Shown piece after piece: positions 1 to 44,062 of a stretch of 44,062 nt of DNA. A program made the translations under genes and the position numbers. Within the stretch, counting starts at the first letter, position 1. The number at the start of each line of letters is the position of its first letter. The notes under the pieces are model-generated. The model worked only from the letters and a program-made list of their open reading frames with translations. It was not told where the DNA came from and did not search any database. Source of the DNA: Hysterium pulicare CBS 123377 (lineage: Eukaryota; Ascomycota; Dothideomycetes; Hysteriales; Hysteriaceae); assembly GCA_000467715.1 (NCBI GenBank), contig AJFK01000100.1, positions 1 to 44,062 of the forward strand, read 5' to 3'.

Positions 1-1134
1 TAGAGAGTAGTAAGGTCTGTTTACTAGTGTTGCAAGGTTGTTACCATTTCTACTAAGAGCTAATGCGGCGTAGCAAGGTAACGCGTAGACTAGCGCGAAT
101 GCCTATAGCTTGCACACCTAGGCATTGTAACATGCTACTTAAGTAGCTTTTTAATAACTGGAAGCCTTGCAAATAACGTAATAAAGACATTTTAAGGCTT
201 TTAGTTTATTAAAACCTTAGCTATATTAGCATTGCTTTTGCAGTTACTATACTTAATATATTCTACCAGCTTCTTAGCACTTTCCATAAAAATACTAATG
301 CCTCGTATAACCTCACCGATTGCTTTTTGGTAAAACAGACCTTAGGGAGGAGCAAAATGCCCGTTCTAACTAGTCACAGAGCTTGCAGGAGTTTACCTTT
401 ATATACTGTGGCGAATGTAATATGGCACGGGCAGGCTTCCAATAAAGTATGCCGCAGAGCCTTCAAAAAGTAGTTATCTTGTCGAGTGCCTTCTCTTTCA
501 GGAAGTTAGGTTAGCATAATTGAGATAACCCTGCCTGGTGTATGCTGAAAGATTCCGCGGAGAAAGTCCAATCAAGCCCATTGAATTACCGATGCGCCTC
601 ATAAATACCATTCGCAGCGTTTGAAACGGATGCTCCATCGTGAAGAAGCAGTCAAAGGGTCGAGTCACCATCAGCCATGACATTGACATCATTTAGCATC
701 GGCTGAAATTAGGATTTCCACTGTATGTCTATGCAAAATGATGACGCTTGAAAGATCAGCAGATGATGACGACTGATGATTTCTCCATATTGGCCCTTTC
801 CGGCGTTTCAAAAAGATCATATATCACATGTCCTACGTGCAAGATAACCACTTGCTCTGAAAGGTTATACCGAGTCTGTATGCTGAAGGTAGGAACAAGC
901 CCATGCGAATATTCAACTTAATAGACTGCGTGGGTATGTACAGCTTGAACTTTGTGCTGGGTACCGTGAACCATAGTACGTCATATGTGAAGGTGAATCG
1001 AGTGGGGTAGGTGAATGGCCTCGTGTGGTGGCGTGACCCGGAGAGAGGCCGTAACGTCGTTCTTTTCAGTCTCGCTTTCGTTCAGACCTTCTCCACCAAC
1101 ACTCTCCCCTCCACTTTCTCGATTTGGCATTCCC
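1..1134. other. AT-rich, gene-poor left end
   Basis: I see no supportable gene here. The first 500 bases are AT-rich by eye and full of TA-rich, stop-rich stretches, as expected of an old decayed repeat. The last 100 bases or so are the pyrimidine-rich leader of the coiled-coil gene that starts at 1135. An in-frame ATG at 1015 exists, but the stretch between it and 1135 reads like an untranslated leader. Confidence 0.5.
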
Positions 1135-2502
1135 ATGTCAAATTTCAACACTCCCAACGGCCAGCCACCACTCAGTGGCTATCACATACGCAATCCCGGA
1201 GAGCAGTGGGAGGACGACGACGATCTCCCAGAGATAGTTCAAGTGCCACGGCATTTGGCGGAAGCATATCGGAAACCTGCAACAATGGCAACTCCACCAA
1301 CGGCACCAGCAACAACGGCTCAAATTACGGCGCAACGGCCAACACCGGACACAACGGTATCTCAGGATCTCCACAAGCCTGGGATGGTGACTTTCAAAAA
1401 GAAAGGCAAGAAGGGGCGTGAGGCACCTCCGGAGGAAGAGCAAGGACCAATGGCACAACTTGAGGCTGCAATGGAAGCCGGAGACTTTCAAGGTGTAAAA
1501 CGGATGCATCAAGAGCTGCTGGATAAAATGCAGACAATGGAGAAGAAGGTCTCCAGAATGGAAAGGGATATTCGCCAGCAGTGCGAAACGGAGCTGATGG
1601 CCCAGTACACCGAACTCGCAAAATCGCGAGAGGAGGTCGCGACATCGGAAAAGGAGGCTGCTAGAAAGCAGAACCACAATGCCTTCCGAACTCAAAGTTT
1701 GGAAAGCTGGGAAACATCGCTAGTAACGCGAGAGAAGAAACTGGAAGCTGACGGTCTCGATCAGGAAACGGTGCGAAAGGCTTGCGACGCCGAAATCGAG
1801 CGCGCAAAACGGGATAAAAGGATCGAGCTCGACTCCATGCTCAAGAACAGGGAGGAGGGTTTTACGGCGCGGAAAAACGAGCTCGATGCTCGAGACAGGG
1901 CCATGACGGAAAAGGAGGGTTTGGAGCTTGCGAAGGCTTCCGCCCGCGACGCTAAGATGGGCGACGAATACAAACGGCAAATAGAGGAGTTGACTTCGAA
2001 AATGGAGTCTATGACAACGGAGAGGAAGAGGATGATCCCAAAGGATGCGCACCAGGCTGAGGTCAAGAGGGCCTACAGCAATGGCTCGAAAGTCGGAGCG
2101 CAAAAGAACCGCGACCAAGGCATTCTCGAAGGCATTAATTTTGCCATGAGAAGATCGGCGGCGCATGAGGCAATCCGGCAGAGGAAGACACCCATGGGTT
2201 TGACGGCAGCCGAAATACAGGCGACTGGGGACAAGAAGCATACGGACCACCTTTTCCAGTGGGGTATAAGGGTTGGTCAACATGCTAACCGGATTTTGTT
2301 GTAAGTCAATTTCCATGCCGCAAAGATCCCAATCTAACTCGTGCCAAGACACCAGAAGCTCGTGCCCAACGCGAGCGTATGGGATACCCGGGATATTCGG
2401 ACACCATGGCGATCGGACGATCTTTACGATCCTCTGGAACAATTCGACCCGGACGGCTATTACGGCGGAATCGATATTGGAATGGACCTGGCAGAAAAGT
2501 AG
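1135..2502 (+). CDS. Coiled-coil protein, unknown function (439 aa, one intron)
   Basis: I do not recognise the family. Exons are 1135-2300 and 2349-2502, with a 48-bp intron (GTAAGT donor, CTAAC branch site at 2334-2338, acceptor CCAAG). This acceptor was chosen over the AG at 2355 because it leads into an acidic, non-random C-terminus ending LAEK at 2500-2502; the later AG gives a different frame. The start at 1135 is preferred to the in-frame ATG at 1015 because the interval is a C/T-rich leader. Residues 1-110 are polar and low-complexity with a DDDD tract. From about 110 to 310 the protein is a charged Glu/Lys/Arg helix, probably a coiled coil. A compact C-terminal part follows (about 315-439) with Asp/Tyr-rich motifs such as DLYDPLEQFDPDGYYGG. 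No membrane segment or signal peptide is visible. The 3' side carries a hairpin array. Confidence 0.7.
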
Positions 2503-2505
2503 GTG

Positions 2506-2837
2506 GAGCATGCTCTATGCGGTTTGACATGCTGATGATTTCAAGGGGCATCGCAACGACCCCGGATTATCCCGGAGAGCACAATGACCTATACAATTAA
2601 ATATTGTTAGGAATACAACGGCCACTCAACCTGATTGAACTCTTCAGTGTCACTGGCATTATCAGCCAGGATGTCTGATTCAAATCAGCAACGACTCCAA
2701 CCATATCGTCCGACGCAGCTCGGCAGTAATACTCTTCATCACTGGTGCAAGACCAGAAACGCCGAGGACGTTCGGCACCGGAGGAGAATTCTGATAGTAA
2801 CCATCAGAAGATCACGTCATCTGGCGCAATTCGTCAG
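2506..2837 (+). repeat. Hairpin array E, 3' of the first coiled-coil gene
   Basis: This is a run of short inverted repeats starting 4 bases after the stop codon. Clear members are GAGCATGCTC (2506-2515), ACAAT-TAAAT-ATTGT (2593-2607), CTGGC/GCCAG (2653-2669), CTGATT-CA-AATCAG (2675-2688), CTGGT-GCAAG-ACCAG (2742-2756), GCCGA/TCGGC (2761-2776), TTCTGAT/ATCAGAA (2789-2809) and CTGGCG-CAATT-CGTCAG (2821-2837, one G-T). A weaker member lies at 2631-2647. Spacing is 19-38 bp, often 22 or 30. Sequences differ strongly between units while unit length (14-17) and fold persist. It is less regular than arrays A-D. Confidence 0.55.
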
Positions 2838-5030
2838 TCATGACTTCGAGCGGAGGTTACAATGGAGGAGGTGGAGGAGAGATTGTAGAATTAGAAACGA
2901 ACTTTTGTTATTGTGCCATTCTCTAAAACATCTCATCCGAAGGTGCTGCAACTCCTCACCAACCGGAACGATGTATGTCTTCCGGTTGAGCTGCGTGAAC
3001 TGTTGGCTATCATACCACTGCGTCGAAGCATTTGTCAAAGCCTAAGCCCCGTGCAGCCATATTAGAGGGTAGAGGTAACTTCCACACTGCCCAACTGATT
3101 ACGTACCACTTCCGTAGGCCGTAGTCATGTTATGAGTACATTCAGTTTCTAATCCTGTCTAAGTTCTTTGCTCTTCTACAGGGCGTTAGAGTTATGACCA
3201 GAATCAGGTAAAGTAGCTTTATAAAAAAGCAAGGTTTGACTGCGATGATTTCAAGGAACAGTTCCTAAGATTATGTTCAAAAGAGGGTCTCGAGATGCCC
3301 CACTCTACAACTAGAATTATTGCTACTTCTTATTGGTGTTTAGACTTGTTGACTCCCACAGAAGGAATCTTAGAACGCGAAATTGAGCATTACCACAATA
3401 TTTGGGACCATTCCTCCGCTAACTCGCCCAAGTGGAAGGATTACGTCCAACTGCATTTGCTTAAAAGCTCGATGGTTGTTCTTTTCCTTAAGGATTAGAT
3501 AAGAACTTGAATACTGCCTCCACCAACCTCTTTAAACTATAATGGTGTTTGCTATAGGGGCTGAATTTACTATCGCATAATTAGAACTTGACGTGATAAG
3601 ACACGCCTCCGCGGGTTGAGAAAATAGGATTTAAGGTTTAAGGGATGCTTCATTCTATCGTCACACAATTCGGTCAAGGGCATGCACAAGATCTCTCTTA
3701 CGATACCAAAGATGGATCTTCAAAGCTAGTGGAAGGCCAACATGCCTTTTCAAAACGGTAATAGCGTAGGCGGGTTTGAGACTAGTGTGAACTCCGCATA
3801 ATCTTTTGCTACAAATGTTATACAAACGTTATTAGCAGAGCCTACAACTCCCCAATAGAAGGACATTGTCAAGATATTATAGCGATCCTTATGGAGGCTG
3901 CCACAGGTGGAAATGCAGAGGTTTTGACCATCTCAGAAGCCTCGCCTCAAGCAATAGGAGTGTATGATTGAAGGATTATTTCCCCCGGAGTTAGAAGAGT
4001 AAGCTATCTACTCAAGGAAGTGCTGCTAAACCTCTAGTCAGAGTCAATTATAATCTTGGTCCCAATACCTGTTAAACTTGGTATCTTTTCCGAAGTTAAC
4101 CAGAACATCAAGTTGAGCGATATCGAGGATTGCCTTGACAATTCCAAAACGTTCTGCCCAACTGCTACCCGAATGGCCCCTGGAGGGCGTTCAATATGTT
4201 ATCGCAGCCACCCCGGTGCACGAGGATGCCCTGGTAGGCGTCGTATGTAGACCAAGGCCAGGGTCAGATTTGGTGCAGCGTAGACAGCAGGGCCCAGTGA
4301 GGAGAAGCAATGGTTGTAATCTACTGTAGTCTACTCTTGACTACCTCTTCCATATGAATTTCCTTCACTTCGACCTGTATCCTCTAACAGCGGGTAGGAC
4401 TATTAATCTTTGACATTGACTAGGAAATAATGGACCCCGCGTATTCAACTCACATCGACTATATACGAGCTAGGCTAGATACGTACGCTGGACCTCTTAT
4501 GCTCAGCCACTAATGCAAGAATTGACCGAACACTTGTTGGATGTTGACTTCGTTCCAGCATGGATGCGAATTCGCACACGGGCGTACGAGGAGGATGTCC
4601 GTTCTGCGAATGCCTTACAGAATAATGATAGTCTTGGAATCAGGTACAGGGACTTCTGTTGAGGTCCAAATCTTTTCGCAAACTCCCCAACTCCAATCTA
4701 CGCCCAAAAGTTGCTACTGAGTCGGTCATTAGTCAATGGTAATGATACCTAGTCTTGAACTCTTTGTGTTAGACCATCATGATCCTGGCAACGCATGCAA
4801 GCTCAACACCCCAAGGTCATGATTGGACCAAGAGTTGGCTTGGGAGCACTCACTGAATTACACCATTTTGTCAGGGGAAATAGTAGCATTTCGTGAAATT
4901 TAAATCCATATCAAGAGCCCCCGTTTTTAGAATGAATGGTCGAGCGGTAAAATCCGTGAATGTTGTTGGATAGGTGCACTCGGGCTGTCCTAATTGATTA
5001 AAGTGGAAACGTTTTGGAGGTCCAAATCTG

Positions 5031-5140
5031 GGAAGTACCTATGCTATACGATACTTTCTATATAGCCGCAAAGATGGCAACTTGCTTTTGCGCCTAGTAC
5101 GGAGTCTAAATCGGCTTTGTAGGCTGGTGGTAAAGAAGGT
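5031..5140. repeat. Direct repeat, copy 1
   Basis: About 110 bp that recurs as a diverged copy at 5276-5384. The best conserved blocks are GGCAACTTGCTTTTG near the middle and GGTAAAGAAGGT at the right end. The offset between copies is about 245 bp. It is probably the remnant of a repeat or of a local duplication. Confidence 0.75.
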
Positions 5141-5275
5141 CTCAGCTCGACGCTGAGGATCTCGGCTGAATTGCCAACCGTTCAATTGAGCACTGCTTCG
5201 GACTGCGCCAGTAGTATAGTCCACAATGGGTATCATATATAGGGCACTGTGAACCCTCTTGAAGGTACAGGACTA

Positions 5276-5384
5276 GGAAGCACCTATGCCAATGATACTT
5301 TCCGAATGGCCTTAGAGGTGGCAACTTGCTTTTGAGCCTAGTACCGAGTAGAAATTGGCTTTATAGGCTGATGGTAAAGAAGGT
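5276..5384. repeat. Direct repeat, copy 2
   Basis: Diverged copy of 5031-5140 in the same orientation, with the same internal GGCAACTTGCTTTTG block and the same GGTAAAGAAGGT end. Many differences are transitions, which would suit repeat-induced point mutation or simple age. Confidence 0.75.
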
Positions 5385-5578
5385 GGTATGCGCAGACCCA
5401 GTCTTCGATACGACGAATCATGACGCCTTTGTGTGGTGATTCACATCATGTGAATGATGCACCTTGGTCCTTGGCACTTTGAAACAGCAACATGAACAGA
5501 TCTCCAGCGCTCACTGACAATCTATTCCCTCCCACTTCACCCTCATCATCAACAAGCCGTACCATACTTCTTGCCATC

Positions 5579-6823
5579 ATGGACGCGTTTTCAAGGCCAT
5601 CGGATCGTTCGCATCTTCAGGATGATGGGCATGTTGGAGAGTACACTTCACGCCTCCGGGAACACCCAACAACGGCAGAAGCACGCGACTTTCTTGCGGA
5701 TCGCGAGGAAACGGACAAATCAAGGGACATTAGATACCATGAAAGGAAGACTCTGGAACAAGAACAGACATTGGAAACGCTGAGCGCAGGTGTTACAAAG
5801 GTTACATCTAGCAAAGCTAGAGATCGTTCGGAGGATGTTCGACGATTACCTATTGAGCGGCAAAATGAATTCTCGATGTCTACGAATGAAACGAGAATAT
5901 TTGGAACACCTACCGGCCAATTCACGTTTAGTTCGCCAGGACCAGCCATTTTTTCTAGTCCTTCGAATGTACGGCACGGGAGCGAGAGTGGCAATCCTCT
6001 TCGATCATCATATCTGCGCATATCGGAACCAGATCTCTTTGCTGAAGATAAAGACTTGGACACTGGGGTTGGAGGAACTATCGAAGACGAATGGGAAGAT
6101 GAACCATTGGATGATGGAATGGATTTTGAATACGGCAGGGTGTTTTCTCCACCACATGGAGATGATCATGCTGATGAAGACCCTAATTTAATGGAAGAAG
6201 AGGAAACTGAATTTGGCGAGAACCAGAGTGTTCGAGATTGGAGGCTTGAAAGAGTACAACGTCCCCAAACTGGAAGTCCTTTCGAGTCATCACCAGGCCC
6301 ATCGTTTGGAAGAAGACCCCTGGGCCCTCCCAAGCCAAGACGGAATCCAGCGCACAAGCCAACGAAGAGTACGGATAACAAGCCAGCATACCAAGAATTG
6401 CCCTTGGCTGTACTGTCGGCAGCAGGGGATGCGTGGCTGGAACTGGAAACACTGGGTGAGGACATGGTCAAAAAGCTCAAGGATCACATTCAACCCATGG
6501 TAAAAACGGCAAAATACAAGGATGCATATCGGCGACTGCCAAACGCAAGCAGAGCGGTGTGTGTGGAGTGTGAGGTGGTCACCCACAATAAAAAAACCTG
6601 CACTTGGAAAAATGGAAACGATTTCGCGTGCGACATGTGCGTAAAGTCAAAGCGACCATGTGGGAGACTCATTGATGAGCCCCTAGACAATGGAGAGACT
6701 CGCCTGTTCATTGGGTTTGTACCTCTTCCTGGAGACATCAGGGAAGGTACGCGAAAAGAAGTCTCTTTCTGGATGGTGGATGATGAGGGCAAGAAGAAGA
6801 GGAGGAAGCGGAAGAGCGGTTAG
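5579..6823 (+). CDS. Acidic protein with C-terminal Cys/His cluster (414 aa)
   Basis: Unrecognised intronless gene. The start at 5579 is chosen because the upstream in-frame 87 bases from 5492 are C/T-rich leader-like sequence. Residues 1-100 are charged and helical. Residues 160-215 are strongly acidic (DEWEDEPLDDGMDFEY), followed by a Pro/Arg-rich linker. A compact domain starts near 275. It carries a possible metal site, C328-x2-C331-x4-H336-x4-C341-x9-C351-x2-C354-x6-C361. This is reminiscent of small fungal zinc folds but is not a canonical Zn2Cys6 pattern. The C-terminus is a basic tail (KKKRRKRKSG) that would serve as a nuclear signal. A DNA- or RNA-associated nuclear protein is a reasonable guess, no more. 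A related, shorter Cys/His pattern appears in the gene at 28296. The stop is followed within 5 bases by hairpin array A. Confidence 0.72.
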   Translation: MDAFSRPSDRSHLQDDGHVGEYTSRLREHPTTAEARDFLADREETDKSRDIRYHERKTLEQEQTLETLSAGVTKVTSSKARDRSEDVRRLPIERQNEFSMSTNETRIFGTPTGQFTFSSPGPAIFSSPSNVRHGSESGNPLRSSYLRISEPDLFAEDKDLDTGVGGTIEDEWEDEPLDDGMDFEYGRVFSPPHGDDHADEDPNLMEEEETEFGENQSVRDWRLERVQRPQTGSPFESSPGPSFGRRPLGPPKPRRNPAHKPTKSTDNKPAYQELPLAVLSAAGDAWLELETLGEDMVKKLKDHIQPMVKTAKYKDAYRRLPNASRAVCVECEVVTHNKKTCTWKNGNDFACDMCVKSKRPCGRLIDEPLDNGETRLFIGFVPLPGDIREGTRKEVSFWMVDDEGKKKRRKRKSG

Positions 6824-6827
6824 GAAA

Positions 6828-7172
6828 GCAGTTGGTATTCACTGCAGTTACCAGGAAGATACGATGCCAAAGAGCATCCATATCCATCGCCACGCGGACG
6901 AGCGCGATGCTCCTCATTGCCATAGAACTGCGAGTACGATGTTATCTATCGTCACGATGACCAAGTGCGATGCTATTCATCGCCACAGTAATACGAGTGC
7001 GATCTATTCTTCGCCACAATAATACGAGTGCGGTGCTATCTATCGCTTACAAACAGATGAGCGCGATGCTATTCATCGTCACAGCTTGCAACACCATGCG
7101 ATACTGCATCGCTGATGGGGGAGAAAACGATGTTAATTATCGTAGCAAACGGCAAGCGATGCTATTCTTCGC
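6828..7172 (+). repeat. Hairpin array A (about 31-bp period), 3' of the acidic Cys/His gene
   Basis: After a GCAGT/ACTGC hairpin (6828-6845) there are nine units of consensus GCGATG-CTATT-CATCGC. They start at 6904, 6936, 6967, 6999, 7030, 7063, 7098, 7127 and 7156, so spacing is 31-32 bp at first and 29-35 later. The spacer is partly conserved (CACAGTAATACGAGT). The units at 6936 and 7127 have ACGATG with TATCGT: the outer pair has changed from G-C to A-T on both sides. Other changes give G-T wobbles on the + strand, the sense strand of the preceding gene. Only the units at 6999 and 7156 have a true mismatch. The period is not a multiple of three, so this is not coding. Confidence 0.85.
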
Positions 7173-7482
7173 CTCGGCGTGGTCAAGTGGAGCGTTCTGG
7201 GAGACCGCATTCGTCGTCGCATTACCTATCTTGCGCTGGAAAACGTAATTGCGTGCGCGGCGTTGGTTGGGAGAACTGCTTGTGGCTCGGGAAGTAAATT
7301 TTGGCATGATGGGTAGTGTATGATAAAAGAAAGTAATCAATCCCTCTCATTGACCCCGATTATTAGGAAATCGTGTGAAGAGTAGCATGAATATGTCACT
7401 CTAGTGAACGTGGCGCACCTAGTATAAGCATAGCCCGGAATAATCTTGCCATTGTATCTACTCAACTTTTCCTAACCCGACA

Positions 7483-7728
7483 GCTGATTATTAAATCAGC
7501 GTCAACGAGTCTGATTTGACATCAGTACCGTTGAATCTGAAGCATAATTCAGTGGATTAGGATATATTAGTGGCGTCAAAGCTGATGAATTAACCAGACT
7601 TGAACATATGCTGATTGATAAATCAGACTGTTGTATGCTGATTGATAAATCAGTTTGTCGAACGCCGATCTTGATCGGACGTGGATGCCGAAATTCCAAT
7701 CTTACGCCGCACCTCGATCTTCATCGGG
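7483..7728 (-). repeat. Hairpin array C (about 27-bp period), 3' of the knuckle-RS gene
   Basis: Units are GCTGATT-ATTA-AATCAGC (7483-7500), CTGAT-TTGAC-ATCAG (7511-7525), CTGAA/TTCAG (7537-7552), a degenerate one near 7582, two identical CTGATT-GATA-AATCAG (7611-7626, 7638-7653), CCGATC-TT-GATCGG (7665-7678) and CTCGAT-CTTC-ATCGGG (7713-7728, one wobble). Spacing is 26-29 bp, with two double-length gaps where a unit seems eroded. The last unit ends one base from the stop codon of the minus-strand gene (stop at 7730-7732). Read along that gene, the loop of the identical pair is UAUC. Confidence 0.82.
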
Positions 7729-7729
7729 C

Positions 7730-9082
7730 TCACGCAGCTTGATCCTTTGTACCCGGAATCACCCTGTCCGCGTGCGCTTGATCACGCCATCGCGCGTACT
7801 CCTCTTCCGCTTTATCCGCTTCGCGAGCAGCAGCTTGCGCCTCATCCCTTCTGCGCAGTTGGTCCTGAAGGTAAGATCTCCGATTCTCGATCTCCACCAA
7901 CTCCGCTTCCCAATTTTCCGGTACGTCCGCACGATTCTCATGTTGAGATGCCGTTTCCATCCTGTCGCTGTCGTTGCCGTAGATACTCGATCGATCGGAA
8001 CGTCGCCTGACCGAAGTAACCACCGACGGTGCTCGAGATGGAGGCCGGAATGAGAGATCAATGTTCCCGCCAGACAAGTCCCGAATTCTCCTTCCTAATC
8101 CAAATATTAGTAAAGTCACAGTGAAGAAATGGAGCAGACATACCTTGGTCGAGATTTTCGAGACCACGAACCGTTGTGCCTGAGTAACCCGGATGGTAAC
8201 TTGGCGCCACTTGAATCGTAATGGGGTTACCCCTCAATGTTTGATAATCCATTGAGCGAGATCCGCGCCGAGACCGTGAACGAGAACGTTCTCGATACCG
8301 TGAGGAACGTGCCCGAGACCGAGAGCGAGTCCGAGAGCGAGTCCGTTCCCTATACCTGGAATGCCGTTCCCGATGCCGCGAAGAAGATCGCCCTCGGTGC
8401 CGTGAATGGGATCGACCCCGATGCCGTGAATAAGATCTCCTTCGATGCCGCGAACGAGATCGATCACGGTATCGAGAAGATGGCCTATCCCGAGAGTATG
8501 AACGATGAGGTCCAGGACTTCGAGACCTGCCTCGAGAATATCCGTCATTCCGATAATCCCTCCCGTAGCTCGATGATCCATTATCCCGTGAAGGGGGTCC
8601 ATTATCCCGGGGACGGGGTCCATTTTTTCCGTTTTCAGGTGTAGGTTTGATGACCAGCCCAGGAAGGGCTTCATACTTGCCTGCTAAAACACCAGCCCAA
8701 TTTATCCGTGCATGGCGACTCCACCAAGCCTTACATTGGTAAAGCAGAGGACAGACCTAAAAAGTTAGCAAATTGCAACCCTCAAAGCTTTAGAGCTTAC
8801 TTCGCCGTAATGTCCGTTGTTTATCGTATCTTTGCAATAATAGCAACGATTCCGACAATTAAGCCATTTCTCCCGATGTCCTATGTCGGCACTGTCACCA
8901 CAATGTATGCAATACAGGTAACAGTCCTTAACTCCCATTCCGTTCTTTGGTTCAATGTAATGACCTCGATGAGGCTCATTTTGCCTGTGTCGGTGGGGAT
9001 CGTCACCCCCTCCGCCGAATTTGCCAGAGCTGCCGTGTTGATACCCAGAGGTTGAGGCACGAGTCGTGCCGTAACCAGACAT
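7730..9082 (-). CDS. Two-zinc-knuckle protein with RS domain (419 aa, two introns)
   Basis: Exons on the minus strand are 9082-8801, 8756-8144 and 8094-7730. Introns are 44 and 49 bp (GTAAGC...TTTTTAG; GTATGT...GATTAG). The protein opens with a Gly/Ser/His-rich stretch. Two CCHC knuckles follow: C58-x2-C61-x7-H69-x6-C76 and C80-x2-C83-x7-H91-x4-C96. The last ligand, C96, is encoded at the start of exon 2, which supports the splice. A dense Arg/Ser domain covers about 168-262, and a charged helix lies near 355-405. RS domains and knuckles are typical of pre-mRNA splicing and mRNA-handling proteins. Here there is no RRM, so it is not a standard SR protein. It is divergent from the RGG-CCCH gene and convergent with the acidic Cys/His gene. 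The start at 9082 is preferred to 9187 because the interval is leader-like. Other frames across the Arg codons give long spurious ORFs. Confidence 0.82.
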
Positions 9083-9352
9083 CTTGAAAGCCTCGTTGGG
9101 AGTGAGAAACGAGACTGGGCGAATGGGGAGATGTGCGTCTAGAAAATTGTGGAAGTGTGCACTCTTGAAGTTAATGCCAAGCCTCATGCTTAGTCATCCC
9201 ACACGAGTGACATAACAATATTATTGACTTTGTTGTGACACGCTCCCCTTCCTGAACCACACGTCGACCCACCCTCTTTTTGATTTCTATACACCGTAAG
9301 CATCCCACCCAAAGCCCTTGAATACCTTGCGTGACTAATAAAAGCCTTCAAG
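9083..9352. promoter_or_regulatory. Shared divergent promoter of the knuckle-RS and RGG-CCCH genes
   Basis: This 270-bp gap lies between two divergent starts. Each side ends in a C/T-rich leader, and the two start contexts are nearly identical: TTTCAAGATGTC for the minus gene and CTTCAAGATGTC for the plus gene. CTAATAAAAG at 9335-9344 is AT-rich, but it is too close to the plus-strand ATG to call a TATA box with confidence. Co-expression of the pair is a natural expectation. Confidence 0.6.
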
Positions 9353-11411
9353 ATGTCGTATAGAGGTCATTCCTCATATTCTTACGGACGTCCCGGCAAC
9401 AGTGGCGGTCAAGGCTACAGCAGCCAACAGGGACAACAAGGAAGTCAAGATGACCATCATGGCAATGACAGTAAGGCTTCTCAGATCATCGTCGCTATGG
9501 AATGCTAACGCTCGCTCTAGGATACCGGCAAGACGATCGTGGGTACGACCACAGGTCACGCGATCGAGAACATCACGGTGAGGATTCGCGTATCCAGTTG
9601 TGCACTGAGGCAAATGCTAAAACAATCAAGGATACGGACACGGTCGGCGGACACCTTCTCCGGTACACTATGACCGGATAGTCGACCAGGCGAAACAACG
9701 GACACAAACGGTAGTGGAAACCTTCTTGGTTGAGCTAGAATCGCTCGTCATGGAGGCAACCGCCGCTGCAACTCTTGGGAAGGAGTTCAGCATACCACCG
9801 GAGGCGCCGGAATTCTTCAGGCTGCATATAGAGCAGGATTCTGAATGGAACCGGAGATACGAGACGATAAAGCAGGCTAAGGCCCTGCTGGAACGGAGAA
9901 AGGTAGATTCTCCAGATGCGACGCCAATCGCCGCTACTCGGCCGATGTCACATATCGGACAGAGAAGGGAGAACTCTCACAATGCGACGCAAAACGCCGC
10001 TTGTGGGCCGGTATCAAATATCGGGCCTGGAGGTACAGCAGGAAATGCTGCGGAGAAACCGATAGTAAACATCGGGAACGCAACGGCACCATCTCGGCCG
10101 CTTCCAATACTCGGTCCGAGACCCGCACCATATCTTAGCGGAAATCCGGTCTCAAATACCGGCGCGGGTGACTCGACGTCACTAATGGACCAACGTCGGG
10201 CGAGAATGCGGCAAGGGTCAGCTGCACCAGCTGCACCCACCCAGACCCCTCAACAAATGGGAATACCGGCGGCTGTTACAGCCATTAACAATGGGCTGTT
10301 CGCGCCAGCGCCCGCGCCATCCTACTCGCAGGCCGCGACTAAGCCTGCCCAGGTTCCAAGCCTGAACTTCGGCATTCCCGGGAGCATCCATGCTCCGGGA
10401 AATCAACAATCATCCGGCCGAGGTGGTGGTCCGGCTCGTGGCAGTGGTCGCGGTGGCCATGCTTCTCGCGGCGGGCACGCTGGTGGCGGATATCGTGGCG
10501 GATTTAAAGGAACACGAGCAACTCGTCCTCCACCGGATAATTGGTCTCGGTGGGAAACATACTGGGATCTGAAGCCACCACCAGGCATGATCTACAAGGA
10601 CAAAGACGGCAAGGTGTCCCCGGAGCAATACTGGGGCACCAAACGGAAGGACCTGGGTCTTTGTTTCGATGTGTATGGCAGAAACAAAGAACATTATTGC
10701 AAGTACTCTTCTGGAGAGTGCTTTTGGCGGCATCATGCGCTGGAGGCGGATGAAATAGAATGGGTGGACCCAGAATGGTACGAATGGGTGATGGAGAACA
10801 ACTTTAACGGCGATCGCTTCCCTCCGGACAGCGAAAAGTCAACATACAACGGACGACCACGGATTCGGAGTGATGGCTATGCTGTTTACAGTCCGCATAA
10901 AATTGTGCCTGCCTCCACGACAACACGGGAGTGGAACCTGGCTGCAATGGATCCGGACCGATTGCATACCCCTAAGCCAACGGAAGAGCAAACGCTGTTA
11001 GCGTCTCAGACACCGGATATCCGTAGCACATATCGTGTCCCGGGACAAGGCAAAATAACGGAAACCAGTAAAGGAAGATCGCTGAATGCTGACGTCCTGG
11101 ATGCATCAGGCGCACAGGTCCAGCAGGAGACTTACGGAGATTCTTTGAACAAGCTCAAAGGAAAGGCAAATGCGGACAATGCCGCTGACGAAAAGGCAGG
11201 GGAGGACAACGCTGCGAAGGACTCCGCAGTTCAGGATGGTGAGAGCGCGGACAAACCCGCAAAGGACGCAGGGAAGGGTGAGGAAGCGGAGAAGACGGAA
11301 AGCAGTAGCCCTGCAGAGAGTGCCGCAGAGAATAGCGGAGAAGGGGAAAAGGAAGAGGCGAAGGATGGGGAGGAGAAGGCGGCGGAACAAACGGAGGGGG
11401 CAGAGAAGTAG
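9353..11411 (+). CDS. RGG-box protein with CCCH-like finger (651 aa, two introns)
   Basis: Exons are 9353-9470, 9521-9577 and 9631-11411. Introns are 50 and 53 bp, with GTAAGG and GTGAGG donors and GCTAAC / GCTAAAA branch sites. The N-terminus is Tyr/Gly/Gln- then Arg/Asp/His-rich, of the disordered type found in granule-forming RNA-binding proteins. A helical segment follows (about 75-155), then a long Pro/Ala/Asn linker with imperfect repeats. An RGG box lies near 317-352 (GRGG, SRGG, YRGG). Next comes C403-x11-C415-x6-C422-x3-H426, close to a CCCH finger but with long spacings, in a Trp-rich domain. The tail (about 570-651) is a low-complexity Ala/Glu/Lys/Asp run. RGG plus CCCH points to RNA binding; the family itself I do not recognise. 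It shares a promoter with the knuckle-RS gene. Confidence 0.82.
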
Positions 11412-11418
11412 ATAATCT

Positions 11419-11541
11419 CTCCTACACCGGCGGAGCTATTTGCTCCTTTTCATGTTCCTCAATTTCAATGAATCGTTGAAATCGAGCTCTTTGCAGTTTG
11501 CTAGCACTATATGCGGTGTTGTCTGAATGGTGTTGCATTCA
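11419..11541 (+). repeat. Hairpins 3' of the RGG-CCCH gene
   Basis: Starting about 20 bases after the stop are GGAGC-TATTT-GCTCC (11432-11446), ATTTCAA/TTGAAAT (11462-11482, extendable by a T-G wobble to leave a 5-base loop) and TGAATG-GTGTTG-CATTCA (11524-11541). They are not obviously periodic and could be chance or a decayed array. I list them because the neighbouring genes show the same arrangement more clearly. Confidence 0.4.
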
Positions 11542-12047
11542 TGTTGAGGGGCGATGGAATGAAGTTGAGAAGTGTGCGACCGCCAAGTTGTTCTAGTCCC
11601 AACAAGGCCATTGCCGGTAAGCAGCCGCCGAACAGCAAGACGCTCTAAATTGCAATGATCGTAAAGACAACTACTTCCTACCCCAACAGCGTAGATTACC
11701 AATTTGACATTCGCTACGGTTTGTACTCTGCGTTCCTGAAGCATCTTCTCGAACATCTAATCTGCTGAATGCCATTTCCCGCACTGAGTTCATAAAGTGT
11801 AAGGCCTGTCTCCGCCGCTCTCTGCCTGCTGCGTCTGCATATTCCGATTGATTTCAGTGGGTTAAGGGCAGATAGTGGAGCGCAAACTTTGTTCGGGGGC
11901 TCGTAACGCTCAGTAGTATGTGGTGGGCGATTGAGAACCATGAGATCGCTTAACCATTTCCGTCCTAGCCCCTGCGGCCTTCCATTACTCTAATCCCAAC
12001 GACGGCGCCAACTCCGCTTCCTCTCCAACCTTTCATCTTTCTACAAA
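11542..12047. other. Intergenic gap with leader of the next gene
   Basis: No gene is seen here. A few weak inverted repeats continue from the hairpins upstream, for example TTGTT/AACAA near 11588-11605. The last 80 bases are C/T-rich and form the likely 5' leader of the coiled-coil gene at 12048. Confidence 0.5.
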
Positions 12048-13666
12048 ATGGCCTCCGGATCACGATCCCCGGAGAAATCCTCTACAGGCTACTCTTCAGC
12101 ACACTATGTACGGTTTGGAGTTGCAGAAGAATTCAACATGAATACGGAACGGCTTGCTCTGGCAGCTGCGTACAACGATGACACTTTCCCAGAGCTCGAG
12201 GCGCAATTAACGGAATTAAAGACGAAAACGGCATTCAGAGCGGAGCTACTCGATGGAGCTAAAGGCATTAGGGAGGGTCTTGAAGCGGATTTGAAATCGG
12301 GTGAAAAATTGGCCATGCTGGCTGATCTGGATAGTGCTCGAAGTATGCTCACCCTCAACGATGATGATTTACAGATGCTTAAAGAACTTCTCCAGAGAAT
12401 CTGGCTGAGCAAGTCAAGCTCTTCAATGACTTGTCCGCGAACCATCAGAGTTTGCAAAATGACAATCAACGGCTTCAAACAGAAGTTAAGAAAGCCAAGG
12501 AAACCCAGCGGCATTATGATCAGACGGACACGAGCTTGCAAAGCTTGCAGCGTCAGCTTGACGAGAAAATGGCCTCGGTTGGAAGGTTGGAAGCAGAGAA
12601 CCTTACCTTGAAAAAGGAGCTTGATGAAAAGGAGGGCGAGCTTCTTGGGGTCCAAAAAGGCCTGAATCAAGTGGAGGAAGACCTCAAAACGGAGCAACTC
12701 AAGATTTGCAGCCGAGATGAGGCCATCGGAAAGAAAGACGGAGAGATTCAGACCTTGGAGTCTCAACAGGAGGATAGCATCGAGGAGATCGAAAAGCTCA
12801 AGAAGACGCTAGGTGAAAAAGAGCGGAAAATCAATGATCTCGAGGGTGATATAGGCGAAAAAGACCGAAAGATTTCGGAGCAAGAGTCGCACATTGGAAA
12901 GCAGAGTCAAGATATTAAGAATCTTGAGGACGATGCTACCGGAGACCGCGAAAGGATAACGGAGCTGGAAACAAAGCTTGATAACGCTATATCCGCAAAA
13001 GAGGAGGCGAAGAACGAACTCGAGCAATGTGGCAGAAAATGGAGACGGGAGACGGACGATACTAGGTCAAAATACATCGATGCTTTATTCACCAAGGACA
13101 AAGCAATCGAAGCCGAGAAGGCGAGAGCTGACAAGGTCACAACGGAACTAGAAGAGAATGTAACGGCTTTGGGAAAGCTCCAGGTGGAATTGGACGATCT
13201 GGATGTCAAATTCGACGAACTTGGCGCTCAAGTCACATATGTTCTCTCGGACTCTGCTCGGCACTTCGCTTTGGAGCCAAAGCAATTCTTCCCCGAATTC
13301 TTCAAAAAGGACATAAGAGCGCAGCCTACGCAATGGGTTAAAGACCGCCGGCGCCAGCTGGACACCGCTATCAAGGAAAGATTGGCAAATCTCGAGCTTT
13401 TCAAGAAATGTCTCGAGGATACTAAAACTGAATTGGCGAACGCGCGGCGACAGCGGGATCAATATCATTGGGACTTGAAAGTCTGCCGGGCAAATATCAA
13501 GTCGATGCAGGATGGAGAAGATCAATTCTCTATTCAATGCACTAACCTAATGCAGCTGGTAAATGAAAGGGATGGAGAAATCGCAAGTTTCGAGGAAATC
13601 ATCAAGAAGAAAGACATAATCATCCAACGGTATGAGAATGTGATCAAGGGCTATCTGGAAGGCTGA
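12048..13666 (+). CDS. Long coiled-coil protein, unknown function (521 aa, one intron)
   Basis: Exons are 12048-12342 and 12396-13666. Two long ORFs overlap here in different frames. A 53-bp intron (GTATGC donor, TGCTTAAAG-like branch, acceptor TCTCCAG) joins them, so no frameshift is needed and heptads run unbroken across the junction (LDSARKNLAEQVKLF). Residues 30-330 are almost continuous Glu/Lys/Leu coiled coil, with internal motifs resembling each other (EKDRKISEQES, EKERKINDLEG). The C-terminal part (about 375-521) is a separate helical region with Phe- and Trp-containing motifs (FPEFFKKD, QWVKDRRRQLD) and a distal helix ending in GYLEG. It resembles golgin- or tropomyosin-like scaffolds only in composition. 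There is no membrane segment or signal. Hairpin array B begins one base after the stop codon. Confidence 0.75.
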
Positions 13667-13667
13667 G

Positions 13668-13975
13668 GCGATAATTCACCGCGAAAAGCCAAGCAACATT
13701 ATGTATTGCCGCAGCGCAAACTGTGCGATCGATAATCATCGCAATCCTGCAGAATTATCGCGGACAGAGCGATGCAGTTCATTCTAACTAAAGGCGGTAC
13801 TAATTACTGCGACGATAAGCGATGCTATTCTTCGCGAGAAACATACGGTACCGTTCACAGCAGAGAACAAGCGATGCCATTCTTCGCGCTGCTATTCACT
13901 TCAACGAGCAAGCGATGCTATTTATCGTGGGATCAAGCGTATTAATTACGCAGAGTAAGCGATGCCAATCATCGC
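13668..13975 (+). repeat. Hairpin array B (about 25-bp period), 3' of the long coiled-coil gene
   Basis: The core is the same as in array A with a different period. Units start at 13668, 13693, 13725, 13769, 13794, 13819, 13845, 13871, 13912, 13937 and 13959; most steps are 22-26 bp. Clear stems are GCGGTA-CTAAT-TACTGC (13794-13810), GCGATG-CTATT-TATCGT (13912-13928), GCGTA-TTAAT-TACGC (13937-13951) and GCGATG-CCAAT-CATCGC (13959-13975). Units such as GCGATG-CTATT-CTTCGC (13819) keep five pairs and one mismatch. Substitutions in the different units again mostly preserve pairing. Confidence 0.82.
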
Positions 13976-16190
13976 GGTGTGATCCATTGCGCATATTGGT
14001 TTCATGTAAATCTAAAGCCACTGTCAAGTATCTAATTTATTTTCCGCGTAGTGAAATGGTGCTTAAGTCTGGTCTCGTCCAAACTAATCACTGAGCCCGA
14101 AGGATAATGCTTAATAGCTATAAGCCGGTGATTACTACATCAATGTGCTACAATTACGCGCATGCATCTCTTCAGCGTCATCCACACCCGATACTCAAAT
14201 GCAATTTACGTCTTAACTCGGAAAAGAGAAGAGGCATCAGATTCTCACCTTGCCTTTGGCCTCCAGAATACACCATTTCGAACGGATAGACCGTACACCT
14301 TATGAAGAAAAGGTGTGCGCGCGGAACCGTCCTGTTGGGTAAGTTCTAACGAGAATAAGATTGAATGTTGGCCTTTTCTCCACTTAGTCAAGCTATAATA
14401 GGTTACGGAAAGTGGCCTTTAGGGTACTTTGTGATACTTCTGTTAGAAGATCGACGTAGTTGATAGGTATAGGGTGACCTCGTGTGCTGTCGCTATTCTG
14501 ATGTGATGAAACTGTTACGAGGTCAATGATTGGCTCTCAAATCTTTCATGTTCTCCCGAGAATGCTGCACTGTATGCCGCTTGAACTTATGCCAAAGCTA
14601 ATAATACTAGGCAAATCGGCTATAGCATTATCTTTCTGATCACACGAGGTCCTCTTGAAATTGATAACATGAATGATGGGATCCAATATTCTTGGTCCAT
14701 CCTAGAAGCGAATACGTTGCAATATCTTCCGCAGTCCCATCCAACGTCGCTAAAGGTATCCTATAGTTTTCCAGACCACAAAGTTAATTCGACGGTGCCT
14801 AAATTATGATTAAGGGCTTATTGACCTGTTAATAACGTTCGTAAAGACTCGATTAATGCTACAACTCCCTTTTCCTCTGGAAATTCCCCATCGGTGGGTC
14901 GACACCATTCGAAAATAGCTAGTCAATTAGTCAACCGCAAACATATATCGTATTCAACTGCGTACTAAGTCCTACTACAGCTCCTAAAGAAAAGGATGTT
15001 AGAATAGTTGAGATCAGTATACGTATAACCGCATTATACGATATGCCACTAAGATTCAATGCTTATCACTTTCAACGCAACAATACTAGGTGCTATGGCT
15101 CACCTTTCTTAAGAGCGAAGCGAGTTGCTCTACCGTGACAGGCAACGGGCAACCAGCAACATGTTTTAGAGAAACGGCCGTGCTTTCTAAGATCGTATCA
15201 AAATCGCCGTAGCTAGTCGCTTTGTTCACCTCAACCTTCAAAGAGGAATGCTTGCCCAGATACTTTGCTGTCTTGATATACACTACTTAGGTGCAACATT
15301 AATCGTCCCTGCTAGCTCGACACGGTAGAAATATTCTGATCCTAGCCATATAGAGGATTTAGTCTTCCTCAAAGCATATGCGGTGTTCCTCGGTTCAATG
15401 TTAAATTTTAAGGGAATATCAAGAGAACGAACCATTTCCACTGCAAAGGTCTTTTAGTTAGATTCAGACTATGGGAGTGTTACCTGCTAACTCACTCTAC
15501 GTTGTACGGCTCCCATACCGCACCGTTTTTGGCGTTTGAGATCTTCTTCCCGAGAAAAAATTTGCCAGATTGCGAATACAAGAATCCGATCGGTTTATCT
15601 TGTGATTAGAACCCCATCCTACTACGCTGTGGGGGGTCTCGGTCTCATATAACTCTTCCGTGTTCCGAAATAAAGGCGCCGACATAGGGTCTCAAATATA
15701 TAGGGATCCCAATATAGGGCCCCAGGGCTCATGTAAAGTCCCCTTGTCGCTCAAAATGAACCAAACCAGGTTATGATAGCTAAATTTCAGGGCTGAAAAC
15801 GACTCAGATTTAGAATAGCTGATCTAGATTTCAGGCTGTGACACAGCATTCTCAATGGCCAACATAACCGAAAAAATGTGAGACACCGACTACGAGGCTG
15901 AGGCATTCAAAGAGTAGGGCCTAAAGTTCCACGCTAGAGCACATATCATGCTGAAAGGCCACAGCTTTGCAGCTGAAGCTATTATAAAGAGAGTGAGACA
16001 CTTTGTGAAGAGCCTTATAATGAGCTAGACAAGAATGGACGTCTACGTTTACAGCTAGAGTGCCGCTTACCTCCTCTCACTTATATAGCCGATATATCAA
16101 AAGCAAACAAAGTTTGTAGATGCTCACCTGTCTCTAGATGTATTCTTCGATAATCTCAGAGGAATACCACGATTAGCCTATGTTGTTGCT
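13976..16190. other. Decayed intergenic sequence
   Basis: Only short ORFs and AT-rich, stop-rich stretches are present. It lies immediately before the polyketide synthase relic, so the ketosynthase part may once have been here. I could not find a KS active-site or HGTGT-type motif by reading, so it is either gone or too mutated. Confidence 0.45.
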
Positions 16191-16193
16191 TAG

Positions 16194-17129
16194 TACAGAG
16201 GTAGACTTGCTGCCAGACTGGCGGAAGCGGCCAAATTGCGCGGAGCAATGATGTCCGTGACTCTATTTTAAGAGAACGTGTATTATTTTAAGAGCGCAAG
16301 ATATACGACGGTATCATTCACTCTGTCACCGTTGATGTTTTAACAGCCCGTCAAATGTTACACAATCCGGCCGACTGAGTCCTCTAGATTTTAAAAGGGA
16401 AAGCACGACAAGGACAAATCTTTGCCTTGAAGCTCAGCACAGCCGGCGAGGCGTATCATTCGCCCACTATGCAAGCTGTCGCTTCGGAGTACTACGGCTC
16501 TGTGGGCTTACTTTACCCCGGAGATCATGGCCAGTGCAATCCCAATGATCCCATTTGTCACTGGTCAGCCCGTCAAATCGCCCGCGCAAACGTTTTCAAC
16601 GCCCAATATCGGGTTGAGAACATGGTCCGTCCTGTGTTGTTTTCGCAAGCCCTTTCATGTCTTTACAATTCTTCTCTGGGCGTAAATTTGGAGACACTCC
16701 TTTACCAAGGATTGATGAGTTGATTGAGATTGACCAACATTAGGCGCTACGGCGTCTTGCGCAGGATGTCACGATGCAACTGACTGGAAAGCGAAGCGTC
16801 AGATATATTTCTGCCCCCATCGTGTTTTAGCTCACCCGTCAGGAACATTCTTCAGCTAGTCAAACCATTGTTCAGTTGCAGTTATTCTGTCGCAATCTCT
16901 CTTGCTAATCAAGCCCCGACTCCGATTGCGAAGCCACCCAACTCCCTGATAGACACACCACTATACGCGTTCAGCTAATCCTAAAGTTACTGGTATGAAT
17001 CTCGTCTGAGTTAGGATTTCTAGATCGCGGAGCTCCAGACCCTCATATCTGCTCGGCTTTCCAGCTTCAGACTGGAATCCATTAGAGCCGCGTTGGCGGA
17101 AGTTATTGAGCATCGAAGTTAAGCTATGA
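16194..17129 (+). pseudogene. Relic of a highly reducing polyketide synthase (AT to start of DH)
   Basis: Fragments of an iterative type I PKS occur in the right order but in changing frames. At 16194-16262 the frame reads YRGRLAARLAEAAKLRGAMM, the acyltransferase segment after the nucleophile elbow. At 16336-16371 it reads CFNSPSNVTQSG, the NSPxxVTxSG block. At 16427-16723 it reads KLSTAGEAYHSPTM, containing the catalytic His block, followed by YRVENMVRPVLFSQAL. At 17043-17129 it reads YLLGFPASDWNPLEPRWRK, the LLG...NPxEPRW start of the dehydratase domain, then a stop. Frame changes and stops separate all the blocks, and no ketosynthase or downstream domains are visible. It is certainly non-functional as a synthase. 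Confidence 0.85.
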
Positions 17130-17213
17130 ATAGTGGACTATGCGGTATGTATGGATTCGAGACGAAATATAATAGTGTTCTAATTAGTCCATTAGTGCGA
17201 CAGTGAAAAGGGG

Positions 17214-17462
17214 TTAGTTTTCACCAATAATCCGCTGTGCGAACGACCTCGCCATATCACTCAGTCCTTTTCCACCAACCATGCTTTTCCCATCGCCAAT
17301 GTCCTTTTGAAAACCACTGTTCGCCGCTCCGGCTACCCCCGGTGCTCGAGCCATCGTCTTCGGTGTCATTGTAGCCGCTGTCGGAGCCACCAGTCTCGTC
17401 CTGTCGAGCATATTTTTCCGCTCTAGGCGTAACTTATGTGAGAATCGATCATGTGAAGACAT
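17214..17462 (-). CDS. Small hypothetical protein (82 aa)
   Basis: A single ORF of 82 codons with plausible amino-acid composition: basic N-terminus (FSHKLRLERKNMLDRTRL), an Ala/Thr/Pro/Met middle, and a Gly/Lys-rich C-terminus ending RIIGEN. I recognise no domain. It lies between the PKS relic and the 3' side of the unknown gene at 18256, with no ORF overlapping it on the other strand. It could be a real small gene, the last exon of something longer, or chance. Confidence 0.35.
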   Translation of the reverse strand: MSSHDRFSHKLRLERKNMLDRTRLVAPTAATMTPKTMARAPGVAGAANSGFQKDIGDGKSMVGGKGLSDMARSFAQRIIGEN

Positions 17463-17963
17463 TCGCTGATAGTAATTCTCTGGTTTTTAAATCATCCAGG
17501 TGCCTTCTTGAGAGCGCAGGAGATCACAAGCTTTGTGTGTTGTGATGGACCGTCGGGATTTGTCGCAGATTCTAACATGAACATCTCAGGGGACTGCTTT
17601 CGGGTTTCCACCTCGGGGCCAACGGCACAAGAAGATAAGGCGCAATCTTAAGTTCCTGTACTACTGCTGCTTCTTTCAGAATCGATATCTGCAATTGGTT
17701 ATGATAGCTTTTGATAGAAAGCCAACTCAGCGACAACTGGATACTTATTATAAATCGGGTGGGCAAAAAGTTCACAGTCACTGACAGTAATTGATCATCG
17801 TCATTTGCTGTATTGATACCTGGGTAACATGAGAGCATTTAGTTTGGCGAGGTTGATTTACGGATGCGATTTTAATCAAAGACCACGACGTAGCTGACGT
17901 ATTGTGCTTGAATTTGGCCCCGTGCTGAACTTGAGGCAAAGCTTGAATTACTATCTACTGAGC
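17463..17963. other. Intergenic, nothing recognised
   Basis: One short minus-strand ORF (17572-17838) has an unconvincing composition. No repeat or domain was seen before hairpin array D begins at 17964. Confidence 0.4.
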
Positions 17964-18261
17964 CTGATGAATCCTTATCAGTGCTCAGACTCTAAATCGC
18001 AGCATTGAGCTGATGAGTGCCGATTACCGATTAATAACAGCGGTCTTAGAGGACTCTTCAGGCTGATAATTGATATCTGCTCTGAACTGCCAAAGTGGAT
18101 CGATGATTGATATCGATTTTGAGTTGTTCGTGCAGGCCAATGCTTCAAATTAGTCCTGCGGTGTACTGGCCGGCTAATGATTGCTATTAGCCTTGAATTA
18201 TGATGCAGGCTGATGAATGACATCAGTCCTGAATGATAGCAATCCGACCTTGACTTCAAGG
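17964..18261 (-). repeat. Hairpin array D (about 36-bp period), 3' of the 544-aa gene
   Basis: Units start at 17964, 18027, 18063, 18099, 18137, 18174, 18210 and 18248, so most steps are 36-38 bp. Good stems are TCGATG-ATTGA-TATCGA within 18099-18117, CTAATG-ATTGC-TATTAG extended to GGCTAATG/TATTAGCC (18172-18192), CTGATG-AATGA-CATCAG (18210-18226) and CCTTGA-CT-TCAAGG (18248-18261). The last contains the stop codon of the minus-strand gene (TGA at 18258-18256). The units at 18027 and 18137 keep only four pairs each. In several units the G-T wobble lies on the + strand, antisense to the gene, so pairing in that transcript would be one step weaker. Confidence 0.78.
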
Positions 18262-19890
18262 TAACTCCGGCAGAGGCCGCCAGTCATTCCATTTGCCCTT
18301 GAGCTCATCCACTGTCTGCTTGCCCTTCTTCGACCGCGTGTGAAGTCCCGGATCTACTCGAAGTACCGTTTCCAGGTTGTCGTTGGTCAAAGTGTAGGCA
18401 CGAGAAGCGTTATCCTCCAGGGTCTTCATCGTTTCCTGCTGCTCTGTTTCCAATGTCTGAAGTCCCTGTATCTGCTGCTGCAACCTTCTCTTCCTTGAGG
18501 TATTGACTCGAGTAGCCTCAACCGCCATGTTTTTCTTCCAGGGAGTCTCCTCCATAATCCATTTCTGCCAGTCATTCCATTTAGTTTTCTTCTCCTTGTC
18601 CGTTTTCTTGTTCATATAGATACTTGTTGTATGAACTCCAGCTTTGGCAAGCGCAAAGCCACCTCCAGTTTCCGGGAATGCGTTAGCAAGCCTCGTAAGA
18701 AGTATTTCTGCGTACGCTGCATGTGTTTCGTCACCGAGCATGCATATAATGAAGGTCATCATACTGTAGTTGTCAAACAGATATTGACACGTTGATGCCA
18801 TCAATGCCATGAGATAGTTAGTTAGTCCCTTACCAGCATCATGCTGTTCCTGCCTTGACTCAGCGTCGAACGCATAACCGACATATTGCAAAGGTGGATG
18901 AAGTGGGCTGGATTTATCCACCTTCAAATTTTCAATCCGATTCTCCAGCGCGGTACAAAAGGCCTTGATGTTCCTCTCAGACTTATCCGTCCGCATGTAT
19001 CGTCGGTGGCCGTTCTCTGAATCCTCCTTCGTCCATTCTCTATCATAAACTCGATCGATTTGATAGGCAACCGTATCATGGAAGCCAGTTGTGTCGACAT
19101 AATATCGCATAAATTTGCAAGCCTGAAGCAGCTCCAAAGCTGTAGGTCCATTTCCGTCAGCTCCCGATAATATTCGGGTATATATTGAAGGCTGGAGTTT
19201 TGAACGAGCTTCAAACTTTTCCAGTGACTGTACCAATTCATCCGATCCTCCAGAAAGATATGCAAACACTAAATTTCCACTGACAATCTCCCGGACGACA
19301 TCTTCATTCATGCTACAGAGAATAGCACCACAAGCATGACGCCAGGTCGACAACGGTCGATCCCGCAGTATAGAATGATTAGCAGCTTGCTCATCATAAT
19401 AAGCGGTATCAATCAGAGGAAGATAACCATGCTCCGGTATCCCTAAGGCCAGTGTAGTATAATCCGATTGCTGGAACGGTTTAGAAAGAGATAATCCTCC
19501 ACCCCCACCATCCTCATCTGAATTCGCTTCAGTACTTGAGCCTTCACTCCGCAAAGCAGCTTTTCCTCGTCTGCGCTGTTCCATATCTTCCGGGCTATCA
19601 TCCAAATCCGTCTCTTGTGAATCCGGTAATACGCGATTTGAACTTGACCTTCTCAAGGGTATTTGGACGCTCACCAAAGGCCTCCGAGTCAAAGTTGGTC
19701 CAGTATCCAGTATGTTTTCCGCGGCGCGAAGGAGTTGCTGTGTTCCTGTTTGCGTGTCTCCAACGCTCTCTTCGCTGCCAGTGCTAGTATCCTCATCGTC
19801 CTCTTTATGCCGTGTAGCCGTTTGTGTTCTATCATCCGTCCAGTCTAGATCGGACGAATGATCATCCGTCGCTCTTCTCAGGCGGGGCAT
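18256..19890 (-). CDS. Unknown protein (544 aa)
   Basis: A single uninterrupted ORF. It can be extended upstream to 20103, but ATG 19890 (MPRLRRATDD) follows a leader-like stretch and is the likelier start. Residues 1-140 are disordered, Asp/Glu/Arg/Ser-rich. From about 150 to 420 lies a folded, mostly helical globular domain with many aromatic residues (STWRHACGAILCSMNEDVV, YVDTTGFHDTVAYQID) and a hydrophobic helix pair near 375-415, too mixed with polar residues to be clear membrane segments. A coiled coil lies near 470-505. The C-terminus contains KWNDW twice, near 450 and 533. I recognise no family or catalytic motif. Its stop codon lies inside the first hairpin of array D. Confidence 0.72.
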   Translation of the reverse strand: MPRLRRATDDHSSDLDWTDDRTQTATRHKEDDEDTSTGSEESVGDTQTGTQQLLRAAENILDTGPTLTRRPLVSVQIPLRRSSSNRVLPDSQETDLDDSPEDMEQRRRGKAALRSEGSSTEANSDEDGGGGGLSLSKPFQQSDYTTLALGIPEHGYLPLIDTAYYDEQAANHSILRDRPLSTWRHACGAILCSMNEDVVREIVSGNLVFAYLSGGSDELVQSLEKFEARSKLQPSIYTRILSGADGNGPTALELLQACKFMRYYVDTTGFHDTVAYQIDRVYDREWTKEDSENGHRRYMRTDKSERNIKAFCTALENRIENLKVDKSSPLHPPLQYVGYAFDAESRQEQHDAGKGLTNYLMALMASTCQYLFDNYSMMTFIICMLGDETHAAYAEILLTRLANAFPETGGGFALAKAGVHTTSIYMNKKTDKEKKTKWNDWQKWIMEETPWKKNMAVEATRVNTSRKRRLQQQIQGLQTLETEQQETMKTLEDNASRAYTLTNDNLETVLRVDPGLHTRSKKGKQTVDELKGKWNDWRPLPELP

Positions 19891-21514
19891 TCTGCTTGTA
19901 GTGAATACCTTCCGGGGTGTGGTGGTTGAGGTGAAGATTGAAACGATCGTTATTGGTGGCCGGTATTGAGTATGCTTAGCGACAACGCTAAAAAAGAGCC
20001 TAACACCATTTAGTGCAAACCTGGAAAATGGTCCAGTTTCGCTACCTAAGTATTGGTACGCGCTCACGTATAATGGAGAGTCTCTGGTTAACTCAGTAGG
20101 CATGGTCTAGATGATAATGGGGCTAAAAAAGTCAAGGAACGAATCATTACCAGTGTTTCAGGCTATCGATTTGGCACCTATCATTCCGGGACTGCTAAAG
20201 GGGTCTGGTGAGAACTTTTCCGACGCTGTGCACTCTTGAATAGGACGTTATCCGAAGCCCAGCAAGATAGGAACATATTGAAAAGTGAGTACACCGGCAC
20301 TGAAATAGTTGCATTCCTCTACTCGCAGCGGTAGCTGACGACTTTGAACTAGGTTCTTAGGATGTATTTGATACAGGCGGTTGGACATCAGGACTCAGAC
20401 CCACAACCTCTCTCCATACGCGCGATTATGACCTCGTACTCGAATGCCATAAAGGTTTGTCTCTGTCGATGAAGGTTGGTCGCTATCGAATGCCCGAATC
20501 CATATCTTCGTTACATGAGTCTTGACTGTTAACTCTGACCCGACCGCGCAATATCTTAACGATCCATCAAACCCCTAGCCCTAAGAATGTTTAAGCCTTC
20601 TGACTCGGTCCAAAGTTTGTCTCGTACGCTGATGCGATCGCACGATAGTGTTGCCGACAAGGGTGCAAGTCTCAGGTGCAAGTCCCAGGCGCAAGGTTCC
20701 GGCGCATGTTCCATAGGAGTTTGTCCAAGGCGCAACACCAAATCCGGTGTCGCATTAAGGTTGGCCACTCAATCTCATTTCGGGAAAGGTATAAGAGGAA
20801 GCGCGGCGGTTTAGTCGTGGCAGATAGCTTATGAAGGAGTGGTCGCGTGAGTCGGGACAACGCAAAGGATGATCTTGATCTAGAATATGGCTCCTGAAGA
20901 TCAGCAACAACTCTTCTAAATCTCATGGCGAGCGTATGGTCGTTGCTGCTTGCTGCTCCACTGTGGATGCTGCGATGGGTGGTATTGACCTAGTAACTGA
21001 GGGTGACTTTCCGTCACGACATCAGCCGCAGGGTAACAAGAAAAGAGTCCGGCGCATGCGGGGAAGAAAAGGGAGATTCTGATTATCCTGGTCAATTCCT
21101 CCTCGTCTGCGGGGGATCGATGTGGTGGACTGCGTGGTGGTGGTTGTAATGTGTTCACCAAAAGGCTCGTGCGACTCCAAGACTTCCACGCAAGCGAAAT
21201 GCGGAGGCTTCCCCACAACGCCAAGTGGAAACCTCCAACCTCATGTCTTGGTATCCTGTTTCCAACAACCTTGGAACATCACCTCCTCCAGCACTTTGTA
21301 CCTTTCCCGAACTCGACCGCCCACACAGCATAAACCGACGACGCGGCTCCAGATTAACGTTGGGAGATATGTTACTGTCGCTGGAAGATGCTAGCATCCG
21401 AAGAGGATTATGGACTCGTTTCTGGAACGCTCATCGATGGATCTGAGTGAGGAGGGGAAATGATGGCAAAGGGATAGTAGCACTATTCCACAACACTTGT
21501 CAGGCTCATGTTTG

Positions 21515-22015
21515 TCAGATATGAGTGTCGAGGCACTTACAGTCTGATCTCATGTCCCCAGCCGCGAAATGCCTTTCTCTCCTTGATTTGCCAAACCGGA
21601 CAAGAGCATTGTTGCATCCATCGGAGAGTACCACGCGGAGAATATTCCGAGAGTAATCTACCTCCTTTATACACTCCTCGAGGAGAATGAGTGCCTGGTC
21701 TCCTATCCCGCTGGGGTGGGTCCTCTGCGCAGATCCGAGACCTTCCTTCAAGACACAAAGCTGGCACCTCCACTGTATGCCAGTATTATCCGAGAGTTCT
21801 CTCAACCCCTCAATCTCATAAACAAACGAAGGAATATACCCCGGGAGATTGCCATCGTCTCCCAACAACGCTGCCGTTGTAGTTGTTCTCCAGCTAGCTC
21901 GAAACCCGAGTATTTCGCATGCAGAATCCTTCTCGATGACTCTTTTGGGTATTTTCGGGGACATTGGTGTCGGGTATGACTGCGGAGATGTAGTAGCTGC
22001 TAGGTACGGCTGCAT
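21515..22015 (-). CDS. Possible hypothetical protein (166-codon ORF)
   Basis: An ORF of 166 codons with reasonable protein composition (GDDGNLPGYIPSFVYEIEGL, ALILLEECIKEVD). Near its 3' end a GTAAGT with a CTGAC about 30 bases later would allow an intron starting close to 21540 and a short extra exon, so the C-terminus is uncertain. No domain is recognised. Several competing ORFs of 60-87 codons lie on both strands, so coding status is doubtful. Confidence 0.3.
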   Translation of the reverse strand: MQPYLAATTSPQSYPTPMSPKIPKRVIEKDSACEILGFRASWRTTTTAALLGDDGNLPGYIPSFVYEIEGLRELSDNTGIQWRCQLCVLKEGLGSAQRTHPSGIGDQALILLEECIKEVDYSRNILRVVLSDGCNNALVRFGKSRRERHFAAGDMRSDCKCLDTHI

Positions 22016-22443
22016 CGTCGATGTTTGCTGGCATTCACCGGAGGTGTCACAGAAGACTACGAGGCCGAATGGAAACTTGATGGAGGCATTGTAAACTTTG
22101 GGCCGACATTCGAATCAGATTCAAAGTATCTGAGGGTATCTCGAGTGTGGTGGTGTCGAAATCGTCGTGAAAACCTTGGTGGTGCGAGTTGGTTGCGGGA
22201 TGGATGCGGGATGGCTGCGGTCTTGGCGAAATTTGCCGAAGTCACCACCACGGGCTTGAAGCATCCGCGACAGCAAAATGACTACGGAGTAGTCATACTG
22301 CTGAGGTAGAATACCGGTGCATGCGGGATGGTTTGATCCTGGCGAGAAAAGTCAGATCTCATAACAGGCACTATGACCCTAGAGTTCCGTTGAAGTCTGC
22401 AGCCTCCGAGGTCAATTTCCCCATCTATCTACGAACGGTAGCA

Positions 22444-22545
22444 CTCCACCATTGACGGACCGCCATCCACAGAGTTGTGTAATGGTGTTCTCATTCGGTC
22501 AAATTCGTTAGACTTGAACGAATTATTTGCATCCATCAATGACAG
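22444..22545 (+). repeat. Duplicated coding-like segment, copy 1
   Basis: About 100 bp alignable with 22982-23080. Both share ACTCCA at the left, an ATTCGTTAGA block, and a CATCAATGA end. Translated in the matching frame, copy 1 reads ...NSLDLNELFASIND and copy 2 reads ...DSLDLHDSFSSMS. The similarity at protein level suggests two relics of one gene family. Confidence 0.55.
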
Positions 22546-22981
22546 ATACCTAGCCATATGTGGACATACGTCAACTCCATATACGTGAGCTATGCGGTAT
22601 TCACGATATTCTGTACAGGCAGACCTCTGAACGACAACGGAATAACAACCATGGAGTTTCCCAGAACGATCGATGAAGATTTGGGTTTGTCGGATTGATG
22701 CGACCCTCGTATACTGTGCTGAATACGATCTCTTAGCACGTCTTCCGATACGTGTGCCCAGATACCCACCTCATACTAATCTCGCTGTGGTCTCTACATA
22801 TGCAGCTTGAGGACCTACGAGACAACGCCCACTGCGGTTTGCGGCCAGATCAAGGATACCCCTAGTCCGTCAAACTTACGCGATTCAAATGGACCTGTAG
22901 ACGACGGAAACAGCGGCTTCTCTACATTTCCGTAATCCCAGGTGTCTTTAACGTCCAGACTGCATGACAAGGTCTTACCAT

Positions 22982-23080
22982 GGACTCCAGCTTTCACGGG
23001 TCAACGAGCACGGAGTTTCTAGACGATATTCTTGCATGCCTGGATTCGTTAGATCTCCACGATTCATTTTCATCAATGAG
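22982..23080 (+). repeat. Duplicated coding-like segment, copy 2
   Basis: Partner of 22444-22545 at an offset of about 538 bp. The frame starting at ATG 22980 is open to about 23126 and reads acidic and non-random (STEFLDDILACLDSLDLHD). It is probably a pseudogene fragment. Confidence 0.55.
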
Positions 23081-24728
23081 TATTGGTCTTGTCATAGTGA
23101 ACTGGGGTACGTTTCGAAAGCTGTGATGCATGCTAGCCTCAGCGCTTGCTCCCATGCATCGATGGGTCTACAATCACGATCTTCTACAATGCAGCCCCTT
23201 AAAGACTTGAAGTCCGATGCTCACACAGTTCCTTTAATATTAGTTTCAAGACCTCGTGAATTCTACGTCGTTGATGCAGGCGACAAGAGGGGGTTACAAC
23301 ACAGCCGCTTGCGAGGACCGCGGATCAACCATATTACCGTCGCTTCCTTGGCATCTCACGAAATGTGTGCCGGATGCAGGAACCGACTCCCGCATGATTT
23401 GCTTCTACTCCGTGATCATTGCCCTTTACGAACATTACTGCTCTACGCCCGTTACACCTGCGTACAACCGTCTTTCAGGGATTCAAATCCTTCATTCACT
23501 ACCCACCGATCTTCTTCCAGCAACCTAATATTCACGGTCTCCCCTTCTGGCGAACACATTGACATTCGCATGCACCCTAGTCAAGCGAATTTGCGATTCT
23601 CCGATCCGATGAACGTATCAGCCCGCAACATCGCCATCGCCATTGCTAGTTCGAGGACCATAAGAGACGGAAATTCTATTACGTCCCTTACATCTTTCGT
23701 GCCCTCCGATTCGACCTTATGTTATTGGACCCAAGCTACTGGGATATCTCTCCGGCGAACATGACCGGGGAACTTGCTATCCCACTGACTTTCGTCAATA
23801 TCAAAACCTTCTACACCTTATCTTGCTATCCTTACATCAATACACTTAGTGGGTTGCGTTCATATCACTCTTCTTAGTGCGGCCCGCTTCCATCAGCCAC
23901 ATTAGCCCCGTCCGAATTACTGTAATCCCTCCGGATGTCTGCAGATGTCTTTGGGGATCAGCTATAGACTCGGCAGTCAAAGAGGCGCGGATCAGCTTTC
24001 ATACCGCCGGGAAGCGGCAATATAGGGTCTCATCCTTCCAGTGGATGGTCCAAACATGGATTATTGACAATAATACTAGCTATTTCCGCCAGTTTTTGCC
24101 TCCAACTTCGCTTCTGAACGTCATGAACCCCACAACCTCATATCAACCCCGCCGAGGCCACACTCCGGCCATCTAACTACATCGTTGGAATGGAAGATTG
24201 GCCAAAACCGTTGCTATCGCATCAGCCTCAATTGTTACACCCTATAACAAACTTCCAAAGCAATTGGAATTCGGGGTTGCTTCCGAAAGTTGCTGTTCAA
24301 GTTTTCTTTCACAGAAACCAGGCTTTCCCTCTCAGGACTTCCCTCCAAGATTATCGTATCATCATCCCCCCAACCAATCGAGTACCACAACCTACACTAA
24401 ATCCAACATAATCACTACTTCCACGGTGTCACAATTCACTTGGGCCCTCTACCCCAACTCAACTGTCTTAATCCGGCAGGCTAGAGGACCAATGCGACTA
24501 AAGATCAAATAACATCACCAGGATCTCTGGAAGCATCAGGATCGGCATTGCGATGCTCTCAGCTATCGATAATGCCACTTCTTCTAATCTACCCTTCGAG
24601 AACTGTACATTTATTAGAGTCGAATTCATTCTCATCCTTCCATGAGCTGTCACAAACAGAGAGCATCTCCACTGGCGGGTGATTTCGTGAGGTTCGGCTC
24701 TTTGAAAGTCACCTCCGAGGGTTTTCCC

Positions 24729-24769
24729 AGCAACAAAACCGGTTCTCCCAGCAACAAAACCGGTTCTCG
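24729..24769. repeat. Two-copy tandem repeat, about 20 bp
   Basis: CAGCAACAAAACCGGTTCTC occurs twice in direct succession. It is a small local duplication with no sign of function. Confidence 0.8.
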
Positions 24770-26670
24770 TACGCTTTCCGGCGATATTACCATACCTCGG
24801 CCAAGAGATTTCCATCCTTATCCGTAAGGCCAAACTCGATCGAGGTTCACCCCCTTTGTAAAGCCTATCGAGGTCTCGCGCCAACACCAGAACTGAACTC
24901 CCTACCTCTATCCCTACCTCTTATCATGTGTCAGAGGCGGTGCTATGATTCCAAGTCCTCCCAGCATTCCGATCTTATTAAGTACGTTAATCTAATGAAG
25001 CGTCCGAATTCCATCATTCCCACCAAACCCATCTGCAAAACGAAATCGGCTCCCCTCGGGTTTGGATGCGGTTCACATCGTATATAACCCCCAACTCTCC
25101 GCAAAGAAGCAGATCTACTACATCAGCAGAACCCTTGTTCTCTGTGTCTGAACTTCCAAGTAATAGACTCTGCACCCAGTTCTCAAACTTAGCCACGCCG
25201 ACCACAGTGGTCACCAAGCTTTACCGACGAAGTTGCACGGCTTACCGTACATTAACGGTCTCGCGCTGCATCCCCACACCTGTCATCAGCCTCCATACAA
25301 GCTTCTCTCCGTCTTCCATTCCATGGTGCTTCCACATGCTTCTCTGCTTCAGTTTGGGCATGCTCATAGAATATCTTAATGACTTTCCTCTAAAACATCA
25401 TTCTTTCGCGGCTGATACTCTAGCACATAATGCAACCTTGAACTTCTCATTCCTATTAGTTAAGCACTTGCAAGACCATGCTTCAGCTATCTTTCCATGG
25501 TTACATAGTATGCTATCTTCCTCGACCAATACTTCACACGACTAGTGTTCATCTCCACCCCTATAAGAACCGCCCCAGGCCCCTCGGTTCTTTATTCTTA
25601 TAGTCGAATCCAACTTACAGCGCCGCCGTGTCTTATTTCCAGGTCTCGGCAGCCCCCAGCGAGTCTTTAACGACGCTGTTTATACCCTTTCCTACGTCTT
25701 AGCTCAGGACGCTTTGAACAAACTACGAGCTTTGTCCTCGATTCTTTCCGGCTACTGTCGGATGATCTAAGCCTTTAGCTACTCCCAAGTAATTCTACAT
25801 TCGTCCATAGTAAGAAGGGGTAGACATTAATTTCCTTGCCAACCCAACATTCTTTCTGCCCCACCTCAACTTATCAAGCTCGACTTCGGGGCATGCTGAC
25901 CCAGTGTAAGAGGTGCGATAATCCAAAGCACGAGAGATTTCGCGAACATAGGCCTTCCGGATATTTTGTGCAACAACCTAGTGCGTCCCAAAATTAAGTT
26001 CTAAAACTGATCCGTTCCAACAATGCAGGAATCGCAAAGAAAGCTTGAACTTGGAGGAGAAGTTGACATCTAGCCCAAACTCTACCAAGAATCCATCGCC
26101 CAGAGACTGTCCCTTGCTGTTGATGGTTTGTACAGAGCAATTAACTCTCAAGGCTGAAGCACAACGTAATAGCAATCCGACTCTTCGACGATTCTGCACT
26201 CCCTCTGCGACGATGATCGGCTACATCTTGAGTCCGAGAGCGCTAACTTTTGCATTGATTCCATCAGTTCACGCGGAAGGGAAAATTTCTGGGCTAATAA
26301 AGCTTCTAAGCTAGAGTCTCAAGTTGCTCAATAGTTAACCGAAAAGAAGGCGAGAGTTGCAATGTAGATCGGGGGGCTAAGAAGTTTCACACTGGATTCA
26401 CGTTGCCACCGTACGATGAATCTAGGAACGTCTGATGTACGATGGTTATATAGAACGATTGGACCATACCTAGCTGTGATGATATGTCGTCGGCGAAGGG
26501 TGGACTGAGATGCAACACAGGTATCAGACGTAGCGAGTGGAAGGCTTTTAGGTTACACTTGAACGGCCGAAAGAGTTGATTTCGATTCTGGAAGGGTTGG
26601 AGTGCGTGTATTCAATTTAATCCCTACGAAGAAGCTGTTCTAAAGCTTCTTTCCACCTAGCAACAAGATA

Positions 26671-26755
26671 AGTTACCTAAAAGAGGGTAGATTTCAATTA
26701 CTTACCAGGTATAACAGACACTTAAAGTCGTTGTATAAAGGCACATCATGCTATA
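26671..26755. repeat. Diverged direct repeat, copy 1
   Basis: Begins GTTACCTAAAAGAGGGTA and ends near GTATAAAGGCACATCATGC. It is matched by 27088-27170 (GTTACCTAGAAGAGAGTA ... GTACGAAGGCGCATGGTGC). About 417 bp separate the copies, and most differences at the ends are transitions. Confidence 0.5.
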
Positions 26756-27087
26756 GACAATTCAAAGCTTCTTAAAGGCTTTGTCTCTTCCTTCTCCCTT
26801 TCTACCAAGACCTTTAGAGTTGGTAGAAAGTACAGTGTATCAGGAATATCCAGCAAAGGGTGCCTAAACGCATAATCTTGGTTGCGCCATTCTCGCCCTT
26901 GTTTATAGCGGTCCACTGTATAAGGCTAGCGATAGCAGCTTTGGAAGGTGCTGGAGGATGTCACTTGAGATTGAGAAAGATGCCCACCGGCCCATCTACC
27001 ACCAGCAAGAGTAGCGGGCAGGTCGTCTTCCACGCGCCTGGTTTGTGATAGCTGCGCAAGAGTCCATTTCCGCCCAATAGTAAAGCA

Positions 27088-27170
27088 GGTTACCTAGAAG
27101 AGAGTAATTTAACATACCCATCGTGTATGTTGAATAGTAGAGGTCACTGTACGAAGGCGCATGGTGCCAT
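27088..27170. repeat. Diverged direct repeat, copy 2
   Basis: Second copy of the repeat at 26671-26755, same orientation. The middle is poorly conserved; the two ends are clear. Confidence 0.5.
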
Positions 27171-27679
27171 CTTCCTCTTGAAAGGCTCTCCCGAACCGTG
27201 ACAGTTCCAACACAAGACGATGCTAAGCCGAGGACCGGGAGGCCCTTGGCAAAACCTCTATACTGAAAGTTACATGAATCGACGACGAAGCTTCAAGACG
27301 CAAAAAACAACCTTCCCTGCCTGTTAACCAGTAGAGAAATTGAACGATGAATAAAGCTGTGTCCTGCTTGCGATTTTATAATGGATGTGTGGGAAGTATA
27401 GATTACTCTTTTACTCAACTCAAGAGATAAAAAATTATGTCCAGGGTCGAATACAACCTACCTCTGAATCTTCCACACTTACCACTTAAGCAATGACCAT
27501 GCGTATCTAACAACAAACATCATTCCCTGCCTCATTGTGACTCGATAGTCGTACATTTGACTCAAAACTCAAGGGCACGGTATATATGCAGCTATTTTCT
27601 GCACTCGGAACTTCAAAAATCTCTCGGTACACTCATCTGAGCCAGTATTGTCATAAGTGCTCTGAAGACTCATTCACTA

Positions 27680-28006
27680 TGCGTCAAATTTAGCTTCTAA
27701 GGCAGTCAATATCTACTCATACCTACATATATCGTCATATAGTAACTTGCAACTCATTCATCTGCGTCATATCAAACATGCACGGCCATAGAACGGCCTT
27801 CCGCTGCTGTGACTGAGTAAAGATGCGTCAATGTCTACTGATACATAAGGCTAGTATTATATTTTACCTAGGAAGTCATTAACTCTGCGTCAGAAGTAAC
27901 ATGCATGGCCATAATGCGAAATTCCTGCTCTCCTAACTGACCAAAAAAGCGGCTAGATACCGCAAAAAGATCAATGCTTATAGTGAGACTCACCGGGTAT
28001 GCGTCA
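27680..28006 (+). promoter_or_regulatory. Cluster of five TGCGTCA motifs upstream of the 157-aa gene
   Basis: TGCGTCA occurs in the same orientation at 27680, 27763, 27834, 27896 and 28000. Its complement TGACGCA is one base from the ATF/CREB site TGACGTCA. The motifs sit in a larger imperfect repeat: CATGCACGGCCATA near 27777 recurs as CATGCATGGCCATA near 27901. They could be bZIP sites for the gene at 28296 or a by-product of the repeat. Confidence 0.45.
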
Positions 28007-28086
28007 ATACGACTCATAGAGGCTCGATGAGCCATCTTCCATCCTCGAATGTGCCTTTAGATGAGTGAGCATGGAGCCATTCCCTT

Positions 28087-28103
28087 GGAGTATAAAATAC
28101 TCC
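28087..28103 (+). promoter_or_regulatory. TATA box inside a perfect palindrome
   Basis: GGAGTAT-AAA-ATACTCC contains TATAAAA at 28091-28097, about 200 bases before the start codon at 28296. The stretch between is C/T-rich, with CCATACAAACTT twice. It is the best core-promoter candidate in the window. Confidence 0.5.
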
Positions 28104-28295
28104 ATGGAGACCGCACCCCAAAAATCGTCTTCCTCTAAGCTATTCCAACCATACAAACTTCATCGACCATTATTGACCATTCTCTCCTCCATCAATCGTC
28201 CACCCATACAAACTTTCAGCAATCCCAATCTTCATTCATACCCTGTTCTACATAAGAATACACACTCCTTCTTACCTCTACTACCGACGCGAAAG

Positions 28296-28822
28296 ATGTC
28301 TTCTGTACAAGATCAACAAAACGAACCACCCCTGTGGGATATAGAAGAGCACAGGAGAACTTATGCGCAATTCATGCGCGTGCACGAATATGAACCGTTT
28401 CCGGACAGCCAGGAGGCAGAGATTCCGGCAGCTGTACACGGGTGGAAAGAAGAATATGAACAAACTAACGGAAATGGAGATACTCATGGTGTAAAGAGCT
28501 GGTCAGCCCTACTGAAGTTTCACGAATGGCGACGTATTCAAGAAAGGGAACGCATTCGACAATTCGATGCGTGGATAAGGGGGGGCAAACCAACTCCTCC
28601 AAAGACAATCAAGGTTCCTCATCCTGATGACCCACACAATACACCAGACCGTCCGAAGCTGTACCAATGTATCAATCATCGGTTTTCGAGTTGCGGTAAA
28701 ATGTCCATGACTAATGGTGCCAGTTGTCAGGGGTGCATAGTATGTGTCATGATTTTTACTCACTATAGGTATATACTAACCTTATCTTTCAGGCAATGGG
28801 TCTTGTTAGGGGCCGCCAGTAG
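28296..28822 (+). CDS. Small protein with Cys/His motif (157 aa, one intron)
   Basis: Exons are 28296-28739 and 28793-28822, with a 53-bp intron (GTATGT donor, ACTAAC branch site 28775-28780, acceptor TTTCAG). The start was chosen after a long C/T-rich leader; the upstream in-frame ATG at 28065 lies before the TATA box. Residues 10-100 are acidic and aromatic-rich, with a Trp/Glu/Arg helix (HEWRRIQERERIRQFDAWI). The C-terminus carries C125-x2-H128-x4-C133-x10-C144-x2-C147, then AMGLVRGRQ from exon 2. Spacing and the Asn-Gly in the loop resemble part of the Cys/His cluster of the gene at 5579, so the two may share a small metal-binding fold. No signal peptide is visible. Function unknown. Confidence 0.6.
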
Positions 28823-31529
28823 CAATCACGTTGAGAGGATCTTTTGGCTAGTTTTTCGGGCTCTGATCTGATTACTTTTGTAGTCCGCTTTCCGATACTA
28901 AAGGCAAAGAGCTACCAAACTGTCTCTGAACTTTGTGTCTTAGGTCGATAACGGATCCACTGAGCTATTCTCGGTGCAACAGTTTCTTAATCTAGGTTTT
29001 TGGTGTTATTATTGCCTTCTATGATGGGCTGTACTATCCCCTAATTACTATTTCTTTATGTATAGGGTTGGGTTATTCTTTGTAACCCCTTTGTTATCTG
29101 CCCACACTACTATTTGGTTTCTCTGTTCTGTCATCCTAGACCAACTGTCTCTTTTGTTGAAGTATAGATAGTTTCCTTCTTCATCTCCCTACCAAGATCT
29201 TATAGTTTCCCTCTATATATTATAATAGCCCCTAATCTACCTCTAGTCCCTCCCGTTAGAATTTTATCAAGAAATCCAGTCGTCTACTTTCGAGGCACCG
29301 GTCAGCACTTACCGCCCTCGCCGATATCTTACCTCACTAATAAGATTCCTAATAACATCCATCGAGTCCGGCTTGCGAAAAGTTACGGAACTTCCCTCAA
29401 AGATGCCGGCTCCACATACACCAAAAGTATGTCTAATATCAAGGAGCAAATACCTGCCCACCTTCACGTGATCCACAAGGCAAATTGCATACCAAAAGTC
29501 TCTCAGCACATTATCACCAGTGTAGAAGGAATGACATAGAAGGCGAAGTACTAAGCAACTACTAGCACCCAGTATAGGTAAAATTTTCTCGGGAGCAGAT
29601 TCCACAAACTCCATAGCCCTAAGCACTTACTCATCGCCAAAGGCCAATCGAGTCTGAATTGAGGGGGCTAATTGGAGACGCTGCATCGCCGTCGTTTGCC
29701 CATCCCGGTTTCTTCTCACCAGCTGAACGCTTGGCCTCGGGCGGCCGGCGGCGCGAGGGCGGGGGTGCAGGTGGGCAAGAGGAGGAGGGTGCCTTTGGTC
29801 TGGCTAGAAGCATGATGTGGGATGTTGGGTGGGCACGCGACGGGCCCACTCCCACAGCTCACTGAAAAAGCGGATGAATGCGAGGGCGAATTGGCAGCTG
29901 CTGGCCCTCTCCGTCATCGAAGAGACATGATACAGTACACGACGACAGAGTCGCGACCGTGCTCGAAGTCAACTGCCGCCTCCTTGGTCACTGGGAGGGA
30001 AGGCCCGTCGCCTTGAGCGATCAGTGATGATGTTCATGCATCATCCCGAGCGCACGGTGATGGCGCTCCCCAGCGGTCCGCATACGCCCTAGCTTTGGAT
30101 GGGCGTTGAGTATACGTGGCGCTATTCTTTCCGCCTCTGGAGGGTGAAGTTTGAACCATTCGAAGTGGTTTTCGCATGTTTCAAATACCAAGAGCTTAGG
30201 GGTTCATGTCTATCTTCTGCGGGGGGCTCTATGTCTAACCGCACTCTTCCCGAAATCTTCAAAAATGCCGTGTGCATAACCCACGAATTGATAATCAAAT
30301 AATAGTTATACACCTAAAATCATACTCCTATCGCCCCTTGAGATATCGGTTTGCTGCTCTTACTTGACGGCCGTGATGGCGAGCGTGCTTTAGATTCCAT
30401 TCGAACCTATGGCATTTGTTCCAAATATTTCGTCTTGACGCAGTGAAAAGCCTTGAGCTAGTAGAGGAGGAGGGCCCCGATGAACACTCTACCCGTTAGC
30501 TACGGCTTCATCTTTCCTAAGACCAAGGGTTAATGCTTGCGGCGTGATATCTGTCATTTCACTATTGGTTATGATCGACGAATCCGATAATTAAGGTCTT
30601 GGAGCTTGGTCGTTAAAGGCTGGAAGTCGGAGAGTCATTCACACCGCTTCAAAGATAGCGTGATGTTGCGAACGGGCAGCGGGGTATTCTGAGACACTGG
30701 GGCCTCTTCGCGCCAATCATCCCAACTACCAGTGTTTGCTTGTTCAAGACAACATAGCCGTGCGCCACTTCAGCCTTTGGAAGACATAGGCAATTCTTCT
30801 ATATCCCTCTTCTTTCCCACATTTTATGCTAACTTCCAAGCCCAGCATCCCTCAATCCAACCTTTTGCCATTCTCCTTCCTATCATATGTTCTCCGCACC
30901 TCTGTAGTTTGGCAGGCCTTGCGCATAAGAGTGCACACTTATGAGCCAGGTTAGTCTAATGGTGAGAGGGAAGGAACGCCCTTGAACCTTACGACTTCGT
31001 CGAGCTGCAGAGGTGATGGTTAGCTACGTCTTTTCACAGACGTGTGCTTTTCTGATGAACTTTCTCCTCTCAATATATACATGGAGCAATGGTTTTGCAG
31101 GGCGCTTGCTGCAAGCTTCTTTTCTTCCCCTTGGTGATCAATATTCTTCGGGAGGGTAAGTCAACTGCTCTCTACGCATTACTTCCTCGCGCACTTGTGC
31201 TGATTTTTGAAGCACGACTCTTCAGTCTTTCTCCATCTGTCACACAGTCGAGTGTTTGCCCGGCCGTGTTTTTCCGCTCGGCGCTCTCGGTCATTGACTC
31301 CCACTTCAGCATCCTCAGCTTCATCCGGGTCAGCAGCCGGCTGACACTGCGGATCCAATCTGCTCTTGCACCGACGTTTGAAGCGGACTGAAGATCGTGC
31401 CCTACGAGAACATGTGACGACCCAGCGAGCGTGAAAGCTCCGCACCGCGATGATCTGATCCAGCGACTCACTCAATACGTCTTTTGATGGCGGTCTCGAA
31501 GTAACTCCCTCAACAGGGATTCGTCTATT

Positions 31530-32060
31530 GGGTCCTCTCGATATGTTCGGAGCCTTTCGATGTGGTCATCTCTGTGTGGTCTTCTCGACCTGGTCCTCTA
31601 CAGGGTCCTCAAGGAGAAGTTCTCTCACTCGTTGCCGTGAAGACTGTCTTGATGCGCAGCTCTCGATGCAACTATCTTTTCCGTTTCTGAACACGGTTCT
31701 CCCGATAGTCCTCTTGATATTATTCTCTCGACGGATTTTTCGGTTGATGCTCCTTATGCTATATACTCAGAATGCGGCTCCGGATGCCATTCTACCTATG
31801 CCGTGCTCTACGCAGTACCCAACATACTATTCTTGGTATTGGTAATCTCGAAATGCGTCTCCTCCATATTCGCTTTCTTCGAAATCTGTCGCCCGATAAT
31901 CGTTTCGGCTTCGCTCAATATGCGTCTCCCTCGACATGCGTCTCACTCGATATTCGCTTACTGGATATGCGTTTCCCTCGACAGGTTTCTCTTAAAATTT
32001 ATATATACATAGAGACATGCGTTTCCCTCGACACGCGCTTTTCTCGATGTTCGAGTCCTT
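31530..32060. repeat. Degenerate minisatellite, about 15-16 bp unit
   Basis: Many imperfect units resemble TCTCGATATGCGTCTC. The clearest run is 31915-31980, where ATGCGTCTCCCTCGAC, ATGCGTCTCACTCGAT, ATTCGCTTACTGGAT and ATGCGTTTCCCTCGAC follow one another, with another unit at 32017-32033. Units further left are strongly decayed. It has no stem-loop character, unlike arrays A-E. Confidence 0.65.
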
Positions 32061-33002
32061 CGGAGTTCGCTGAGGCCTCACCAGTGACTCCTTGCGAAGA
32101 GTCGCTGACACTTGCGTCTCCCACTTCTGCAATTTATTTCGCATCCATCGTTTGAGCGACTCTATGCAGTCCATCAGGTCGTCGGTGATGATTCAAAGGT
32201 CACAACTCCTTTGGTGACATCGAGGAATTGGGGACAGCCTCGTTAATGTGCGATTTTCTTGAGATAGCCTTCTCTTGAAGTAGGGATTCCGCCGTTACTT
32301 GCCGAACCCAGGATGGCCTGCGCACTCGCGGTCATGGGACTTCATATTTCAAACTGAAATGGCTGCAATGGTTGGATGGATTTTATGAATGGTATGCGGT
32401 GGACGGGGATGTGGAGATAGTTCGGGATCAGTCTTGGCTTGACTTTGAAAGTTCAGTCGTCTCATTGCATCGCTTCTAGACTTAGGGGACGCCCTAGGTT
32501 TAGAACGCTGTGCAAGATGAAGCGGGCTGTGGGAAGGGGACGCCCGGATCACAGCTTGCGCGACATCCAAGCCTATGGATTGGTTGCAGGATGGGTGACA
32601 TTTAGCAAATAGCAATTCTCATGGCGCGCTATCGGGTAGCTGCATTAGCTTCCTTGCGTGCAGAAATGCGCGCCAGTCAATGCCATACTAATGTCCTCTC
32701 TCATATATCATCAATTTAATCTGAAACGCGAAGTTCAAGTTATTTCCCTTAGGAACATTCTTAACATAGCACTTCGGTTTGCAGACGATGTACGTCAAGA
32801 AAAAGGCCCAATCCAACTTTAACGGTAGTAACACTACAAACCTACTAAATCTTCGTGATCTCCTTATATTATAGCCATGATTAATCAGATCGTTCCTAAT
32901 ATTTTACTTATTCACATGTTAGCATACCTCTCTCTTATTCTATAAGCTTAACGTCCTTCTCTCTCTTTACCATACATACACTAAGTAGGCTCACCAATTA
33001 AG

Positions 33003-33069
33003 TAGGCTCATCTCTCGTTAAGTAAGCTTATCAAGTAGCTTCATCTCTTATCAAGTAGCTTCATCTCGT
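33003..33069. repeat. Tandem 20-bp repeats in AT-rich DNA
   Basis: CTTATCAAGTAGCTTCATCT occurs twice in direct succession, preceded by TTAAGTAGGCTCA-type variants of the same unit. A further diverged unit lies at 33191-33211. They abut the left end of dispersed repeat copy R1. Confidence 0.7.
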
Positions 33070-33155
33070 ATAAAGCTCAACCATGGGCAAGTAATGATTA
33101 TATTTAAGCTCTCATTCATAGTTTATTTTATTGATAACGGTGTTGCTTTGATTTT
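33070..33155 (+). repeat. Dispersed repeat R1
   Basis: Begins TAAAGCTCAACCATGGGCAA and ends at TTGCTTTGATTTT. It is a close relative of R2 (33451-33545) with several C-to-T and G-to-A type differences. The protein-like reading present in R2 is broken here. Confidence 0.75.
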
Positions 33156-33423
33156 TGCGTTGAGTTCTTATAAGTTTGGCATAGTTTCATCTCTTATCAA
33201 GTATTTCATCTTTGTATATAGATTGAACCATTAATATCGTTTACAATCTATGTTAACCTTTATAAGTTATTATGAAAAGAGCAAAGAAATAACCTTTAAT
33301 TTATGTGGATAATTACGATAATTGATCGTACATAACTAATCAAAATTCATCGTGAACTGAAACCCGTAGGGGATTGCTGACAGGTAAGAAGCTCTCGTGG
33401 TAGCATCAAGTCTACTCTAAAGA

Positions 33424-33555
33424 TCTACAACAGCTTGAAAAAGAGTTTGATAAAGCTCAACCACGGGCAAGTAGTGATTATATTTAAAGCTCTCATTAAT
33501 GGTTGATTTCATTGAATAATGTAACCGTGCTGCTTTGATTTTACAACAGCTTGAT
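33424..33555 (+). repeat. Dispersed repeat R2
   Basis: Same family as R1, flanked on both sides by TACAACAGCTTGA. On the minus strand it lies in an ORF at 33704-33417 that reads MKSTINESFK ... YQTLFQ. The inverted copy R3 at 43507-43616 keeps the same reading, so the family may derive from a coding element. Confidence 0.75.
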
Positions 33556-34014
33556 GAGTAAGTAGGTAAGAAGATGTGATGCTGCCGAACTTGGTTTTCG
33601 TCGAGTGCACGGATTACATGGCGCTTGTACAGAAAAGGGATTATAGTATTCTCTAAGGAGTCTTGCCAAGCATTGATTACCGTAGGATTTTCGGAACCTA
33701 ACATTTACTTGTAGCTTTCAACTTGTAGCATTCACTCTCACACTCTCTCTAGCCTGGCAACAGACTTCAAGGAGTCATCGCGCATCGATTGGAATTCTTC
33801 ACGCCCCTTCAGACCCTCCTCATGCAGTTGCCGTGATGAACGTTCTACATTTCGCCACGTGATCTCGCTAATCTCCAACACTCAGATTTTGTACCAATTT
33901 CCAGCTCTTCAAATTATGCTTACCGCTAGCGCCGCCCTAGGTTCTAATTATATTATCTATCTAATATTGACTCTTCCATGAGGCTTTAACATACCAGTAC
34001 GTCTGCCTCACACA

Positions 34015-36471
34015 ATGCAAGTCGACGATCATCTCCCGATGGAAGAAATTCCACTTGATTGGGGAGCGCCTATGGTTGAGGCTACCACCCCTGTTTGCCC
34101 TCCCCCCTGCGAGTGCCCGGACTGTCAAAACCAATTCTATACGGTTCAAGAACAGAATGTGGATCGTTGGATATACGTGAAGAAAGTTGACAACGACGAA
34201 GCGCGAGATATCCTTCAAACCTTTACTTCCCAGATACGTGAAGATCGGGCCTTCTTGCAAGAGCAGTGCAAGGTTCACGGAGACAGAATTATGAGTCGGT
34301 GGAAGAAACGAAGTAAAGAAAAGCGTGCTGCTTTGCTGCTACAAGCAGAACCTGCCCTGTACAAGCATCAATGGTTCCTTCCTCATTTTTCTTCTACCGA
34401 TGCTCACTGGAAAGAGGCTCGAAAAATGCGGAAGAACTACCTCCTACCATATATAAATCTTGAAACTCTTCGAAAGAACCCAGCCATTCTTTTTGGCTTA
34501 CTTTATGCTCGTACACACTATTCCCCTGAGGATTGGGCTCCATTTGACAATAAAGAAATTTCTATCAGTTGGGCGAGTGGCGTCATTGACGTAGATTTTT
34601 GCGGCGGTTGTGCAATTATGCATGGCCCGAGATATGGAGAGTTTACGGCTTGGGAGAGGGAAGCAGCCCACAGATCCGACATTATCGGATATCCCAGAGC
34701 GCGCCTTATTCTTGAAGCTCAGGCTACATTGATGCGCTTTCTCCGTCGGGCGATTGAGCTGCTATTGGAAAACCTGGGTCCCGTTCTACCGCCATCTTCA
34801 GCCAAGTGGGATGAAATCAGTACGGCGGGCCTGAAGAAAAGTGGTGACGTTGTTTATTGGTCGCAATTCGTCTATCAACCCTTCTCCACACCTCCCCACT
34901 TCAATATCGACAAGTTGATGACCCAAGCGAAGATCAGGGTAGACGCAACGGGCGATCATTTGTGGCTGCTTCAAACCGAACCGTCCTACATACGACGATA
35001 TGTACGATTGATTCACGATAATGCAGTCATTAAGAACCAATCAGACCTAGAGCAAGCCTTCTATATAATAGTCGGCGAAATATGCGAGGACATCCACATT
35101 CATTGGTTCTGGGAGTGGGTGTATGATGAGCTCAAGAATATCAGTCAACTTTACTATCGCTATCGAGACTCCATTTACCCTGGAAATCCACTTCCTAAAC
35201 GGTATGATCAAGCCCTGGGCGCATTCGAACTCCTTGTGGTTAATGACATGCACACTCGATCGAAGCAAATGCAAGCCATCCTACCCCAGCGACCAGGTTT
35301 CCGCCATCTTTACTCCCTAAAGAAAGGAGTTCCAGGTGAATTTATATATCGCTACACAGGAGGCGGGACATCTTCAACCATGTTCCATCAGGACCCTTTA
35401 CATTGGTGTCTTATTCAGCTTCAAGGTTCGCCTGATGAACAACGACGATATGACTATGCGATGTTATTCGACTTCTTGGACGAACATCTAGACACCGCGG
35501 ATGCAAGTGAGCGTGCCCGGTTGGACGAGGTTCTTTACGAAAAGATATCCGACTACGCCGCAGTTGCCGAGTTGCTGCATGCGATCCGCTTGCATCGTCC
35601 ACAAAATACAAATCGCACCTTGACCGACGTAAAAGCGAATGACGACAGAAAAGCCTGGAGACACATTAAAGCGCCTCTGAAAAGGGTGGTACAGGACGAC
35701 ATGGTCTTGGCGAAGCGACTTCTAGGGTTTTACAAATTGCCCATGCCAAGCGGTGGCAAGGACAGAAGCTGGCTTCGTCGCTTCGATACCGTTCACCAAG
35801 ACCTTCAGAGTTTCTGGAGTGTGCTTCGTGATCGTTACCAAGACATGTTCAAAAAATCAGGTCTATCTCCCGAAGACATCCGTGATGATCTCGAGAGTTT
35901 GTCTTTTTGGGACAGCTCCGAATATCGTCAAGGCATTCAAGCTAGACAACAAGATATAATCACCCACCTCGAAAAGCTACTGATTACTGCTGATGAGGAT
36001 GTCTTCCTTCCATTGCCACATACCGACCAGGAGACGTCGAAGCCCGAAACTCAACCTACTAAGATTAAAATTAAGACTCAGGTAAAAGACCCTATCACCA
36101 TCACCAGCACTCCGGAGAACGATGTGAGCGGTTCTACTTCAGCAAGTCCAGTCATGCTAGTAGACCAGCGGACCCTACGCGTTTTTACAGCTATGTTTCC
36201 TTCATCTATTGAGGAGCGCTCTAAGACGATTGATTGGGACACCTTCGTTCTAGCTATGGGGGACGTCGGATTCTCAGCAAGGAGTGCTGGTGGCTCTATG
36301 GTAATGTTCGAAAAAGCGGAGGATACAGGCTCTAGCCAGGCTCGTAAAATAATTTTCCATAAACCTCATCCTGTTGCTAAAATTGATCCTATTATGCTTC
36401 AATCCATGGGGAAGAGAATGAATAAATGGTTCGGTTGGGATAGGGACGTGTTCGCCTTGGGAAGAAAATAA
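34015..36471 (+). CDS. Conserved fungal protein of unknown function (818 aa)
   Basis: An uninterrupted ORF that looks full length. I recognise it as belonging to a widespread ascomycete family with no assigned function; this comes from remembered family character, not from a search. Near the N-terminus is a Cys cluster (C28, C32, C34, C37: CPPPCECPDC) followed by an RWIYVKKVD motif. Then come a conserved basic helix (RWKKRSKEKR), a motif with LLPYINLE, and a long helical Trp/Tyr-rich body. After a Thr/Ser linker (about 685-710) the C-terminal domain (714-818) holds GFSARSAGGSMVMFEK and KIIFHKPHPVAKID and ends NKWFGWDRDVFAL. That GS...F...FH.PHP pattern resembles a HicA-like RNA-binding fold, which is my inference. 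No hairpin array follows this gene. Confidence 0.85.
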   Translation: MQVDDHLPMEEIPLDWGAPMVEATTPVCPPPCECPDCQNQFYTVQEQNVDRWIYVKKVDNDEARDILQTFTSQIREDRAFLQEQCKVHGDRIMSRWKKRSKEKRAALLLQAEPALYKHQWFLPHFSSTDAHWKEARKMRKNYLLPYINLETLRKNPAILFGLLYARTHYSPEDWAPFDNKEISISWASGVIDVDFCGGCAIMHGPRYGEFTAWEREAAHRSDIIGYPRARLILEAQATLMRFLRRAIELLLENLGPVLPPSSAKWDEISTAGLKKSGDVVYWSQFVYQPFSTPPHFNIDKLMTQAKIRVDATGDHLWLLQTEPSYIRRYVRLIHDNAVIKNQSDLEQAFYIIVGEICEDIHIHWFWEWVYDELKNISQLYYRYRDSIYPGNPLPKRYDQALGAFELLVVNDMHTRSKQMQAILPQRPGFRHLYSLKKGVPGEFIYRYTGGGTSSTMFHQDPLHWCLIQLQGSPDEQRRYDYAMLFDFLDEHLDTADASERARLDEVLYEKISDYAAVAELLHAIRLHRPQNTNRTLTDVKANDDRKAWRHIKAPLKRVVQDDMVLAKRLLGFYKLPMPSGGKDRSWLRRFDTVHQDLQSFWSVLRDRYQDMFKKSGLSPEDIRDDLESLSFWDSSEYRQGIQARQQDIITHLEKLLITADEDVFLPLPHTDQETSKPETQPTKIKIKTQVKDPITITSTPENDVSGSTSASPVMLVDQRTLRVFTAMFPSSIEERSKTIDWDTFVLAMGDVGFSARSAGGSMVMFEKAEDTGSSQARKIIFHKPHPVAKIDPIMLQSMGKRMNKWFGWDRDVFALGRK

Positions 36472-37098
36472 CATATGCTAAAAGCCCATTTGGCTCCAGT
36501 TCTCACCAGAACGGAAGCGATGGTCTGGTGGGAGAGGGTAACGGTTCCAGACTGCAAAGAATGTTGAGTCAACTCCGAGAGTCTTCATGAGATTGGGTAG
36601 AGGACGAGGAGGATATTTTTCGGGGCCATTTTGAAGCAATTAAGCTTTCTTAATAAGGCGGAGGGAACACGAATGGAACGAAGAAAAAGAATACAATGAA
36701 GATTTGCCTGGTTCGAAATAGGATATGGGTTGCAGCGATATTGGTAGAGTACTTACATTGTGTTTCGGAGTGAACCCGACATTTCGGTCAGAGTTCAAGG
36801 GCGGATCCTCTGCCAGTTTGGCGATCACCCCGCTTGCACAAGGGAATATTGAACTAGTCACTCCCCGGTCAATCCCATCCTTTCTTTCATCCTTGCGAAC
36901 GCGTTCAATTAGTACGAACCGGAGGAACATTGCGGACTCGATAGGCAGAGATGATGCATTCTATAATTTTTGTCGGCTATGTTATGTCTATCAATGGGCC
37001 ATGCCATTACACATGTCGAGCTCTAATGAGCAAATCGAAAGTCTAGCCTGCAACTATTGATTAGCACGCTAAAAGCCAGACGATGAGTGTGTAGGAAC
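36472..37098. other. Intergenic between convergent genes
   Basis: The conserved 818-aa gene ends here on the plus strand and the MFS gene on the minus strand. The short ORFs at 36640-36930 and 36725-37060 have no recognisable character. One isolated hairpin, GTTCT-CACC-AGAAC, lies just after the plus-strand gene, but there is no array. Confidence 0.45.
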
Positions 37099-38908
37099 CT
37101 ACCGCTTGTTCCCTTTCGCTTTAGTAGTTGCAAGATATTCCTGTTTCTGCTCTGTAGTCATTGCATCCCAGATTTTTGCTCGGCGTCGATTGATGAAGAC
37201 ATAGAAAACTTTCGCGCCAATGAATAGGGCGAAGTTGCAAATGCAGAGCACAATAAGAATCTTGTTGCCTCTGCGATACATTGGTCTATCGTCGTCACGA
37301 TAAATCTTGACATCGTGAGCAGACAAGCGCTGGCGGGAGGAAGCAATATCTTACATTCTGAGCAATGATTGAACTAGCTTGAACCATCATATTGTAGAGG
37401 GCACTGGCCACGGTTCTTGTTCTAACGGTGCCGGCGTTCCGACTTGTGATTGCCACGTTGATGGCATGGACGTATGGATGAGCCACAAGAAGCGCGGTGA
37501 GTAGATACTTGACCCAAACATTGATGGTTACCGGTATCCATTCCAGACATATGAGAAGTGGGAGGGCCCAAATTTGGCTGACCAGGCCAACAAGGAAGCG
37601 CTCGTTAATCTTTTCGGAGAACCATGTCCAGAAGAGGAGCTGGAAAATGAACAAGACGTATGCCGGTATGGTCAGGAGATTCGTCTGAAAGGTGTCAAAC
37701 CCGATATCCCGTAGTTGCAGCGTCAGGTATGCGGTCATTGGATGCGTTGGAATCTGGAAGCAAATCGCAATGACATATATTGGAAACATGTGCCAATCCA
37801 GCAAACATTCTTTGATCATGCTCAGGCTCAACGCTTGCCGGTTATGCATGTCGCCTTTGCTGGGGTCGTCACGAAGGATCCTGTTGACCATAATCTTCTC
37901 TTCATGTACGGTGAACCAACCTTTTTCGCCGCGAAACTTGCTTGCGGTCTGGGTAGGACTTGGAGGGAGATAAACAAAAGACAAGACACCAATGATACCG
38001 GTGAGGGTACCTTCCAATGCGAAAAGCCATCGCCATCCGGCAAGACCGTACAAGCCTCGGAGGTGGAGAATACCATATGCAAAGAAGGCGGACATGATAT
38101 TTGTGAGCTGAGAAGATACCCAGAACCAAGATAGGCGGGCGGGCAGTTCAGCTCCGGTATAGAAGTAGGATAAATAGAGGACATTGTCGGGAATGAAGCC
38201 GCCTACAAATCACGAATTGGACTTTGCTAAACTAAGATTGCTCGCGAGAGAACCAACTTACCTTCAATGACTCCTATCAGAGCTCTACAAAGGTAGAAGG
38301 ACTTCCTTCCGCGCAAGAAAGCTTGCAGGCTGGCTATAACACTCCAAGCAACCATCTGAATCGGAATCCATCGATCGGGACCAATCCATTTCGATATAAG
38401 CTGCGAAGGCAGCTCTGCGAACAGAAATGAGGCGTAGAAGATGGCTTGGCCGTAATTATAGTCATTGGTATTGAGCCCAAGATCATCAAGCATGTTATCC
38501 GACAAAGCCTGCGAAATGTTCCCTCGATCCAATTGAAGAGCGAAGAACATCAGGCACACCCACGAGCAGACCCAAAGATCGATCTGGTTCGCAGTTAAGA
38601 GAGGCAGAATTAAACGGGTCGGAATGAATGAATTTTACCTTTCGGACTACCTTAGACTCGTCAGAGGCTTCCCAGAGATAACCAGGGTCATAGCGGTGAG
38701 CTCCTTCATAGCCCTCAATGGGTTGGTAGAAGGTCTCCAAGCCCGCAGTGTCGAAAGTGGCATTCTCGTTCTGGTGGGCAAAGTCCGCTTCTTCAAACTC
38801 TTCAAGCGCCTTGGGTAGGATTGGAGATGCGCTGCTGATCGACGATCTCGAATCACCAGCGTCATCTTCCAGCCGCCGGTATTCGATCTTGGCAAAACGC
38901 TGAGACAT
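37099..38908 (-). CDS. MFS transporter, allantoate permease (Dal5)-like family (548 aa, three introns)
   Basis: Exons on the minus strand are 38908-38639, 38583-38262, 38202-37355 and 37305-37099. Introns are 55, 59 and 49 bp with standard borders, and all frames join. After a 90-residue cytosolic N-terminus the first membrane segment runs into LDRGNISQALSDN, the family's TM1 signature. Others follow: ELPSQLISKWIGPDRWIP, LIGVIEGGFIPDNVLYLSY, GWRWLFALEG, and the C-terminal NIYRDDDRPMYRRGN. About 12 membrane helices are expected, in the usual length of the anion:cation symporter family. Members import allantoate, nicotinate, pantothenate, biotin and other organic anions or vitamins; the substrate cannot be read from the sequence. 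It is divergent from rmt2. Confidence 0.93.
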
Positions 38909-39187
38909 GGTGGGAAGAGATTGATTAAGATGCTTCCGGATCAGAATGTCTCCACAGATCCAGTCCGTGGGACCAAATATTGATTCTCTCGCTGAATATC
39001 CTTATTGCGCAGGAATGCGTCCGACCTGAAGAAACTGTGAATCTAAGGGGCCATCATAGCACGAGTTGTCATTGAGGCAGAATGGGATCAATAGAAGGCA
39101 TGTTGGAGTTGAGGGTTGCGATATGGTTAACGTTGGCGATGTTAGTTCTATGTCGTGATCGTCGTGGCATCTCACGCAAACGCGAAA

Positions 39188-39242
39188 CACGTGGTGAGAT
39201 GCGTGAAATGTCTCAGATAGCGGAACGGAAAAGCTGACGTCA
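39188..39242. promoter_or_regulatory. E-box and ATF/CREB-type palindromes in the MFS/rmt2 promoter
   Basis: CACGTG (39188-39193), a bHLH site, and TGACGTCA (39235-39242), the full ATF/CREB palindrome, lie 42 bases apart in the 581-bp divergent gap. Either could serve both genes. Motif occurrence alone is weak evidence. Confidence 0.4.
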
Positions 39243-39489
39243 ATGCGTCGGACTGAGAGAAAAGTCTCAAGGAATACGGGCGACTTGGAGACACCTCCAT
39301 GGTTGATGGGAGGATGATGGGATGATGGGAGACTTGCTTGAACCTTCGTCCTCGCCTTTGCCGCTATCTTGTGGGTTGCAAGTAAAGCCGAAGCTCGCTT
39401 AAGCATCTTCTACCGGAAACTCCAGCCGGCAAAATTCTTGAAATTGATACTCCACACTCTCCGACGCAATAACCATCGCTATATTCGCA

Positions 39490-40693
39490 ATGGAAGAAGC
39501 TAACTCCGAAGATATCCTTTTAGCACAGCGTATAATATCTGCGGCTGAACGTCACGACCTCGCTGCCCTGCGCATCCTTCTAAAACAAGGCTCGGCCAAC
39601 GTGCAGGACCCCACAACGGGGAAAACACCACTCCATGCAGCCATATCGGCCTGCGGTCCCCGTACAGAGAGTTCAAATGGTATCCAAGATAAAAAATCTG
39701 GACAGGCAGCTGTGGATACTGTCGAGTTGTTGCTTCAAAATGGGGCCATCTGGAATGATTTAAACCATGACGATGAAACGCCGGGCTGTGTTGCGCTCAG
39801 GCTTGGGCATAAGGAAATTTACGAGATGATGGTGGAAGCAGGCGTGCGTGCTGAATTGCTCTTTAGCAAAATGGAAGAGCTGGGACTTTCGCAGGAAGAG
39901 AATGAGCCTTTGGATGAAGAATCACGTGATGCGATTATCCAGGATGAGAAACTCTTGGACGATGTATCGCTCGATAACCGCGCATACCTCAAGTCTGAGT
40001 TGCGGTATCGGCCCGGAATACTGCTTGATGAATCGGACAACGCCGTTATGATGGATTGGGAAACGACGATTATGAAACGACATGCCGAGACTCTAATCCC
40101 AAAACCCGGGCTCCGTGCTATGAATGTTGGACATGGCATGGGCATCGTTGACACTGCCATTCAATCCCATTCACCTGCCCAACATCATATTGTTGAGGCA
40201 CACCCGCAGGTCCTACAACGGTTGAGGGATCAAGGATGGTATGACAAGCCGAATGTTACTATTCACGAAGGGAGATGGCAAGATGTGCTCCCGAAGCTGG
40301 TTGAGCAGGGAATGCTTCTCGATGCTATCTACTACGACACCTTTGCCGAAGACTACAAGGCTTTGAAGGAGTTCTTCTCAGAATATGTCATTCAGCTACT
40401 GGATCCCACTGGCAAGTTCGGTTGGTATAATGGTCTGGGTGCGGATCGACAGATTTGCTATGATGTCTACACTAAGGTATGTTATTGATTTCTCATGGTT
40501 CTCCAAAAGCTCGCCTAACTAGTTTGCAACATAGGTAGCCGAAATGGACCTTTACCAAGCCGGCTTCGACACACAATGGGAAAACATCGATGTACCTAAA
40601 GACCTTCACGGATCGGATCAGTGGAAAGGGACGCGCCGACCATACTGGACCATCGATGTGTATCGTCTGCCTATCAATACGTTCATGAAGTAA
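39490..40693 (+). CDS. rmt2: Protein arginine N-methyltransferase 2 (381 aa, one intron)
   Basis: Exons are 39490-40476 and 40535-40693, with a 58-bp intron (GTATGT donor, CTAAC branch site, acceptor ACATAG). Rmt2-type enzymes methylate the delta nitrogen of an internal arginine; in yeast the substrate is ribosomal protein L12. The layout matches: ankyrin-like repeats near 20-125 (GKTPLHAAISACG), then the AdoMet-binding core with NVGHGMGIVD (212-221), VEAHP (235-239) where the acidic residue contacts the ribose, HEGRW (259-263) and YDTFAEDY (282-289). The spliced C-terminus reads RRPYWTIDVYRLPINTF, the expected family ending. Length is normal. It is divergent from the MFS gene and convergent with the coiled-coil gene to the right. 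Confidence 0.95.
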
Positions 40694-41323
40694 GTTCCGC
40701 CCGCAGGGTAATGTTTGCTGGCGTTGAGCGGCATTAAGAATAGATGGAAGTGAGCGGTGTTAAGACGAGAATATGGAGTTTGTATGCATTTTGATTCCCC
40801 CGCAAGTTATTACAGCGTGCGAATCCGAATTCCACTAAAAGTAGAAATGTTTCCTAAACCAGACCATCCTTTCCATGAGGTCGGCCCTCTTCTTAGCCTT
40901 AAGGGACCCGTAGCACTTGAGCTAGTTTCCTGCAGCCCGTTCTCATCGGGTACAGCGACGGGAAATGTCAAAGAGCGGTTACGAAAACCAACTCAGAACA
41001 TTAATATCAAGCGAAAATTGGTGATGTATGACTCAGGGCAAGGCCCCTTGCGCATAAAATCGTCTACCTAGGACTCTAAGGTCTGACTTATGTCTAAGAC
41101 GAAAAGAAGAGAGGATATCTCTTCGTCTCATTACCCGCTTCGCCTAAGTAAATACACCAGCTGCGAATCTCTCCTCCTTTGCTCTCTCCCACCATTTCTC
41201 TGCTTCTTCGTTCTTACTTACTGTCGAATCTAACCTAGTCCCCACGGACCATAACGACAAACAAACAGGATTCATTCCTCCAAACTCCACACTGCCTGAT
41301 AGTATGCGGCCTGGAATGTCTTA
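40694..41323. other. Intergenic between convergent genes
   Basis: No gene is seen. The ORF at 40757-41071 has no recognisable feature and covers what should be 3' untranslated sequence of rmt2. Confidence 0.5.
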
Positions 41324-42994
41324 TCAGATCCTCGTCGACGCGCTCCCATTCCCACTTTTTGACTCATTAAGATCAGTAAATCTCCTCTGGCTGGGCAACC
41401 CCTCCCTGTCCATTCCCGGTGATACCGGCGTAGGAAGTTCCACCGGCTCCGTATGCTCTCCCATAGCCGCAAGCTCCATAATCTGCGCTTGTGTGTACTC
41501 TCCATTCCCAGCCAGTTCCATGACCTGAGCGTGGGAGTACTCGCCACTGGCTGTAAACTCCATGAGTTGAGCATGGCTGTACTCCCCGTTTGCTGCTAGC
41601 TCTGTCACAAAGCTAGGTTGACCTTGCCGACTCTGTACACGTGCGTGCTTTTCGAAGTCTTGTGCATCCAGCTCGTGGATGGATGGAGTGTCATCATCTT
41701 CATTCATGATATCGTCGTCTTCATGACTTGGTGACACGTTCTCGACTTCCTTTTCAAAAGCCTGAGCTCTGTCGCAGCAATTCATGTAAGGAGGGGGAGC
41801 TACCCCGAACCCGGCAACGTTCTCGAATGCTTCTTGTCTGCACTGCTCGAGTGCCGAACGTGCATCTTCGAGTCCGCGCGCTGTATGCCGTATATGCTCT
41901 CTTGCCTCCTTCTCCATCTCTTTCGCCCTCCTTAGCAGCGCATTCAAGACCTCCCTCCCTTCTTTAATCTTCTCCGACACTGCATCAATGTTCTCCAAAA
42001 GCAGTTGCTTAGATGCGAAATCCTCCTTCTCAATTGTCGCTTCCTTTACTAACACATTCAACTCCACTACAAACTCATGCGTACCTTCGTCAAGTGGGGC
42101 CAGATTCAGCGTCGCCCTCTGCAACGCCACCAGCGTCAGGGTCCTATGATGCTCGAAATTCCTCAAATCCGAGTAGACATTACTGAGCGAAAGGATCAGC
42201 GAGTCTTGAACTGAGTACTTTCCTTGTCTCAGATAACTAAACGCGCTCCTCAGGTCTCTGCCTGTCTGCTCCAGAAGCTTGATCGCTCGTCTCCTAGCCA
42301 GAACCGTATTTTTCCCGCGCTCATGGTTCTTCCCCGCTGCATAGAAGGCCACTTCTTTCGTATCCTCCTCCCGGAACCCAGGCGTCGGCCCCGCAAAGAT
42401 GGAATCGTAAAGCTCGTCGATCAGCGCATGCGCTTCAGCGTGTTTCTTCGCCGCAATTTCGATCCCCGCTTGCTCGTTTGCCGAATCCTGCAACGTTTCC
42501 TGCAGTTCCACCTTTCGCTTTTCTGCGCGACTTTGCTCAAGTAGCGCTGAATGATAGCCGGTTTCCTTCTCCTCACTCTTGACTTTCCATTTTTCGTGCA
42601 TCAACGTCGCACGATAAGCCAGCTTCCTCGCCACGGACTCGCTGTATTTTTTATGCTGTTTCAATCGCGCGGCTACCACGTCAACAATCTCATTTAGCTC
42701 TTTGTTGTGCGTATTGATTTCATCCTCAAGAATGGATATGTGGATGTTTAGGTGCGTGAGAGCGGCGGGGGCTTCGGAGGTGGATTTAAGCGTTACGAGG
42801 AGCTCGCTATTCTGTGAAGCGGAGCTTGCGATGCGGGCTTTTATGGTCGATGCGGCGGTTACTTGTGTATCGCCGAGAGGGTTGAGCGGCGTTGCTTGAG
42901 ATCGAGAGATGGGTGGTTGTATGGGTGAGATTGGGGAGGGGGGATAGTTCTGCTTTTCGTTGTGATTTGACCGCGAGGTTTGCGCCGAAGACAT
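41324..42994 (-). CDS. Coiled-coil protein with C-terminal 14-residue repeats (556 aa)
   Basis: An uninterrupted ORF, probably a conserved ascomycete protein, but I cannot name it. Residues 1-45 are Pro/Ser/Asn-rich. From about 50 to 400 the chain is helical, with two coiled-coil blocks around 85-200 and 320-400. A loop near 200-215 (FAGPTPGFREED) breaks the helix. An acidic segment follows (about 435-455). Near residues 475-525 a 14-residue unit is repeated about three and a half times: ANGEYSHAQLMEFT, ASGEYSHAQVMELA, GNGEYTQAQIMELA, AMGEH. The repeat is visible in the DNA as in-frame 42-bp tandem copies. No signal peptide or membrane helix is seen. A scaffold role would fit; catalysis is unlikely. 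Confidence 0.85.
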   Translation of the reverse strand: MSSAQTSRSNHNEKQNYPPSPISPIQPPISRSQATPLNPLGDTQVTAASTIKARIASSASQNSELLVTLKSTSEAPAALTHLNIHISILEDEINTHNKELNEIVDVVAARLKQHKKYSESVARKLAYRATLMHEKWKVKSEEKETGYHSALLEQSRAEKRKVELQETLQDSANEQAGIEIAAKKHAEAHALIDELYDSIFAGPTPGFREEDTKEVAFYAAGKNHERGKNTVLARRRAIKLLEQTGRDLRSAFSYLRQGKYSVQDSLILSLSNVYSDLRNFEHHRTLTLVALQRATLNLAPLDEGTHEFVVELNVLVKEATIEKEDFASKQLLLENIDAVSEKIKEGREVLNALLRRAKEMEKEAREHIRHTARGLEDARSALEQCRQEAFENVAGFGVAPPPYMNCCDRAQAFEKEVENVSPSHEDDDIMNEDDDTPSIHELDAQDFEKHARVQSRQGQPSFVTELAANGEYSHAQLMEFTASGEYSHAQVMELAGNGEYTQAQIMELAAMGEHTEPVELPTPVSPGMDREGLPSQRRFTDLNESKSGNGSASTRI

Positions 42995-44062
42995 TGTTGT
43001 TCTAAATATGAATCTTTGTTATTTCTTTTAATATGCGATTCTTGACCACAGAAAGAGGTAAATATATCTCAGATCCTTTGGTGGGGTTATTAGAGGTTAG
43101 AGAGAAAGCTTGCTATAATCCACGTTCAGAAGCAAGAAAAACTAGAAGTTTAAAGTCTAATATATCAAATTCGTGCCTTAAGATTCCAAACCCCAATATT
43201 GGGTTCCTAGTTGCAGCGTGGCTGAGTGGTAAAGCCATGTTGGCTGCGCGAATCTTCCGAGCCGATGGTGTTGATGAGGAATCAATGCTCAGCACTAAAA
43301 TCACCGACCAATCAGGTCGCACGGTGAGCATCCCCTACCGCCACAGACGGCTTTCACGAGAAATAAAGGGGGAATTGCTGGTCCAGGAGTTAACAAGTTG
43401 GCTGCTGAGAACTTCGGAATGATGATCTGGTCCGGTACTCAACATCCCAAGACAGCTGAATGTTTTCAGTACAACCTTGATCCTTGATAATGACCCGGCT
43501 CTCAACAAATCAAAGAAAACAAAGTTACATTATTCAATGAAATCAACCATAAATGACAGCTTTAAAGAATGTTACCCTCTACGCGAGGTTAAGTTTTACC
43601 AAACTCTTCTTCAAGGCTCTCACCTATAATAAAGGAATATTTCTGTCAACCTGATGATTACACTGTTTGTAGGGTAGGAATATAGATATCTACCCACTAT
43701 GGGCTACCAAACTGCCGTGGAGGAGAAACCACTTTAAGCACTCCTTTCTTCACTTGCGCGTGCCCGACTGCTTTACGATGGTCGGTGCTATCTGCCATAG
43801 CCGTGAATATATGCACACAGTGCACCTTTTTTCGTTTCAGCATGTTTTAGGAACCACTGATGTGTGAAAATCTGTGACTCAGCTATCTCTGAGCTGTGGG
43901 ATGCAAAGTTCAATGGCTTGGCGCATATGCAAGCAGGTCATTTGCTTTTGGAGCTCGAGCGTGTGGAAACACCGATGCTTAGTACTAGTCACGTGGGCCT
44001 TGGCATGCATCCTTATACAAGCAATCGAGGCCCCTCAACTTATCTCAGCAGGCTCAGTCCGC
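42995..44062. other. Right-end intergenic region
   Basis: The ORF at 43033-43422 has no convincing composition or domain. Dispersed repeat R3 lies at 43507-43616. The remaining 400 bases show nothing I can name and may be upstream sequence of a gene beyond the window. Confidence 0.45.
43507..43616 (-). repeat. Dispersed repeat R3 (inverted copy of R2)
   Basis: The reverse complement matches R2 (33424-33555). The shared core is TTACATTATTCAATGAAATC, followed by CAACCATaAATGAcAGCTTTAAA. On the plus strand the reading is MKSTINDSFK ... FYQTLLQ, with R2's minus-strand reading as MKSTINESFK ... LYQTLFQ. The copy sits 10 kb from R2 in the opposite orientation. Confidence 0.72.

Follow-up and report, generated by a model that had tools for sequence, protein, structure and literature searches.

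The window analysed here is an entire contig (C83; 44,062 bases) of the 37.2-Mb Hysterium pulicare genome, which is assembled in 596 contigs. On its left, six genes for which the protein searches made gave no relatives occupy 20 kb, and its right part holds ordinary genes, for example those for an MFS transporter and an ankyrin protein (Pfam). Both the predicted GT-AG introns and the genes present have a fungal look. The short hairpins that follow the stop codons of the left-hand genes raise two questions: (i) whether they form a real feature of this gene set and (ii) at what level such a feature acts. A preliminary description, made from the sequence alone, had reported hairpin arrays starting at the stop codons of five of the six genes. 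As a whole that observation is partly confirmed: the arrays are real, and their number and spacing differ from those reported.

The six genes encode proteins of several kinds. Gene g1 (1135..2502, + strand) specifies a coiled coil and has a predicted intron at 2301-2348, with the frame open across the GT-AG join. The open frame g2 (5579..6823, +) has a cysteine-rich C-terminal half and a relative on contig C548. Several exons, with provisional exact joins, make up g3 (7730..9082, -), which combines a zinc-binding pattern with an Arg-Ser-rich stretch; the latter is encoded by the minus strand of a degenerate 21-48 bp repeat in the middle of the gene (window 8270-8640). The product of g4 (9353..11411, +; predicted introns) is RGG-rich with a CCCH-like stretch and has relatives on C548 and C121. 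A second coiled coil is encoded by g5 (12048..13666, +), where a join near 12301-12431 is provisional. The best conserved of the six is g6 (18256..20103, -), a 615-codon frame with relatives on C548 and C180. A Pfam scan of the cluster proteins, apart from parts of g3 and g5, gave no family above the cut-off. Searches of a large protein set with g6 alone, g2 alone and a g6 profile gave no match at E 0.001 among the word-sharing candidates that were scored (8000 each for g6 alone and the g6 profile). A viral relative of g6 was looked for and none was confirmed. One weak PDB profile match to a BEN domain (E 0.13) was not used. Within the genome itself, g1 exon 1 and g5 found no relative, and the g5 search missed the link to g5p given below.

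We identified repeated hairpin families behind four of the six genes. Array A (6904..7172, +), after g2, has seven hairpins of the family GCGATG-CTATT-CATCGC. Array C (7483..7678, -), after g3, has five of the family CTGATT-TATC-AATCAG, plus a related CCGAT-CAAG-ATCGG. Array B (13819..13975, +), after g5, has four hairpins of the same family as A, with further hairpins from 13724, and array D (18063..18226, -), after g6, has three of the family CTGATG-TCATT-CATCAG plus an extra CTGAT..ATCAG hairpin at 17964-17981. The fifth array reported previously, in the flank of g1 (flank E; 2503..2809, +), is hairpin-rich but reaches a family size of only 1. A start 0-5 bases from the stop codon is true only of weak hairpins outside the families; the first family member lies 30-153 nt after the stop (A +81, C +77, B +153, D +30), with a related hairpin already at +52 in C and another perfect hairpin at +58 in B. 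Stems are 5-9 bp long, and the arrays are in part tandem duplications. Stem and loop sequences do differ between arrays, as described, except that A and B have one family in common (GCGATGCTATTCATCGC and variants). With at most two mismatches, the GCGATGCTATTCATCGC family occurs at seven places in A and B and six elsewhere in 37.2 Mb, the latter being taken as chance matches.

A second cluster carries the same kind of arrangement. Own-genome searches with g6 and g2 led to relatives close together on C548, where positions 20001-44000 hold the gene types zn1, zn2, g5p, g6p, g2p and g4p; zn1 and zn2 have the zinc region of g3. Matched protein parts are 28-37% identical between clusters, and the g5/g5p link is weak (36 residues, E 0.026). 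At the DNA level blastn between the clusters, arrays included, gave no match at E 0.001, and the stems of the C548 hairpins are unrelated to those of the window. Families nevertheless follow zn1 (six members), g6p (five) and g2p (three). Behind zn2 lie six bulged hairpins of one kind within a 38-nt repeat, which fail the family test because an ungapped test misses the bulge; the g5p flank has a single strong hairpin and also fails. The types with 3' hairpins in both clusters are g2/g2p, g3/zn1 and zn2, and g6/g6p, with one hairpin at g5p. Neither cluster has a 3' family that belongs to the g4 type, the g4 and g4p flanks both failing the test; in flank x, which belongs to a g4 homologue on C548, there is overlap with the g2p array of the opposite strand. 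No hairpin family was found at the GH47 gene that flanks the C548 cluster on one side, on its other side up to C548 44000 (+ strand scan), or in the DNA scanned (+ strand) around the relatives of g6 (C180) and g4 (C121). Inspection by eye showed three good hairpins of different sequences about 250-390 nt 3' of the C180 gene (L039 818-910). A T-run of about 13 follows soon after the zn1 array (L044 about 1893-1905) and one of about 6 soon after the g2p array (L036 about 2215); both resemble a terminator or 3'-end signal.

Addressing the first question, we counted similar, still-paired hairpins within each 400-nt 3' flank. The largest families have 7 (A), 5 (C), 4 (B) and 3 (D) members, against 1 each in E and behind the sixth gene, so that at a threshold of at least 3 members four of six flanks are positive in the window and 7 of 12 over both clusters. 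Three members were reached by 0 of 109 control 3' flanks, by 0 of 1868 windows of 400 nt that overlap along both strands of 20 sampled regions, and by 0 of 200 dinucleotide shuffles of each of the seven positive flanks. The control flanks belong to mechanical open reading frames (stop to stop, at least 150 aa) rather than annotated genes; these frames lie in the 20 sampled regions, in L045 and in the part of the window beyond 20200, and the sample covers about 0.2 Mb of the genome. The metric and its cut-offs were fixed after the arrays had been seen, and identical cut-offs were applied to all controls. Two earlier claims hold on these counts: the arrays have position and fold in common, with families in four window flanks and none in the sampled ordinary 3' flanks, and the right-hand genes, whose frames are among the 109 controls, lack them.

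General measures of structure separate the flanks less well. Summed over 300 nt, the hairpin scores of E, A, C, zn1 and g6p exceed in z all 76 control flanks; B, D, the sixth gene, zn2, g5p, g2p and x are unremarkable singly. As groups, the 12 cluster flanks score above the 76 controls (Mann-Whitney p 1.2e-4 for the score, 5.5e-4 for z). Flank E has a z of 2.2, above 76 of 76 controls, and a raw score matched by 2 of 76. The three hairpins that had been noted about 20 bases past the sixth gene, g4, are present (11432..11541, +) but within chance, with a flank z of 0.9 and 18 of 76 controls equally high. Perfect hairpins per 400 nt number 6 in E, 7 in A, 8 in C, 4 behind the sixth gene, 4 in B and 4 in D, compared with means of 1.7-2.4 and maxima of 5-8 in shuffles. 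A folding z-score against dinucleotide shuffles, proposed previously as a check, is weak (mean 24-mer minimum free energy z: E -2.3, A -1.8, C -1.3, sixth gene -0.1, B -1.5, D -0.2). Local folding energy is a poor detector of the arrays and the general tests are weak; the signal is one of repetition and covariation rather than stability.

The arms of the hairpins covary. Within families, 13 two-sided arm changes were counted where about 3 are expected (Fisher p 5e-8), and 12 of the 13 keep Watson-Crick pairing. Over identity cut-offs from 0.55 to 0.75 the p values are 9e-6, 4e-8, 2.5e-7, 6e-6 and 0.048, the result at 0.75 being marginal; because the members of an array depend on one another, these values serve as guides. 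Among non-Watson-Crick cells read on the mRNA (sense) strand, G-U outnumbers A-C by 15 to 1, with ratios of 23:11, 17:3, 15:1, 14:1 and 10:1 over the same cut-offs. This excess is clear only when members are chosen by identity to a reference hairpin, and looser counts are without it (39:50, and 19:12 with p 0.14). Both the arrays and their covariation are read directly from the DNA letters.

On C548, a conserved element of about 80 nt follows the zn2, g5p and g6p arrays. Their helices P1, P2, P3 and P4 cross one another as those of the HDV ribozyme do, in a nested double pseudoknot. In an alignment of five copies (these three and two from C217 and C300), P1, P2 and P3 are paired throughout, the mismatches being one in P4 of zn2 and one in the P2 extension of g6p, and each helix shows compensatory changes. 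All five have a C-G at the cleavage site, loop E in P4 and an extra C between P2 and P3. The extracts of a report on fungal HDV variants (BMC Genomics, 2017) give a cleavage-site C-G, loop E and an extra nucleotide between P2 and P3 as marks of the class, count 230 such ribozymes and describe self-cleavage in vitro (PMC5640933). The C548 elements carry the sequence marks of this variant ribozyme, and self-cleavage is predicted. The cut would fall 4 nt after the last hairpin and 253 nt after the stop codon in g6p, 2 and 68 nt in g5p, and 2 and 238 nt in zn2. Fold and spacing are visible in the sequence; cleavage in this organism is an inference.

Ribozymes of this kind also occur apart from arrays. 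Rfam returned no match to the ribozymes or to the arrays, and a topology descriptor had no match in 389 kb of sampled strand. Motif and topology scans found no ribozyme beside the window arrays A-E; one isolated topology match, at 16530, adjoins no array. One search gave 18 matches against 21 in a reversed control, and full pairing identified 5 of the 18 as ribozymes, the other 13 being judged from the matched string alone. A looser pattern run on the whole genome matched 12 places (8 exactly, 4 with a single mismatch) against 1 in the control, of which seven were inspected: the three on C548 and one each on C217, C300, C565 and C16. The ribozymes on C217 (L046 1269-1342) and C300 (L047 833-908) lie about 230 and 120 nt, respectively, after the stop of a same-strand open frame. 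No hairpin family accompanies the four outside C548 (by family scan for C217 and C300; by eye, as were the folds, for C565 and C16), which makes ribozyme and array separable. In the 7 of 12 places inspected, the ribozymes are dispersed and stand together with an array in the C548 cluster only. The copies on C565 (L049) and C16 (L050) resemble each other in the sequence just upstream of the cut, a likeness that points to a dispersed repeat.

Hairpin families are also present inside coding sequence. A + strand scan detected them in g4, zn1 and g5p, at a level reached by 0 of 100 synonymous shuffles. The g4 family (9942..10162, +; CCGRT-7 nt-AYCGG) exceeds 100 of 100 such shuffles, and its separate copies form the series CCGAT/ATCGG, CCGGT/ATCGG, CCGGT/ACCGG. 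The zn1 and g5p families are carried along by tandem protein repeats; the zn1 hairpins (L044 118-308) lie in a 42-bp tandem repeat that encodes a Pro/Gln-rich repeat.

No report of such hairpin arrays in fungi was found in the literature searched, in agreement with the earlier statement that no fungal element of this type had been described. The arrays do not fit the defining features of any family tested. By analogy they appear closest to yeast virus-like elements, followed by the mimivirus hairpin rule and histone mRNA ends. Metazoan replication-dependent histone mRNAs are cut a few nucleotides beyond a short hairpin, which stands in place of poly(A); it is a single hairpin of conserved sequence that is served by protein machinery at histone genes. 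A predicted cut a few nucleotides past a hairpin is a likeness to the C548 arrays; the array stems, however, differ from one another and have no Rfam match, and no histone domain was found (Pfam). The mimivirus rule is reportedly due to Byrne in 2009. According to extracts of one account, a gene-specific palindrome ends the mRNA; a viral RNase III-like enzyme cuts this hairpin, and polyadenylation follows (PMC4402537). There the hairpin is single, whereas the present system has rows of them and a ribozyme. In the pGKL cytoplasmic virus-like elements of yeast, as excerpts of their description have it, 1-4 stem loops without a common motif lie near each stop codon (median 26 nt), and the mRNAs lack poly(A) (PMC6211774). 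The same excerpts describe cytoplasmic DNA, an own RNA polymerase and U-tract termination, whereas our clusters combine genes that have predicted spliceosomal introns with ribozymes and with hairpins that repeat and covary. A hairpin followed by a U-tract is not the rule here: a T5 run is present at just one of A-E (D, at +487), and two C548 arrays (zn1, g2p) do have T-runs. The C548 elements agree with fungal variant HDV ribozymes in double-pseudoknot topology and the three class marks; the extracts of PMC5640933 describe no placement after hairpin arrays, and the window arrays, with no ribozyme found beside them, are unlike that setting.

Potentially addressing the second question, we propose that the arrays act at the mRNA level, as structures at the 3' terminus that either stand in for the poly(A) end or protect it, a reading to which we give about an even chance. 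Messages of this gene system would end, or would once have ended, in a row of short hairpins. Transcription would run through the array, and in the zn2, g5p and g6p messages the predicted ribozyme would cut 2-4 nt past the last hairpin, so that the RNA would finish in hairpins with a 2',3'-cyclic phosphate in place of poly(A). The array would do the work of the tail by blocking or slowing 3' decay, and might be held by the cluster's own zinc/RGG proteins; the stem sequence would be free to drift while pairing persists. For this reading speak the 7 of 12 cluster flanks against 0 of 109 controls, the covariation, the sense-strand G-U excess, the hairpins of homologous gene types without DNA match, ribozymes directly behind three arrays, with a predicted cut 2-4 nt past the last hairpin and belonging to a class that self-cleaves in vitro, and a flanking GH47 gene without a family. 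Against it stand window arrays without a ribozyme, the lack of an Rfam match, the flat looser G-U counts, the marginal covariation at identity 0.75, the flanks E, g4, g4p, g5p and zn2 that fail the family test, the relatives on C180 and C121 without a family, and the four inspected ribozymes that have no array. Since no ribozyme was seen at the window arrays, zn1 and g2p, their 3' ends must arise otherwise. The core of the preliminary interpretation, which named no mechanism, is upheld and strengthened by the second cluster and the ribozymes; its count and spacing fail.

The hairpins may instead be tags that mark cluster mRNAs for their own RNA-binding proteins, in translation control, localisation, condensates or packaging, with the ribozyme merely trimming the end; we regard this as possible but doubtful. 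Hairpins in coding sequence would serve such a role equally, and the families inside g4, zn1 and g5p fit it, as do the zinc/RGG proteins encoded by both clusters. The zn1 and g5p coding families, however, follow tandem protein repeats, a single binder would have to read shape because stems and loops differ between arrays, and the 2-4 nt to the predicted cut suggests an end function. It is rather unlikely, in our judgement, that the arrays have no function and reflect fast-evolving flanks that gain palindromes by template switching and tandem duplication, processes that would also perfect the arms. The arrays are partly tandem duplications, and template switching can mimic compensatory change. 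Against such turnover stand the 0 of 1868 sampled windows with such a family, the G-U excess on one strand, which it would not be expected to give, and the recurrence of arrays after the stops of homologous genes and before ribozymes.

A role at the DNA level, as palindromic protein-binding sites, or as transcription terminators built of a hairpin and a U-tract, seems improbable. The dyad symmetry and the T-runs after the zn1 and g2p arrays are compatible with it, and the yeast virus-like elements, in the excerpts noted, finish their mRNAs, which lack poly(A), at stem loops close to stop codons (PMC6211774). The G-U bias on the sense strand and the solitary T5 run of D argue against it, and the predicted GT-AG introns in g1 and g4 speak for nuclear genes. 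More broadly, the clusters could be copies of an RNA-centred selfish or host-adopted system, whose proteins bind hairpin tags on the very mRNAs that encode them and in which array and ribozyme replace poly(A), so that a private mRNA pool would be stored, moved or packaged apart from that of the host. We offer this as speculation and think it more probably wrong than right by a wide measure.

Eukaryotic mRNAs without poly(A) are rare, and the sequence gives a hint that mRNAs may here be finished unusually, with no normal tail. The occurrence of array and ribozyme in one repeated order after stop codons bears on whether ribozymes make working mRNA ends in fungi, and repeated, covarying hairpins behind stop codons provide a search rule by which such gene systems may be recognised elsewhere.
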